64,000 nucleotides of DNA from Betaproteobacteria bacterium (GTDB lineage Bacteria > Pseudomonadota > Gammaproteobacteria > Burkholderiales > Burkholderiaceae_C): NCBI GenBank assembly GCA_016868355.1, contig VGHB01000003.1, forward strand, positions 62,001 through 126,000, read 5' to 3'. This document shows positions 1 through 64,000 of the stretch, piece after piece. The first letter of the stretch is position 1. Each line of letters begins with the position of its first letter. Both the position numbers and the translations under genes were made by a program. The notes beneath the pieces were generated by a model. The model saw nothing but the letters and a program-made list of their open reading frames with translations. It did not search any database and had not been told where the DNA came from.

Positions 1-1
1 C

Positions 2-274
2 ATGGCTGCAGGCAAAGGCGCGCAAGGCTTTGACGGCAACTGCCCCCTGACCGAAGCGGGCAATACCGTGGTCAAGCACGGCGTGATCATCGTGGGTGAA
101 ACCAACATCCCTTCAACGGTGGCCGCCGACAGCTCGGCCCTGTATGCCCGCAACGTCCTGGACTTCCTCAAGCTCGTGCTAGAGAAGGACGCCGCTGCGC
201 TCAAGATCGACTTGGAAGACGACATCGTCAAGGCTTGCCTGGTCACGCGCGATGGTGCGGTGCTGCGCGCCTGA
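2..274 (+). CDS. pntAA: NAD(P) transhydrogenase subunit alpha part 1, C-terminal end (partial)
   Basis: This is the last 90 or so residues of the soluble NAD(H)-binding alpha-1 subunit of proton-translocating transhydrogenase, which moves hydride between NAD(H) and NADP(H) using the proton gradient. The real start lies left of the window; the ATG at position 2 is internal. The segment GFDGNCPLTEAG followed by VVKHGVIIVGETNIPSTVAADSS is typical of the family's second nucleotide-binding domain end. The stop at 272-274 is followed 11 bases later by pntAB, and pntB comes next, which fixes the assignment. In this split form the alpha subunit is cut into two genes, as in Rhodospirillum. Confidence 0.9.
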   Translation: MAAGKGAQGFDGNCPLTEAGNTVVKHGVIIVGETNIPSTVAADSSALYARNVLDFLKLVLEKDAAALKIDLEDDIVKACLVTRDGAVLRA

Positions 275-285
275 AGGAGACCCAA

Positions 286-594
286 ATGGAACTGATTTCC
301 CCAACGATCACCAACCTGATCATCTTCGCGCTGGCCATTTATGTGGGCTACCACGTGGTGTGGACGGTGACCCCTGCGCTGCACACGCCGCTGATGGCCG
401 TGACCAACGCCGTCTCGGCCATCGTCATTGTGGGCGCCATGCTGGCTGCAGCGCTGACCGAAACCGGCCTGGGCAAAACCATGGGCGTGCTGGCTGTGGC
501 GCTCGCAGCGGTCAATGTGTTCGGCGGCTTCCTGGTGACGCGCCGGATGCTGGAGATGTTCAAGAAGAAGACGCCCGCGAAAAAGGCGGGATAA
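286..594 (+). CDS. pntAB: NAD(P) transhydrogenase subunit alpha part 2 (membrane)
   Basis: A 102-residue membrane protein forming the small domain-II part of the alpha subunit; with PntB it makes the proton channel. Three hydrophobic segments are visible (about residues 8-28, 38-58 and 62-82), followed by a basic tail (MFKKKTPAKKAG). The start at 286 is preferred over an in-frame ATG at 235 because AAGGAG lies ten bases upstream and the longer form would run into pntAA. It lies between pntAA and pntB on the same strand, so all three are probably one transcript. Confidence 0.92.
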   Translation: MELISPTITNLIIFALAIYVGYHVVWTVTPALHTPLMAVTNAVSAIVIVGAMLAAALTETGLGKTMGVLAVALAAVNVFGGFLVTRRMLEMFKKKTPAKKAG

Positions 595-630
595 AGCTCG
601 ACAGTCAACAGGCGTCTTCTCGGCGTAGGC

Positions 631-651
631 TAACTTGGCGAAGCCAAGTTA
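631..651. repeat. Perfect hairpin between pntAB and pntB
   Basis: TAACTTGGC (631-639), a GAA loop, then GCCAAGTTA (643-651) form a perfect nine-pair stem in the gap between pntAB and pntB. No U-run follows, so it is not a classical terminator. It may be an mRNA-processing or stability element, or a single copy of a dispersed intergenic repeat. A partial echo (GCGAAGCGGCCGAAGCC) follows. Confidence 0.5.
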
Positions 652-685
652 AGCGAAGCGGCCGAAGCCAAAAAGGGATCCCCAC

Positions 686-2143
686 ATGTCCATGAACCTC
701 GTCACGCTGCTGTACCTCGTTGCCAGCGTTTGCTTCATCCAGGCCTTGAAAGGCCTGTCCCACCCCACCACCTCGATTCGTGGCAACGTCTTCGGCATGG
801 TGGGCATGACCATTGCCGTGCTCACCACCGGGGCCTTGATCGTCAAGCTCTCGGGTGAATTGGGCCTGGGTGGCGGCAGCGCGCAGGGCATGATTTGGGT
901 GCTGGTGGGCCTGTTGGTGGGCGGGTCGGCCGGGGCCTACATGGCCAATAAGGTCGAGATGACCAAGATGCCCGAGTTGGTCGCCTTCATGCACAGCATG
1001 ATCGGCTTGGCCGCGGTGTTCATCGCCGTGGCGGCAGTGGCCGAACCTGCGGCCTTCCAGATCGTGGCGCGCAATGCCGACGGCACGGTGCCCCTGATTC
1101 CGTTTGGCAACAAGCTGGAGCTGTTCCTGGGCGCGGCCATTGGTGCGATCACCTTCAGTGGTTCGGTCATTGCGTTTGGCAAGCTGAGCGGCAAGTACAA
1201 GTTCCGCCTGTTCCAGGGCGCGCCGGTGGTGTTTGGCGGACAGCACATGCTCAACCTGGTGTTGGGCATTGCCACGGTGGTGCTGGGTGTGGTGTTTGCG
1301 CTCACCGAGAACTGGCCGGCTTTCTTTGTCATGCTGGCGCTGAGCTTCGCGCTGGGCGTGCTCATCATCATCCCGATTGGCGGCGCCGACATGCCGGTGG
1401 TGGTGTCGATGCTCAACAGCTATTCGGGCTGGGCGGCGGCGGGCATCGGCTTTTCGCTGAACAACTCGATGCTGATCATCGCTGGCTCACTGGTGGGCTC
1501 CAGTGGCGCCATCCTGAGCTACATCATGTGCAAGGCGATGAACCGATCGTTCTTCAACGTGATCCTGGGCGGCTTTGGTGGTGATGCCGCCGCAGCCACG
1601 GGGGGTGCGCAGCAGCAGCGCAATGTGAAGAGCGGCAGTGCAGACGACGCGGCCTTCATTTTGGGCAACGCCGAGACCGTGATCATCGTGCCCGGCTATG
1701 GCCTGGCCGTGGCGCGCGCGCAGCACGCGGTCAAGGAACTGGCCGAGAAGCTGATCCACAAGGGTGTGACGGTGAAGTACGCCATCCACCCCGTGGCCGG
1801 CCGAATGCCGGGACATATGAACGTGCTCTTGGCTGAGGCCGAAGTGCCCTACGACCAGGTCTTCGAAATGGAGGACATCAACTCCGAGTTCGGCCAGGCC
1901 GATGTGGCCATCATCCTGGGCGCCAACGACGTGGTCAACCCGGCCGCGCTGCAAAAGGGCTCACCCATCTACGGCATGCCCATCCTGGAAGCCTACAAAG
2001 CCAAGACGGTGATCGTGAACAAGCGTTCGATGGCCGCAGGCTATGCGGGCCTGGACAACGAACTCTTCTATATGGACAAGACCATGATGGTGTTCGGGGA
2101 TGCGAAGAAGGTCGTCGAAGACACGGTCAAGGCAGTGGAGTGA
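686..2143 (+). CDS. pntB: NAD(P) transhydrogenase subunit beta
   Basis: A 485-residue integral membrane subunit with the NADP(H)-binding domain. The first 300 residues are a series of hydrophobic helices (proton channel), followed by a charged Ala-rich linker and the soluble domain III. In that domain the nucleotide-binding motif GYGLAVARAQ is at residues 337-346, and the family signature around HPVAGRMPGHMNVLLAEA follows. Length matches the usual 460-490. It makes NADPH from NADH at the expense of the proton gradient together with PntAA/PntAB. The ribosome site before 686 is weak; an ATG at 692 is the alternative start. Confidence 0.94.
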   Translation: MSMNLVTLLYLVASVCFIQALKGLSHPTTSIRGNVFGMVGMTIAVLTTGALIVKLSGELGLGGGSAQGMIWVLVGLLVGGSAGAYMANKVEMTKMPELVAFMHSMIGLAAVFIAVAAVAEPAAFQIVARNADGTVPLIPFGNKLELFLGAAIGAITFSGSVIAFGKLSGKYKFRLFQGAPVVFGGQHMLNLVLGIATVVLGVVFALTENWPAFFVMLALSFALGVLIIIPIGGADMPVVVSMLNSYSGWAAAGIGFSLNNSMLIIAGSLVGSSGAILSYIMCKAMNRSFFNVILGGFGGDAAAATGGAQQQRNVKSGSADDAAFILGNAETVIIVPGYGLAVARAQHAVKELAEKLIHKGVTVKYAIHPVAGRMPGHMNVLLAEAEVPYDQVFEMEDINSEFGQADVAIILGANDVVNPAALQKGSPIYGMPILEAYKAKTVIVNKRSMAAGYAGLDNELFYMDKTMMVFGDAKKVVEDTVKAVE

Positions 2144-2274
2144 GCCCGGGCTAAGGGTTTGCCCCGCTCGAACGCGAGGACGGGGCTAAACCGGGAGATT
2201 CCCCTGATGCGTTGAGTCGGGCGCAACCACAGAATCCGCCGCATTTCCGCGCCAAAAGCAGGAGTACGGCGAGC

Positions 2275-3942
2275 ATGAACAAGCCTTGGCTGAGCCAATA
2301 CCCTACCGGTGTTCCGGCCGAGGTAAACACCGGCCTTTACCCGTCCCTGGTCCAACTGGTGGACCACGCCCTGAGCACCCACGCCGCCAAAGACGCGTAT
2401 GTGTTCATGGGCAAGCGCTACAGCTTTGCGCAGATTGACATGTGGTCGCGCGCCATGGCCGCCTATCTGCAATCCTTGGGCTTAAAGACCGGTGAGCGGG
2501 TGGCAGTGATGTTGCCCAATGTGCCGCAGTACCCGGTGACGGTGGCCGGAATCTTGCGTGCTGGCTATGTGGTGGTGAATGTGAACCCGCTGTACACGCC
2601 CCGGGAGCTGGAGCACCAGCTCAAGGACAGCGGTGCACAGGCCATCATCATCTTGGAAAACTTCGCCGCCACACTCCAACAGGTGCTCGAGCGAGTGCCC
2701 ACACGCCATATCGTGTTGGCGACCATGGGCGACCTGCTGGGCCTGGTCAAGGGCGCATTGGTGAACTATGTGGTGCGCAACGCGCGCAAGCTGGTGCCGG
2801 CGTATGCCCTGCCTCAAGCCGTGGGCTTCAAGGCCGCGCTCAAGCAAGGGCAGGTGCGGCCGGTGAAGCCCGCCACCGTCGGGCCAGACGACGTGGCGGT
2901 GCTGCAGTACACGGGCGGCACCACCGGGGTGAGCAAGGGCGCGGTGCTGCTGCACCGCAACCTGGTGGCCAACCTGCTGCAGGCACAGGCCTGGTACCAA
3001 CCGGCGCTGAAGAAGATAACTGATGGCGAGCAGATCGTCACGGTGTGCGCCCTGCCCCTGTATCACATCTTTGCCTTCAACGCGAACATGCTGCTGGCCT
3101 TGCACATGGGCGGCTGCAACATCCTGATCCCCAACGCGCGCGATATTCCGGCCCTGCTCAAGGCCCTTTCCACTGAGCGCTTCCACAGCTTCCCGGCAGT
3201 TAACACCTTGTTCAACGCGATTGCCAACCACCCCGACTTTGCAACGGTGAACTGGAGCTCGCTGAAGATCAGCGTGGGAGGCGGCATGGCGGTGCAAAGT
3301 GGTACGGCCAAGCTGTGGCTGGAAAAGACCGGCTGCCCCATCTTGGAGGCCTACGGACTGTCGGAAACCTCACCGGCGGCCACCTGCAACCCGGTCGATA
3401 TCACAGCGTGGACCGGCAGCATCGGCCTGCCTATGCCTAACACCGACATCACCTTGCTTGACGACGACGGGCAGCCAGTACCCCTGGGCGAGCCGGGGGA
3501 AATTTGCATCCGCGGGCCCCAGGTGATGGCCGGCTACTGGCAGCGCCCGGATGAGACCGCCAAGGTGATGACGGCCGATGGTTACTTCCGCAGTGGCGAC
3601 ATCGGCGTGGTCGACGCACGGGGTTATTTCAAGATCGTGGACCGCAAGAAGGACATGATCCTGGTCAGCGGCTTCAATGTGTACCCCAACGAGATCGAAG
3701 ACGTGCTCAGCCAGCACCCAGGTGTGTTGGAAGCCGCAGCCATTGGCGTGGCCGACGAACACTCAGGCGAAGCCGTCAAGGTGGTGGTGGTCAAGCGCGA
3801 CCCCGCACTGACCGAAGACGGCGTGCGCCAGTGGTGCGAAACAAACCTGACCGGCTACAAGCGCCCCAAGGTGGTGGAGTTTCGCCAGGAACTGCCCAAG
3901 ACCCCGGTGGGCAAGATTCTGCGCCGCGAGTTGCGGGGGTGA
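2275..3942 (+). CDS. fadD: Long-chain fatty-acid--CoA ligase (AMP-forming)
   Basis: A 555-residue ANL-superfamily enzyme that activates a carboxylic acid as acyl-AMP and then as acyl-CoA. The P-loop-like motif YTGGTTGVSKG is at about residues 212-222, GLSETSP near 361, and the hinge motif with SGDIG and DRKKDMI in the C-terminal third; the catalytic Lys lies in PKTPVGKILRREL at the end. Closest in appearance to FadD (VNVNPLYTPREL is typical), so long-chain fatty acids are the likely substrate, though specificity is inferred. The start at 2275 has AGGAG ten bases upstream; the longer in-frame reading from 2212 has no such support. Stands between pntB and mtnN, with short gaps. Confidence 0.88.
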   Translation: MNKPWLSQYPTGVPAEVNTGLYPSLVQLVDHALSTHAAKDAYVFMGKRYSFAQIDMWSRAMAAYLQSLGLKTGERVAVMLPNVPQYPVTVAGILRAGYVVVNVNPLYTPRELEHQLKDSGAQAIIILENFAATLQQVLERVPTRHIVLATMGDLLGLVKGALVNYVVRNARKLVPAYALPQAVGFKAALKQGQVRPVKPATVGPDDVAVLQYTGGTTGVSKGAVLLHRNLVANLLQAQAWYQPALKKITDGEQIVTVCALPLYHIFAFNANMLLALHMGGCNILIPNARDIPALLKALSTERFHSFPAVNTLFNAIANHPDFATVNWSSLKISVGGGMAVQSGTAKLWLEKTGCPILEAYGLSETSPAATCNPVDITAWTGSIGLPMPNTDITLLDDDGQPVPLGEPGEICIRGPQVMAGYWQRPDETAKVMTADGYFRSGDIGVVDARGYFKIVDRKKDMILVSGFNVYPNEIEDVLSQHPGVLEAAAIGVADEHSGEAVKVVVVKRDPALTEDGVRQWCETNLTGYKRPKVVEFRQELPKTPVGKILRRELRG

Positions 3943-3952
3943 GGCTTGTGCA

Positions 3953-4744
3953 ATGGAGCCTGTGCGCGGCGCGGGCAGGCAGATGAGGACGGGACCCCTG
4001 GGCATCATGAGCGCGCTGCCAGAAGAGCTGGCCGCCATACTGGCCTTGGTGGATGAAGCGAAGACCGCCGAGGTGGCGGGGCGGCGCCTGCACCGCGGCC
4101 AGCTGCGCGGACACGATGTGGTGCTCACCCTCAGCGGCATGGGCAAGGTGGCCACGGCACTGACGACCACGCTGCTGATCGAGCGCTTCGGTGTGGGTGG
4201 CTTGCTGTTTTCCGGAGTGGCTGGCGGCCTGGGACCAGGGGTGCAGGTGGGTGACGTGGTGCTGGCGCGCACCTTGGTGCAGCATGACCTAGACGCCTCA
4301 CCCTTGTGCCCGCGCTACCAGGTTCCCGATCTCGGCATGGACGAGCTGCCCACCGACCACCGCCTGCGTGCAGCCCTGGTGGCGGCCGCGCGAACGGTGG
4401 TGCAAGCACCCCCGGCAGCGGCCGCTGCTTTCGGGCTGAAGCAACCCAGGGTTCACGAGGGCCTGGTGATCAGCGGGGACCGTTTCATTGCGTCTACAGC
4501 TCAGGCCGCCACGCTGCTGAAGGAACTGCCGCGGGCACTGGCAGTGGAAATGGAAGGTGCGGCCATGGCGCAGGTGTGCGCAGCGTACTGCCTGCCCTGC
4601 GCCGTCTTGCGCTTGGTGTCAGACCGCGCGGACGACCAGGCCCATGTGGACTTTCAGCGCTTTCTGAGCGAAGTGGCGTCGCCGATGAGCCGGGAAATCA
4701 TCTCGCGCGCCGTGGCTGCTTGGCCGCAGCCCGCTCCAGGCTGA
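3953..4744 (+). CDS. mtnN: 5'-methylthioadenosine/S-adenosylhomocysteine nucleosidase
   Basis: Nucleoside phosphorylase-fold hydrolase that splits methylthioadenosine and S-adenosylhomocysteine into adenine and a thioribose or ribosylhomocysteine, clearing methylation and polyamine by-products. Seen: the N-terminal GIMSALPEEL with the catalytic Glu, SGVAGGL in the ribose-binding region, VEMEGAAMAQV (substrate-binding Met-Glu) and the SDRADD segment with the proton-donating Asp. At 263 residues it is slightly longer than most MTANs (about 230-250), mainly by a 15-residue front and a mid-protein insert. Start could also be 3983, which removes the first ten residues. Neither start has a strong ribosome site. 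Confidence 0.85.
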   Translation: MEPVRGAGRQMRTGPLGIMSALPEELAAILALVDEAKTAEVAGRRLHRGQLRGHDVVLTLSGMGKVATALTTTLLIERFGVGGLLFSGVAGGLGPGVQVGDVVLARTLVQHDLDASPLCPRYQVPDLGMDELPTDHRLRAALVAAARTVVQAPPAAAAAFGLKQPRVHEGLVISGDRFIASTAQAATLLKELPRALAVEMEGAAMAQVCAAYCLPCAVLRLVSDRADDQAHVDFQRFLSEVASPMSREIISRAVAAWPQPAPG

Positions 4745-4809
4745 AGCAGCGCGGCAGCTTCGGCCCGCGGCCTGGTCATAAGGCATGATGGGTGCTTGGC
4801 ACAAGCACG

Positions 4810-5652
4810 ATGAACCCACGACTTTTTTGTGAGGCCTCCGGCACGCCGGTCTGGCGCCCGGGCGAAGACTTTTCGCTGCCCCCGACGGCGGCCCGCCATG
4901 TGCAGGTGCTGCGGCTGCAGCCTGGCTCGGGCCTGACCCTGTTCAACGGAAGCGGCGGGCAATGGCAGGCCGCGGTGCTGCGCATGGGCCACCAGGAGGT
5001 GGTGGTTCGATTGCTGAGCCACGAAGCGGTGGAGCGCGAACTGCCGCTGGCCGTGACCCTGGCCGTTGGCATGCCCGCCAATGACCGCATGGACGATCTG
5101 GTGGAAAAGGCCACCGAGCTGGGTGTGAGGGCCATCGTGCCTTTGGTGAGCGAGCGATCGGTGCTGAGGCTTACGGGCGAGCGCGCTGCCAAGCGGCGGG
5201 GCCACTGGCAGGCCGTTGCAGCATCCGCCAGCGAGCAGTGCGGACGCAACCGGGTGCCCACGGTGCACCCGGTGCAGGGCTTGGACGCCTTCCTCGAGCA
5301 CAGGCCTGCTGACGAGGTGAGCGCCCGCTGGCAACTGAGCTTGGCCCCTACAGCCAGCCCGCTGGTGCAGGCCTGGGCTCATTGTTCGCTATTAATATCA
5401 TTGAAAGCGGGCGCCCACTTATACATACTCAGCGGCCCGGAGGGCGGCCTGTCGGCAGGCGAGCAGGCGCGCGCGCAACAGGCCGGCTACCACCCGATCA
5501 GCCTGGGCCCTCGAACCCTGCGGGCAGACACCGCCCCGCTCGCAGCACTGGCCGCACTGGCTGCAATGTCGGCGCTGGCCGAGCAGGCGGCACCCGAGGC
5601 ACACGAGGCCATGGGCTGCGGCAGGGCTGAACCGACTGGGGCCGCCTCATGA
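4810..5652 (+). CDS. rsmE: 16S rRNA (uracil-1498-N3)-methyltransferase
   Basis: SPOUT-class methyltransferase that N3-methylates U1498 of 16S rRNA. The N-terminal PUA-like part (ARHVQVLRLQPG) is followed by the trefoil-knot domain with EKATELGVRAIVPL, QCGRNRVP, GPEGGLS and LGPRTLRADTAPLAAL, which together bind AdoMet. The length (280) includes an Ala/Glu-rich tail of about 25 residues that RsmE usually lacks. ATG 4810 was chosen over a GTG at 4792 because the family starts just before the P-R-hydrophobic motif. Its last four bases overlap the start of the next gene (ATGA), indicating translational coupling. Confidence 0.9.
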   Translation: MNPRLFCEASGTPVWRPGEDFSLPPTAARHVQVLRLQPGSGLTLFNGSGGQWQAAVLRMGHQEVVVRLLSHEAVERELPLAVTLAVGMPANDRMDDLVEKATELGVRAIVPLVSERSVLRLTGERAAKRRGHWQAVAASASEQCGRNRVPTVHPVQGLDAFLEHRPADEVSARWQLSLAPTASPLVQAWAHCSLLISLKAGAHLYILSGPEGGLSAGEQARAQQAGYHPISLGPRTLRADTAPLAALAALAAMSALAEQAAPEAHEAMGCGRAEPTGAAS

Positions 5653-6851
5653 ACCGACACCTGGCCCTGCTGGTTTTTTGCCAGGGCTTGTTCATGACCA
5701 ACAACGTCACCTTCATCGCCATCAATGGCCTGGTGGGCTTTGCGCTGGCGCCGGTGGCCTGGATGGCCACCCTGCCGGTGACGGGCTATGTGGCTGGCGG
5801 AGCGCTGGCCACAGCCTTGGTGGGCCGGCACCAGCGGCGTTATGGGCGACAAAAGACCTTCATGATCGGGCTGGTGGTGGCCATCGTGAGCGCTGGCGCT
5901 TGCGCGTGGGCGGCGGTCAACCAGAACTTTTGGCTCTTGAACCTGGCCACACTGGCTGCGGGCTACTACAACGCCAACGGGGCGCTGTACCGCTTTGCGG
6001 CGGTAGAGTTGGTGGAAGAGGCCTATAAGGAAAAGGCGATCTCGTGGGTCTTGGCTGGGGGGGTGATGGGCGCCTTTGTCGGGCCCAATCTGGCTTCTGG
6101 CGCGCGGGATACGCTGGCCGGTGCGCCCTTTGCCGGCGCCTACCTGGCCCTCATGGGCGTGGGCCTGCTGGGGCTCTTGGTGATGTCGCGCCTTCCCTTT
6201 CCGACCCTTCCGGGGCAGGGCCTTGCGGCGCCGCAGGGAAGGCCTTTGGGTGAGATCGTGCGGCAACCCCTGTTCATCATCGCCGCAGCGGGCTGCGCGA
6301 TCGGCTTTGGCGTTATGAACCTGTTGATGGCCGCCACGCCGATTGCGATGGCGCAGTGTGCACACCCCTTTAAAGAGGCTGCTTTTGTGCTGGAGTGGCA
6401 TGTGCTGGGCATGTTTGTGCCCAGCTTCTTTACCGGCAAGCTGATCAAGCGCTTCGGCGTGCTGCCCGTCATGAGCACCGGCCTGGCACTCAATGTGTTC
6501 TGCGTTGCCTTTGCGCTTTCAGGCGAAGAAGTGATGCACTTCTTCTGGGCCCTATTGGCCCTGGGGATCGGCTGGAACTTCCTGTACATCGGCGGCAGCA
6601 CCCTGGCCACACAGGCCTGGCGGCCCGAGGAGAAAACCCGCGCTCAGGCCGCGCTGGACTTCTGCGTGTACACCACGATGACGCTGACCTCGTTCAGCTC
6701 CGGCGCGTTGGTGACCACCGGGGGCTGGGCCTCGATGAACCTGGGCGCCCTGATGCCACTGGCCCTGATGGGCGCTGCACTGCTGTGGTTGCAGCGCCTC
6801 AGCGCGCCGAGCCAGCCACCATGTCGAAACGGAACAGGCGGCATTCGATAG
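5649..6851 (+). CDS. MFS transporter
   Basis: A 400-residue major facilitator superfamily protein with about 12 hydrophobic segments. The loop between helices 2 and 3 carries RHQRRYGRQKT, a version of the MFS G-x-x-x-D-R-x-G-R-R/K signature. The start overlaps the rsmE stop by four bases. Substrate cannot be told from sequence. Its last 53 bases overlap the 3' end of the convergent methyltransferase gene, so the hydrophilic C-terminal tail (after LWLQRLSA) is encoded opposite that protein's last residues. Confidence 0.85.
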   Translation: MNRHLALLVFCQGLFMTNNVTFIAINGLVGFALAPVAWMATLPVTGYVAGGALATALVGRHQRRYGRQKTFMIGLVVAIVSAGACAWAAVNQNFWLLNLATLAAGYYNANGALYRFAAVELVEEAYKEKAISWVLAGGVMGAFVGPNLASGARDTLAGAPFAGAYLALMGVGLLGLLVMSRLPFPTLPGQGLAAPQGRPLGEIVRQPLFIIAAAGCAIGFGVMNLLMAATPIAMAQCAHPFKEAAFVLEWHVLGMFVPSFFTGKLIKRFGVLPVMSTGLALNVFCVAFALSGEEVMHFFWALLALGIGWNFLYIGGSTLATQAWRPEEKTRAQAALDFCVYTTMTLTSFSSGALVTTGGWASMNLGALMPLALMGAALLWLQRLSAPSQPPCRNGTGGIR

Positions 6852-8016
6852 CGCCGTTGAATAGGGGCACGCGGCGGCGTTCCTTTAAACGCATCAGGCT
6901 GGGCAGCTCGAGCTCAGGCGTAAGCACCCAGGCCGACCAGCCTGCATACTGGCGCTTCCAATGGGCGGCCAGGCCTTCGTAGAAGACCGAGGCGGTTCCT
7001 TCTTCGAAGTGCTCGCGGCTGCCCTGTCCCTTCGCGGCGATGCGCTCGCCGTAGGGCGGGTTCATGACGATGGCCCCGCGAGCGCCCGGCGCAGGCCGCT
7101 GCAATGCATCAGCGGTCTTGAATTGAATCGCATGCGCCACCCCGGCGCGTTCGGCGTTGCGCTGGGCAAAGTCAGTCATGCGAAAACTCACATCGCCAGC
7201 AAAGACCGCCACACGCGGCGCGTGGATGGCCGTACGTGCCTGGGCTTTGAGACGCTGCCAATCCGCCAGATGGGGCGCAAAGGGGGCGAGCTTTTCAAAA
7301 GCAAAGGCACGTTGCAAACCGGGGGCTATGCCGCATGCGATTTGGGCAGCTTCGATGGCGATGGTGCCCGCGCCACAGCACGGGTCGAGCAAGGGGCCGT
7401 CTTCTTCTCGACCCTGCCAGCCGGCCGCCGCCAACATCGCCGCGGCCAGGGTTTCTTTCAGCGGAGCCTCGCCCTTGACGTCTACCCGACCCCCGCGCGC
7501 ATCGCGCCAGCCGCGCTTGAACAGGGCCTCGCCGCTTAGGTCTGCATAAAGCATGAAATCGTTGGGACCGAGGTGCAAAACCAGGGGCAGGTGGGGGCGC
7601 CGGGTGTCCACACTCGGCCGCGCGCCGGTCTTGTTGCGCAGCACGTCGCACAGCGCGTCCTTGATGCGCAAAGTGGCGAAGTTCACGCTCTTCAAAGGGC
7701 TGCGCCAGGCGCTGGTGTCCACACGAAGGGTTTGATCGGGCGTGATCCAGGCGGGCCAATCAACTTCGCAGGCAGCGCGGTAGAGGTCATGTTCGTCGCG
7801 GTAGACGTCGCCTCTCAGGGGCCACAGCACCCGTTGGGCCAAGCGGCTGTGCAGGTTCAGCTTCGCGGCCTCCAGTGGGCCGCCCATGACGCACACGCCG
7901 CCACGGCGCTCTTCGATGGAGACCGACGCCAGCAGCAAGCGACACTCGGCCGCCAACAAGGGCTCCACCCCCTGGGCACAGGGCAGGAAGATGGGGGCGT
8001 TTGTGTCAACAGGCAT
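6799..8016 (-). CDS. rlmL: THUMP-domain class I rRNA methyltransferase (RlmL N-terminal type)
   Basis: A 405-residue AdoMet-dependent RNA methyltransferase. The N-terminal THUMP domain (about residues 45-155) precedes the methylase core with LLDPCCGAGTIAIEAA (AdoMet-binding motif I) near residue 210 and MNPPYGER (catalytic motif IV) near 315. The arrangement matches the N-terminal half of E. coli RlmL, which makes N2-methylguanine at G2445 of 23S rRNA; the second half (RlmK) is absent, as is normal in betaproteobacteria. The exact target is inferred. It lies downstream of rpoN on the same strand with a 74-base gap. Confidence 0.85.
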   Translation of the reverse strand: MPVDTNAPIFLPCAQGVEPLLAAECRLLLASVSIEERRGGVCVMGGPLEAAKLNLHSRLAQRVLWPLRGDVYRDEHDLYRAACEVDWPAWITPDQTLRVDTSAWRSPLKSVNFATLRIKDALCDVLRNKTGARPSVDTRRPHLPLVLHLGPNDFMLYADLSGEALFKRGWRDARGGRVDVKGEAPLKETLAAAMLAAAGWQGREEDGPLLDPCCGAGTIAIEAAQIACGIAPGLQRAFAFEKLAPFAPHLADWQRLKAQARTAIHAPRVAVFAGDVSFRMTDFAQRNAERAGVAHAIQFKTADALQRPAPGARGAIVMNPPYGERIAAKGQGSREHFEEGTASVFYEGLAAHWKRQYAGWSAWVLTPELELPSLMRLKERRRVPLFNGAIECRLFRFDMVAGSAR

Positions 8017-8090
8017 GGGTCCGGTGCGGGGTTCAGGGGCGGGCCTGGGCCAGCAAAGAGGCCTGTGGCGTGATCAAGGCCAGCGCGGAT

Positions 8091-9728
8091 TCAGATCGTC
8101 TTGCGCAAGCTGGCCGGTGCGATCTTCAGGGCCTCGCGGTACTTGGCCACGGTGCGGCGGGCCACCTGGATGCCTTGCTCAGCCAGCATGTCCGAGAGAT
8201 GGTTATCGGACAAAGGCTTCTTGGGGTCTTCGGCAGCAATGAATTGCTTGATCAGGGCTCGAACCGCTGTGCTGGAGGCGTTGCCGCCGGCTTCGGTGTT
8301 CAGCGAAGAGCCGAAGAAGTACTTGAGCTCATAAGTGCCAAAGGGCGTGGCCATGTACTTGGCTGTGGTGACGCGCGAGATGGTGCTTTCGTGCAGGCCA
8401 AGCTCGTCGGCAATCTCGCGCAGCACCAGGGGCTTCATCGCAATTTCGCCGTGGGTGAAAAAGTTCTTTTGCCGCTCTGCGATGGCCGACGACACGCGCA
8501 AGATGGTGTCAAAGCGCTGCTGGACGTTCTTCATGAACCAGCGCGCCTCTTGCAGATGGCTAGACAGCGGCGAGGCGTTCTTGCCCCGGCCCTTGAGCGC
8601 GCCGGCATAGAGTTCGTTGATGCGCAGCTTGGGCATCACGTCTGGATTGAGCACTACGCGAAAGACACGCCCAGCGCGCTGCACGATGACGTCGGGAATG
8701 ACGATGGCGTCCACGTCTGGGGCGAAGGCGCGGCCTGGTTTGGGGTCGCACTGGCGGATCAACTGTTGTGCCCAGCGCAGGTCTTGCTCGTCACACCCGG
8801 TGGCAGCCATCAGCTTCTTGGTGTCGCGCTTAGCCAGCAGGTCGAGGTGGCGAGCCACGATCAACAAGGCGAGTTCGCGCTCCGGGTTGGGCGTCATGGC
8901 GCACAGTTGCAGCGTGAGGCATTCGGGTAAGTGGCGTGCGCCCACACCCACCGGGTCGAGGGCTTGCAGCCACTTGAGGGCACAGTTCAAGCGATCGACG
9001 AGTTCTTCAAGGGCCGCCGGCGCCGGTTCATCGCTCTCTTGCCCATCACCGTCAGCGGCGTTGGCCTCCGCCCCAGAGGGCAGCCCCAACAAGGCCCGGG
9101 CGATCTCTTCGATCGAGTCTTCAAGCCAGCCATCTTCGTTGAGCGAATCGATGAGAACCTGTAGCGCAGCGCGGTCCGCTTCGGACAGGCGCATGCCAGC
9201 CAACTGCGCCTGCAAATGCTCGGTCAGGGTGATGAGCCCACGGTCTTGTTCGTTAGGGCCCTCGTTGTCGTCGCGATTGGCAGTGCTGCCCGAGCCCGCC
9301 ATGCTGGGCAGCTCTCGAATGCCATCAAAGTCATCTGACTCGGTGCCGTTTTCCCAATCGGGCTGGGCGGTGGTGCCGAAGTCGGCATCGGCCAGGCCTG
9401 CTGCTTCGTTAGGCTCCCAATCAGCGCTGGCTTCACCACCCGGCTCGGTCGGCGCCGCGTTGGCGGCCTCGTCACCGCCGGTGGTGCTATCGGTCCGGTC
9501 GCGCAGGCGCTCTGAAGCTGCGGCATCGGCGCGCGCAGCCGCATCCAGCGACGCCTCAAATGCTGAAGGAGCCTCGTCTTCCATCTCCAGGAAGGGATTG
9601 GCCTCGAGCATTTGCCCCACTTCCTGTTGCAGCTCCAGCGTGGACAGCTGCAACAAGCGGATCGACTGCTGCAACTGCGGCGTAAGCGCCAGGTGCTGCG
9701 ACAGCCGAACCTGCAGGGAGGTTTTCAT
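8091..9728 (-). CDS. rpoN: RNA polymerase sigma-54 factor
   Basis: A 545-residue sigma-54. The N-terminal activator-interacting region is Gln/Leu-rich (SLQVRLSQHLALTPQLQQSIRLL), followed by an acidic, Ala-rich region II (about residues 50-150), the core-binding domain, a helix-turn-helix region and the RpoN box ARRTVAKYRE near the C-terminus, which contacts the -24 element. All hallmark parts are present and the length is normal to slightly long. It sits directly downstream of lptB, as in most proteobacteria, but the usual hpf/raiA gene is replaced here by the rlmL-like gene. A consensus sigma-54 promoter occurs in this window before urtA. Confidence 0.96.
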   Translation of the reverse strand: MKTSLQVRLSQHLALTPQLQQSIRLLQLSTLELQQEVGQMLEANPFLEMEDEAPSAFEASLDAAARADAAASERLRDRTDSTTGGDEAANAAPTEPGGEASADWEPNEAAGLADADFGTTAQPDWENGTESDDFDGIRELPSMAGSGSTANRDDNEGPNEQDRGLITLTEHLQAQLAGMRLSEADRAALQVLIDSLNEDGWLEDSIEEIARALLGLPSGAEANAADGDGQESDEPAPAALEELVDRLNCALKWLQALDPVGVGARHLPECLTLQLCAMTPNPERELALLIVARHLDLLAKRDTKKLMAATGCDEQDLRWAQQLIRQCDPKPGRAFAPDVDAIVIPDVIVQRAGRVFRVVLNPDVMPKLRINELYAGALKGRGKNASPLSSHLQEARWFMKNVQQRFDTILRVSSAIAERQKNFFTHGEIAMKPLVLREIADELGLHESTISRVTTAKYMATPFGTYELKYFFGSSLNTEAGGNASSTAVRALIKQFIAAEDPKKPLSDNHLSDMLAEQGIQVARRTVAKYREALKIAPASLRKTI

Positions 9729-9746
9729 GGTCTGCTCATCGCCGTG

Positions 9747-10526
9747 TCACAAGCGGAAATGCTCACCCAGGTACACCTTGCGCACCTGGGGGTTAGCGAC
9801 GATGTCGGCCGGCGTGCCTTCGGCCAACACGCGCCCATCGCTGACGATATAGGCCCGGTCACAGATGCCCAGGGTTTCGCGAACATTGTGGTCAGTGATC
9901 AGCACCCCGATACCACGGCCCTTGAGAAAACCGATGATGCGCTGAATTTCCAGCACTGCGATGGGGTCTACACCCGCAAAGGGCTCGTCAAGCAGAATGA
10001 AACGCGGCTGTGTAGCCAGTGCGCGTGCGATCTCCACGCGACGTCGTTCGCCACCCGACAGGGCTGATGCTGCGACATGGCGGATACGTTGAATCGACAA
10101 GTCATCAAGCAGGCTGTTAAGCCGCTCTTCGATGTCCGCTTCGCCCAGGGGTTTGCCGTCGTGACCGCGCTGCAATTCCAGCACCGCGCGGATGTTGTCT
10201 TCTACATTCAGACGACGAAAGATCGAGGCTTCCTGCGGCAGATAGCTCAGGCCCAGCCGTGAGCGTTGGTGTATGGGCTGGTCCTGCACTGCTTGCCCGT
10301 CGATGAGGATGGTGCCAGCGTCGGCGCGCACCAGGCCCACCACCATGTAGAAGGTGGTGGTCTTGCCCGCGCCGTTGGGGCCCAGCAGCCCCACCACTTC
10401 GCCCGGACAGACCCGCAGGTGGCCCCCATCGACTACGGCACGCGTGCCGTAGCGCTTGACCAGACCCGCGGCCTCCAGCCCGGTGCTCCTGTGGCCTGCG
10501 TCGCTCATTCGCTCGGGCGCGTTCAT
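9747..10526 (-). CDS. lptB: LPS export ABC transporter ATP-binding protein
   Basis: A 259-residue cytoplasmic ATPase of the LptB2FG complex that extracts lipopolysaccharide from the inner membrane. Walker [12 protein letters not shown]-loop [11 protein letters not shown] (the LptB signature), ABC signature [15 protein letters not shown] and Walker [14 protein letters not shown] are all present, with the H-switch in TDHNVRETL. Its start overlaps the lptA stop by four bases. The order kdsD-kdsC-lptC-lptA-lptB-rpoN is the classical one. Confidence 0.96.
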
Positions 10527-11263
10527 CGCCGGGCGGGCGCAGTGTTGCCAGACGGGGCTGCGCTTGCAGGCGCAGCCGGCGGTGTGGCTGGCGGCGGTGC
10601 AATGAACACACCTCGAACCCGGTCGACGCGGCCGTCGCTGCCTGAACGCTCGGCAGGGGCCACGCTGAAGGTCTCGCGGCTGCCGTTCCAGACGATGGTT
10701 TCGCCCTGAACCTCATCGGCCAGCTGCGCACCACGCAGGCGGCGCACCACAGCCTTGCCGCTCAGGCGGATCAAGGACTCTCGGCTGTCGTATTCAATCA
10801 GGTCCGCGCGTCCTTCAACGAACTCGTCCACGCCGTCACGCTTCTCGCGGATCTGCGCGGGCTGCTCGGGCCTGCCGCGGGCGGTCGCCGTGCGATGGCC
10901 TTCGGCAACTTCTGTGAGCTCAACGCGGTCAGCCACGATGCGCAGGGTGCCCTGGGTCAGCACCACCCGGCCGTTGAACACCACCACCCGGCGCGCCATG
11001 TCGACGGTGCTGCTCTGGTCAGCCTCGATCTTCAGAGGCAGTTGTCGGTCGGCCCTCTCCGCAAGGGCCACAGCGGGCCCGACCGCGCTGGCCAGGCCCA
11101 GAGCCAGCCTAAGGGCGCTTTGCCAAACCCCGCGATGGGCCCATCCACGCTCCCCGGCGCCAATGCACCGCTTAGCCGTGCAGGCCCCATCCACCAGGGG
11201 ACATAGGTCGTGCGGGGCTGATCGGTGAGCGCGGGCGGGAATCATCGGCAGCTGGGATGCCAC
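10523..11263 (-). CDS. lptA: LPS transport periplasmic protein LptA
   Basis: Periplasmic OstA/LptA-family protein that forms the bridge for lipopolysaccharide between LptC and LptD. Beta-jellyroll features are visible: [25 protein letters not shown] near the start of the mature part, then [25 protein letters not shown] hydrophobic signal segment ([17 protein letters not shown]) ends near residue 68, so the first 45 residues are probably too long and the true start uncertain; 11263 is a GTG and 11245 an ATG in frame. An Ala/Pro-rich tail follows the jellyroll. Coupled to lptB by a four-base overlap. Confidence 0.88.
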
Positions 11264-11290
11264 TAAGGCACGAAACTTGCTGCGCTGATT

Positions 11291-11971
11291 CTAGCGGCCG
11301 CTCTGCGGCGGCGCGCGGTTTTGGGACGCCGTGCGTGCGGCCATCTGTGCTTTCAGCGGGCCCTTCAGTTCAAGCCGCGAGCCGCTTTGCTCATATTCGA
11401 AACCAGCGGCCTGCACCCAAAGGTCGCCCTGGCGCCACTGAACCGGCTCGAGGGTCCAGGCACGCCCGGCCTGCAAGTCCAGCTCCAACACACTGGTGCG
11501 CGCATTGAAAGCAGCCTGGGATGCAGACGCCTCTCGGCTGAAGCGCACATCACCCTGCAAGCGCACCCGCTGACCATCGTTGGTCAACACCGCCTGTTCG
11601 GCTTGTGCCAAAACCGCACCTTCGGGATGGTCTGCCAAGAGCCAGGCCCCTTCCAAGTCCACCCGGTCGCCCACCGGGTAGTGGCGGACTTCGCGCGCCC
11701 GTACGCGAGCCAGCAACGAACCGTCGCCCCGGTAGCGTACCAACTCCACCTCGCCCAGGATGTAGTCGGGTGCCTGAGATAGCGGCTCGGCCGGCCGCGT
11801 GGCGGAGGGCACCGGCGTGATGCGCACCAGCCACCAGGTCAGCGCGGCCAGCGCCAGCATCAGCAACAGTGGAAGGTAGGTCGACAGAAAGTCGCGCAGC
11901 CGGATCGACCAGTGCTCGGTCACCGCCGCGCTGCGCGCGATGCGCGATTCGGCTGCATCGCCCAGTGCCAT
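11291..11971 (-). CDS. lptC: LPS export ABC transporter periplasmic protein LptC
   Basis: Bitopic inner-membrane protein that passes LPS from LptB2FG to LptA. One transmembrane helix (STYLPLLLMLALAALTWWLV) lies near residue 20, followed by the periplasmic jellyroll with PDYILGEVELVRY and EGAWLLADHPEGAVLAQA. Start is uncertain: ATG 11971 is used here; a GTG at 11995, one base after the kdsC stop, would add eight residues. Neither has a clear ribosome site. Length about 226 residues is normal. Confidence 0.88.
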   Translation of the reverse strand: MALGDAAESRIARSAAVTEHWSIRLRDFLSTYLPLLLMLALAALTWWLVRITPVPSATRPAEPLSQAPDYILGEVELVRYRGDGSLLARVRAREVRHYPVGDRVDLEGAWLLADHPEGAVLAQAEQAVLTNDGQRVRLQGDVRFSREASASQAAFNARTSVLELDLQAGRAWTLEPVQWRQGDLWVQAAGFEYEQSGSRLELKGPLKAQMAARTASQNRAPPQSGR

Positions 11972-11996
11972 TGAACGTTGCGACAGCTCCGGCACC

Positions 11997-12623
11997 TCAG
12001 CGCGCGTCCAGGGTGGTGAGGTGGCCATTGAGCAGCGCCGCATAGGCGCCCTTGGCGATGAGCAGGAGGTCACAGCATTCACGCACGGCACCCATGCCGG
12101 CCGGCGCCGCCGTCACATGATGGGCTAAGGCCCGCACCTCGGTGTGCGCACCCGGCGGCACGCAGGCAAAGCCCACCCGCTGCAGCAGCGGCAAGTCCGG
12201 CCAATCGTCTCCCATGGCGGCCGAATCGCCCCAGTCCAGCTTCAGATCCGCCAGCACCGCTTGGGCCGCGGCGACCTTGTCCTGAACCCCATAGTGGGCA
12301 TGCGCCAAGCCCAAATCGGCCACCCGACGGCGCACCGCTGCCGAGTCGCGGCCGGTGATCACCACCGGCGTGACGCCGCCTTGGGCTAGCAGCTTCAAGC
12401 CGTGGCCGTCCAGGGCGTGAAAAGCCTTCACCACCTCGCCCTCGGCCCCAATCCAAAGGCTGCCATCGGTGAGCACGCCGTCCACATCGAAAAAGCACAC
12501 CTTGACGCCGAGCGCGCCCGCGCTGCTGTTCGTGCCCTGCGCCGCCAACAGGGTTTCGGGCGAAAAGCGCTGAACCGGCTGCAACAGTCGCTGGGGCTGG
12601 CTGGGGTGTGGTGGGTTCATCAA
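11997..12623 (-). CDS. kdsC: 3-deoxy-D-manno-octulosonate-8-phosphate phosphatase
   Basis: HAD-superfamily phosphatase that removes phosphate from Kdo-8-P, the last step before Kdo activation for LPS inner core. HAD motif I is FFDVDGVLTDG (nucleophile Asp), motif II VITGRDS, and the motif IV region is MGDDWPDLPLL. At 208 residues it is 20-30 longer than typical KdsC because of an N-terminal extension rich in Pro/Gln. The first ATG overlaps the kdsD stop by four bases, which supports the long start. Confidence 0.94.
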   Translation of the reverse strand: MMNPPHPSQPQRLLQPVQRFSPETLLAAQGTNSSAGALGVKVCFFDVDGVLTDGSLWIGAEGEVVKAFHALDGHGLKLLAQGGVTPVVITGRDSAAVRRRVADLGLAHAHYGVQDKVAAAQAVLADLKLDWGDSAAMGDDWPDLPLLQRVGFACVPPGAHTEVRALAHHVTAAPAGMGAVRECCDLLLIAKGAYAALLNGHLTTLDAR

Positions 12624-13600
12624 ATCACCTTGGCTTTCAGCAGATCGTTGGTGTTGACGGCCCCTACGATGCAGCCGGCTGCATCGACCACCAGCACGCT
12701 GGTGATGCGGTGGGCTTCCATCAGATCAGCCGCCTCAACCGCCAACGCCGAGTCGGGCACCAAGCGCGGCTTGGGTTGCATCACATCGCCAGCACACAGC
12801 GTGAGCAGGTCGCGGCCCTGATGACCCGACTCGATGAGCCGGCGCAGGTCGCCGTCGGTGAAGATGCCCAGGGCGTGGCCCTGATCGTCCACCACGGCCG
12901 CAAAGCCCAGGCCTTTTGCGCTCATGGTGCGCAGCAAGTCGCTGAAGCCGGTTGAGGTCTGAACCAGGGGCAGCGCCGAACCCTGGCGCATGAGGTCACG
13001 CACATGGATTAGCAGCTTGCGCCCCAAGGACCCCCCAGGGTGCGAACGGGCAAAGTCTTCGGGCTTGAAGCCGCGGGCGTCCAGCAAGGCCACCGCCAGC
13101 GCGTCGCCCAAGGCCATCTGGGCGGTGGTGCTGGCCGTGGGGGCCAGGTTCAGGGGGCAAGCCTCTTGTTCTACCGCACAGCTCAAGACCTCATCGGCGT
13201 GCAGGGCCAGGGTGGAGCCCTCATGGCCGGTGATGGCCAGCAAGGGCACCATCAGGCGCTTGAGCACCGGCAAGATGACGTTGAGTTCTTCGCTTTCGCC
13301 AGAGTGGCTGATGGCCAACACCACATCGTGCGAGGTGACCATGCCCAAATCCCCATGGCTGGCTTCTGCTGGATGCACAAACATCGCCGGCGTGCCCGTG
13401 GAGGCCAGCGTGGCCACAATCTTGCGGCCCACATGGCCGCTCTTGCCCATCCCCATGACCACCACGCGGCCGCGGCATCGCAGGATGCGCATCACGCAGC
13501 CCGCGAACGAGTCGCCCAAACGGGCCTTGAGGTCCCGCAAGGCTGCGGCCTCGATGTCCAAGGTGCGGTGGGCCAGTTCGAGCGCGCGTTGAGGGTTCAT
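12620..13600 (-). CDS. kdsD: Arabinose-5-phosphate isomerase
   Basis: SIS-domain isomerase converting ribulose-5-phosphate to arabinose-5-phosphate, the first step of Kdo synthesis. The SIS domain contains VVVMGMGKSGHVGRKI and the ISHSGESEELN phosphosugar loop; two CBS domains follow (DLMRQGSALPLV and DVMQPKPRLVPD). ATG 13600 (MNPQRALELA) is chosen; an upstream in-frame start at 13636 adds 12 residues without support. First gene of the Kdo/LPS-export operon; the 150-base gap to the divergent antiporter must hold its promoter. Confidence 0.95.
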   Translation of the reverse strand: MNPQRALELAHRTLDIEAAALRDLKARLGDSFAGCVMRILRCRGRVVVMGMGKSGHVGRKIVATLASTGTPAMFVHPAEASHGDLGMVTSHDVVLAISHSGESEELNVILPVLKRLMVPLLAITGHEGSTLALHADEVLSCAVEQEACPLNLAPTASTTAQMALGDALAVALLDARGFKPEDFARSHPGGSLGRKLLIHVRDLMRQGSALPLVQTSTGFSDLLRTMSAKGLGFAAVVDDQGHALGIFTDGDLRRLIESGHQGRDLLTLCAGDVMQPKPRLVPDSALAVEAADLMEAHRITSVLVVDAAGCIVGAVNTNDLLKAKVI

Positions 13601-13749
13601 GTGAGGTGCCAGTGGGTGCCCAAGCGATGGCCGCACACATCGGGTGTTGCCCGCTGTCCGCCGCTACCACGCCTGAGCGGCCATACTTGGAGCTGATGGA
13701 CTTTCTGGCCTTGCACGAGGCTGCCACGGATTAAAAGGATTTTAGGCAC

Positions 13750-15753
13750 TTGGCTACCGCGCTGGATCTTGCTTTGTTGTATCTGCTAGCCGCCGTGGTC
13801 GGTGTAGTGGGCTTTCGGCTGCTCAAGCTGCCGCCGATGCTGGGTTACCTGTCGGTGGGCGTGGTCATCGGCCCACACGCCTTGGGCCTGGCCGCCGACT
13901 CCGCCAGCGTCAAGTACCTGGCCGAATTCGGGGTGGTGTTTCTGATGTTCGTGATTGGGTTGGAATTCAACCTGCCCAAGTTACGCAGCATGCGAACCCT
14001 GGTCTTCGGCCTGGGTCTATCGCAAGTGGTGTTGACCATAGCCGGCGCGCTGATGGGCCACGCCTTGTTGGCCTGGCTGTTCATCCGCTACGGCAGCGGA
14101 TGGGACCTGGACTGGCGCGGTGCGGTGGTCTTGGGCGGAGCGATGGCCATGAGCAGCACGGCCATCGTCGTCAAGCTCATGGCCGAGCGGCTGGAGCTGG
14201 AGTCCGAACATGGCAAACGCGTCATGGGCGTACTGCTGTTTCAGGACTTGGCCGTGGTGCCCTTGTTGGTGCTGATCCCAGCGCTGGGCACCGGGTCGGA
14301 TGCGCACGGGCTGCTGGTGTCCATGGGCTTGGCGCTGGTCAAGGCCGCGGTGGTGCTGACCCTGCTCCTGGTGGGTGGGCAAAGGGTGATGCGCTGGTGG
14401 TTGACCATGGTGGCCCGGCGCAAGAGCGAAGAGCTCTTTGTGCTGAACCTGCTGCTGGTGACCCTGGGCCTGGCCTGGCTCACCGAGCATGCGGGCCTGT
14501 CCCTGGCCCTGGGATCCTTCTTGGCCGGCATGCTGATTGCCGAGACCGAGTACAAGCACCAGGTGGAAACAGACATTCGGCCCTTCCACGATGTGCTGCT
14601 GGGTTTGTTCTTCATCACCATCGGCATGAAGCTGGACTGGCGGCCGATCCTGGACCAGTGGGGCCTGGTGCTCTTGCTCACGCTGATCCCTGTGGTGGCC
14701 AAGGCGGTGTTGGTCACCGTGCTGGCAAGGGCGTTTCGAGCGCCCACCGGTGTGGCCGTGCGAACCGGCCTGTACTTGGCGCAGGCCGGCGAGTTCGGCT
14801 TCGTCTTGCTGGCTCTTGGGGCTGAGCAGAAGCTGATCGACCCCCAGTGGGCGAGCCCCGTGCTTGCCTCGATGGTGTTGTCAATGCTGGCCACTCCCTT
14901 TCTCATTGTCCACAGCAATGCGTTGGTGGCCCGGTTGGTGGCCAGCGACTGGCTGATGCAATCGGTGCAGCTGACCTCAATTGCCAAGAAGAGCATGCGC
15001 ACCGAGGCGCACATCATCATTGCGGGTTACGGACGCAGCGGACAAAACCTGGCGCGCATCCTGGAACGAGAAGCCATTCCTTACATGGCCCTGGACCTGG
15101 ACCCCGACCGGGTGCGCCAGGCGGCTGCGGCGGGGCAAAGTGTGGTCTTTGGCGATGCGGCACGCATCCAAAGCCTCATGGCCGCGGGACTGGCGCGGGC
15201 CAGTGCCGTGGTGGTGAGCTACCACGAGACGCCCTCGGCCATGAAGATTTTGCAATTGGTGCGCGAGCACGCGCCCAAGGTGCCGGTGCTGGTGCGCACC
15301 ATCGACGACACCGACCTGGAGAAGCTGCGAGCCGCCGGTGCCACCGAGGTGGTGCCGGAGGCGATCGAGGGGTCGCTTATGTTGGCTTCCCATGCCTTGG
15401 CCCTGGTGGGTGTGCCGATGCGGCGGGTGATTCGCATGACGCGCGATGCGCGCGACGCGCGCTATGGGCTGCTTCGCGGCTACTTCCATGGAGCCGATGA
15501 CGACACGGTGGAAGAACTGCAGCAGGCACGTTTGTTGACGGTGGGCCTGCCCAGTGCGTCGGCGGTAATCGGGCAACGACTGGGAGACCTGGCACTGCAC
15601 GCCATCGGGGTTGAGGTCGTGTCGGTGCGGCATGCCGGCGGCTCGGTGCTTCGGCCCGATGAGGCCCTGGTGCTGCAAGCCGACGACACCCTGGTCTTAT
15701 CCGGGGTGCCTGAGGCCTTGTCCCTGGCCGAAGCAAAACTCTTAAAGGGTTAA
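13750..15753 (+). CDS. Monovalent cation:proton antiporter-2 (KefB/YbaL type)
   Basis: A 667-residue CPA2-family protein. About 12 membrane helices occupy residues 1-390, with the family signatures GVVFLMFVIGLEF and FQDLAVVPLLVL. A RCK/TrkA-N domain with GYGRSGQNLA at residues 426-435 and a TrkA-C domain after about residue 585 follow. Such proteins are K+ efflux or K+/H+ antiporters gated by nucleotides or glutathione adducts; which ion is moved is not visible. The start is a TTG; no better in-frame ATG occurs before the first helix. Divergent from kdsD. Confidence 0.88.
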   Translation: MATALDLALLYLLAAVVGVVGFRLLKLPPMLGYLSVGVVIGPHALGLAADSASVKYLAEFGVVFLMFVIGLEFNLPKLRSMRTLVFGLGLSQVVLTIAGALMGHALLAWLFIRYGSGWDLDWRGAVVLGGAMAMSSTAIVVKLMAERLELESEHGKRVMGVLLFQDLAVVPLLVLIPALGTGSDAHGLLVSMGLALVKAAVVLTLLLVGGQRVMRWWLTMVARRKSEELFVLNLLLVTLGLAWLTEHAGLSLALGSFLAGMLIAETEYKHQVETDIRPFHDVLLGLFFITIGMKLDWRPILDQWGLVLLLTLIPVVAKAVLVTVLARAFRAPTGVAVRTGLYLAQAGEFGFVLLALGAEQKLIDPQWASPVLASMVLSMLATPFLIVHSNALVARLVASDWLMQSVQLTSIAKKSMRTEAHIIIAGYGRSGQNLARILEREAIPYMALDLDPDRVRQAAAAGQSVVFGDAARIQSLMAAGLARASAVVVSYHETPSAMKILQLVREHAPKVPVLVRTIDDTDLEKLRAAGATEVVPEAIEGSLMLASHALALVGVPMRRVIRMTRDARDARYGLLRGYFHGADDDTVEELQQARLLTVGLPSASAVIGQRLGDLALHAIGVEVVSVRHAGGSVLRPDEALVLQADDTLVLSGVPEALSLAEAKLLKG

Positions 15754-15798
15754 CCCCCCCGCCCTGCCGCCTTTGCGCCGCGATGACGCTCTCCATAA

Positions 15799-15820
15799 GT
15801 TGGGTCCGCCCAACAGTTTT
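15799..15820 (+). terminator. Possible weak intrinsic terminator after the antiporter gene
   Basis: GTTGGG (15799-15804), loop TCCG, CCCAAC (15809-15814), then AGTTTT. A six-pair stem with a short T-tract 46 bases past the antiporter stop and 80 before the TonB-receptor start. Confidence 0.35.
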
Positions 15821-15901
15821 AGCCCACTGATACCCTGTTTTCCACGGGCATAACCTGAAAGCGTGAATACTAAGGAACATTACTTTTACCGCTGCAACAC
15901 C

Positions 15902-18862
15902 GTGAAAACCCTCAAACTCACTGCCATCGCCACGGCCTCTGCCGTGGTCTGCTCGTTTGCCGCCGCCCAAACCGTTGCCCCCCCCGAGCGGGTGGAGGTG
16001 ACCGGTTCGCTGATCAAGCGAACCGACCGTGAAACCCCATCCGTGGTGGAGGTGATCACCAAAGAGGACATCCGCGGCTCAGGCTATGCCACGGTGGAGG
16101 AGTTCCTGAAGTCCAAGTCTTACATCGACAACTCTTCGATCCAGGACGGCTACGGCACCGGCTTTGTGAGCGGCATCTCCACCTATTCGCTGCGCGGCTT
16201 CGGCTCGCAAGGCACCCTTGTGCTGATCAATGGGCGCCGCATTGCGCCGGTGGCAGCAATAGACATCAACTTCGGTCGCGGCTCGCTGATCAGCGTGAAC
16301 GCACTGCCACAAGGCGCCATTGACCGCATCGAAGTGCTCAAGGACGGCGCCTCGGCCATGTACGGTTCGGACGCCATGGCTGGCGTGGTGAACTATGTGC
16401 TCAGGCGGGAGTATGAAGGCCTGGAGGCCTCGACCACCTACAGCGCCAGCGACCGGCGCGTGGGCCCGACCAAGTCAGCCAATCTCACCTTTGGTTATGG
16501 TGGCCTGGACTCAAAGGGTTTCAACGTCTTCGGCGGCCTGGAAGTGACCAGCCGCGGCAATGTGTTGCTGTCTGAGTTGACCGACCGGGGTCGTTTCGCC
16601 GACTACCAGTCCTACCTGACTGTGTCGGCCGGCAGCCTTGAGCGCTTCTCCCCCAACTCGGTGGCCTCGCTCTACAGCAACTACTACGCGGTTCCGACCT
16701 CCTACCCGGCCACGCGCACCCTGCCCGATGGCCAGGTAATTGCTGGCAGCAGTGCATCAGGTCCGCTGTTCCTGGGGTCCTTGGCGGGCTGCCCAGCCGA
16801 CCGCACCGCGGGCAAGGGTGTACCCAGCCGGTTGCCCGGCTTCCTGGTCAGCACCCCGTCCATGCCCAATGGTATGTGCCGCTACAACACCGACAATGAC
16901 CTGGAATACATCGCAGCCCAGGACCGTATGAACGCTGCGCTACGCGGCACCCTAGCCCTGAACAAGGACTGGACGGCTTATGCCGACGTCATGCTGTCCA
17001 AGACCAAGACGGTGGAGAACTTCTCCCCCTATGCCCTGACCACCACCGTGTGGACAGCCGGCACCGCGGCGCGCGCCGTGACCTGGCCGCTGGTCAACGG
17101 CACCTTCCTGGCCCAAAGTGCCATCGTGCTGCCCGCCTCCCACCCGGACAACCCCACCCGCGGAACGGCCAGCGCGCAGCCGGTCCAGCTTCTCTACCGC
17201 TTCGAAGACATCTCCCAACAGGCGATTGCGGACCTGCAGTCGACCCGCTTTACCGCCGGGCTGACCGGCACTGCGGGCTCATGGGACATCGACGCAGCCG
17301 TGATTTACAGCAAAATGGAAAACAGCACCACCCGCACCAACCGGATGCTGTCCTCCGGCCTGACGGCGGCCATCGGCGCGAATGGCAGCGCCTACCGCTT
17401 CGGCAAGATCAACACGCCTGAAGCGATTTCGACGCTAGTGGCCGATGCCACGATCAAGGGCTCTTCGTCCATCATGTCCACCGATGTGCGGGCATCGCGC
17501 GACCTGTTTCGCATGGCAGGCGGCAACGCCGCCGTTGCGGTAGGAGCCGAATTGCGCCGCGAGGAACTGTCCTCGGTGCCGAACGCCAATTATCAAAAGG
17601 GCGACTACATCGGCTTGGTGGCCAACGGCACTTCGGGCTCACGCGACTCAAAAGCGGCGTTTGCAGAGTTGCGCTTGCCCGTGATGCGCAATTTGGAAGG
17701 CCAAGTTGCTGCGCGAACCGAGTCGTACTCTGATTTCGGCAACGCCACCACAGGCAAGGCCGGCTTCAAGTGGGACCCGATCAAGTCCACGCTGTCGATC
17801 CGCGGCACCTTGGCCTCCGGTTTCCGCGCACCGTCGATCTCACAGATCAGCAACTCCTACCTGGTCAGCTTCCACAACAACCAAGACCGGCGCGTATTTG
17901 ATCCGATCCGTTGCAACTCCAGCAACCCGGCCAGCCCAGTGAGCCTGGCCGGCACCGCGTCGCCATTCGCCGCGCGCGACTGCAACGTGCTGGGCTTTTC
18001 TGCCGTGGGAGCAGGCCAAAACCCTGGCAGCCTGCCCACGGTGATCAGCGCCAACCCCAACCTCAAGCCGGAGACTTCACGCTCGGCCACCGTCGGCTTT
18101 ATCCTGTCGCCCAACAAGAGCGTTGACCTGTCGCTGGACTACTGGCAGTTTGACCGCTACAACGAAATCCGGGTGCAGCGCGGACTGGACATCATGAACG
18201 CCTACGTGGCCAATCAGTCGGCAAATGCCGCCTTCGTGCTGCGTGATTCGAACCAGTCGACATGGCTGCCTGGCGTTGCCAACAGCGGCCCGATCGTTGC
18301 CCTGGTTCGTCAGTACGGCAACTTCAACTACACCGCCACCAACGGCGTGGACTACGACCTGAGCTGGCGCCTGCTGGACCAGGGCAAGGACCGCATCACG
18401 CTGACCTGGGCTGGCACGCGCACCCTCAAGTACGACCAACAGATTCTTTCTGGCACCGCGCCGAGCCGCCTGGTCAACACCGCCATCTCGCAAGAAGTGC
18501 CCAAAAACCGCTACAACGCGAGATTGGAGTGGAGGGGTGAGAAGTGGGGCGGATGGACCCGCATCAATCACATCGACTCCATGCGGGTGAGCTCGACCTC
18601 GGTGTGCGAGACCTCCACATCGACACAGTATGTACCGCTGCGGGCCGAAGGCCTTTGCATGTTGGGTGCTGAGCGCACCTTTGACCTCGGCATGAACTAT
18701 CGCGGTGTCAAGGATCTGGTGGTGTCGGCCAGCGTGCTCAACCTCACCAACTCCTATGCTCGCTCGGTGGGTATCCCCAACATCTTCACCTACTGGGATT
18801 TGGGTACTCCGGGAATGTTGGGTCGCCGCTTCGCGGTTTCAGCCAGCTACAACTTCAAGTAA
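15902..18862 (+). CDS. TonB-dependent outer-membrane receptor
   Basis: A 986-residue outer-membrane gated channel. A signal peptide (VKTLKLTAIATASAVVCSFAAA, read from a GTG start) is followed by the plug domain with EVTGSLIKRTDRETPS, LRGFGSQGTLVLINGRR and IEVLKDGASAMYGSDAMAGVVN, and a beta-barrel ending in the expected aromatic C-terminal strand (FAVSASYNFK). GTG 15902 is preferred to a GTG at 15863 because only the former puts the basic residue and hydrophobic core at the front. Plug wording resembles large receptors without an N-terminal signalling domain, often used for carbohydrates or peptides, but the ligand is unknown. No TonB/ExbBD, regulator or partner lipoprotein lies next to it. 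Confidence 0.9.
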   Translation: MKTLKLTAIATASAVVCSFAAAQTVAPPERVEVTGSLIKRTDRETPSVVEVITKEDIRGSGYATVEEFLKSKSYIDNSSIQDGYGTGFVSGISTYSLRGFGSQGTLVLINGRRIAPVAAIDINFGRGSLISVNALPQGAIDRIEVLKDGASAMYGSDAMAGVVNYVLRREYEGLEASTTYSASDRRVGPTKSANLTFGYGGLDSKGFNVFGGLEVTSRGNVLLSELTDRGRFADYQSYLTVSAGSLERFSPNSVASLYSNYYAVPTSYPATRTLPDGQVIAGSSASGPLFLGSLAGCPADRTAGKGVPSRLPGFLVSTPSMPNGMCRYNTDNDLEYIAAQDRMNAALRGTLALNKDWTAYADVMLSKTKTVENFSPYALTTTVWTAGTAARAVTWPLVNGTFLAQSAIVLPASHPDNPTRGTASAQPVQLLYRFEDISQQAIADLQSTRFTAGLTGTAGSWDIDAAVIYSKMENSTTRTNRMLSSGLTAAIGANGSAYRFGKINTPEAISTLVADATIKGSSSIMSTDVRASRDLFRMAGGNAAVAVGAELRREELSSVPNANYQKGDYIGLVANGTSGSRDSKAAFAELRLPVMRNLEGQVAARTESYSDFGNATTGKAGFKWDPIKSTLSIRGTLASGFRAPSISQISNSYLVSFHNNQDRRVFDPIRCNSSNPASPVSLAGTASPFAARDCNVLGFSAVGAGQNPGSLPTVISANPNLKPETSRSATVGFILSPNKSVDLSLDYWQFDRYNEIRVQRGLDIMNAYVANQSANAAFVLRDSNQSTWLPGVANSGPIVALVRQYGNFNYTATNGVDYDLSWRLLDQGKDRITLTWAGTRTLKYDQQILSGTAPSRLVNTAISQEVPKNRYNARLEWRGEKWGGWTRINHIDSMRVSSTSVCETSTSTQYVPLRAEGLCMLGAERTFDLGMNYRGVKDLVVSASVLNLTNSYARSVGIPNIFTYWDLGTPGMLGRRFAVSASYNFK

Positions 18863-18866
18863 GGCT

Positions 18867-19109
18867 TCAGCGCAGGTACACCTCAACCAAGCCCTTGAGC
18901 TTGAGAAGCAGAGGGCGGCCATAGCGGTCTACGGTCTTGCCCGAGGGCACCTTGATCCAGCCTTCGCTGATGCAGTATTCCTCCACATCGGAACGTTCGT
19001 GGCCGTTGAAGCGGATGCCGATGTCGTGTTGCATCAGTTCGCGCACATGGTGGGGGCTGCGGGGGTCGGTGGACAAGCGGTCAGGCAGGATGGGGGCAGA
19101 TGGGCTCAT
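18867..19109 (-). CDS. DUF3297 family protein
   Basis: An 80-residue soluble protein matching my memory of DUF3297 proteins: PDRLSTDPRSPHH, then GIRFNGHERSDVEEYCISEGWIKVP and LKLKGLVEVY near the end. The function of the family is not known. Convergent with the TonB receptor gene (four bases between the stops) and divergent from the FAH-family gene. Confidence 0.8.
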   Translation of the reverse strand: MSPSAPILPDRLSTDPRSPHHVRELMQHDIGIRFNGHERSDVEEYCISEGWIKVPSGKTVDRYGRPLLLKLKGLVEVYLR

Positions 19110-19219
19110 GCCGGCGATTGTCGTCTCGTCGCACCCTTGTCAGAGGGCCGCACTGGGAAGTCGGGCGTGTGCTGTAGATTCGAGGCTCAGCCCAGGTGCG
19201 GCTGCCGCGGTCACCAAAT

Positions 19220-20074
19220 ATGAAGCTCCTTCGACATGGCCCCACGGGCCAGGAAAAGCCCGGCCTCCAAGACGATCAGGGGCATGTTCGAGACTTGTCG
19301 GGCCTGCTGCCTGACATCACACCTGAGCGCTTGTCGCCTGTCTCACTGGCGGCACTGGCGCGCAAGGTCACCAACCACGGGGAGGCTCTGCCTGTGGTGC
19401 CCCACGGCACAAGGCTGGGCCCACCTGTAGCGGGCATTCGCCAGTTCCTGGGGATTGGCCTGAACTACCGCCAGCATGCAATCGAAGCAGGCATGGCCAT
19501 CCCTACCGAGCCCATCGTGTTTTCCAAAAGTATCACCACGCTGGCCGGGCCCGATGACGACCTGCCACTGCCCGCCGGCTCGGCGGCCCTGGACTACGAG
19601 GTAGAGCTGGGCATCGTGATCGGCACCACCGTGCGGCGGGTGGCACTTGCCGACGCCCTTGGCCATGTAGCGGGCTATGTGCTGGCCAACGACGTCAGCG
19701 AACGTGACTGGCAACTTCACCGCGGGGGCCAGTGGCTCAAAGGCAAGTGCCACGACGGGTTTGGCCCCATCGGGCCTTGGTTGGTGACCGCCGATGAGGT
19801 GCCTGACCCACAGCAGGTTGGCCTGCAGCTGAGGGTGAACGGCGAAGAACGACAAAACAGCAGCACCGGGGACATGATCTTCGGCGTGGCCGAGATTGTG
19901 AGCTATCTCAGCCAGTTCATGACCTTGCTGCCCGGTGACGTGATCGTCACCGGCACGCCTCAGGGCGTCGGCATGGGCTTCAAACCCCCGAAGTACCTGC
20001 AGCACGGCGATGTGGTGGAGCTGTTCAGCCCCCAGTTGGGCCGGCAGCGCCAGCGCGTGGTGTCCCTGGGGTGA
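19220..20074 (+). CDS. Fumarylacetoacetate hydrolase family protein
   Basis: A 284-residue FAH-fold enzyme that hydrolyses or decarboxylates a diketo acid with a divalent metal. Seen: GIGLNYRQHAIEAG, then the metal-binding acidic set in DYEVELGIVIG, then NDVSERDWQ and GDVIVTGTPQGVGMGF. The pattern resembles 2,4-diketo-3-deoxy-L-fuconate hydrolase and proteins often labelled ureidoglycolate lyase; substrate is not decidable. The stop overlaps the GTG start of ureD by four bases, so it is translationally coupled to a urease accessory gene, an unusual partnership. Start at 19220 follows no clear ribosome site. Confidence 0.85.
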   Translation: MKLLRHGPTGQEKPGLQDDQGHVRDLSGLLPDITPERLSPVSLAALARKVTNHGEALPVVPHGTRLGPPVAGIRQFLGIGLNYRQHAIEAGMAIPTEPIVFSKSITTLAGPDDDLPLPAGSAALDYEVELGIVIGTTVRRVALADALGHVAGYVLANDVSERDWQLHRGGQWLKGKCHDGFGPIGPWLVTADEVPDPQQVGLQLRVNGEERQNSSTGDMIFGVAEIVSYLSQFMTLLPGDVIVTGTPQGVGMGFKPPKYLQHGDVVELFSPQLGRQRQRVVSLG

Positions 20075-20928
20075 GCCCATCCGCGGCATCGCAGCCGCAT
20101 TGGAAAGGCTCGCTGCGGCTCGATTACCGCTGGGACCAGGGCCGCACCGTAGCGCGCGACTGGCACGAAGGGCCCTTGCGTGTGCTCAAGGCTCTGTACC
20201 CCGACGGCCCCCACACCTGTGAACATGTCTTGGTGCACCCGCCAGGTGGCTTGGTGGGCGGCGACGAGTTGCGCATCGACGCCCACCTGGGCGCGGGCAG
20301 CCGCGTGCGACTGACCACACCAGGGGCCACGCGCTTCTACAAAAGCCTGGGGCCTGCGGCGGTGCAGCGGGTGTCGCTGCGGGTGGATGAAGGCGCCCGC
20401 CTGGAATGGTTGCCCCTGGAGACCCTGGCCTACAACCGCTGCCGGGCCGTCAACGAGTGCCGATTTCGCCTGGCTGCCGGCGCGCAGATGATCGGCTGGG
20501 ACCTGTGCTGCCTGGGCTTGCCGGCCTCGGGTGACGGCTTTGAACACGGTGAGGTGCTGCAACACCTGGAGATCGAAGGCTGCTGGTTGGAGCGCGGCCT
20601 GCTGCGTGCCGACGACCGCTTGCTGCGCAAATCCGCTTTGGGCCTGGATGGGCAGCCAGCGGTGGCCAGCCTCTGGTGCGCCAGCGGCTCTGCCTGGACC
20701 GAGGCGCAGCGCCAAACGCTGCAGGACACGGCGCTGCACACCTTGGCCCAAGGAGGTGCCGTGCTGCACGCCTATGGCGTCACGAGCCCCAATGACCAGG
20801 TGGTGGTGCTGCGCGCCTTGGCGCACCGGGTCGAGCCGGTTTTCGATCGGTTTCAGCAGGTTCGACAGGCTTGGCACCAGGCGCTGTGGAGCACAGCAGC
20901 GAGCCAGCCGCGCTTGTGGCACCTGTAG
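20071..20928 (+). CDS. ureD: Urease accessory protein UreD
   Basis: A 285-residue scaffold that binds apo-urease and, with UreF and UreG, delivers nickel to the active site. Typical stretches are LFRSLYPEG-like LKALYPDGPHTCEHVLVHPPGG, TTPGATRFYKS and LEWLPLETLAYN. Starts at a GTG overlapping the upstream hydrolase stop. It is separated from the other urease genes by the urtEDCBA operon on the opposite strand, with ureABCEFG resuming 6 kb downstream. Confidence 0.93.
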   Translation: MSPSAASQPHWKGSLRLDYRWDQGRTVARDWHEGPLRVLKALYPDGPHTCEHVLVHPPGGLVGGDELRIDAHLGAGSRVRLTTPGATRFYKSLGPAAVQRVSLRVDEGARLEWLPLETLAYNRCRAVNECRFRLAAGAQMIGWDLCCLGLPASGDGFEHGEVLQHLEIEGCWLERGLLRADDRLLRKSALGLDGQPAVASLWCASGSAWTEAQRQTLQDTALHTLAQGGAVLHAYGVTSPNDQVVVLRALAHRVEPVFDRFQQVRQAWHQALWSTAASQPRLWHL

Positions 20929-20938
20929 GGGCACCCCT

Positions 20939-21652
20939 TCAGATGGCCATCATCGCCTTGACGCCGTCGCGCGCCATGTGGGCCCCCAGGCCCTGCGCAA
21001 TCACGCGGCCTCGCTCCAGCACCACGTAGCGGTCGGCCAATTCAGCGGCGAAGTCGTAGTACTGCTCCACGAGCAATACCGCCATCGGCCGACCGTCCAG
21101 GCCCTGTTGAGCCAGCCGGCGCAAGACCCGGCCAATGTCCTTGATGACGCTGGGCTGGATGCCTTCGGTGGGCTCATCGAGCATCAGCAGCGAAGGCCGG
21201 CCCGCCAGGGCGCGTCCGATGGCCAACTGCTGCTGCTGCCCGCCCGAAAGGTCGCCACCGCGGCGCTCGCGCATTTGCAGCAAAACGGGGAAGATCTCAA
21301 AGATTTGCGGCGGCAGTGGTGCGGCGCGCGGCGCGGCCGACAGGCCCATCTGCAGGTTCTCCATCACGGTCAAGCGCCCGAAGATTTCACGGCCCTGTGG
21401 CACATAGCCCAGGCCGGCGCGTGCGCGTGCGTGCGGCGGCAAGCGGCTGATGTCCTGCCCTTGCCAGTCCACCCGGCCCTCGCGCAGCGCCACCACGCCC
21501 ATTAAGGCCTTCAGCAGGGTGGTTTTGCCCACACCGTTGCGGCCCAGCGCCACCGTGATCTGGCCAGGCGCCACGCTCAGGTCGATACCGCGCAGGGTGT
21601 GCGAGCCACCGTAGTACTGGTGCAGGCCCTGGGCCCGAAGCTCAGCGACCAA
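20939..21652 (-). CDS. urtE: Urea ABC transporter ATP-binding subunit UrtE
   Basis: A 237-residue LivF-type ATPase of the urea importer. QYYGGSHTLRGIDL near the start is typical of UrtE; Walker A is GRNGVGKTTLL, signature LSGGQQQQLAIGRAL and Walker B LLMLDEPTEGIQP. The start taken is the TTG at 21652: GGAGG lies six bases upstream, and the family begins two or three residues before this motif. This start is inside the end of urtD (11-base overlap). Longer readings from ATG 21670 add residues read through the urtD tail. Confidence 0.9.
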   Translation of the reverse strand: MVAELRAQGLHQYYGGSHTLRGIDLSVAPGQITVALGRNGVGKTTLLKALMGVVALREGRVDWQGQDISRLPPHARARAGLGYVPQGREIFGRLTVMENLQMGLSAAPRAAPLPPQIFEIFPVLLQMRERRGGDLSGGQQQQLAIGRALAGRPSLLMLDEPTEGIQPSVIKDIGRVLRRLAQQGLDGRPMAVLLVEQYYDFAAELADRYVVLERGRVIAQGLGAHMARDGVKAMMAI

Positions 21653-22529
21653 GGTACACCTCCACCACATGCGAGTTTGCTTGTACCGTGGCCAGGGTGC
21701 CCTCGGCCAGCACGCTGCCCTCGTGCAACACGGTAACAGTGCGGTGGCCCTGGGTGAGCTGCTCCACGAAGTGCATGTCGTGCTCCACCACCACAAGGCT
21801 GTGTTCGCCCTGCAGGCTCAGAAACAGCTCGGCCGTGCGCTCGGTTTCCTCATCGGTCATGCCGGCCACCGGCTCATCCAGCAACAGCAAGGCCGGGTCT
21901 TGCATGAGCAGCATGCCGATCTCCAGCCACTGCTTCTGGCCATGCGATAAGAGCCCGGCTTCGCGGCCCGCTTCGCCGCGCAACTGGATACGGCTGAGCA
22001 TCGCGTCGAGTGTGTCCACCTGTTCACCGCTCAAGCGTGAACCCAAAGACGAGCGCACGCGCCGATCAGCCTTGAGCGAAAGCTCCAGGTTTTCCAAGAC
22101 CGACAGGGGCTCGTAGACCGTGGGCTTTTGAAACTTTCGGCCGATGCCGGCCTGCGCGATCTCGTTCTCGCGCAGCTTCAAGAGGTCGATGGTGGACCCA
22201 AAGAAGGCGGTGCCTGCGTCGGGTCGCGTCTTGCCGGTGATGACATCCATCATGGTGGTTTTGCCCGCGCCATTGGGCCCAATGATGCAGCGCAATTCGC
22301 CCACAGCGATCGATAGGCTCAAAGCATTGAGCGCCTTGAAGCCGTCAAAGCTCACGTTGATGTCGTCGAGGTACAGCGCCACACCGTGGGTGAAGTCGGG
22401 GCCCTGCCCTCGATGCACACGTCCAATGCCCGCGCTGCGGCCACCAGACTCAGTCTGGCCCCCATGCTGCGCGCGGGACTGGTGTTCCTGCAGGCGGCGA
22501 GCACCGGCCTCGAGAAGGTCCGGGGTCAT
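21642..22529 (-). CDS. urtD: Urea ABC transporter ATP-binding subunit UrtD
   Basis: A 295-residue LivG-type ATPase. Walker [15 protein letters not shown]-loop GRKFQKPTVYE (the UrtD signature), LLSHGQKQWLEIGMLL as the ABC signature and LLLDEPVAGMTDEE as Walker B. About 45 extra residues (Gln/Gly/Arg-rich) precede the domain compared with usual UrtD. The ATG at 22529 overlaps the urtC stop (ATGA), supporting the long form. Confidence 0.93.
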   Translation of the reverse strand: MTPDLLEAGARRLQEHQSRAQHGGQTESGGRSAGIGRVHRGQGPDFTHGVALYLDDINVSFDGFKALNALSLSIAVGELRCIIGPNGAGKTTMMDVITGKTRPDAGTAFFGSTIDLLKLRENEIAQAGIGRKFQKPTVYEPLSVLENLELSLKADRRVRSSLGSRLSGEQVDTLDAMLSRIQLRGEAGREAGLLSHGQKQWLEIGMLLMQDPALLLLDEPVAGMTDEETERTAELFLSLQGEHSLVVVEHDMHFVEQLTQGHRTVTVLHEGSVLAEGTLATVQANSHVVEVYLGR

Positions 22530-23710
22530 GTGCGCTGCTCCTGCTTCGCCACGGCCGCGCGCCCCGACCACTTCGCCTTCACGGTGCCCACCAAGCTCAC
22601 AAGCCCGCCCGGCAGCACCAACGTCACCAAAATGAACAGCGTGCCCAGGAAGTACAGCCAGTACTCGGGGAACACCTGGGTGAACCAGCTTTTGGCGCCG
22701 TTGACGAAGAAGGCACCCACGATGGGCCCGATCAAGGTACCGCGGCCACCGACCGCAGCCCAGATCGCCATTTCAATGCTGGCGGCAGCCGACATCTCGC
22801 TGGGGTTGATGATGCCCACCTGGGGCACGTACAGCGCACCGGCCACGCCGCACATCACGGCCGACAGGGTCCAAATCGCCAGCTTGTAAGACACCGGGTC
22901 GTAGCCGCTGAACATCACCCGGCTTTCGGCGTCGCGTATGGCCTGCAGCACTCGCCCAAACTTGCTAACCACGATCCAGCGCGAAAGAAGGAAGAAGCCC
23001 AGCAGCACCGAGCCGGTCAGCGCAAACAAGGCCAGCCGCGTGGAGGTCTGCTGCAGCGGAATGCCCAAGATGCGCTTGAAGTCGGTGAAGCCGTTGTTAC
23101 CGCCAAAGCCGGTTTCATTTCGGAAGAACAGCAGCATGGCAGCGAAAGTCAACGCCTGCGTGATGATGGAAAAGTAGACCCCCTTGATGCGGGAGCGAAA
23201 AGCAAACCAGCCAAACACATAGGCCAGCAAGCCCGGCACCAGCAGCACCATCAAGGCCTGAAAGACAAAGGAGTCGCTGAAGGTCCAGTGCCAGGGAAAG
23301 GCCTTCCAGTCCAGGAACACCATGAAGTCGGGTAGGTCTGCCTGGTACTGTCCGTCGCGGCCAATTTGGCGCATGAGGTACATGCCCATGGCATAACCGC
23401 CGAGGGCAAAAAACAGGCCGTGGCCCAATGAAAGGATGCCGGTGTAGCCCCAGATCAGGTCCATGGCCAAGGCACAGACGGCATAGCACATGATCTTGCT
23501 GATGAGGGCCACGGCATAGTCACTCAGGTGCAGTGCGTGGGCCGGCGGCACTAGGCCGTTGAGCACGGGCACCAAGACGAGCACCGTGATGAGCGCCGCG
23601 GCCACGCCCGCCCAGCCCTTGGGGCCCAAGAGCCGTGCGCGCGAGGGGTCCACCACAGCGCAGGCCATAACATTCAAGCCGGTGGTGTCGACAGTGCTTG
23701 CGGTGTTCAT
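22526..23710 (-). CDS. urtC: Urea ABC transporter permease UrtC
   Basis: A 394-residue LivM-type membrane permease. Several hydrophobic helices; DLIWGYTGILSLGHGLFFALGGYAMGMYLM is the LivM/UrtC signature region (residues roughly 95-125), and FGRVLQAIRDAESR marks the cytoplasmic coupling loop. ATG 23710 follows GAGGAGCC; an upstream reading from 23824 is not supported. Sits ten bases after urtB. Confidence 0.93.
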   Translation of the reverse strand: MNTASTVDTTGLNVMACAVVDPSRARLLGPKGWAGVAAALITVLVLVPVLNGLVPPAHALHLSDYAVALISKIMCYAVCALAMDLIWGYTGILSLGHGLFFALGGYAMGMYLMRQIGRDGQYQADLPDFMVFLDWKAFPWHWTFSDSFVFQALMVLLVPGLLAYVFGWFAFRSRIKGVYFSIITQALTFAAMLLFFRNETGFGGNNGFTDFKRILGIPLQQTSTRLALFALTGSVLLGFFLLSRWIVVSKFGRVLQAIRDAESRVMFSGYDPVSYKLAIWTLSAVMCGVAGALYVPQVGIINPSEMSAAASIEMAIWAAVGGRGTLIGPIVGAFFVNGAKSWFTQVFPEYWLYFLGTLFILVTLVLPGGLVSLVGTVKAKWSGRAAVAKQEQRT

Positions 23711-23720
23711 CGTGGGCTCC

Positions 23721-25436
23721 TCAGGCTTCAGCCGAACGGCCACGCATGGCAAACAGCCCCTGCGGCCGCTTCTGGATGAACAGCACGATGAACACCAAGA
23801 CCATGATCTTGGCCAACACCGCACCCGCCCAGTCTTCCAACAGCTTGTTGAGCACCCCTAGGCCCAAGCCCGCAATCACAGTTCCTGCCAATTGACCCAC
23901 GCCGCCTAGCACCACCACCATGAACGCGTCCACGATGTAGGCCTGCCCCAAATCGGGCCCCACATTGCCCACCTGGGAAAGGGCGCAGCCGGCCAGGCCC
24001 GCAATGCCCGAGCCCAGCGAAAAGGCCAAGGTGTCCACACGCGCCGTGTTCACGCCCACACAGGAAGCCATGCGGCGGTTTTGGGTGACACCCCGCACCA
24101 TCAGCCCCAAGCGGGTGCGGGCAATCAACTGCGCCACCGCCAACAGCACCAAGGCTGCGAACACGATGATCACCAGGCGGTTGTAGGGCAGCGTGAGATT
24201 GGGCAGCACCGCCAAGCCCCCGCTCATCCAGGACGGGTTTTCCAGCGGCACGTTCTGCGCACCAAAGAGGCTGCGCACGGCCTGAATCAAGATCAGGCTG
24301 ATGCCCCACGTGGCCAAGAGCGTCTCCAATGGACGGCCATAGAGCCACCGCAGCACGGTGCGCTCCAGCGCCGCCCCGACCAGGGCAGCCGACGCAAAGG
24401 CCGCGGGCACCGCCGCCAACACATAGAAATCGAACAAGCCCGGCAGCCACTGGCGAAACGCGCCTTGCACCAGCCAGGTCGCATACGCCCCAATCATCAT
24501 CAACTCGCCGTGGGCCATGTTGATCACGCCCATCAAGCCGTAGGTGATGGCCAGGCCCAAAGCCACGATCACCAGGATAGACCCCAGGCTGATGCCAGAA
24601 AACACAATGCCCAGACGATCGCCCCAGGCCAAGCGGGATTCGATGGCCGTCACTGCACGCGCCAATGCAGCACGCACCTGCGCATCGGTTTCAGCCCCGC
24701 CGCTCATCCGTTCCTGCAAAAGGCTGCGCACCGAGGGTTCGCCACTTTGCGCCAAACGCTGCACGGCCGCCAAGCGTTGGGCCGCCTCGGGTGCAGCCAC
24801 CGAAGCTAGGGCTTGCAGCTTTTCCAAAGCGTTGCGGAGTTCGGGCGAGGTTTCGGCGGCCAGCGCCTTTTCAACCAAGGCCAACTGCGTGGCGTCGACG
24901 CCAGCGGTGGTGAGCTGACGGATCGCCTGGGTGCGCACCGCCAGGTCCGCGGACAACAGGTTCAGGCCCGACTGAACCGCCGAAATAGCGCTGCGCAGCC
25001 GGTTGTTGATCAGCGCCTCTTGCGCGTCGGCGGGCAAGGCAGCCAGCGCAGCGCCGCCAGCCACACGCACGTTTGGACCCCGGACCACGAAGGCTTGGCT
25101 GGCGTTGGCCTTGACCTCACCATCCTCCAAGGCCTTGAGGAAGTCGCCCAAACCCGCATCGCCACGGGCAGCAGCATCTTGCAGTGCCTTGAGCCGGTCG
25201 TCGGTGTCGCCCACCGCGATGGCATGGGCCTGCTGTGGTGTCAGCGCCTGGGCTTCAGCGGCGCCAGGGCCCCATACGCCCAAGCCGCAGGCGATCCCAA
25301 CGAGAACACTCAGCGCCCGAGCACGCGCCGCGCGCGAACACCCTGCCAGGTGGCTGAGGTCGCACCGGCCAAGGCGCTGGGCAAAACCAACCACCGCCCG
25401 GTGGCAGAGCCACCGGGCCTCGGGCAGAAGGCTCAT
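23721..25436 (-). CDS. urtB: Urea ABC transporter permease UrtB
   Basis: A 571-residue LivH-type permease with the long N-terminal extracytoplasmic domain that distinguishes UrtB. A hydrophobic leader (SVLVGIACGLGVWGPGAAEA) is followed by about 200 mostly helical residues and then the membrane part with GITYGLMGVINMAHGELMMIGAYAT-like sequence and RPLETLLATWGISLIL. ATG 25436 is used; a TTG at 25466 is the alternative. The n-region before the leader is unusually long (about 40 residues). Confidence 0.9.
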   Translation of the reverse strand: MSLLPEARWLCHRAVVGFAQRLGRCDLSHLAGCSRAARARALSVLVGIACGLGVWGPGAAEAQALTPQQAHAIAVGDTDDRLKALQDAAARGDAGLGDFLKALEDGEVKANASQAFVVRGPNVRVAGGAALAALPADAQEALINNRLRSAISAVQSGLNLLSADLAVRTQAIRQLTTAGVDATQLALVEKALAAETSPELRNALEKLQALASVAAPEAAQRLAAVQRLAQSGEPSVRSLLQERMSGGAETDAQVRAALARAVTAIESRLAWGDRLGIVFSGISLGSILVIVALGLAITYGLMGVINMAHGELMMIGAYATWLVQGAFRQWLPGLFDFYVLAAVPAAFASAALVGAALERTVLRWLYGRPLETLLATWGISLILIQAVRSLFGAQNVPLENPSWMSGGLAVLPNLTLPYNRLVIIVFAALVLLAVAQLIARTRLGLMVRGVTQNRRMASCVGVNTARVDTLAFSLGSGIAGLAGCALSQVGNVGPDLGQAYIVDAFMVVVLGGVGQLAGTVIAGLGLGVLNKLLEDWAGAVLAKIMVLVFIVLFIQKRPQGLFAMRGRSAEA

Positions 25437-25478
25437 ACCGATCGATGCGGATCCAGCTGCGGGCAAGGATGGCCGCGA

Positions 25479-26541
25479 TCAGGACTTCTTCGGTGCCGTC
25501 ACCGGCTCGTCCTTCTTGCCCTTGTTCTCGGGAATAAAGGGGCTCCAAGGCTGCGCCTTCACAGGGCCGGGCGTCTTCCACACCACACTGAACTGGCCAT
25601 CGGCCTTGACTTCGCCAATAAACACGCTCTTGTGCAGGTGGTGGTTTTTCTCGTCCATCTTAGAGGTGATGCCCGAGGGCGCGGTGAAGGTCTGGCCAGC
25701 CATGGCTGCAATCACCTTGTCGGCGTCGGTGGTCTTGGCCTTCTCCACAGCCTGCTTCCACATGTAGATGCCAATGTAGGTGGCCTCCATCGGGTCGTTG
25801 GTCAGCGGCTTATCCTTGTGACCCGGCAGGTTCTTGGCCTTGGCATAAGCGGACCACTTTTTGGTGAACTCGTCATTGGCCGGCGCCTTGATCGACATGA
25901 AGTAGTTCCAGGCGGCCAGGTGGCCCACAAGCGGCTTGGTGTCCACGCCGCGCAGTTCTTCTTCGCCCACTGAGAAGGCCACGACCGGTACGTCGGTGGC
26001 CTTTAGGCCTTGGTTGCCCAGCTCCTTGTAGAAGGGCACGTTGGAGTCACCATTGATGGTGGAAACCACTGCGGTCTTCTTGCCCTCGCCGGCGAACTTC
26101 TTGATCTTGGCGATGATGCCCTGGTAGTCGGCGTGGCCAAAGGGGGTGTACTCCTCCAAGATGTCGGCATCGGCCACACCCTTGCTCTTGAGGAACGCGC
26201 GCAGGATCTTGTTGGTGGTGCGCGGGTAGACATAGTCCGTGCCCAGCAACACGAAGCGCTTGGCGCTGCCGCCGTCCTTGCTCATCAGGTATTCCACGGC
26301 GGGAATGGCCTGCTGGTTGGGAGCTGCACCGGTGTAGAAGACGTTCTTGCTGAGCTCTTCGCCTTCGTACTGCACGGGGTAGAACAGCAGCGAGTTGAGC
26401 TCTTCATAGACCGGCAGCACCGACTTGCGGCTCACGCTGGTCCAGCAACCAAAGGTAACGGCCACCTTGTCTTTGCTAATGAGCTGGCGGGCCTTCTCGG
26501 CAAACAGCGGCCAATAACTTCAGGTGGTGACGGCGGTTCAT
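25479..26541 (-). pseudogene. urtA: urtA, urea-binding protein gene, internally deleted and frameshifted
   Basis: The gene for the periplasmic urea receptor is broken. ATG 26541, with GGAG nine bases upstream, opens MNRRHHLKLLAA, a normal UrtA signal-peptide beginning, but the frame stops at TAG 26478-26476 after 21 codons. The rest of UrtA runs in another frame: from 26513 it reads WPLFAEKARQLISKDK, then VAVTFGCWTSVSRKSVLPV and on to a normal C-terminus at 25479 (328 residues from GTG 26465). In intact homologues the WPLFAEK segment lies near residue 85, so about 75 codons including the signal-peptide end and first lobe strand are missing. TGGCCGCTG (26513-26505) fits both sides of the junction, suggesting deletion between short direct repeats. 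No exportable product seems possible. Assembly error is the alternative. Confidence 0.85.
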
Positions 26542-26626
26542 GAGTGGTTTCTCCAAAAAATTGCGCGACGATGAAGAGGCGCCCCTCGGGCGCTGCGGGA
26601 CTGCAAATAGAATTGCTGCTGCGTGC

Positions 26627-26642
26627 AGCAAAGGCCGTGCCA
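26627..26642 (-). promoter_or_regulatory. Sigma-54 (RpoN) -24/-12 promoter for urtABCDE
   Basis: Read on the minus strand: TGGCAC-GGCCT-TTGCT, an exact match to TGGCAC-N5-TTGCW with GG and GC separated by ten bases. It points toward urtA; transcription should begin about 12 bases beyond the GC, leaving a leader of about 75 bases before ATG 26541. rpoN itself is at 8091-9728. Confidence 0.8.
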
Positions 26643-26840
26643 ACCCCGCGCATTAGGAAAAGCTTGCTAATTGGCGTACCGACCCGCCTTAACAGCCTGT
26701 ACGGCACCGACTTGGGCGCCGGTGGCGCCCAAACGTGGGGCGCAGCGCGGCTGTGTGCGCCAAGCGCCACCTGCTTTGGTGCGCTGTTGGTGGCCGCCCG
26801 ACCCATGTTTACAGACCAACGGATCAAGACTGCAAAAGCC

Positions 26841-26869
26841 TTGCACCAAAGGCCCTGAACTTGCATAGA
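26841..26869 (+). promoter_or_regulatory. Weak sigma-70-like promoter candidate for ureA
   Basis: TTGCAC (26841-26846), 17 bases, then CATAGA (26864-26869), 31 bases before ureA. Only moderate agreement with consensus; the spacing is ideal. Confidence 0.3.
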
Positions 26870-26900
26870 CTGACACGGTCGCTCTGAACCAACAGCCACC

Positions 26901-27203
26901 ATGGACCTGACCCCGCGCGAAAAGGACAAGCTCCTGATCTTCACCGCTGCTTTGGTGGCCGAGAGGCGCCGCGCACGCGGGCTCAAGCTCAATCACCCAG
27001 AGGCGGTGGCCCTGATCACCGCGGCCATCATGGAAGGTGCGCGCGACGGCCGCACCGTGGCGCAGTTGATGAGCGATGGCAAACAAGTCCTGCGCCGAGA
27101 CGAGGTGATGGATGGCATTCCTGAAATGATTCCCGACATCCAGGTGGAAGCCACCTTTCCTGACGGCACCAAGCTGGTGACGGTTCACCAACCGATTGCC
27201 TGA
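26901..27203 (+). CDS. ureA: Urease subunit gamma
   Basis: A 100-residue structural subunit of the nickel enzyme that splits urea to ammonia and carbamate. The sequence is near-invariant for Ure[34 protein letters not shown] and the end [13 protein letters not shown]. Length is exactly usual. First gene of the plus-strand ureA-orf-ureB-ureC-ureE-ureF-ureG series. Confidence 0.97.
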
Positions 27204-27283
27204 GGCCGAACCAAAGCGTGCCGCTCGAATTCACGCCTCCGACAACCGAAAACCCTCCACCCGTCAACTTTGGAGACCCCAGC

Positions 27284-27511
27284 ATGAAGACCCCTAGCGC
27301 AGCACGCCGGTTTTGGCCCTACACCGCAGCCCGCCCAGCGGCCCTCGGCACAGCCACGGTTGTGGCGCTAGGACTGGTATCGCAGGTCGCCTGGGCCCAC
27401 GAGGGCCATGGCGCCTGGGGCGAGTTGCACGCGCACGGCGACACGCTGTGGGGCCTGGCCGCGCTGGCCGTAGCAGTGCTCGTGGGCTTGGTCTTGGGGA
27501 GGCGCAAGTGA
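27284..27511 (+). CDS. Small His-rich membrane protein between ureA and ureB
   Basis: A 75-residue protein of unknown family. A long signal-like segment (about residues 20-38, ending VSQVAWA) is followed by [15 protein letters not shown], with four His and two acidic residues in a short stretch, then one transmembrane helix ([18 protein letters not shown]) and a basic end (RRK). GGAG lies about ten bases before ATG 27284. Its stop overlaps the ureB GTG by four bases, so it is part of the urease operon. Position and His content suggest nickel binding or transport support, an inference only. The longer reading from 27218 is unlikely. Confidence 0.75.
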
Positions 27512-27816
27512 TCCCCGGCGAGCTCTTGTGCGACGACGGCGAGCACCTGCTCAACCCCGGACGCCGCACGCTGACCCTGGTGGTGCAGAACACGGGTGAC
27601 CGCCCGATACAAGTGGGTTCCCACTACCACTTTGCCGAAACCAACAGCGCCCTGCAGTTCGATCGCGTGGCAGCGCGTGGCATGCGGCTGAACATCGCCA
27701 GCGGGACGGCGGTGCGATTCGAACCCGGCCAACAACGCACCGTTGAACTGGTGGACTACGCAGGCGCTCGCCAGGTGTGGGGCTTTCGGGGCGATGTGCA
27801 AGGGAGTTTGTCATGA
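27508..27816 (+). CDS. ureB: Urease subunit beta
   Basis: A 102-residue structural subunit. From GTG 27508 it reads MIPGELL, then [28 protein letters not shown] and [18 protein letters not shown], all hallmark UreB. Both ends overlap neighbours by four bases (GTGA with the His-rich gene, ATGA with ureC), showing tight coupling. A longer frame from 27313 is only the open upstream part of that frame. Confidence 0.97.
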
Positions 27817-29570
27817 GCCGCATCGGGCGACGTGCTTACGCGGAGATGTATGGCCCCACCGTGGGCGACCGCCTGCGCCTGGCCGACACCGCCCTGGTCA
27901 TTGAGGTTGAACAAGACATGACCTTGCGCGCCGAGGGCTACGGCGAAGAGGTGAAGTTCGGTGGTGGCAAAACCATCCGCGATGGGATGGGCCAATCCCA
28001 GCGCCCAAACGGCCCGGGCATGAAGGACGCGGTGGATTGCGTGATCACCAACGCGGTGATCATCGACCACTGGGGCATCGTCAAGGCCGACATCGGCATA
28101 CGCGGCCAACGCATTGCGGCTATTGGCAAGGCCGGCAATCCCGATGTGCAGCCAGGCGTGGACATCGTGATCGGCCCGGGCACCGAAATCATCGCCGGCG
28201 AAGGCCTGATCGTCACACCCGGCGGCATTGACACCCACATCCACTTCATCTGCCCGCAGCAGATCGAAGAAGCGCTGTCCAGCGGCATCACCACCATGTT
28301 CGGTGGCGGAACGGGCCCAGCCACCGGCACCTTTGCCACCACCTGCACGCCCGGCCCCGAAAACATCGCGCGCATGCTGCAGTCTGCCGACGCCTTCCCG
28401 ATGAACCTGGGCTTCTTGGGCAAGGGCAACGCCAGCCGCCCGGAATCCTTGCGCCAGCAAATCGAGGCCGGCGTGGTGGGCATGAAGCTGCACGAGGACT
28501 GGGGCTCCACGCCCGCAGCCATCGACAACTGCCTCAGCGTGGCCGAGGAAACCGACACCCAGGTGGCCATCCACACCGACACGCTCAATGAAAGCGGCTT
28601 CGTGGAGGACACAATCGCCGCCTTCAAGGGCCGCACGATTCATAGCTTTCACACCGAAGGCGCGGGTGGTGGGCATGCGCCAGACATCATGAAGGTGGTG
28701 GGCCTAGACAACGTGCTGCCCTCCTCCACCAACCCCACACGGCCCTACACGGTCAACACCATTGACGAGCACCTGGACATGTTGATGGTGTGCCATCACC
28801 TGGACGCGGGCATCGCTGAAGACCTGGCTTTTGCCGAGAGCCGCATACGCCGCGAAACCATTGCAGCTGAAGACATCCTGCACGACCTGGGTGCAATCAG
28901 CATGTTCAGCAGCGACAGCCAGGCGATGGGCCGGGTAGGCGAGGTGATCATCCGCTGCTGGCAAACCGCGCACAAGATGAAGGTGCAGCGGGGCGGGCTG
29001 GGTAATGCCTCCATGCGCGGGGGCCTCTTGGGTGGAGACAACGACCGCCATGACAACGCGCGGGTCAAACGCTACATCGCCAAGCTGGCGATCAACCCGG
29101 CCCTGACCCATGGGATTGCTCACGAAGTGGGCAGCATCGCGCCAGGCAAGTGGGCCGACATAGTCTTGTGGCGGCCAGCCTTCTTTGGTGTGAAGCCCAG
29201 CCTGGTGCTCAAGGGGGGCCTCATTGCCATGGCCGCCATGGGCGACCCCAATGCCAGCATTCCGACGCCCCAGCCGGTGCACATGCGGCCGATGTTCGGT
29301 GCGTATGGTGGTGCGCGGGCAGCCACTTCGATCACTTTTCTGAGCCAGGCTGCTGTGGCTGCAAGCGTCCCGCAACGCTTGGGACTGCGCAAGGCAATTT
29401 CCTCGGTGCGGGGCTGCCGCGGCGTGCGCAAGGCCGACATGGTGCACAACGGCTGGACACCCCATATGGAAATTGATGCGCAAACGTATGAAGTGCGCGC
29501 CGACGGTGAGTTACTCAGCTGCGAGCCTGCTGACGAACTCCCCATGGCCCAACGCTACTTCCTCTTCTGA
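27813..29570 (+). CDS. ureC: Urease subunit alpha (catalytic)
   Basis: A 585-residue catalytic subunit carrying the two-nickel centre. Nickel ligands are all present: His142 and His144 (DTHIHF), the carbamylated Lys225 (GMKLHEDWG), His254 (AIHTDT), His280 (HSFHTEG) and Asp368 (SSDSQ). The flap MVCHHLD (His328-His329) is intact. It is about 15-18 residues longer than most UreC, chiefly because the segment after KVQRG (residues 395-416, Gly-rich) is about ten longer than in Klebsiella-type enzymes. Ends with the standard [10 protein letters not shown]. Confidence 0.97.
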
Positions 29571-29632
29571 CAGAAACCCCGGGCCCGGCCCCCATACTGA
29601 ACCTTGAGCGCGGACATGCGCGTAGCCTGCAC

Positions 29633-30187
29633 ATGTTGACGATACACAAGCTGATGAGCCAACCCAAGCTTGCGCCTGTGCTGCTGCAGCGCTTGGCAAC
29701 CGTGGAGCTGGACTGGGACACCCGACAGAGAAGCCGCTTCGAAGCCCTCGACTCTGATGGCGTGCGCCTGGCTGTGTTTCTGCCGCGGGGCAGCGTGGCT
29801 CGCGGTGGCGATGTGTTGGTGGCTGAGGACGGCTCGATGCGCCGCGTGCTGGCCAAGGCCCAAACGCTGATGAAGGCACGCATCTGCGCTGAACACGGCA
29901 GTGTCTTCGACCTGATGCGCGGTGCTTACCACCTCGGTAACCGGCACGTGCCTTTGGAGTTGCAACGCGATTGGCTCAAGCTGGAGGCCGACCCCGTGTT
30001 GGCCGAGCTCCTGGCGGGCTTGCACCTGATCGTGGAAACCGTGTCCGAGCCCTTCGAGCCTGAGGGGGGCGCCTATGGGCGCGGCGCGCTGATGGGGCAC
30101 GGACATGGACATCACCGTCATGACCACAGCCCGATGCACACACACCAGCACGCTGCTGAACACCGACATGACCCGACCGCCGGCTGA
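29633..30187 (+). CDS. ureE: Urease accessory protein UreE (nickel metallochaperone)
   Basis: A 184-residue chaperone that hands nickel to UreG/urease. The C-terminal domain shows YHLGNRHVPLEL with the conserved metal-binding His and PFEPEGGAYG. The tail after residue 155 is His-rich (GHGHGHHRHDHS, then HTHQHAAEHRHD), which usually stores extra nickel. The N-terminal peptide-binding domain is normal in length. The tail overlaps the start of ureF in another frame. Confidence 0.93.
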   Translation: MLTIHKLMSQPKLAPVLLQRLATVELDWDTRQRSRFEALDSDGVRLAVFLPRGSVARGGDVLVAEDGSMRRVLAKAQTLMKARICAEHGSVFDLMRGAYHLGNRHVPLELQRDWLKLEADPVLAELLAGLHLIVETVSEPFEPEGGAYGRGALMGHGHGHHRHDHSPMHTHQHAAEHRHDPTAG

Positions 30188-30887
30188 ACCGCCGCCCCCA
30201 GGGAGCCGTCAGCCACAGATCCTGCTGCAGTTGATGTGGTTGGCCTCTCCGGCTTTGCCAGTGGGGGGCTTCAGCTACTCAGAGGGCCTGGAGGCCGCTG
30301 TAGAGGCACGTCTGGTACACGATGAAATCAGTGCTTCGGTTTGGCTGTTGGACCAACTGCAGCTGGTTGTGATTCGCTCAGAGTGGGCGGCCGTGATGCG
30401 GGCGCACGCAGCCTTTGCGGCACACAACGCATCGGACATACAGACCATCAACGAGTGGGTGATGCACACGCGCGAGACACGCGAATTTCGTTTGCAAGCC
30501 GAGCAAATGGGGCGCTCTTTGGCCGACTGGCTGCTGCAACGCTACCCTCAAGAGTCCCGCGTTCAAGCCCTGCGCGCTCTGCGCCCGGCCCCGACATGGC
30601 CGGTGGCCTTCGCGCTGGCCGGTGTGCTGGCCGGTGCGCGGGTGGCTGATGTGTTGATGGCCCACGGCTTCAGCTGGGCAGAGAACCAGGTGCAGGCAGT
30701 GATCAAGTGCATACCGCTGGGCCAATCAGCGGGCCAGCGGGTACTGCAAAAACTCAGCCAGGCACTGCCCGGCGCGCTGCGCAGCCGATTGGAGACGCCG
30801 GTCGAAGAGGCCCAGGCCTACACCCCTGGCCTGGCCATCCACAGTGCTTGGCATGAGCAGCAGTATTCACGTTTGTTCCGTTCCTGA
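30168..30887 (+). CDS. ureF: Urease accessory protein UreF
   Basis: About 239 residues; acts with UreD as the GTPase-regulating part of the activation complex. LQLMWLASPALPVGGFSYSEGLEAAVE is the UreF N-terminal signature and the protein ends normally with AWHEQQYSRLFRS. ATG 30168 lies 20 bases inside the end of ureE; an in-frame ATG at 30105 would add 21 residues read from ureE's His codons and is less likely. Confidence 0.93.
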   Translation: MTRPPAEPPPPGSRQPQILLQLMWLASPALPVGGFSYSEGLEAAVEARLVHDEISASVWLLDQLQLVVIRSEWAAVMRAHAAFAAHNASDIQTINEWVMHTRETREFRLQAEQMGRSLADWLLQRYPQESRVQALRALRPAPTWPVAFALAGVLAGARVADVLMAHGFSWAENQVQAVIKCIPLGQSAGQRVLQKLSQALPGALRSRLETPVEEAQAYTPGLAIHSAWHEQQYSRLFRS

Positions 30888-30902
30888 ATTGAAAGAACCT
30901 CC

Positions 30903-31556
<654 letters not shown>

Positions 31557-31886
31557 GTGCCGCCGAGGGATGCGGTCACATGTCCATGGCCGGGCGGTGT
31601 TCCTCGCATGGTACGAAGCGCCAGCGGCCCACCAGCAAGAACAGCCAGGTGAACACCGCGGTGAATATCGGCGACACCAGCGCAGCTCCCGTGCCGGCAT
31701 CGCCCAGCAGGCGCGGGCGTCGGCGGGCCGCAACCGGCCCAGGCTCAGCGGCAGCTGCAAGTGGCGCGACGACGCCTCAAACAGGACGAGGCCTGGCTGC
31801 AGCAACGGCTGGCAGCCGTGGCCCAAGCCAAAGCAGCCCTGAACGCCAGCATGGGCAAGTTGAGCAACCCCTGCACAGAGCGGCGC
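31557..31886. other. Non-genic stretch between ureG and mnmE with coding relics
   Basis: About 330 bases with no convincing gene. On the minus strand, one frame ending at 31576 reads a membrane-like tail (SPIFTAVFTWLFLLVGRWRF, then VPCEEHRPAMDM) that opens after a stop and has only a GTG at 31677 as a possible start. On the plus strand, about 31730-31870 reads an Ala/Gln-rich coiled-coil-like segment (RQLQVARRRLKQDEAWLQQR) without a start of its own. Both could be decayed gene pieces. No terminator for ureG or mnmE is clear. Confidence 0.45.
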
Positions 31887-33299
31887 CTACTTCCCGATGC
31901 AAAAGCTGGAGAAGATGGCGCCCAGAAGGTCGTCGGCACCGACCTGCCCCGTGATCTCGCCCAGCGCAAGGTGGGCGCAGCGCAGCTCTTCGGCCAGCAG
32001 GTCCAGCGCCGGTTCGCGGTGCTGCATCTGCGCCTGGGCCTGCGCCAGGTACGCCGCTGAACGCTGCAAGGCCTGCAAGTGGCGGGTGCGGGCCAGGGCC
32101 ACGCCTTCGGGCATGGCCTGCCAGCCTGCGCGGGTCAACAAGGCCTGGCGCAGCGCATCCAGGCCTTGTCCAGTCTGGGCCGACACCGCCAAGGCCCCGC
32201 TTGGGCAGGCCTGCGGCGCCACCGCATCTGCTTTATTGAAAACGACCATCAGGCGCTCTTGAGGCACCCCTTGGGCCTGCAACGCTTGCACGATGGCCCG
32301 GTCGGCCTCATCGTAGGCCGCCTGGCCGCAGCGCGCGAGGTCGCGAACAAACAGGACCGCGTCAGCCCCGCGTATGGCCTCCCAGCTGCGCTGGATGCCG
32401 ATGCGCTCAACCTCGTCGCTGGCCTGCTCGGTGTGCCGCAGCCCTGCGGTGTCCACCACATGCAGCGGCACCCCTTGAATCTGTAGCACCTGCTCAATGC
32501 GGTCGCGCGTGGTGCCGGCCACGGGTGTGACGATGGCCACTGCCTGACCTGCCAGAGCGTTGAGCACCGAGCTCTTGCCCACATTGGGCTGCCCGGCGAT
32601 CACCACCCGCAGCCCCTCACGCAGCAGCACCCCCTGCCGCGTTTGGTCCATCACATCCTGCAGCGACTGCACGATGGCCTCAAGCTGCCCCTGGGCATCG
32701 GCCTTTTGCAGGAAGTCGATCTCTTCTTCAGGGAAGTCCAGCGTGGCCTCCACCAGCGTCCGCAGGCGCAGCAGGCGTTGCGCCAGCTCGTCGATACCTG
32801 ACGAAAACGCGCCCTGCAGGGACCGCGCGGCCGAGCGTGCAGCCGCCTGCGTGCCTGCGTCGATCAGGTCGGCCACCGCCTCGGCCTGCGCCAAGTCGAG
32901 TTTGTCGTTGAGGAAGGCGCGGCGCGTGAACTCGCCGGGCTCGGCCAGGCGCAAGTGCGGGAGAACGGGGCCTTGCTCAACCACAGCAGCTGCGGCCTGC
33001 AAGCAACGCTGCACCAACATTTGCAGCACCACAGGCCCGCCATGGGCCTGCAGCTCCAGCACGTCCTCACCCGTGTAGGAGTGCGGCGCCTCGAAGAACA
33101 GGGCCAGACCCTGGTCGATCGCCTGGCGCTGTTCGTCCAGGAACGCGGTGTAGGTGGCGCGCCGCGCCTCCAGCAGCCGGCCGCATAGGGCTTGCGCCAG
33201 GGGTCTCAGGCCGCGCCCCGACACCCGCACAATGCCCACTGCACCGCGACCCGGCGCAGTGGCCACCGCCACGATGGGGTCCAGATCGCCGGGCATCAC
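31887..33299 (-). CDS. mnmE: tRNA uridine-5-carboxymethylaminomethyl modification GTPase MnmE
   Basis: A 470-residue GTPase that with MnmG modifies the wobble uridine of several tRNAs. The N-terminal folate-binding part begins [22 protein letters not shown]; the helical domain follows; the inserted G domain contains [22 protein letters not shown] and NKAD; the chain ends with the invariant Cys in FCIGK. Length is normal. Three bases separate it from the yidC stop, so it is the last gene of the rpmH-rnpA-yidD-yidC-mnmE operon. Confidence 0.96.
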
Positions 33300-33302
33300 C
33301 CG

Positions 33303-35003
33303 CTACTTGCCAAGCACGCCCAACTGCTTGTTGATCATCCACTGCTGCGCGATCGACAGGATGTTGTTCGTCAACCAGTACAGCACCAGGCCGGCCGGGA
33401 AGAAGAAAAACATGAAGGAGAAGGCGATGGGCATGATCCACATCAGCTTGGCCTGCACGGGGTCTGGCGGCGTGGGGTTTAACCATGTTTGCAGCAGCGA
33501 GGACGCGGTCATCAACAGCGGCAGGATGAAGTAGGGGTCTTTGGCCGCCAGGTCGCTGATCCAGCCCACCCACGGCGCGTTTCGCATCTCGACGCTGGAC
33601 AGCAGCACCCAGTACAGGGCGATGAAAAAGGGCATCTGCACCAGGATGGGCAAGCAGCCGCCCAGCGGGTTGACCTTCTCTTCCTTGTAGATACGCATCA
33701 TTTCCTGCTGCATCTGTTGGGGCTTGTCTTTCAGGCGCTCGCGCATTTCCATGATGCGCGGGTTGATCGCCTTCATCTTGCCCATACTGCGGTAGGCGCT
33801 GGCGTTGAGCCAGTAAAACGCCGCCTTGAGCAGGAACACCAAGGCCACGATGGCCCATCCCCAGTTACCGATCACGCCGTGCAGCATGTCGAGCAGCCAG
33901 AACAGCGGCTTGGCCAGCACGGTGAACCAGCCGTAGTCTTTCACGAGCTCCAGGCCCGGGGCCAAGCCGGCGAGCTTCTTTTCTTCCTGTGGCCCGGCAA
34001 ACAGCCGCGCCTCATGGACTGCCTGCGCACCAGGCGCCACGGAGCCCAGGGGCACAACGGTAGCAATGGAGTACAGGTTGTCGCTCACTTTGGCGGTGCG
34101 GTACTCGCGCGCTTGGCGCTCAGCGAGGATCCAGGCCGCGGCGAAATAGTGTTGCACCATCGCCACCCAACCATCTTCAGCCGACTTCTCGTGCTCAGCC
34201 TTGTTCTTTTCGATGTCCTTGAAATCCAGCTTCTGGAACTTTTTGGCCTCGGTGTACAGGGCTGGGCCGGTGAAGGTGAAGTAGAAGGCCGACTCACCTG
34301 GAGGCGGATTGCCGTCTCGCACCAGCTGCAAGTAGAGCTGCGGCTCAATGGCCGCCTCGCCGCCGTTGAAAACCTCATGTTTGACGCCGATGGCGTAGTC
34401 GCCGCGCTTGAAGGTGTAGGTCTTGACGAGCTTGACGCCGCTGGCGGCCGCGGGGGTTTCGAAACGCACCACCAGGCTGGCCTGGCCGTCCTTGAGCTCG
34501 GTTTCTTGGCTGGCCAGCAGCAAGGTGCTCAGGTGGTTGGGCAGCACCACCCCCGCCTGGTTGGTGATCAGTCCCGTTTGGGCCAGGTACACCCGCTGGG
34601 CAGACTGGTCAAACAACACCACCTGGCGGTCGGGCACCTCAGGGTCGCGGTGACGCAACAGCTCAAGCTTTTGGAGCTCGCCACCCCGGGTGCTGAAGGT
34701 GGCCTTGACCAGGTCCGTGGTGACGGTGAAGGTTCGCGCCGAGGCTGAAGGCGCGCTGCCAGGGACGGCCGCTGCCGGGCCGGCGCCGGAGGAAAGCGCC
34801 GGTGTGGGCACCCCACCAGCCGAGGCCGACGGCACGGCCGCAGGTGCCGCGCCCACAGGGGCCTGTGGCGCTGGCGCAGCGGCCTTGGGTGCTGCTGGCG
34901 AGAACATCGAGGGTTGCCCGTTGTGTTTTTGCCAGGCGTCCCACAGCAACACAAGCGACATCGTGAAAATCACCCACAGCAGGGTGCGGCGCATATCGGT
35001 CAT
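33303..35003 (-). CDS. yidC: Membrane protein insertase YidC
   Basis: A 566-residue inner-membrane insertase/foldase. First membrane helix (LLWVIFTMSLVLLWDAW) with the conserved RRTLLWV start, then a Pro/Ala-rich linker, the large periplasmic domain and five C-terminal helices including PFFIALYWVLLSSVEMR and the Gly-Gly-Cys-Leu-Pro (GGCLPILVQM) loop. Start 35003 overlaps the yidD stop by four bases; ATG 34994 is an alternative nine bases in. Confidence 0.95.
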   Translation of the reverse strand: MTDMRRTLLWVIFTMSLVLLWDAWQKHNGQPSMFSPAAPKAAAPAPQAPVGAAPAAVPSASAGGVPTPALSSGAGPAAAVPGSAPSASARTFTVTTDLVKATFSTRGGELQKLELLRHRDPEVPDRQVVLFDQSAQRVYLAQTGLITNQAGVVLPNHLSTLLLASQETELKDGQASLVVRFETPAAASGVKLVKTYTFKRGDYAIGVKHEVFNGGEAAIEPQLYLQLVRDGNPPPGESAFYFTFTGPALYTEAKKFQKLDFKDIEKNKAEHEKSAEDGWVAMVQHYFAAAWILAERQAREYRTAKVSDNLYSIATVVPLGSVAPGAQAVHEARLFAGPQEEKKLAGLAPGLELVKDYGWFTVLAKPLFWLLDMLHGVIGNWGWAIVALVFLLKAAFYWLNASAYRSMGKMKAINPRIMEMRERLKDKPQQMQQEMMRIYKEEKVNPLGGCLPILVQMPFFIALYWVLLSSVEMRNAPWVGWISDLAAKDPYFILPLLMTASSLLQTWLNPTPPDPVQAKLMWIMPIAFSFMFFFFPAGLVLYWLTNNILSIAQQWMINKQLGVLGK

Positions 35004-35254
35004 GGAGGGGGTCCGTTGACAGTAGAAGAGGAAGCGGCGGGGACCGGGTCGTGGCCCCCGTCACACCAGGGGTGGCAGCGCAACACGCGCCAGCCAGCCA
35101 GCGCGGTGCCCCGCCAGGCACCGTGGCTTTCCAGAGCCTGCAAGGCATACACCGAGCAGGTGGGTGTGAAGCGACATTGTGTGCCAAGCCAGGGGCTCAA
35201 CAGCAGCCGATAGCCCTTGATAGGCCAAGACAGGATGCGGGCCATGGGGCTCAC
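35000..35254 (-). CDS. yidD: Membrane protein insertion efficiency factor YidD
   Basis: An 84-residue small membrane-associated protein. The signature YRLLLSPWLGTQCRFTPTCSVYALQAL with its Cys residues and CHPWCDGGHDPVP is diagnostic. The first ATG overlaps the rnpA stop and the last bases overlap yidC, both by four, so translation is coupled along the operon. Confidence 0.93.
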   Translation of the reverse strand: MSPMARILSWPIKGYRLLLSPWLGTQCRFTPTCSVYALQALESHGAWRGTALAGWRVLRCHPWCDGGHDPVPAASSSTVNGPPP

Positions 35255-35853
35255 AACCGGGCACCCCTTTGGCCATGGCGCACTATCGCGTGGCCCATCA
35301 GTTGCTGGAGTTCGTCACGAACCGCTTGCTTGAGGGATTCAGACGCCGCGCTGGGGAACTGGGTGCGGTCAAACCCGTGACGCAGGCGCACCACCCAAAT
35401 GCCCCCTGGCAGCCCTAAAACGCTGCCATGCTGATCGGCCAAGACCTGGCGCATTTGGCGCCGTATGAGGTTGCGGGTAACGGCACGGCGCGCGTGGCGC
35501 TTGGGGACCACGTAACCGGCCCAAACCCCTTGAGTTGGCGCCCCTTGCGGTTCAGTGGTGTCCCACGCCGCGGCGGTTGGGGCTTGCGTTGCATTGTCCA
35601 CGGGCTTGTCCACCGGGTTTTCAAATGACTTATCCACAGGCCCGTAGGACTCTGGCTCCGCTGCTGAGGATAACCCAGGTGCGCGGATGTGCCGGTTGGG
35701 GCGCGAGGCTGGCTCGAACAAATGGTGCAAGGCGAAGTGCGGGGTTTTCGCAAGCCACGGCCCAGCCATCGCGCGCTGGAAGTCTTCGGGCCTGTTCAAG
35801 CACTGCAGTTTCGGGCGTTCGCCAGGAGGCAACGGGGCGCTGGCCGGGATCAC
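35251..35853 (-). CDS. rnpA: Ribonuclease P protein component, with a large insertion
   Basis: Protein subunit of RNase P, which trims the 5' end of pre-tRNA. The RNR signature is clear (VVPKRHARRAVTRNLIRRQMR), as is the N-terminal FALHH strand. Between the two lies an insertion of about 53 residues (FEPASRPN to GVWAGY) that most RnpA lack, with repeated Pro-Val-Asp-Lys/Asn. The total of about 200 residues compares with about 120 usually. Start is uncertain: GTG 35853 with GAGGGG upstream is used; TTG 35904 and TTG 35799 are other options. The DNA of the insertion carries DnaA-box-like sites. Confidence 0.85.
   Translation of the reverse strand: MIPASAPLPPGERPKLQCLNRPEDFQRAMAGPWLAKTPHFALHHLFEPASRPNRHIRAPGLSSAAEPESYGPVDKSFENPVDKPVDNATQAPTAAAWDTTEPQGAPTQGVWAGYVVPKRHARRAVTRNLIRRQMRQVLADQHGSVLGLPGGIWVVRLRHGFDRTQFPSAASESLKQAVRDELQQLMGHAIVRHGQRGARL
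35594..35673. promoter_or_regulatory. Cluster of DnaA-box-like sites inside rnpA
   Basis: One exact DnaA box, TTATCCACA at 35630-35638, with TTGTCCACG (35594-35602) and TTGTCCACC (35606-35614) on the same strand at 12- and 24-base offsets, and TGAGGATAA (35665-35673, one mismatch) in the other orientation. Together they lie in the rnpA insertion about 0.6 kb from dnaA. Confidence 0.55.
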
Positions 35854-35945
35854 CGGGCGCCCCTCATGATCAATGCCTTTGGCTACTGCTGAATCGGGCG
35901 GCAATGCTGGCCTGCGGCAGACGGCTCAGGCGGCCCCGCGCCGCC

Positions 35946-36080
35946 TCAGGCGGCCAGACGCTTGCGGCCCTTGGCACGGCGCGCGCGGATCACGGCGCGG
36001 CCGCCGCGGGTCTTCATGCGAACCAGGAACCCGTGCGTGCGGGCACGGCGCGTCTTGGAAGGTTGGTAGGTGCGCTTCAT
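35946..36080 (-). CDS. rpmH: 50S ribosomal protein L34
   Basis: A 44-residue basic ribosomal protein: [21 protein letters not shown] followed by a Gly/Arg/Lys-rich end with [11 protein letters not shown]. The N-terminus is near-universal for L34. It heads the minus-strand operon next to the replication origin; rnpA follows within about 90 bases. Confidence 0.97.
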
Positions 36081-36212
36081 GGTTCAGGCCATAAATCGGG
36101 AAACCCTTAATTAGAACACCGCGCGTTCGGCTGGTCAAACCGAGCGAAGCGATCCCCAATGGCGGTGCCGCGAGCAGCGCACTTTGTCAAGGGGATGCAG
36201 CGACAAAAGCTC

Positions 36213-36221
36213 TGTGGATAA
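36213..36221 (-). promoter_or_regulatory. DnaA box upstream of dnaA
   Basis: TGTGGATAA, the reverse complement of the perfect consensus TTATCCACA, 62 bases before the dnaA start used here. Confidence 0.8.
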
Positions 36222-36273
36222 CCCTGCTTCACATGCCGAACGAATGTCTAAAATGCGGTTGCTCGACCTCTTG

Positions 36274-36282
36274 TTATCCACA
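36274..36282 (+). promoter_or_regulatory. DnaA box touching the dnaA start codon
   Basis: TTATCCACA ends at the base before ATG 36283. Besides origin function it could let DnaA limit its own translation start or promoter. Confidence 0.75.
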
Positions 36283-37740
36283 ATGACGCCCGAATTCTGG
36301 ACCCGCTGTTGCGAGCGGCTGCTCGCCGAACTACCCGAACAGCAATTCAACACCTGGATTCGTCCCCTAGATCCCCCGGCAGTCGCCGCTTTGGAAGGTG
36401 TGTCCAGCGGCCCCCAATGGGTGGCCCGCTTGGAGATGCCCAACCGCTTCAAGCTCGATTGGGTGCGTTCTCAATACGGCGCACTGCTGCAGCACGTCAT
36501 GAACGAGGTGGCACAGAATCAGGTTCGCCTGGACCTGGCCCTGGCGCCCCAGCGCAGACCTGCATCTGTGCTCCCTGGGCCGGCAGGAGCCCACACGCCT
36601 GGCTTGAACGAGGGCTTGAGCGCGAATACCGCAAATGACGGAAAGAGCTTCTATGGCACTGCCCCGCCGCTGGTCCTTTCGGGCTTCGCGTCAGCCGCAA
36701 TACACCCGACGTCCGGCGCCGCCAACCGCCTGAACCTAACGCTCACCTTTGAGTCCTTGGTGGCTGGTCGCGCAAACCAAATGGCCCGGACAGCGGCGCT
36801 GCACGTCGCTGGTGCTCCCGGTCATATGTACAACCCACTGTTTATCTACGGCGGTGTTGGTCTGGGCAAGACCCACTTGATCCATGCCGTGGGCAATGCG
36901 CTGCTCAAGGACAAACCCGGCGCGCGCATCCTGTACCTGCACGCCGAGCAATTCATCTCCGATGTGGTGAAAAACTACCAGCGCAAGACCTTCGACGAAC
37001 TCAAAGCCAAATACCACCAGCTAGACCTGCTCCTCATCGACGATGTGCAATTCTTTGCTGGCAAGGAGCGCACGCAAGAGGAGTTCTTCAACACCTTTGA
37101 GGCGCTACTGGCCAAAAAGGCCCACATCATCATGACCAGTGACACCTATCCCAAAGGGCTGGTGGACATCGACCAGCGGTTGACCAGCCGCTTTGATGCC
37201 GGATTGGCCGTGGCCATCGAGCCGCCGGAGTTGGAGATGCGGGTGGCCATTCTGATCCGCAAGGCCGAAAGCGAAGCTACGACCATTCCCGAAGACGTGG
37301 CCTTCTTCGTGGCCAAAAATGTGCGGGCAAATGTGCGAGAGCTCGAGGGCGCTCTGCGCAAGATCTTGGCCTATGCGCGTTTCACGCACAAGGAGATCAC
37401 GATCAACCTGGCTCGCGAGGCACTCAAAGACCTGCTGAGTCTGCAAAACCGCCAGATTTCCATCGAAAATATTCAAAAGACAGTCGCTGATTTCTACAAG
37501 ATCAAAGTGGCCGACATGTATTCCAAAAAGCGGCCTCACTCGATAGCGCGGCCGCGCCAGATAGCGATGTACCTGGCTAAAGAAATGACCCAGAAGAGCC
37601 TGCCTGAGATCGGCGACAGCTTTGGCGGCCGTGACCACACAACGGTGCTGCACGCGGTGCGCAAGGTAGGCGGTGAACGTCAAAAAGACACCGAACTCAA
37701 CCAGCAACTTCATCTGCTGGAGCAAACCCTCAAAGGCTGA
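36283..37740 (+). CDS. dnaA: Chromosomal replication initiator protein DnaA
   Basis: A 485-residue AAA+ initiator. Domain I with [20 protein letters not shown], a variable Pro/Ala linker (about residues 85-145), domain III with Walker [11 protein letters not shown] near residue 190 and Walker [11 protein letters not shown] near 250, and the DNA-binding domain IV with [13 protein letters not shown] (the DnaA signature) near 450. ATG 36283 gives the normal domain I start (MTPEFW); upstream starts at 36184 and 36253 would add 10-33 residues across the DnaA boxes. Confidence 0.96.
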
Positions 37741-37756
37741 TGCTGCCGCACAAGTC

Positions 37757-37765
37757 TGGGGATAA
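37757..37765 (-). promoter_or_regulatory. Possible DnaA box after dnaA
   Basis: TGGGGATAA differs from TGTGGATAA at one position; it lies 17 bases after the dnaA stop in the dnaA-dnaN gap. Confidence 0.35.
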
Positions 37766-37915
37766 AACCTGTATGGATGTCGAACAAGAGCCTACTTGCT
37801 CACAGCCCCACTGGACGGCGGGAAGTTGTTGTATGGCACTCCCGCAGAAATACCGGCTCCGTACCCAGGGTTGTGGAGGGCCCAAGTCCTTGAACAATCA
37901 GGTGAAAATACGCTT

Positions 37916-37932
37916 TTCCACTGCCCGTGGAA
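37916..37932. repeat. Small hairpin upstream of dnaN
   Basis: TTCCAC (37916-37921), loop TGCCC, GTGGAA (37927-37932), about 40 bases before dnaN. The 230-base dnaA-dnaN gap otherwise holds the DnaA-box-like site and presumably the dnaN promoter. Confidence 0.35.
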
Positions 37933-37970
37933 GGCTCTATTTAGTTCTACCAATCTGAGAGATTGAAAAC

Positions 37971-39095
37971 ATGATGGTCGTGAAGGCGGCACAAGAAAAA
38001 ATCCTCAATGCCCTTCAGGGGGTGGCCGGTATCGTGGAAAGGCGCCACACCTTGCCGATCTTGGGCAATGTGCTGATCCGAAAAACAGGCGGTGAAGTGG
38101 AGTTCACGACATCGGACCTGGAAATCCAAGTGCGTACCCGTGCGGCTTTAGGTGGGGACGAAGCCTTGTTTTCCACCACCGTTGGCACCCGTAAGCTCAT
38201 CGACATCTTGCGCAGCTTGCCTGCTGACCAGGTGGTGAGTTTGTCCACTGCACAGAACCGGCTCACGCTGCAAGGTGGTAAAAGCCGTTTCACTTTGCAG
38301 ACCCTGCCGGCCGACGACTTTCCCCTGGTCAATGAGGCAGCGGACTTTGGTCCAGCCTTCTCGGTGCCCCAGGCTACGCTTAAGGCCTTGATCGGGCAGG
38401 TTCACTTCGCCATGGCGGTGCACGATATTCGTTACTACCTCAACGGCATCCTGTTTGTGGCTGAAGGAAATACGCTGACGTTGGTGGCGACCGACGGCCA
38501 TCGTTTGGCGCTGGCTCAGGCACAGTTGGAGCACCAAATGCCCAAGCAGGAGGTGATCTTGCCGCGCAAGACAGTGCTGGAGCTTATGCGCTTGCTTCGT
38601 GATAGCAAAACCGAGGGCGAAGAGCACACCCCCATCGAGATGCGCTTCGCGCCCAACCAGGCCAAGTTCAGCTTCTCAGGACTGGACTTCGTAACCAAAC
38701 TGGTCGAGGGCAAGTTCCCTGACTACAACCGAGTCATTCCTAAGAACCACAAGAACAAGATCACCTTGGGGCGCACCACCCTGCTGGCTTCTTTGCAGCG
38801 CGCAGCCATTCTTACGAGCGACAAGTTCAAGGGCGTACGTTTGAATGTCGAAGCAGGCTTGATGAAGATTGCATCCAGCAACGCTGAACAGGAAGAAGCC
38901 AGTGAGGAAATTGAAATTGATTACGAAGGCGATGCGATCGACATTGGTTTCAATGTTAACTATCTCATGGACGCACTGGCCAATATGACGCAGGAGATGG
39001 TGACGGTGGAATTACAGGATTCCAACTCAAGCGCGCTGTTGACGATTCCGCAACAGGCGGGCTTCAAGTACGTGGTCATGCCCATGCGCATCTAG
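37971..39095 (+). CDS. dnaN: DNA polymerase III subunit beta (sliding clamp)
   Basis: A 374-residue clamp that holds polymerase III on DNA. Three clamp-fold repeats; GIVERRHTLPILGNVLI near the start and FKYVVMPMRI at the end are typical. Length fits the 366-376 range. ATG 37971 or 37974. Followed by a good intrinsic terminator before gyrB. Confidence 0.97.
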   Translation: MMVVKAAQEKILNALQGVAGIVERRHTLPILGNVLIRKTGGEVEFTTSDLEIQVRTRAALGGDEALFSTTVGTRKLIDILRSLPADQVVSLSTAQNRLTLQGGKSRFTLQTLPADDFPLVNEAADFGPAFSVPQATLKALIGQVHFAMAVHDIRYYLNGILFVAEGNTLTLVATDGHRLALAQAQLEHQMPKQEVILPRKTVLELMRLLRDSKTEGEEHTPIEMRFAPNQAKFSFSGLDFVTKLVEGKFPDYNRVIPKNHKNKITLGRTTLLASLQRAAILTSDKFKGVRLNVEAGLMKIASSNAEQEEASEEIEIDYEGDAIDIGFNVNYLMDALANMTQEMVTVELQDSNSSALLTIPQQAGFKYVVMPMRI

Positions 39096-39129
39096 CAGCC
39101 CCTTGCTCGCGCGCCATCACGGCGTGGGT

Positions 39130-39162
39130 GCCCGCTACAGGGAGAAATCCTGGCGGGCTTTT
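39130..39162 (+). terminator. Intrinsic terminator after dnaN
   Basis: GCCCGC (39130-39135), a two-base bulge, CAGG (39138-39141), loop, CCTG (39149-39152), GCGGGC (39153-39158), then TTTT (39159-39162) and a T-rich continuation. A ten-pair GC-rich stem with T-tract, 35 bases past dnaN. Confidence 0.7.
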
Positions 39163-39227
39163 CAGTTTCTTGAGGGCGGTACAGACAGATTCTCAGCACC
39201 GTTTTTCAATACCCGATAGGGCCCTAA

Positions 39228-41759
<2,532 letters not shown>

Positions 41760-41776
41760 AGCCAAACAGCGACAAC

Positions 41777-42658
41777 ATGGCCATGAACGAAACACAGCAG
41801 CGTGCCCTGGCCGCACAAGCGATCAAGGCTTGGGGCGACGCAGCTTTGGTAGCGCCCTTTTCCGTGGCCTACCCCGGCTTGCAGCTGGCCGACGGATACG
41901 CGGTGATGAATCACCTGCACCAGCACCGCGTGCAGTTGGGCTGGGCGCCGGTGGGGCGCAAGATCGGGTTCACCAACACCACCATCTGGCAGCGCTACGG
42001 CGTTCACCATCCGATCTGGGGCTGGGTGTATGACCGTACCCTGCTGCCGGCGCCAACGTCCCACAGCGAGGGCTACACCTGTGCCTTAGGGGGGCTGCTA
42101 CAACCCCGCATCGAGCCTGAGATCGTCTTGTGTTTTGACCGCACGCCACCGGCGAGCGACGACCCGCATGAACTGTGGTCTGCGGTGGCATGGGTGGCGC
42201 ATGGCTTTGAGCTGGTGCAGTCCCACTATCCCGAGTGGCGCTTCAGCGCAGCGGATGCGGTGGTCTTTGGGGCGCTGCATGGCTGCCTAATGGTGGGGCC
42301 GCGCGTGCCAGCACAGGCGCTGGCGTCAAGGCCTGAGGATGCTGTGGCAGCCTTGGCCGGCTTGCAAATCACGCTACAGCGCCACGGCGACCAAGGTTGG
42401 GAGGACTGCGATCAGGGCCGCGGCTCGAATGTGTTGGGCAACCCGCTCCTGGCGGTGGCGCATCTGCAGCGACAACTCGCGCGTGAAGGCGGGCCGCTGA
42501 TTCAGGCCGGCGAAGTGGTCACCACCGGGACGGTGACCGATGCCCATGCGGTGGCCCCGGGGCAATCCTGGCGCACCCAGGTTCGGGGCCTTGGGCTGCC
42601 CGGGTTGCAGGTGCGGTTTAGCGACGCAGTGGCAACCGGGCCTGGGCACCGCTCATGA
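41777..42658 (+). CDS. 2-keto-4-pentenoate hydratase / 4-oxalocrotonate decarboxylase family enzyme
   Basis: A 293-residue (from ATG 41777) FAH-superfamily protein of the MhpD/DmpE/DmpH kind, which hydrate or decarboxylate 2-oxo-dienoates in aromatic meta-cleavage pathways. Seen: GRKIGFTNTTIWQRYGV, the metal-site acidic pair in RIEPEIVLCF and an H-G-F-E segment (VAHGFELVQSHYPEW). No meta-pathway neighbours are in the window, so the actual substrate is unknown. ATG 41777 or 41783; a TTG at 41756 overlapping the gyrB stop is possible. Confidence 0.8.
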   Translation: MAMNETQQRALAAQAIKAWGDAALVAPFSVAYPGLQLADGYAVMNHLHQHRVQLGWAPVGRKIGFTNTTIWQRYGVHHPIWGWVYDRTLLPAPTSHSEGYTCALGGLLQPRIEPEIVLCFDRTPPASDDPHELWSAVAWVAHGFELVQSHYPEWRFSAADAVVFGALHGCLMVGPRVPAQALASRPEDAVAALAGLQITLQRHGDQGWEDCDQGRGSNVLGNPLLAVAHLQRQLAREGGPLIQAGEVVTTGTVTDAHAVAPGQSWRTQVRGLGLPGLQVRFSDAVATGPGHRS

Positions 42659-42726
42659 GCTGCGCTGGCGTACCATTCGCGCAGCTCTCTATTTGAGCTA
42701 GGCAAGCAATCAGCGGGGGATGGACT

Positions 42727-44076
42727 ATGCGGCGTGCAGGACTTACTGTTTCAGGCGCTTGGAGCGCGCTTTTTGGATGGGCCGCGGCCTTGCTGGTTGG
42801 CACCGCGGAGGCCGGGACTGTCACCGTGGTGACCTCTTTCCCCAAGGAGCTCACCCAGGCCTATAAGACTGCGTTCGAGCGGTCGCATCCAGGCATTCGA
42901 TTGGAGATTTTGAACAAAAACACGGTGCAGGGCATGGCATACATCCGCGAGCTGCCCGCGGGACAGCGCCCCGATTTGTTTTGGGCCTCGGCGCCGGATG
43001 CCTTCGAGGTGCTGGCCGGCCAGGGCCTGCTGGAGGCCATCCCTGACTTGGCCAACAAGGCAGCCCCGGCCAAGGTCGGCAACTATCCGATCAACCCGCC
43101 TGACTTCAAGTACCTGGGCCAAGCTTTGGCAGGCTACGGCATCATGTGGAACACCCGATACTTGGCAGCCAACAAGTTGCCGCCGCCCAAGCAGTGGGCC
43201 GAGCTGGTCAAGCCGGTTTACTTCGGGCATCTGGCCATCAGCTCGCCCGCCCGTTCGGGCACCACGCATCTGACGGTGGAAACAATGTTGCAGGGTGAGG
43301 GCTGGGAGAAGGGCTGGTCGCAGATCTTGCAGATAGCGGGCAACTGCGCAGCCATCACCGAGCGCAGCTTTGGTGTACCCGATGGTGTGAACAACGGGCA
43401 GTTCGGCATCGGCTTGGTGATCGACTTCTTTGGGCTGGCCGGCAAGTATTCGGGCTTTCCGGTGGACTTTCATTATCCTGATGTAACGGCGGTGGTGCCG
43501 GCCAATATTGGTCTGGTGGTGGGGGCCAAAAACAAGGACGAGGCTCGTAAGTTCATTAGCTACAGCGTGTCGCTTGAGGGGCAGCAGCTGTTGTACGACC
43601 CGAAAATTTCTCGCTTGCCCATCTTGCCGCCTGAGGCCATGGGGGGACGTACCCCGTCGGGCTATCCCAACCCGTTTGAGATCGCCAAGCGATCCAAGGT
43701 CCAATTCGATTCCGATCTCAGCGAAGCACGTTACAACGTGGTCTCCGCGGTTTTTGATCAAGCCATCACCTTCCGGTTGAAGGAGTTGCAGGCAGCAACC
43801 AAGGCTATTCACGCGGCTGAAGCCGCGTTGGCCCAACGGTCCAGCCCAAGGGCTGCGCAGCTGCTCAAGCAGGCGCGAGAAGCGGCCTACACGCCAGTGG
43901 TGGATACAGCCAAGGTGGGCGACCAGGCGTTTTTGAGTCTGTTTGCCGCCAACAAGAAAGATGCGAGCGTGAACAAGGGTGTGACTGCCCTGGAAAACCA
44001 CTGGAACACCACTGCCAAGCAAAACTATGAGCGTGCCCGCATCCTGGCTGAACAAGCCCTGGCGGCTTTGAAGTAA
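42727..44076 (+). CDS. ABC transporter periplasmic substrate-binding protein
   Basis: A 449-residue family-1/6 extracellular solute-binding protein with a signal peptide (ends about residue 29, VGTAEA). VTVVTSFPKELTQAYKTAFERSHPG at the start and DLFWASAPDAFEVL resemble binding proteins for ferric iron, thiamine, phosphonates or polyamines. The C-terminal 100 residues form an extra Ala-rich helical part, making it longer than usual FbpA types (about 340). GGGGGA precedes ATG 42727. First gene of an importer with the next two. Confidence 0.85.
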   Translation: MRRAGLTVSGAWSALFGWAAALLVGTAEAGTVTVVTSFPKELTQAYKTAFERSHPGIRLEILNKNTVQGMAYIRELPAGQRPDLFWASAPDAFEVLAGQGLLEAIPDLANKAAPAKVGNYPINPPDFKYLGQALAGYGIMWNTRYLAANKLPPPKQWAELVKPVYFGHLAISSPARSGTTHLTVETMLQGEGWEKGWSQILQIAGNCAAITERSFGVPDGVNNGQFGIGLVIDFFGLAGKYSGFPVDFHYPDVTAVVPANIGLVVGAKNKDEARKFISYSVSLEGQQLLYDPKISRLPILPPEAMGGRTPSGYPNPFEIAKRSKVQFDSDLSEARYNVVSAVFDQAITFRLKELQAATKAIHAAEAALAQRSSPRAAQLLKQAREAAYTPVVDTAKVGDQAFLSLFAANKKDASVNKGVTALENHWNTTAKQNYERARILAEQALAALK

Positions 44077-44085
44077 GCCAGCCGG

Positions 44086-45765
44086 ATGCGCCACGGTTTG
44101 GGGGTGTGGACGGCCGGTGTCTTGGTGCTGGCCTTTCTTCTGTTCTTTTTTGTGTTGCCGGTGGGCACGGTGTTCGTCACGGCCTTCTTGGACGCCGACA
44201 ACCATCCTACGCTCAGCCACTTCGGGGCCTTCTTTGGCTTGGCGCTGATGCGCGAGGCTTTCTTCAACAGTCTTTATGTGGCGGTGATGTCGGCCGTATG
44301 GGCCGCCGTGTTGGCCGTGCCGCTGGCGGTGCTGACGGTTCGGTTCAAGTTTCGCGGTGCGCTGCTGATCCAGACGCTTGGGGTTCTTCCACTGATCATG
44401 CCGCCCTTCGTGGGTGCGGTGGCCTTGCAGCTGATCTTCGGGCGCAGTGGTGCACTCAACCTGATTCTGCAGGACACCTTCGGCTTTACCGTGCCCGTCA
44501 TGGAGGGCTTGAACGGAGTGGTGTTCGTGGAGGCGATCCACTACTTTCCGTTTATTCTGATGAACCTGACAGTGGCGCTTCGAAACATCGACGGTGCGAT
44601 GGAGGAGGCGGCGCTGAATTTGGGCTGCCGGGGATGGCGCCTCTTCTGTCGAGTGGTTTTTCCCTTGTCGCTGCCGGGCTTTGTGGCCGGCGCTTCTTTG
44701 GTGTTTGTCAAAGTGTTCGATGACTTGGGCACCCCGCTGGTGATGGGGCAGACCAACCTGCTGGCCCCCCAGGCTTACTTGCGGATCACGCAGGTGGGGC
44801 TTGAAGACCCACTTGGGTATGTGATCAGCGTGGTCATGATCGGATTTTCGATTGCAGCGATGGCCCTGTCGGCCCAAGTGCTCAAGGGCCGCGACTACTC
44901 AACGCTGCAAAAGGGCGGCACTTCGTTGCAGCAGCGGGAGCTGTCGCCGGTGGCGTCGCTTGGAGCCTACGCCCTGATCGGCTCGGTGCTCTTGGTCACC
45001 CTGTCGCCGCATGTGGGGGTGCTGCTGCTTTCACTGGCCGAGGTGTGGAGCTTCTCACCGCTGCCCGACGCTTACACGCTGAACCACTACGCCACGGTCT
45101 TAAGCGAAAGCTCCGGGATGATCCGCAACACCTTGCTGTACTGTGGCCTGGCTGCGCTGCTGGATGTGGTGTTGGGGGTCACCATTGCTTATCTGATTTT
45201 GCGCACACAGCTGCCGGCTCGACAGTGGTTGGACTGGATCGCCACGGCCTCGCTGGCGGTGCCGGGAATCGTCCTGGCCATTGGCTTCTTGCGGCTGTTC
45301 AAGGGGGTCACCGTGCCCGGCACCGACATGCTCATCACCGGGACCTGGGTGGCCATCATGCTGGCCTATGCGGTACGCCGTCTGCCCTATGCGCTGCGCA
45401 GCTGCATGGCCGCTTTGCAACAGCTGCACCCGACTTTGGAAGAGGCTGCCCAAAGCTTGGGGGCCACGCGGGCGCGCACGATACGGCGCGTGGTGGTGCC
45501 TTTGATGGGCGGGGGCATCCTGGCCGGTTTTGTGACCAGTTTCATCACCGCAGCCGTTGAGCTCTCAGCCACCATCCTGTTGGTGTCGGCCGATTCTCAG
45601 GCGCCTATGAGTTACGGCATCTACCTGTATATGCAAAGCGTAGCCGGCCGTGGCCCCGGGGCAGCTCTGGGGGTGCTGGCTGTCGTGGTGGTGGCCGTGG
45701 GCACCTATTTGTCCCACGTCGTGGTCGAACGCTCGCAGGCGCGCACCGATCGGCAAGCCGCCTGA
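44086..45765 (+). CDS. ABC transporter permease (fused double permease)
   Basis: A 559-residue inner-membrane protein with two binding-protein-dependent permease domains in one chain, as in FbpB/PhnU-V-like systems. About 12 helices; EAA-loop motifs are EEAALNLGCRGWRLFCRVVFPL near 200 and EEAAQSLGATRARTIRRVVVPL near 470. Nine bases separate it from the binding-protein gene and the ATPase follows within 15. Confidence 0.9.
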   Translation: MRHGLGVWTAGVLVLAFLLFFFVLPVGTVFVTAFLDADNHPTLSHFGAFFGLALMREAFFNSLYVAVMSAVWAAVLAVPLAVLTVRFKFRGALLIQTLGVLPLIMPPFVGAVALQLIFGRSGALNLILQDTFGFTVPVMEGLNGVVFVEAIHYFPFILMNLTVALRNIDGAMEEAALNLGCRGWRLFCRVVFPLSLPGFVAGASLVFVKVFDDLGTPLVMGQTNLLAPQAYLRITQVGLEDPLGYVISVVMIGFSIAAMALSAQVLKGRDYSTLQKGGTSLQQRELSPVASLGAYALIGSVLLVTLSPHVGVLLLSLAEVWSFSPLPDAYTLNHYATVLSESSGMIRNTLLYCGLAALLDVVLGVTIAYLILRTQLPARQWLDWIATASLAVPGIVLAIGFLRLFKGVTVPGTDMLITGTWVAIMLAYAVRRLPYALRSCMAALQQLHPTLEEAAQSLGATRARTIRRVVVPLMGGGILAGFVTSFITAAVELSATILLVSADSQAPMSYGIYLYMQSVAGRGPGAALGVLAVVVVAVGTYLSHVVVERSQARTDRQAA

Positions 45766-45780
45766 ATTCGCACAGTGCCC

Positions 45781-46899
45781 ATGAAAAAAGTCAGTGTCAA
45801 CTTTCACGGTATCCGCCTGGCTTATGGATCCACCGAGGTCCTGCGGGATGTGAATCTGGACATCGCGCCGGGTGAGTTTTTTGCTCTGCTCGGCCCATCG
45901 GGTTCGGGCAAGAGCTCGCTGCTGCGGCTGATTGCTGGCTTCAACCGGCACGAGCAAGGGCAGATCTTGGTGGATGGGCAGGACATCAGCCTTTTGGAAA
46001 GCTGGCAACGGCCGGTGGGGCTGGTGTTTCAAAACTATGCCCTGTGGCCCCACCTGTCGGTGTGGGATAACGTGGCGTTTGGCTTGGTCGAGCGCCGCCT
46101 GCTGCGCTCTGAGGTGGCCAAGCGCGTCGGCGCTGCGCTGGATATGGTGGGCTTGGGCGCGTACGCGCAGCGCCGCCCGTCGCAACTTTCGGGAGGCCAG
46201 CAGCAGCGCGTGGCCTTGGCGCGTACCCTGGTGGTCGAGCCGCAGGTGTTGCTGCTGGATGAGCCACTTTCCAACTTGGACAAGACCTTGCGGGTGCAGA
46301 TGCGCCGGGAGCTGTTGTCGCTGCAGCGGCGGCTGGGCTTGACCACGATCTTTGTTACTCACGATCAGGAAGAGGCCATGACCACTGCCGACCGTATGGC
46401 CGTGCTGGACCAAGGCGTGGTGCAGCAGGTCGGCACCCCCATGCAGTTGTACGACGAGCCCGTGAATGCCTTTGTGGCGCACTTCGTGGGGACCATGAAT
46501 GCTTTGCCAGCGGTGGTGGGATCCGATGTGACCATCGGGTTTGGCCAGGATGGGGGATTCGACGTGGCGGTGTTCGGAGCGCACGCCAGGGTGCGTGCCA
46601 GCGACTCATCACCCTCATGGAAGCCAGGCGATGCCGCCTGGTTGTGCTTGAGGCCCCATCATGCAGTGTTGCTTGAATCAGACAGCCCCAGGGACAGCCA
46701 ACACCTGTGGCTGCAGGGCTTGGTGCAAGACCGTGAGTTTCTCGGCGAGTTCGTGCGTTATACGGTTGCACTGCCCGGCGCCCCCCAGGCGCTGCTCCAG
46801 GTGGACGAGCCCCATCGAGCGGGCCGGACGCTGCGCGCCGTGGGGCATGCCGTGTGCTTGGGGGTGGACCTGTCACAGGTGCGACTCTTGCCGCGTTAG
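45781..46899 (+). CDS. ABC transporter ATP-binding protein (FbpC/PotA type)
   Basis: A 372-residue ATPase. Walker A GPSGSGKSSLLRLI, signature LSGGQQQRVALARTL, Walker B LLLDEPLSNLDK and H-loop THDQEEAM are all present, followed by a C-terminal TOBE-type regulatory region (after about residue 240). The domain set is that of iron, putrescine or phosphonate importers; the substrate cannot be decided. ATG 45781 (or GTG 45775). Confidence 0.92.
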   Translation: MKKVSVNFHGIRLAYGSTEVLRDVNLDIAPGEFFALLGPSGSGKSSLLRLIAGFNRHEQGQILVDGQDISLLESWQRPVGLVFQNYALWPHLSVWDNVAFGLVERRLLRSEVAKRVGAALDMVGLGAYAQRRPSQLSGGQQQRVALARTLVVEPQVLLLDEPLSNLDKTLRVQMRRELLSLQRRLGLTTIFVTHDQEEAMTTADRMAVLDQGVVQQVGTPMQLYDEPVNAFVAHFVGTMNALPAVVGSDVTIGFGQDGGFDVAVFGAHARVRASDSSPSWKPGDAAWLCLRPHHAVLLESDSPRDSQHLWLQGLVQDREFLGEFVRYTVALPGAPQALLQVDEPHRAGRTLRAVGHAVCLGVDLSQVRLLPR

Positions 46900-46961
46900 T
46901 GGCTTGCCGGCGCGGCTGAGGGTTTATGCTCGGCCCATACGCGCAGTTGGCGTGCGGCTGG

Positions 46962-47081
46962 TCAGCCCGATCCGCGCTTCTTCGCATGGCGCTGGACAAA
47001 CAGCGAACGCCCGAGCGCCAATCGATAGGCTGTGCAACAAGCCCAGATCAAAAAGGTGAATCCGCAGGCCGCGAGGCCCAT
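46962..47081 (-). CDS. Possible 39-residue membrane microprotein
   Basis: A short minus-strand frame from ATG 47081 has one convincing hydrophobic helix (GFTFLIWACCTAYRLALG) and a basic tail (QRHAKKRGSG). It lies in the 234-base gap between the ABC ATPase and the RND adaptor, in the opposite direction to both. No ribosome site is seen, so it may be chance; the rest of the gap shows nothing. Confidence 0.22.
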   Translation of the reverse strand: MGLAACGFTFLIWACCTAYRLALGRSLFVQRHAKKRGSG

Positions 47082-47133
47082 GGGCTGCAGTTTGAAGGCT
47101 CGACTGCAAGCCTGCAAGCGCCGAGCTGAACGA

Positions 47134-48267
47134 ATGAAGAGAACCGAATTGAATCAGCGTTGGATGAGGGCTGCCGGCGGTCTGGCGGTGGTGTGGGTTG
47201 CTGCTCTTGTGGGCGCCTGTGGCGGGGCTTCCTCCGGTGACCAAGCTCGAAAGCCCGAACCTGCGGTGCTGAGCTTGGGCCGCGAAGACATCTGGGTCGC
47301 CGGACGCAGCGGCGCGGTGGCCACGGCCCCCGCGCTGACAGGCGCCATTCAAGCCGAGCGGCGCGCAGACCTGAGGGCCGAGATGGGCTCGGTGGTGCTG
47401 CGCGTCTTGCGCGACAACGGTGAGGCAGTCAAGCGGGGCGAGCTTCTGGTCAAGCTCGACGACGCGGCCATTCGCGACACCTTGTTGTCGGCTGAAGAGG
47501 CCTTGCGCGCGTCGGAGCGATCGCTGGAAGGGGCCGAGCGCACCTTTCAGCGCCTGAAGTCCCTGCAGGCGCAGGGAATGAGTTCGCTGCAGGCAATGGA
47601 GGACGCAGAGGTTCGTCGCAACCTGGCCAAAAGCGAGCAGGTGGCCGCCAAGGCGCGGGTGGCCACGGCCCGCCAACAGCTTGAGCGCACCGAGGTTCGG
47701 GCGCCCTTCGACGGGGTGCTGGCCTCGCGCAAGGTGTCCGCTGGCGACACGGCCACCATGGGCAAGGAATTGGTGCAGGTCATTGATCCGGCCAGCCTGC
47801 GCATGGAGGCTCTGGTGCCGGCAGAGCGCGTGGGTGAGTTGCGGGTAGGACAGACCGTCAAGATTCGGGTGCAGGCAGCAGAGCTTGGGGATCGAGAGGG
47901 CCGCATTCGTCGCATCGACTCAGTAGCCCAGCCGGTCTCTCGCCAAGTGGCTGTGGTGGTGGACCTGGTGGGGGCGGCTGGCCGCGGTGGCTTGTTTGCG
48001 GGCTTGTATGCCGAAGGCTTGGTCGATGTGCAGGGCCCTGCGGTTGTGGCCGTGCCTGAGACGGCCCTGGTTCGCGATGGCGAGAAGTTCGCCGTGTGGG
48101 TTTTGCACGAAGGTGCGCTCAAACGAGTAACGGTGAGTTTGCAGCCGCGCGATATGCGCACCGGCCTGTTTGTGGTGACCCAGGGCCTGAAGGCCGGCGA
48201 CCAGGTGTTGCGCAGCCCCGGCAGTCGGCCGGTGGATGGCCAGCGCTACACCGTGCGCGAGGGCTGA
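47134..48267 (+). CDS. RND efflux periplasmic adaptor (membrane fusion lipoprotein)
   Basis: A 377-residue adaptor linking an RND pump to an outer-membrane channel. A lipobox (LVGAC) near residue 27 marks a lipoprotein; lipoyl halves (GEAVKRGELLVKLDD and APFDGVLASRKVSAGD) flank a coiled-coil hairpin rich in Ala/Glu/Arg, followed by the beta-barrel part. ATG 47134 starts directly before the signal; the upstream open frame from 47032 is not needed. Coupled to the pump gene three bases on. No outer-membrane factor gene is nearby. Confidence 0.9.
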   Translation: MKRTELNQRWMRAAGGLAVVWVAALVGACGGASSGDQARKPEPAVLSLGREDIWVAGRSGAVATAPALTGAIQAERRADLRAEMGSVVLRVLRDNGEAVKRGELLVKLDDAAIRDTLLSAEEALRASERSLEGAERTFQRLKSLQAQGMSSLQAMEDAEVRRNLAKSEQVAAKARVATARQQLERTEVRAPFDGVLASRKVSAGDTATMGKELVQVIDPASLRMEALVPAERVGELRVGQTVKIRVQAAELGDREGRIRRIDSVAQPVSRQVAVVVDLVGAAGRGGLFAGLYAEGLVDVQGPAVVAVPETALVRDGEKFAVWVLHEGALKRVTVSLQPRDMRTGLFVVTQGLKAGDQVLRSPGSRPVDGQRYTVREG

Positions 48268-48270
48268 GCG

Positions 48271-51200
48271 ATGTTCCTGTCGAACTTCAGTGTCCGCCGC
48301 CCGGTGGCCACGGTGGTGATCATCTTGGGGCTGATGGCGCTGGGCATGTTGGCCTTGAGCAAGCTGAAGGTCAATGAACGGCCTGACGTCGCCCTGCCAC
48401 TGTTGGTTGTCAACATTCCCTACCCAGGGGCATCGCCTGAGACGGTGGAGCGTGAACTGCTCAACCGTGTGGAGAAGTCGTTCCAGTCGGTGACGGGCGT
48501 GCGCGAGGTGCGCTCCAGCGCCAATGAGGGCAGCGCGTCTTTGCAGATCTTCTTCGAATTCGGCAAAGATCTGGTTGAAGGAGCCGACGAGGTTCGAAAT
48601 GCCCTGGGGTCGGTGCGTTACAAGCTGCCTACGGAAATCCGCGAACCGGTGATCGTGCGCATCGACCCCTCAGCCCAGCCGATCATGCAGGTGGCGGTCT
48701 CTTCCAGCACCGAAAGCCATGCGGTGATTTCTCGTTTGGTGGAGGACCAGCTGGCCGACCGCTTTCGGGCGATTACAGGTGTGGCGCAGGTCAATGTCTA
48801 CGGCTCGTTACGGCGCGAGCTGAGCGTATTGCTGCAGGCGCAGAAGATGCGGGAATTGAACGTCACCGTCAACGAGGTGATCAATGCCTTGCGCCAGCAA
48901 AACACGGCTGCTCCGGTGGGCAAGGTGCGCGGCGTGCTGGAAGACCAAAGCATTCGGCTCATGGGTCGGTTGGAGAAACCCGAAGAGTTCGCCCAGATCG
49001 TGGTGCGGCGCAACGGGGCTGAGCTCATACGCTTGGGGCATTTGGCGGTGATTCAGGACGGCTTTGCCGAGGTGACGTCCTTGAGCCAGCGCAACGGCAA
49101 GCCCAATGTGGGCATGTCCATCGTTCGTTCGCGCGAGGCCTCCACGGTGTCGGTAGCCGATGAGGTGCGGGGTTTGGTCAAGACCATTCAGGCCGAGCTG
49201 CCCGAAGGTTCGGTCATTGCGGTCACAGAAGACGGCGGCAAGAACGCGCAGCGCAGCCTCAACAATGTGATTGAGGCCCTGGTGTTGGGGGCGGTGCTCA
49301 CCGTGTTCGTGGTGTACGTGTTCTTGAACTCATGGCGCTCGACCCTGATCACGGCCCTGTCATTGCCCACCTCGGTACTGACTGCCTTCATCGCGGTTTG
49401 GCTGTGCGGTTTCACCCTGAACTTCATGACCCTCTTGGGGCTGTCGCTGGCCATCGGCGTGCTGATTGACGATGCCATCGTGGTGCGGGAGAACATCGTG
49501 CGCCACATGGAGCGCGGATCCGACCGCGTGACCGCGGCACTGCAAGGCACGGCCGAGATCGGCCTGGCAGTGGCGGCCACCACCTTTTCCATCGTGGCGG
49601 TGTTTGTTCCGGTGGCCTTTATGCCCGGCATTTCCGGCGAATGGTTCCGCCCCTTTGGCTTGACGGTGGTGGCTTCGGTCTTGGTGAGCTTGGTGATCTC
49701 CTTCACCTTAGACCCGATGTTGTCGGCCTATTGGGGTGATCCCCCCGGCCATGAGCAAGAACCAAAGAAAGGTGTGACGCGGCTGCTGCAGCGGTTCAAC
49801 GACTGGTTCGATCACCAAGCTGACCGCTATGGCCGCATCATCGAGTGGGCGCTGCACCATCGGCGTTGGATGACGGCGTTTGCAGTGCTGAGCTTTTTAG
49901 GTGCCATTGCGCTGCAGGGCAAGTTCGGCGGCACCAGCCTCTTGCCGGTGGCGGACTACGGCATTTTGGCCATTGACGTGCGCACGCCGCCCTCGTCAAA
50001 CTTGGAATACGCGCGGCGCAAGGTGGAAGCGGCCGCGGCGCTGGCGCGCGAGTTGCCCGAGACCAAGGCCACCAATGCACAGGTCAACGTCAACGGGGGC
50101 CGTGTGTATGTGGACATCGGCGACCGCAAATCCCGTAAGCGCCTGACGGTGGATGTGGGCAAGGACTTACGCCGCAAGATTGAGGTCTTGGTGGGCGCGG
50201 AGTATTCGGTGCTCGACGATTTGGCCGGGGGTGCTCAGAAGCCGGTGCAAATCCGCTTCACCGGCCCGGATTCGCGCAAGCTGCTGCAACTGACCGAAGA
50301 CTATATGGACCGGCTGAGGCAGGTGCCGGGTGCGGTGGACGTGGGCTTATCCTTGCAGTCGCCCCAGAACGAGCTGCGGGTCGAGCTTGACCGCGGCCTG
50401 GCGGCGGCCCTGGGCATCTCTGCGGGTGACGTCACCAGCACCCTGCGGGTGGCCTTTGCTGGCGTGGAGGCTGGCGACTGGGTGGACCCCTCGGGAGAAG
50501 CTCGGGATGTTGCGGTGCGCTTGATGCGGGCAGATCGCCTGGATGCCAGCCACATAGAACGACTGCCGGTGCCCATCGGCAACACGGGGCAAACCGTGCC
50601 TTTGGCCCAGATTGCCACGGTCACCATGGGCAAGGCGCCCTCGCGCATCGAACACATCGACGGCAAGCGCAGCGTGGGTGTGGCAGCCAATGTCCAGGGC
50701 CGCGCAGCGGGCGAGGTGTCGGCCGATGCGGTGAAGCTGGCCAAGTCCATGGGTTTCCCGCCGGGATACGAGATTAACCTGGCCGGTGCTTCCAAGGACC
50801 AGCAGGAGGTGTTCAAGCAGATGGGCATCGCCTTGATTTCGGGCGTGGTGCTGATGTATTTGGTCTTGGTGATGCAGTTTGGCTCGTTCACCGCGCCTAT
50901 GGCGGTGATGCTATCGCTGCCCTTGTCGCTGATTGGGGTGGTCTTGGCGCTGTTAATGACGGGCTCAACCCTGAACCTGATGAGCCTGATCGGGGTGATC
51001 ATGCTCATGGGCTTGGTGGCCAAGAACGCGATTCTGTTGCTGGACGCCGCACGGGTGCTCGAAGCCCAAGGGGTGGATCGCGAAGAGGCCCTGATGACAG
51101 CCGGGCGTAAGCGCCTGAGGCCGATTCTGATGACCACCTTTGCCCTGATCGCCGGCATGCTGCCGGTGGCCATCGGTATGGGCCAAGGAGGTGAGTTCTA

Positions 51201-51444
51201 CCGCCCCTTGGCAGTGGCCATCATCGGCGGCACCATCACCTCCACCATCCTGACGCTGCTCGTGATCCCAAGCTTCTACGACTCCATTGAGTTGATGCGC
51301 GACCATCTGTTCGAAAAGTTCCGCCGCCGCAGTGCTGAGCGTGGCGTGGCCTCGGCCGTGGTGCTCACGGGCCTGGAGATCGTGGCCACTTTGGTGATGC
51401 TGCGCGCGCTGTGGCGCCTGGGGCGGGCGGTGGCGGTGCGGTAG
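48271..51444 (+). CDS. RND efflux transporter permease (HAE1/AcrB type)
   Basis: A 1057-residue proton-driven pump. First helix after FLSNFSVRRPVATVV, the TM4 proton-relay pair in IGVLIDDAIVVREN (Asp-Asp), two large periplasmic loops with the porter domains, and TM10-12 with GVIMLMGLVAKNAILLLDAAR and RLRPILMTT. Substrates are unknown. Ends with a short extra hydrophobic C-terminal segment (after about residue 1030). Convergent with the aldehyde dehydrogenase gene. Confidence 0.94.
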   Translation: MFLSNFSVRRPVATVVIILGLMALGMLALSKLKVNERPDVALPLLVVNIPYPGASPETVERELLNRVEKSFQSVTGVREVRSSANEGSASLQIFFEFGKDLVEGADEVRNALGSVRYKLPTEIREPVIVRIDPSAQPIMQVAVSSSTESHAVISRLVEDQLADRFRAITGVAQVNVYGSLRRELSVLLQAQKMRELNVTVNEVINALRQQNTAAPVGKVRGVLEDQSIRLMGRLEKPEEFAQIVVRRNGAELIRLGHLAVIQDGFAEVTSLSQRNGKPNVGMSIVRSREASTVSVADEVRGLVKTIQAELPEGSVIAVTEDGGKNAQRSLNNVIEALVLGAVLTVFVVYVFLNSWRSTLITALSLPTSVLTAFIAVWLCGFTLNFMTLLGLSLAIGVLIDDAIVVRENIVRHMERGSDRVTAALQGTAEIGLAVAATTFSIVAVFVPVAFMPGISGEWFRPFGLTVVASVLVSLVISFTLDPMLSAYWGDPPGHEQEPKKGVTRLLQRFNDWFDHQADRYGRIIEWALHHRRWMTAFAVLSFLGAIALQGKFGGTSLLPVADYGILAIDVRTPPSSNLEYARRKVEAAAALARELPETKATNAQVNVNGGRVYVDIGDRKSRKRLTVDVGKDLRRKIEVLVGAEYSVLDDLAGGAQKPVQIRFTGPDSRKLLQLTEDYMDRLRQVPGAVDVGLSLQSPQNELRVELDRGLAAALGISAGDVTSTLRVAFAGVEAGDWVDPSGEARDVAVRLMRADRLDASHIERLPVPIGNTGQTVPLAQIATVTMGKAPSRIEHIDGKRSVGVAANVQGRAAGEVSADAVKLAKSMGFPPGYEINLAGASKDQQEVFKQMGIALISGVVLMYLVLVMQFGSFTAPMAVMLSLPLSLIGVVLALLMTGSTLNLMSLIGVIMLMGLVAKNAILLLDAARVLEAQGVDREEALMTAGRKRLRPILMTTFALIAGMLPVAIGMGQGGEFYRPLAVAIIGGTITSTILTLLVIPSFYDSIELMRDHLFEKFRRRSAERGVASAVVLTGLEIVATLVMLRALWRLGRAVAVR

Positions 51445-51473
51445 GGGGCTGTGGACGGCCAGATGGTGGACAA

Positions 51474-51497
51474 GCCTGTGCCGCTGCGGGCACAGGC
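51474..51497. terminator. Strong hairpin between convergent genes
   Basis: GCCTGTGCC (51474-51482), loop GCTGCG, GGCACAGGC (51489-51497): nine perfect pairs in the 216-base gap between the RND pump and the dehydrogenase stops. No T-run on either side, so a bidirectional factor-dependent stop or 3'-end protector is more likely than a classical terminator. Confidence 0.45.
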
Positions 51498-51660
51498 GCT
51501 GTTGGCGCGGCAAGGGTAGTGCCGGAGAGCGCGGGGCGCCCGGGAGCACCGCTTCAAACGGCCCCGGTTTCATGGCCTTGCAGGGCTCTTGCCGCAGAGC
51601 ACGCACCCATCGTGTAGGCGGCTTGCTACGTTTGGCGGGCGCGCTGCCCGAGCGCTGGGT

Positions 51661-53094
51661 TCAGCCGTGGTACTGGATCACGGTCTTGGTGGTGCTCATT
51701 TCCTCGAGCGCCAGGAAGCCCTTCTCACGACCGTGCCCGCTGCGCTTGGTGCCGCCGAAGGGCAGCTCCACGCCGCCTCCGGCACCATAGCAATTGATGA
51801 AGAGCTGCCCCGCCTTCACCGCCTTGGCCACTCGGGTTTGGCGGCTGCCGTTTTCGGTCCATACCGCTGCCAACAGGCCGTATGGCGTGCCGTTGGCCAG
51901 TGCAATGGCGTCGGCTTCATCCTTAAATGGGAAGGCGGCCAGTACGGGGCCGAACACCTCCTCACAGGCCAGTTGCGCATCACGTGGCACGGGGCCAAAG
52001 AAGGTGGGCGTGACCCAGTGTCCGGTGGGTGAAACACCTTCGGCGATATGCCCTTCGGCCAACAGCGGAATGCCAGCGGCCTTGGCCGCGGCGATGTAGC
52101 GGTTCACGCGCGCTTGCTGCGCAGGGTTCATCACCGGGCCGCAGTCGAGGTCCATGGCTGGGGTGCCGACGCGCACCTTGGCATAGGCGGCCGCCACCTG
52201 TTCCACCACGCGGTCGTAGATGCTGTGTTGCACCAACAGGCGGCTGCCCGCGGTGCAGGTCTGCCCCGCGTTCTGCACGATGGCCCGCACGATGATGGGC
52301 ACAGCGCGCTCGATGTCGGCATCTTCGAAAAGAATCTGCGGCGACTTGCCGCCCAACTCCAGCACACACTTCACCGCGTTGCGGGCTGCGGCTTGCTGTA
52401 CCAGGGTGCCCACCTCGTTGGAGCCGGTGAACGATATGAAGTCGATGCCCGGGTGGCCAGCCAGCGCCGCCCCCGCTTCTTCGCCCAGGCCGGTGACCAC
52501 ATTGATGGATCCATCCGGGAAGCCCACTTCGGTGGCCAGCTCAGCTACGCGCAGCGCCGACAGCGAGGTGTCTTCGGCCGGCTTGAGCACCACGGCATTG
52601 CCCGCAGCCAGGGCCGGGGCGATGGTGCGGCCCAGCATCTGTGCTGGGTAGTTCCAGGGGATGATGTGGCCGGTGACGCCCAGCGGCTCGCGCATCAGCA
52701 CCGCATGGTGGCCGTTGAGGAAAGGGATGACCTCGCCGTGCAGCTTGTCGGCCGCGCTGCCATAGAACTCGAAGTAGCGCGCCAAGACGGTGATGTCGTT
52801 GCGGGCGGTGGTCATGGGCTTGCCGGTGTCGCGGGCCTCTAGGGCCGCGAGCTCGGCGTGGTGGTCTAGCACGGAGTTTCCCAGTTTGATCAGCAGCCGC
52901 CCGCGTTCGGTGGCGGTGAGCTTGCCCCAGGCCCCGTCAAGGGCCGAGCGCGCGGCCTTCACCGCCATATCCACTTCGGCTGCTGCGCCACGTGCGATCT
53001 GGTCAAAAGCTTGGCCATCGGCCGGGTTGATCACGGGCAGGCTGCGGCCGTCCAGCGCTGCCATCCAGCGGCCGCCGATAAAGAGCTGTTCCAA
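51661..53094 (-). CDS. Aldehyde dehydrogenase (NAD(P)+)
   Basis: A 477-residue ALDH-superfamily enzyme. The NAD-binding part has IIPWNYPAQMLGRTIAPALAAGN and FTGSNEVG; catalytic Glu lies in LELGGKSPQ and the Cys nucleophile in NAGQTCTAGSR; the end (PFGGTKRSGHGREKG) is typical. It most resembles betaine/aminobutyraldehyde-type or vanillin-type enzymes, but the aldehyde is unknown. The TTG start at 53094 is chosen because AGGAG sits six bases before it; a longer reading from 53376 crosses the divergent promoter. Divergent from the LysR gene, with a LysR box between them. Confidence 0.92.
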   Translation of the reverse strand: MEQLFIGGRWMAALDGRSLPVINPADGQAFDQIARGAAAEVDMAVKAARSALDGAWGKLTATERGRLLIKLGNSVLDHHAELAALEARDTGKPMTTARNDITVLARYFEFYGSAADKLHGEVIPFLNGHHAVLMREPLGVTGHIIPWNYPAQMLGRTIAPALAAGNAVVLKPAEDTSLSALRVAELATEVGFPDGSINVVTGLGEEAGAALAGHPGIDFISFTGSNEVGTLVQQAAARNAVKCVLELGGKSPQILFEDADIERAVPIIVRAIVQNAGQTCTAGSRLLVQHSIYDRVVEQVAAAYAKVRVGTPAMDLDCGPVMNPAQQARVNRYIAAAKAAGIPLLAEGHIAEGVSPTGHWVTPTFFGPVPRDAQLACEEVFGPVLAAFPFKDEADAIALANGTPYGLLAAVWTENGSRQTRVAKAVKAGQLFINCYGAGGGVELPFGGTKRSGHGREKGFLALEEMSTTKTVIQYHG

Positions 53095-53143
53095 GGGGTT
53101 CTCCTGAAGGTTTTCAACACTGTAGGGCAGCAGGGAACGGCCG

Positions 53144-53156
53144 TGAATTGAATTCA
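53144..53156. promoter_or_regulatory. LysR-type operator (T-N11-A palindrome)
   Basis: TGAATT-G-AATTCA is a perfect palindrome with a single central base and fits the LysR consensus T-N11-A exactly. It lies 49 bases before the dehydrogenase start and 88 before the LysR start, in the shared 150-base control region. Confidence 0.6.
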
Positions 53157-53244
53157 GGGCAAGGGCGGCTTGCATGCGCGGCAAGGCCATGGCCCTGAGG
53201 TTTGCCCTCAGTGGCTCGCACCAAGCGGATGCGAAAATTTTTCG

Positions 53245-54147
53245 ATGCTCCCCGACCTGGATTCTCTGGCGCTTTTCGTGCGCGCCGCTGAGATGCGCAA
53301 CCTCACCCGGGCGGCCGAGGCCAGCTTCATCACAGTGCCCGCGGCCAGCCGCCGGCTGTCGCTGCTGGAGCACCATTTCAAGTCACAACTCTTTGAGCGG
53401 CATTCCCGCGGCCTGGAGCTCACACCCGCCGGGGAGCAGCTGTTCTTGCTGGCCCGCGAAGTGATTGCCTCGGTCAACCATATGCGCGCGGAGATGGCCA
53501 ACTACACACAGGGCTCGCGCAGCGTGCTGCGGGTGCATGGCAACACCTCGGCCATGACCCAGTTCCTGCCGGCCGATGTGGCATCCTTTCAAGGTGTGCA
53601 CCCCGACATTCGGCTGGTGCTGGAGGAGTGCTGGAGCGAAGATGCGGTCAAGCGGGTGCGCGGGGGCGAGATCGACCTGGGGGTGATTGTTGAAGGCCCC
53701 GATGTGCAGGGCCTGCATGTGATGCCCTACAGGGGTGACCAGCTCGCGGCGGTGGTGCGCCACGATGAAGACCTGCCCACCGATGCGCTGCGCTTTGAAG
53801 ACCTCTTGGACCGTGACCTGATCGGTTTGGAGGGGGGCAGCACCCTAACCCGGCTATTGGCAGCCCAGGCCTCGAATTTGATGCGCGCCATGGTGCTACG
53901 GGTTCAGGTTCGCAGCTTTGAGGCGGTGTGCCGCGCGGTGGAGGCCCGCCTGGGCATTGGGGTGCTGCCCCTGGCCGCGGCGCACAGCTTTGCGCCGGCG
54001 CTGTCTTTGCGGGTGGTGCCGCTGCAGGACGACTGGGCGCAGCGCCGCATGTGCATCGTCACCCGTGCCGAGCCGGCAGCGCGTTCTCCCTTGGCCCTGC
54101 TCGTGGATCACCTGCAGTCCTGTGCGCGGGGCGGGCCGGCCCCTTGA
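53245..54147 (+). CDS. LysR-family transcriptional regulator
   Basis: A 300-residue regulator with the N-terminal winged HTH (LFVRAAEMRNLTRAAEASFITVPAASRRL, then LELTPAGEQ) and a C-terminal effector-binding domain. It likely controls the divergent dehydrogenase through the T-N11-A site between them and may act on the gst/SDR genes downstream. Start ATG 53245; an upstream in-frame start at 53170 would cover the operator. Confidence 0.92.
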   Translation: MLPDLDSLALFVRAAEMRNLTRAAEASFITVPAASRRLSLLEHHFKSQLFERHSRGLELTPAGEQLFLLAREVIASVNHMRAEMANYTQGSRSVLRVHGNTSAMTQFLPADVASFQGVHPDIRLVLEECWSEDAVKRVRGGEIDLGVIVEGPDVQGLHVMPYRGDQLAAVVRHDEDLPTDALRFEDLLDRDLIGLEGGSTLTRLLAAQASNLMRAMVLRVQVRSFEAVCRAVEARLGIGVLPLAAAHSFAPALSLRVVPLQDDWAQRRMCIVTRAEPAARSPLALLVDHLQSCARGGPAP

Positions 54148-54185
54148 GGTCTTCTCGCAAGGCCTGCAGCCCTGACCCTTGTTCT

Positions 54186-54806
54186 TCAACTGGGTACAAA
54201 GGGCATCGTCTGTGCGAACGAGGGCCGTGAGCGCAGGCGCTGGCTGAGCGCATTGAGCGCGGGCATGGCTGGCAGCCATGGTGCGTCGGTGAAGCGGAAA
54301 TTCAGATAGTCGATGGCGGTGATGGCGCAGATGGCATCGAGTTTGGGCGTAGCGCTGCCGTCCATGGGATGTGCTGCAGCCAAGGCCTCCAAGCGCTGCA
54401 TGCCCTCGGCCATGGTGCGCCGGCGGCGCAGGCCCACGGGGGTTTCGTCGAACAACACCGGTGCGGTCACTTTGCGGATGATGATGGTGTGTACCGCCGC
54501 ATCGATCACGCCCAGCGCCACCCCGGCTCGCGACAACACGCGGGCAGCATCGGGGCCGATCAGCGCTGCATGGGCCGGTGCGGGACGTGTGGACTCCAGC
54601 CACATGACGATTGCCATGCTTTCGGCCAGGGGCGTGCCGTCGTCCAGCACCAGGGTGGGTACGCGGGTGGCTGCATTTGCCGCGCGCAACCGCGCATCGT
54701 CGGCCCAGGGGTCCACGATGGTCGGCGCAATGTCCAGGCCTTTTTCGATCAGGCTCGCGCGGGCGATGCGCACATAGGGTGAGGTGGTGTTGGCCAGCAG
54801 TTGCAT
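54186..54806 (-). CDS. Glutathione S-transferase family protein
   Basis: A 206-residue GST. The thioredoxin-like domain starts LLANTTSPYVRIARASLIEKG with the Ser/Tyr region near residue 8-11; RVPTLVLDDGTPLAESMAIVMWLE holds the cis-Pro and glutathione-binding Glu-Ser. The C-terminal helical domain is short. Substrate unknown; it could conjugate, isomerise or remove a glutathione group in the pathway of the neighbouring genes. Last gene of the minus-strand LIV/SDR operon, 16 bases after the SDR. Confidence 0.85.
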   Translation of the reverse strand: MQLLANTTSPYVRIARASLIEKGLDIAPTIVDPWADDARLRAANAATRVPTLVLDDGTPLAESMAIVMWLESTRPAPAHAALIGPDAARVLSRAGVALGVIDAAVHTIIIRKVTAPVLFDETPVGLRRRRTMAEGMQRLEALAAAHPMDGSATPKLDAICAITAIDYLNFRFTDAPWLPAMPALNALSQRLRSRPSFAQTMPFVPS

Positions 54807-54822
54807 GGGGAAGGCTCCAGGT

Positions 54823-55581
54823 TCAGTACATGATATGGCCGCCGTCGACCACGATGGTTTGGCCGCTGACAAAACCGGCCAGGTCGCTCAGGAGGTACAG
54901 CGCCGTTCCGACGAGGTCGTCGGGCCGCTGCTCGCGTGAAATTGCACGAGCCTTGAGAAAGCTCTGCTGCCATTCGATGGGCCGGTTTTTGGTGGCATCG
55001 GTGATGACAAAGCCAGGCGCGATCACGTTACAGCGCACGCCGTCTTTGCCACATTCCTTGGCCAGGCCTTTGGTCATCGACAGCACCGCACCCTTGGTGG
55101 CTACATAGTGCAAATAGCCGGGTTGGCCGGCCACGGCCACCACACTGGCGATGTTGACGATAGAGCCGCTTTGGCGCGCGCGCATGGCGGGCATCACTGC
55201 CTTGCAGCACAGCCACACCCCCTTCACATTGACCTGAAAGATGCGGTCCCAGACCACGGGGTCAAGTTCTTCGAAAGGCGTGAGCTTGACCTCGCGAAAG
55301 TAGGCTGCGTTGTTGATGAGGCCGTCGATGCGGCCGGTGGCCTTGATCGCGGCCTCGGCCATTGCTTGGACACTTGCCTCGTCGCTCACGTCCACCCGAG
55401 CATAGGTGGCCTTCACGCCGAGTGAACGGATCAGGTCTAAGGTCTCATCAGCTGCATTCATGTCGGCTACCAGCACATGGGCGCCCTGGGACGCAGCACC
55501 CAGCGCGAAGGCCTGGCCGATGCCGGTGGCCGCACCGGTGACGATGATGGTGCGCTCGGCGAGCAACGGTTGCGTGCCCAT
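54823..55581 (-). CDS. Short-chain dehydrogenase/reductase
   Basis: A 252-residue NAD(P)-dependent oxidoreductase. Rossmann motif GAATGIGQAFA, LINNAA, catalytic Ser in NIASVVAVAG and Tyr-x-x-x-Lys in YVATKGAV; ends GQTIVVDGGHIMY. Acidic residue after strand 2 (ADMN) points to NAD preference. Substrate unknown. Between the second LIV permease pair and the GST gene. Confidence 0.92.
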   Translation of the reverse strand: MGTQPLLAERTIIVTGAATGIGQAFALGAASQGAHVLVADMNAADETLDLIRSLGVKATYARVDVSDEASVQAMAEAAIKATGRIDGLINNAAYFREVKLTPFEELDPVVWDRIFQVNVKGVWLCCKAVMPAMRARQSGSIVNIASVVAVAGQPGYLHYVATKGAVLSMTKGLAKECGKDGVRCNVIAPGFVITDATKNRPIEWQQSFLKARAISREQRPDDLVGTALYLLSDLAGFVSGQTIVVDGGHIMY

Positions 55582-55626
55582 GGGGCCTCCTCGGGGTGTG
55601 TGAACTGCAGGGTTTAAGGCCTGTGA

Positions 55627-56673
55627 TCAGGTTTGGGTGCGCCGGGCCTCTGGCCCTGCGCCAACTGGCTTGAACCATTGCACCAACGCCATGTGCAGTC
55701 GGTGCACCGTGACTTCGTCAAGCAGCCCTCGCGGCCGCCAGCGCAGGAACAGCGCCACAAGTCCGCCGAAGATGACCATGCGCCAACCGGGTACTACCCG
55801 GGTGGCATCGAGCAGGCCAAGGTCCAGCATTACGCCCAGCAAGGGGCCTAGGGCGGTGCCCAGGCCACCCAGTAGGGCATAGCCCACGGCATGCACGCCC
55901 AGCATGGGGTCAAAGAGCGCGGGTTCGATGTAGGTGGTGCGGTGGGCATACAGGCCACCCCCCAGCGCTGCCAGGGCCCCGGCGGCCGCAGCCGCCCACA
56001 GGCGCAAGCGTTCGACCGCCACCCCCTGCGAGGCGCACAAGAGGTCGTCTTGGCCGATCATGCGCAGGTTCAGGCCGATGCGCGTGCGCTCGCTTGCCAT
56101 CAACAGGCCGATCATGCCCAGGGCCACCGCCACGGTGAGCAGCATGTACACCTCGGGTGCGAGGTCGTACTCCAAGAGCCAGCGGATATCGCGAAAGCCT
56201 TCCTGTCCCATCGGCCCAACAGGACCGTCTTCGGTTTGTACCTGCCAGCGCCCCCAGCTGAACGCAATACGGGCCATCTCGCCAAAGGCCAGTGTTGCCA
56301 CGGCGTAGTTCAAGCCCGACAGCCGCAGCGTGGGCAGGGCCAACAACCATGAGCACAGCGCGCCAAGGCCCATGCTGACCAACAGCGCCAAAGGCAAGGG
56401 CACGTCGAACATGGCGGTGGCCACGCCTGCGCTGTAGGCCCCCACTCCGAAAAAGGCCTGCTGCGCAAAGGACACGCGCCCCACCAACAGCATCAGGTAG
56501 GCCGACAGGGCCAGCAGCGACATGATGGCCATGTCGCTGGCCACGCCTACCAGATGCACGCTGGCGGCGTTGTCCACGCCGGGCAGGTGACACAGAGCAG
56601 CGCGCACCGCTTGGGCCACGGCACCGTCAGTACCGGTGGCTGCTGTGGTGGAGCTGAAGATGCGGTCGCTCAT
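55627..56673 (-). CDS. LIV-type ABC transporter permease (LivM-like, second copy)
   Basis: A 348-residue branched-chain-amino-acid-type permease with about nine helices; VGRVSFAQQAFFGVGAYSAG is the LivM signature and ERTRIGLNLRMIGQDD the coupling loop. ATG 56673 overlaps the preceding livH-like stop by four bases. The operon has its own livM (59136-60092), so this is the second pair with the gene at 56670-57596. Confidence 0.88.
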   Translation of the reverse strand: MSDRIFSSTTAATGTDGAVAQAVRAALCHLPGVDNAASVHLVGVASDMAIMSLLALSAYLMLLVGRVSFAQQAFFGVGAYSAGVATAMFDVPLPLALLVSMGLGALCSWLLALPTLRLSGLNYAVATLAFGEMARIAFSWGRWQVQTEDGPVGPMGQEGFRDIRWLLEYDLAPEVYMLLTVAVALGMIGLLMASERTRIGLNLRMIGQDDLLCASQGVAVERLRLWAAAAAGALAALGGGLYAHRTTYIEPALFDPMLGVHAVGYALLGGLGTALGPLLGVMLDLGLLDATRVVPGWRMVIFGGLVALFLRWRPRGLLDEVTVHRLHMALVQWFKPVGAGPEARRTQT

Positions 56674-57596
56674 GCGGCGGCCCCCAAAGACCGCCGCGGC
56701 CACACCAGCACTGCAAACAACACGGCGTAGGTCACGAATTCGCGGCCCTGCGCACCCAGGAGTGTTTGCGCATGCGCTTCGACCACGCCCAGAAGCAGGC
56801 CGCCCCACAGGACGCCCCGTACCGAACCCAGGCCACCCAAAATTGCTGCCACCAAGCCCTTGAACAGCACCCACATGCCAAACATCGGCGTGACCTGACC
56901 GTCCAGGGACAACACGGCGAACGCGGCAATTCCTGACAGGGCGCAGGCCGCCGCAAAGCCCAGGCTTTGCAGCCGTGCCACCGGCATGCCCACGAGGTGT
57001 GCGGCGGTGCGGTGACCGGCCACGGCACGCCAGGACAGCCCAGCACGGGAGTGCTCCAGCCAGCGGGCCAAGCCCAAGGTAAGACCTGCAGCCAGGAGTG
57101 CCAGCACCAAGCGGTCAGGCCGGATCATGAGTTCCGCCGCGCCGTCGCCGCTCCACGACAGGAACCAGTTTTGTTCGACTGCCAAGGACGGAAAGGCGTT
57201 GAGGTGGCGGGGCAGCAGGTTCACCGCCAGCTGCTCGAGTTGCATCCAGATGGCAAAGCTGGAGGCCAGGGCCACCACTTCTCGGCCATCGGCCCCGGCA
57301 ATGGGGGCCCCACGAGACATCGTGGACTCTTCTTGCGTGGCGGTAAAGCAAAGCCGCTCCACATACAGGCTGATGAGGGTGGCTGCCACCACCACGGTGG
57401 CCGCTACAAGCCACACCGGCGCCTGGTGGCGAATGTGCAGCCAGGCCCCCAGGTAAGCGGCCAACATGGCCGTGGCCCCATAAGCCAGGTTCAGTCGGCG
57501 CAGCGACCCGAAGGTCAGTGATAGGCCCAAGCCCACCAGGGCATAGGAGCCACCGTCCAACAGGCCGTCCAGTGTGGTCTGCAGGAAGTCGATCAT
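56670..57596 (-). CDS. LIV-type ABC transporter permease (LivH-like, second copy)
   Basis: A 308-residue permease: LLDGGSYALVGLGLSLTFGSLRRLNLAYGATAM is the LivH start region. It begins 63 bases after livF and couples to the LivM-like gene by four bases. No separate binding protein or ATPase set accompanies this pair. Confidence 0.88.
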   Translation of the reverse strand: MIDFLQTTLDGLLDGGSYALVGLGLSLTFGSLRRLNLAYGATAMLAAYLGAWLHIRHQAPVWLVAATVVVAATLISLYVERLCFTATQEESTMSRGAPIAGADGREVVALASSFAIWMQLEQLAVNLLPRHLNAFPSLAVEQNWFLSWSGDGAAELMIRPDRLVLALLAAGLTLGLARWLEHSRAGLSWRAVAGHRTAAHLVGMPVARLQSLGFAAACALSGIAAFAVLSLDGQVTPMFGMWVLFKGLVAAILGGLGSVRGVLWGGLLLGVVEAHAQTLLGAQGREFVTYAVLFAVLVWPRRSLGAAA

Positions 57597-57659
57597 GGGG
57601 GCGGCGGCATGGTGCGAAGCGGTCGCGTCGTCGCCGGTTCAGTACTGAGATGGCCCGGC

Positions 57660-58376
57660 TTAGGCCGCCTTCTTTTGGCCGAGGTAGGCGCGCTGGATCA
57701 CATCGTCGTCAGCCAGTTCACCGGGGGTGCCCGAGAAGCTTACACGGCCCTGTTCCATCAGGTAAAAGTGCTGGGCCACCTTCAGTGCCATATGGGCGTT
57801 TTGCTCCACAACGAACAGGCTCACACCCTCAGAGTGCAAGGCCCGGATGATGGAAAAAATCTCGGCCACCACCATGGGAGCCAAGCCCACGGAGGGCTCG
57901 TCCATCAGCAGCAGGCGGGGGCGCGACATGAGCGCGCGCGCCACAGCCAGCATCTGTTGCTCGCCGCCCGAAAGGGTACCGGCGAGCTGGTCAATCCGCT
58001 CCTTTAGCGGCGGAAATCGAGCGAACATTGCATCGATGTCACTGCGAATACCGGCGCTGTCGCGCCGCTTGTAGGCACCGGCCAGCAGGTTTTCGCGAAC
58101 GCTGAGCGCCGGAAACACGAGGCGGTTTTCCGGCACAAGCGCCATGCCGCGTTCCACGATTTGCGCAGGGGACTTGCCGATCAGCTCCAAGCCCTCAAAC
58201 TTAACCGAGCCGCGCTGCGGTTTGAGAATGCCGGCAAGTGTGAGCATCAGGGTGCTTTTTCCGGCGCCGTTGGGGCCCAGCAGACAGGTTACTTCCCCGG
58301 CTTTGGCCGTGACTGATACGCCCTTGAGCGCTTCGATCTTGCCGTAGGAGGTGGCCAAGTCGTTGATTTCAAGCAT
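57660..58376 (-). CDS. livF: LIV-type ABC transporter ATP-binding protein (LivF-like)
   Basis: A 238-residue ATPase: Walker A GPNGAGKSTLMLTL, signature LSGGEQQMLAVARAL, Walker B LLLMDEPSVGLAP. Together with LivG it powers the importer; being the only LivF in the cluster it probably serves both permease pairs. Confidence 0.92.
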   Translation of the reverse strand: MLEINDLATSYGKIEALKGVSVTAKAGEVTCLLGPNGAGKSTLMLTLAGILKPQRGSVKFEGLELIGKSPAQIVERGMALVPENRLVFPALSVRENLLAGAYKRRDSAGIRSDIDAMFARFPPLKERIDQLAGTLSGGEQQMLAVARALMSRPRLLLMDEPSVGLAPMVVAEIFSIIRALHSEGVSLFVVEQNAHMALKVAQHFYLMEQGRVSFSGTPGELADDDVIQRAYLGQKKAA

Positions 58377-58387
58377 CGCGGTTTGCC

Positions 58388-59143
58388 TCAGGCCGCAGCC
58401 GGTTGGTCGGTACCCAGATAGGCTGCGCGCACCTGCGAATCAGCCTGCACCTGTGCGGGCGTTCCTTCGGTAATCTTGCGACCGAAGTTCAACACGGCCA
58501 CGCGGTCGCAAACCTCCATCACCAACTCCATGTGGTGTTCGATCAGCAAGATGGTTCGGCCCTGGTCGCGCAGGCTGCGTATGCGGTTGTCAAGGGCGTC
58601 AATTTCCTCGGCATTCATGCCGGCAGCGGGCTCGTCGAGCAGCAGCAGTTCGGCGCCCGAGGCCGCGGCGCGCAGCAGTTCCAGGCGACGCTGCTCGCCA
58701 AAGGCCAGGTTGCCCGCCAGCATGTCGCGCTTATGGGCCAGGTCACCGAACTCGAGCAGTTGTTCGGCTTCTTCGCGTGCGGCCCCAGCACCCGAGAGCC
58801 AGCGCTGCTTGAGGCCGGCCCATCCCCCATCTCGCACCACGCGTGCGGCCCAGACGTTCTGCCACACGGTGAGGTGTCCGAACAGCCGAATGTTCTGAAA
58901 GGTACGTGCGATACCCAGCTCGGTGCGGTGGTGCGGGTCCATCAGGGAGATTTCCTGGCCTTTGAACTGCACTGTGCCGGTCGTGGGTTTGTAGACGCCG
59001 GTGATTAGGTTGACGATGGTGCTCTTGCCCGAGCCATTTGGGCCGATCAGGCCCAAGATTTCGCCTTGGCGCACCGTCAGATCCAGTTCGTCAACGGCCT
59101 TGACCCCTCCGAAGTGGCGGCTAAGGTTGCGCAGTTCAAGCAT
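58388..59143 (-). CDS. livG: LIV-type ABC transporter ATP-binding protein (LivG-like)
   Basis: A 251-residue ATPase: Walker [25 protein letters not shown] (the LivG Q-loop), [12 protein letters not shown] signature and [15 protein letters not shown] 59143 overlaps the livM end by eight bases. Upstream open codons from 59227 read through livM and are not used. Confidence 0.92.
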
Positions 59144-60092
59144 GGTGGGCGGCTCCGTTGCCTTTGTTGTCTCCTGAGGAGGCGGCTTTACTTGAGCCCT
59201 TGGAGGCCTTGCGGCCGAACAGGCCATCCAATCCCAAGGAACGGTTGAGCATGCCGTCGGGACGCACCAGCATCACCACCACGATCAGCACCCCGAACAA
59301 TAGGCTGCGCCATTCGCCTATGAAGCGCAGGCCCTCGAGCATCACGCCTTGGATGAGGATGACGGCCAGCAAGGTGCCCGCCAGGCTTTTGAGCCCGCCC
59401 AGGATGGGGTAGGCCACGGCGAAGGTGGCTAACAGGATGGTGAAGTTGTTGTGCTCGATGTGGGTGGCGTAATGGGCGAACACGCCGCCGCCCAAGCCGG
59501 CGATGGCCCCCCCGATACCAAAGGCCGAGACCTTCGCTGCCGTCAGGTTGATGCCGGCGCTTTGTGCGGCCAGCTCGTCCTCGCCCACGGCGCGCCAAAT
59601 GGTGCCGATGCGGCAGCGGTCCAACCACCACAGCAGCAGCATCACACCGGTCACCAGGACCCAGATCAGCACATTGACATCCCAGGCGGTCCAGCCGTTG
59701 GAGGGGAAGTAGCGAATGCCGCCGAAGCCCAGGCTGCCGTCGGGCCCGGCGGGCCCGTTGGCCGTTTCTACGCGCCACTTCAGGTTGAAGAAAAACAGCC
59801 GTACGATTTCGGCAAAAGCCGTGGTGGCCACCACCAGCATCAGACCCTTGACGCGCAGCGCGGGAAAGCCCACCGCCACCGCCGCCAGGCCTGCTATTAC
59901 AGAGCCCGCGGCCAGGGCCAGGGCCAGTGGAGCATCCCACATGGATGTGAGCATGCCCGCCACATAGGCACCGATGGCGAAGAAGGCGCCCTGTGCAATG
60001 CTGACCTGTCCGGTGTGCAGGACACACCAGGCCGAAAGGCCCAGCAGGGTGTGAATGCCGATGACCTGAGCCAGGCCGAGATAGAAGTCCAT
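59136..60092 (-). CDS. livM: LIV-type ABC transporter permease (LivM-like, first copy)
   Basis: A 318-residue permease with [23 protein letters not shown] and a Lys/Ser/Asn-rich soluble tail (after FGRKASKG). ATG 60092 follows the livH-like gene by 22 bases. Confidence 0.9.
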
Positions 60093-60114
60093 TCGTCGAT
60101 CTTCCGGCTGTGCC

Positions 60115-60999
60115 TCAGTCGCGTCCGCCGGGCGCCGCAAATAGGCCGCCCGGCCGGAAGACCAGGAACACAAAGAGGAGCAGCATCACGTAGATGTCCC
60201 GCTCGGTAACGCCCCGCAGGAACTGGAAGAGGTTTTCCGCTCCACCCACAATCAAGCCGGCCACGATGGCCCCGGGAATGCTGCCCAGGCCACCGATCAC
60301 CGTCACCACCAGACCCTTGACGGTCAGGGGCAGCGCCATCAGCGGCGACAGTACACCGATGGCCGCGCCGGCCATGGCCCCGGCGGTCCCGCCCAATAGG
60401 CCTGCGATCACAAAGGTACTGGCATTGGTGGTGTTCACGCTCATGCCGCACAGTTGAGCGGCCACAGGTTGTTGGGCTACGGCTCGAGTAGCCAGGCCCA
60501 GCCGGGTTCGTTTGAGCAGCTGCATCAGGGCCACCATGGCCAGGCAGCCCAGTGCGAAGACAAAAATCAGGTCGCCGCGCAGGAAGAACTGCCCGACTTC
60601 GAAATTGGAGCTGGCAAACAGCGCAGGGTAGTTCTGCGGCATGCCATAGGTCAAGTGCGAGATCAGCTCTTCAATGGCCAGCAGCATGCCCACCGTGGAC
60701 ATCAGGGTGGCCAGTGGGTTATTGATAGGAATGAAGCGAAAGCAGATCAGGTACACCAGCCAGCCCAGCAGGCCACCCATGAGGGCCGCTGTTGAATACA
60801 CCAGAGGGGTGGGCACGGCGGTCACCACGATGAGCGACAGATAGGCAGCGCCGATGGAGGCTGCGGCGTAGGACAGGTTGATCTTGTGCATCACGCCGAA
60901 GATGAGCGTGAAGCCAATGCCGATGAGCGAATAGGTGGTGCCGAACAACACGCCATCGATCACCGACTGTGAGAGGTCCAACAGGTCAAGCAGGTCCAT
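60115..60999 (-). CDS. livH: LIV-type ABC transporter permease (LivH-like, first copy)
   Basis: A 294-residue permease: TTYSLIGIGFTLIFGVMHKINLSYAA is the LivH signature. Follows the binding-protein gene after a 131-base gap containing a hairpin. Confidence 0.9.
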   Translation of the reverse strand: MDLLDLLDLSQSVIDGVLFGTTYSLIGIGFTLIFGVMHKINLSYAAASIGAAYLSLIVVTAVPTPLVYSTAALMGGLLGWLVYLICFRFIPINNPLATLMSTVGMLLAIEELISHLTYGMPQNYPALFASSNFEVGQFFLRGDLIFVFALGCLAMVALMQLLKRTRLGLATRAVAQQPVAAQLCGMSVNTTNASTFVIAGLLGGTAGAMAGAAIGVLSPLMALPLTVKGLVVTVIGGLGSIPGAIVAGLIVGGAENLFQFLRGVTERDIYVMLLLFVFLVFRPGGLFAAPGGRD

Positions 61000-61082
61000 C
61001 GCCGTGCCAGTAATGGGGTTGTGGCGGTCGCCGCTGCTGCAGCAAACCGCCAAAAGGGTGGCATTCCGCTGTAGGCTGCCCG

Positions 61083-61111
61083 GGCGCTACGGGCTTGAAC
61101 CCGCGGGCGCC
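61083..61111 (-). promoter_or_regulatory. Hairpin between binding-protein and permease genes (attenuator-like)
   Basis: GGCGC (61083-61087) pairs with GCGCC (61107-61111), with an inner GGG/CCC around loop TTCAAG. Such stems between a binding-protein gene and its permease genes often protect or partly end the upstream mRNA so more binding protein is made. Confidence 0.35.
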
Positions 61112-61130
61112 TCGGGACTGCAGCGGTTGA

Positions 61131-62336
61131 TTACTGAGCCGGCGTATGCGCCACCGTCCAGTTGCCGCCCTTGGCCTGCACGAATAAGAAGGGCTTGATG
61201 GCCTCGCGGTCCGCGGTGCGCCCCACCTTGCCCAAGAGGCCGGTGGTCTCGCGCATGGTGGCCAGGGCCTGGCGCATCTTCTGGCGATCGGCCTGAATCG
61301 TGTCGGGGCGGCCCATGATCTTTTGTTGCTCGATGATGTCCTTGAGGGTAAAGACGTTCTCGAAGGCTGCCGCGCTGTGCAGGTCCATGTTGTATTTGTT
61401 GTTGATGGCTTGAACGGCGGCGGCGGCGTCACGCGCCTCCTTGGTTACCGGTGCGAAGCTGGTGGGGATGATCAGGCCCTCTGCCTGAGCACCGCAGCCT
61501 TGCAGGGTTTCCATGCTGGAAGAAGAAGTCAGGCCGATCAGCAGCTTGGGCTTGACGTTCTGGCGGGCCATTTCCTTGAGCACGCCGCAGGTGGTGAAGG
61601 GGTGGGCTGAGATGGCCACCACATCTGCACCGGCACGTTTCATTTCACGCACCTGGTTGGAGAAGTTGGTGTCGTTGAGCAACCACTCTGCCTGGCCCTT
61701 GACTTCTAGACCGTTGCCGCCGGCGTGGGTCTTCATGACGTTGAAAGTGGAGTTGCTGTGCGCAAAGTCCTTTTCCACGCCGCCAAAGAAGGTCTTGAGG
61801 TCGGGGCGAGTGGTCTTGACCCACTCGAATACCGACTTGTACATGTTCGCTTCGCTGGGCACGTTGCGGAACGACCATTCCGAGATTGAAGCCAGGCCCC
61901 CCTTGGCGGCGACGTCGGTGTAAATCGGGAACTGGATACCGGAGTCACCGGCGTCGCCAGCCTTTTTCTGCAGGATGCCAAACAAGGGCTCGGCCACGTT
62001 GGAACAGCTCGGACCAATGGCAACGAATGAATCCTGCTGTGCTGCGATGCGTCGCAAGGCGTTGATGCCTTCTTCGGGTGTGCAACGGTCGTCCAGGTAT
62101 TCGATCACCAAGCGGGCTTTGCTGCCGTCGCCCAGGGTCACACCGCCGGCGCGGTTGATCATGGCCGCAGCGGCCTGCATCGCCGCCTCACTTTGCTGGC
62201 CAAAAATGCCCACGACGCCGCTCTTGGCGCCGAAGCCATGGATCTTGATCGTCTTGTCCTGTGCAGCGGCTGAGCCGGCCAGGGCGAAGGCCGCGGTGGC
62301 CAATGCGGTGCTCAGGAATCGTGCGGTGCTTCTCAT
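61131..62336 (-). CDS. LIV-type ABC transporter substrate-binding protein
   Basis: A 401-residue periplasmic receptor (type 1 fold). Signal peptide RFLSTALATAAFALAGSAAAQ, then DKTIKIHGFGAKSGVVGIFGQQSEAAM. The unusual opening GFGAKSGVVG and the cluster's enzymes argue for a non-amino-acid acid such as an aromatic or aliphatic carboxylate, but this is inference. It is the only binding protein of the operon, first on the minus strand, and divergent from the CoA-transferase. Confidence 0.9.
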   Translation of the reverse strand: MRSTARFLSTALATAAFALAGSAAAQDKTIKIHGFGAKSGVVGIFGQQSEAAMQAAAAMINRAGGVTLGDGSKARLVIEYLDDRCTPEEGINALRRIAAQQDSFVAIGPSCSNVAEPLFGILQKKAGDAGDSGIQFPIYTDVAAKGGLASISEWSFRNVPSEANMYKSVFEWVKTTRPDLKTFFGGVEKDFAHSNSTFNVMKTHAGGNGLEVKGQAEWLLNDTNFSNQVREMKRAGADVVAISAHPFTTCGVLKEMARQNVKPKLLIGLTSSSSMETLQGCGAQAEGLIIPTSFAPVTKEARDAAAAVQAINNKYNMDLHSAAAFENVFTLKDIIEQQKIMGRPDTIQADRQKMRQALATMRETTGLLGKVGRTADREAIKPFLFVQAKGGNWTVAHTPAQ

Positions 62337-62364
62337 GCTTATCTCCTATGTGAACCAACGGTAT

Positions 62365-62374
62365 GGGTTAACCC
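62365..62374. promoter_or_regulatory. Ten-base palindrome in the divergent control region
   Basis: GGGTTAACCC, 28 bases before the binding-protein start, in the 260-base gap to the CoA-transferase gene. A possible operator half of a larger site, with no matching partner seen. Confidence 0.25.
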
Positions 62375-62596
62375 GAATGCGCAGCCGGTTCTGTGCCGGT
62401 CTGAAGCGCTGATTGTGCAGGGACTAATGTGAACACAAGCACAAGACCCGGCTATTCCAATGGTGGCAATGCTGCGTTAAAACCGCCGCAACAGATGACT
62501 TGACTATGAAGCAAGATAGATTTCGCGCAAAAGCAATTCCGTTGCACCGCCGGGCATTCCCACAATCAATTCCATGTTGGAGACAAGGAGCCGGTG

Positions 62597-63760
62597 ATGG
62601 GGCAAGCGCATCCCCGAGGGCCGCTGGAGGGGATCTTGGTGGTGGCCTTGGAGCAGGCCGTGGCAGCGCCCTATTGCAGCAGCCGACTGGCCGATGCCGG
62701 CGCGCGGGTGATCAAGGTGGAGCGACCCGAAGGCGACTTTGCGCGCGGCTACGACACCGCGGCCCATGGCGAGTCGTCCTACTTTGTGTGGATCAACAGG
62801 GGCAAGGAGTCGATTGCGCTGGACCTCAAGCAGCCGCAGGAATTGGCGATGCTGCACCGAATGCTCGCACAGGCCGATGTCTTCATTCAGAACCTGGCGC
62901 CTGGTGCCACCCAGCGCCTCGGTATCGGCTGCGATGAGTTACGCCAGCGCCACCGCCAGCTCATCACCTGCGACATCAGCGGCTATGGGGACCGCGGCAA
63001 GCTCACCAAGATGAAGGCCTACGACCTGTTGGTTCAGGCTGAAAGCGGGCTGGTGTCCGTCAACGGCGCGCCGGGTGACTGGGGCCGCATCGGTGTTTCA
63101 ATTTGCGACATCAATGCGGGCCTTAATGCGCTCATTGGTGTGCAGCAGGCATTGATCATGCGGGGTAAAACCGGCCGGGGCTCAGCGGTGAAGGTCTCGC
63201 TGTTCGACTCGGCCGCCGAGCTGATGAGCGTGCCCTATCTGCAGGCTCGCTACGGCGGCAAGGCTCCCGAGCGCGTGGGCTTGAAGCATCCCACCATCGC
63301 GCCCTACGGGGCCTTTACCTGTGCTGATGGTCGCGACATCCTGATCTCCATTCAAAACGAGCGCGAGTGGGCTGACTTCTGTCGCGAGGTTTTGCAGGAC
63401 GAATCGATGGTGCGCGACCCCCGCAGTTGCCACAACAAGGCCCGCATGAACAACCGGCCCTGGGTCGATGGGCGGGTGGCTGAGGTGTTTGGGGGCTTGC
63501 CCAGCGCGGTGGTGATCGACCGCCTCACCGCTGCGCAGACCGCGTACGGCAATGTCAACAGCGTGCACGACCTCATTGAGCACCCGCAGTTGCGCACCTG
63601 CGGCATGGCCGTGGGCAGCCGCTCGCTGCAAGTGCCGGCCTTGCCCTGGGTAACCGATTGGGACGCGGCGCAGTACCGCTGCGTGCCCAGGCTCGACGAG
63701 CATGGGGCGGCGCTGCGCGAGGAATTTGCTGAGGTGAACGCAGCGGCGGCTGGCCACTGA
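62597..63760 (+). CDS. CaiB/BaiF (class III) CoA-transferase
   Basis: A 387-residue class III CoA-transferase that moves CoA between carboxylic acids. VVALEQAVAAPYCSSRLADAGARVIKVE opens the Rossmann-like part; the catalytic Asp is Asp143 in AYDLLVQAESGL. CoA-donor and acceptor are unknown. ATG 62597 has AAGGAG six bases upstream. Divergent from the LIV binding protein, followed 77 bases later by an SDR, so uptake and CoA activation of the same substrate are likely linked. Confidence 0.92.
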   Translation: MGQAHPRGPLEGILVVALEQAVAAPYCSSRLADAGARVIKVERPEGDFARGYDTAAHGESSYFVWINRGKESIALDLKQPQELAMLHRMLAQADVFIQNLAPGATQRLGIGCDELRQRHRQLITCDISGYGDRGKLTKMKAYDLLVQAESGLVSVNGAPGDWGRIGVSICDINAGLNALIGVQQALIMRGKTGRGSAVKVSLFDSAAELMSVPYLQARYGGKAPERVGLKHPTIAPYGAFTCADGRDILISIQNEREWADFCREVLQDESMVRDPRSCHNKARMNNRPWVDGRVAEVFGGLPSAVVIDRLTAAQTAYGNVNSVHDLIEHPQLRTCGMAVGSRSLQVPALPWVTDWDAAQYRCVPRLDEHGAALREEFAEVNAAAAGH

Positions 63761-63837
63761 GTTCACCCCGCCAAACGGGTGCGGCGGGCGTACCTGAGCT
63801 CGGACCATGGGGGCCATCGGCCCAGGAGACCCTGTTG

Positions 63838-64000
63838 ATGAACCGTCTTGCTGACAAGACCGCATTGATCACCGGAGCGGCCAGTGGCTTTGGAGCCGAG
63901 ATGGCCCGCCTGTTTGCTGCTGAAGGCGCCCGTGTGGTGATTGCCGACATCAATACAGATGGGGCACGCGAGGTGGCCGCCGGGATTGGAGCCAACGCTT
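63838..64000 (+). CDS. Short-chain dehydrogenase/reductase, N-terminal part (runs off the window)
   Basis: The first 54 residues of an SDR, cut by the window end. GAASGFGAEMA is the Rossmann glycine motif and an acidic residue follows strand 2 (IADIN), suggesting NAD. AGGAG lies 11 bases before ATG 63838. Together with the CoA-transferase it extends the catabolic cluster rightward. Confidence 0.88.
   Translation, partial: MNRLADKTALITGAASGFGAEMARLFAAEGARVVIADINTDGAREVAAGIGANA

Follow-up and report, generated by a model that had tools for sequence, protein, structure and literature searches.

Probable recent loss of the urea receptor gene urtA through a 212-bp deletion between short repeats in a Betaproteobacteria genome

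The closest described systems are the UrtABCDE urea transporter (TIGR03407–TIGR03411) with its urease cluster, deletion between short direct repeats by slipped mispairing, and the recent bacterial pseudogene made by a frameshift. The last two are known kinds of event. The stretch analyzed here, 64,000 nucleotides from a Betaproteobacteria bacterium (the window), resembles the first in gene families, arrangement, and an upstream sigma-54-type site, and differs in its urtA, which is 212 bp short and carries a frameshift. As in slipped-mispairing deletions, the lost segment ends on a repeat of about 8–9 bp, with one copy kept and the intervening DNA gone; the locus differs in that the repeat is deduced from one relative, the ancestral sequence of the species being unseen. 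As in recent frameshift pseudogenes, the rest of the gene is undecayed and the neighbors are intact, whereas here the affected gene is the receptor of an otherwise complete transporter. We consider it highly probable that urtA is a recent null allele produced by a 212-bp short-repeat deletion. The deletion is probably real but an ordinary event, one more case of a well-known type, with a clear physiological prediction and little general surprise.

The urtA frame and its neighbors

Feature coordinates are given in Table 1. On the minus strand, urtA opens with an ATG at 26541, preceded directly by TTTTTTGGAGAAACCACTC, a good ribosome-binding context. Its opening residues are MNRRHHLKLLAA, and the whole frame reads MNRRHHLKLLAAVCREGPPAH, ending after 21 codons in a premature stop at codon 22 (bases 26478–26476). 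The remainder of UrtA lies in a different frame. The W codon of its WPLFAEKARQ stretch has its first base at 26513, and the closest stop upstream in that frame is at 26522. This urtA therefore has no signal peptide joined to a single open frame, since the first frame stops at codon 22 and an in-frame stop precedes the remnant. This frame reading bears out the first-pass annotation, which had described urtA as broken between the ATG and an out-of-frame WPLFAEKARQ.

The remnant ORF scored slightly below the curated TIGR03407 cut-off of 492.75 bits, and a six-frame search reading through a stop reached 494.5 bits. The profile is incomplete in the window under both searches, the match starting at position 49 (six-frame) or 53 (remnant ORF), as against positions 1–361 for the same-genus relative G001.

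No internal stop was found in urtB–E or ureA–G, and all have family matches (ureD and ureF in Pfam only), in agreement with the earlier description of these genes as intact.

Table 1. Features of the urea transporter and urease region (window coordinates)
Feature	Coordinates	Strand	Evidence
ureD, urease accessory	20071–20928	+	PF01774, 161.8 bits; no NCBIfam match
urtE, ATPase, intact (longest ORF)	20939–21796	−	TIGR03410, 321.4 bits
urtD, ATPase, intact (longest ORF)	21642–22571	−	TIGR03411, 365.4 bits; no internal stop
urtC, permease, intact (longest ORF)	22526–23824	−	TIGR03408, 446.8 bits; no internal stop
urtB, permease, intact (longest ORF; true start probably inside)	23721–25466	−	TIGR03409, 420.9 bits; no internal stop
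Out-of-frame urtA remainder, 344 codons, open	25479–26513	−	TIGR03407 positions 53–361, 492.1 bits; Peripla_BP_5 positions 53–361
urtA start codon and 21-codon truncated frame with premature stop	26476–26541	−	ORF reading
Deletion junction TGGCCGCTG, 212 bp absent relative to G001 and G003	26505–26513	−	Alignment; junction pattern only in the window's genome (G000) among 399 genomes, own included
Sigma-54-type promoter-like site TGGCACGGCCTTTGC upstream of urtA	26628–26642	−	Similar sites in G001 and G003
ureA, urease gamma	26901–27203	+	NF009712, 176.2 bits
ureB, urease beta, GTG start	27508–27816	+	NF009682, 162.2 bits on longer ORF 27313–27816
ureC, urease alpha	27813–29570	+	NF009686, 1028.2 bits on longer ORF 27777–29570
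ureE	29633–30187	+	NF009762, 198.5 bits (below cut-off 221); NF009751, 146.9 bits (above cut-off 144)
ureF, longest ORF, overlaps ureE	30105–30887	+	PF01730, 123.8 bits; no NCBIfam match
ureG	30903–31556	+	TIGR00101, 323.4 bits

The promoter-like site, which we take to be of the sigma-54 type, begins 101 bp ahead of the urtA ATG. Similar sites lie ahead of the urtA ATGs of two same-genus relatives, at 97 bp in G001 and at 76 bp in G003, where the site departs from the strict pattern by one base. The motif alone has a chance expectation of 0.51 per window and was present in 40 of 100 shuffles; its place upstream of urtA in three genomes is better evidence for this putative site.

The deletion and its short repeat

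The window's genome is 2.70 Mb in 40 contigs (99.99% complete, 0.21% contaminated), and the junction sits well inside a 225-kb contig. A urtA match was found in two of the four other genomes of the genus; across the retained part, DNA identity is 94% for G001 and 92% for G003. Both genes are intact, each 1275 bp or 425 codons including the stop. Against G001, the window's urtA aligned in two pieces, query positions 1–35 and 27–1063, with 9 nt of query overlap and a displacement of 212 bp. The retained 1035 bp aligned without gaps to both relatives. Because 212 is not a multiple of three, the deletion shifts the urtA frame. The lost segment encodes the signal peptide and the first part of the N-terminal lobe. 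Comparison with these two genomes supports the earlier reading of an internal deletion ending on a short direct repeat; its estimated size, about 75 residues or 225–230 bp, was slightly high.

The sole other same-genus urtA genes for the repeat comparison were those of G001 and G003. In G001, the 8-nt sequence TTGGCCGC stands at both deletion ends at an offset of 212. In G003, the 5′ site reads CTGACCGC, and no such repeat occurs at the deletion ends. The 5′ copy in G001 is TGGCCGCC, not TGGCCGCTG: the base after the 5′ TTGGCCGC is C rather than T, so TGGCCGCTG does not stand at both deletion ends in G001. Left of the junction, the bases TTA agree fully with neither G001 nor G003. We infer the repeat in the window's species from one relative, G001, and it is absent at the G003 5′ site.

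The repeat survey was widened to 82 urtA genes, the best 80 of 594 relatives among the matches listed plus G001 and G003. The frame was open across the junction site in 81 of these 82. Of the 81 intact homologues, 46 carry TGGCCGCTG at the W codon, three in the 5′ stretch, and one at both. The 5′ count includes TGGCCGCTG anywhere in the 135 nt lying 50–95 codons before the W codon, and two of its three hits are possibly non-homologous in place. The single both-ends homologue (L042) has CTGGCCGCTG common to both ends at offset 212. Chance repeats in different registers reach greater lengths in other relatives, the longest being 12 nt (L033). The nine-base repeat earlier proposed for both ends is corrected to the 8-nt TTGGCCGC seen in G001, the exact TGGCCGCTG standing at both ends in 1 of 81 intact homologues.

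The exception to the open frame is a urtA in the MAG Betaproteobacteria bacterium RYN_557 (L071, near 3346), with an in-frame TAA directly after its GCWTSVSR motif. This gene may be another broken urtA, or the stop may come from a consensus error.

End homology of at least 8 nt occurred in 38 of 78,925 breakpoint pairs of 50–399 bp in a 450-nt stretch of G001, a rarity that makes a repeat at the deletion ends by chance unlikely. The first 420 nt of G001 urtA hold five direct repeats of at least 8 nt (spacing at least 20), including TTGGCCGC. Two of them are 9 nt and one is 10 nt, and TTGGCCGC is not the longest in that part of the gene.

These observations are consistent with loss of a 212-bp segment between two copies of a short, TTGGCCGC-like direct repeat of about 8–10 bp. 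Slipped pairing in replication would be the simplest route, or else some other RecA-independent deletion between short repeats. Such a loss would remove the signal peptide and the N-terminal lobe start, shift the frame, and end translation at codon 22. Restart codons downstream would yield, at best, a cytoplasmic UrtA fragment.

The junction pattern, with two mismatches allowed, was found in 0 of 398 other genomes, many of them possibly without urtA; a reversed-pattern control gave one chance match. A scan of genome contigs that possibly left out the own genome gave no match for the pattern. In the literature search, no title among those listed pointed to such a urtA loss; papers naming urtA and pseudogenes were judged by title alone.

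Probable recent loss and its alternatives

The retained 1035 bp of urtA contain no further stop or indel and have a dN/dS of 0.036 against G001 and 0.016 against G003. Unique synonymous and nonsynonymous changes number 36 and 4 in the window's genome, 19 and 4 in G001, and 38 and 1 in G003. If urtA had evolved neutrally along 10% of its branch, four or fewer nonsynonymous changes would have a probability of 0.005; for 5% of the branch, the probability is 0.25. This dating takes urtA synonymous sites as a fair clock, and urtA dS is lower than that of its neighbors. The genes urtB, urtC, urtD, urtE, ureA, ureB, ureC, and ureD are constrained (dN/dS 0.02–0.25), ureE, ureF, and ureG lying outside the compared stretches. 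With the remnant undecayed and urtB–E and ureA–G open, the urtA event is either recent or an artifact. With one genome per species, a recent loss and a strain-specific change look alike.

Within window positions 20939–26513, dS of urtA and urtB was 0.30 and 1.04 to G001, and 0.43 and 0.89 to G003. The low urtA value could stem from gene exchange, or from codon bias if the gene is highly expressed.

An artifact would mean that a chimera from the library, or a deleted variant present in a minority, entered the assembly while most cells keep an intact urtA. An undecayed remnant beside conserved urtB–E and compared urease genes is what such an artifact would leave, library chimeras, too, typically join at short repeats, and the junction is absent from the other genomes searched, the window's own genome being a draft of 40 contigs. 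Against this, common assemblers work with words much longer than 8–9 bp, which makes an ordinary assembly collapse on such a repeat improbable. The junction also lies inside a long contig of a nearly complete genome with little contamination, and the missing segment was found on no other contig. A 298-bp query spanning the lost segment gave strong matches in the assembly to the two retained ends only, the next match having an E value of 0.004 over 51 bp. We regard an artifact as unlikely.

Another receptor could now serve UrtBCDE and make urtA dispensable. A second five-gene transporter of the same superfamily, open and with its own receptor and permeases, lies upstream on the same contig (L124 3882–8700, G000:C3 about 49.9–54.7 kb), and further, weaker receptor-like matches are present in the genome. 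However, Peripla_BP_6 is the best match of the candidate receptor, its UrtA score is 72.9 bits where the cut-off is 492.75, and an alignment shows neither GCWTS nor FYPVQYEGEE in it. It also has permeases of its own, so that a takeover is very improbable. This transporter, of the urea or branched-chain amino acid type, adjoins amidase-like and peptidase-like genes (named by eye).

A second urtA, suggested as a check by the first-pass annotation, was sought by profile search of the assembly. The sole match over the UrtA cut-off was the broken window gene. An AmiS/UreI channel (PF02293) gave no match in the genome, the control matching once, below cut-off. A UT channel (PF03253) also gave no match in the genome, but its control was equally silent everywhere, so that this result carries no information.

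The short form might instead be functional, with an internal start at GTG 26465 or frameshifting producing a cytoplasmic urea-binding sensor or regulator like AmiC. The AmiC role is cytoplasmic, and AmiC is a homologue in a PDB sequence search (E 3e-40). The remnant is under strong purifying selection, and recency explains this equally well. The N-terminal lobe start is gone, and the junction is in no relative. GTG 26465 is the first possible in-frame start past the junction and has no clear ribosome site by eye. In the UrtA structure report, the residues given as close to urea are Trp120, Ser122, Tyr141, Gln144, Glu146, Tyr190, Phe192, Asn246, and Ser274 (PMC10392092). Matched to these by motif and alignment, GCWTS, YPVQYEGEE, DYVYP, NGDSN, and FSVGEE lie at G001 residues 102–265, all past the junction (residue 81), and are identical in the remnant. 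Such a function is likewise very improbable. Combining the two, an internally started cytoplasmic urea sensor under purifying selection beside a pump that uses another receptor, is scarcely credible.

Consequences and genomic setting

Under recent loss by short-repeat deletion, periplasmic receptor function of the cut UrtA would not be expected, as it would lack export and part of a lobe. The UrtBCDE pump and urease would still be coded, and high-affinity urea uptake should be missing. The cell could still use urea produced internally or diffusing in from outside, and urtB–E expression may be lowered by polarity. If the deletion is real in the strain, this urease-positive bacterium is predicted to be unable to scavenge low urea, and the locus would clearly illustrate the one-step inactivation of a transporter by a short repeat within its receptor gene. 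It would also caution against taking urtB–E and urease in a genome as proof of urea uptake.

Among the matches listed, 294 of the 296 genomes with UrtB over cut-off also had a UrtA match with an E value of 1e-60 or lower. The two exceptions, G051 and G173, are drafts 86% and 83% complete. At the same limits, 17 genomes among the matches listed have UrtA without UrtB, G001 being one of them because its contig ends. Because the family searches do not halt at stops, a broken urtA, such as that of the window, counts as present.

In the genus genomes G002 and G004, 76% and 90% complete, neither urtA nor urease alpha was detected, and urtB had no match over cut-off. With two of the five genus genomes (own counted) in this state, the use of urea may be patchy across the genus.

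An RNA family scan of positions 19000–34000 gave a single match and none at urtA. The match, Rfam 5_ureB_sRNA (27974–28272, minus strand, 127.9 bits), is antisense to ureC and may be a mere echo of conserved urease coding sequence on the opposite strand. Window positions 31887–41759 hold genes reading by eye as mnmE, yidC, rnpA, dnaA, dnaN, and gyrB, which suggests a location close to the replication origin for the urea cluster.
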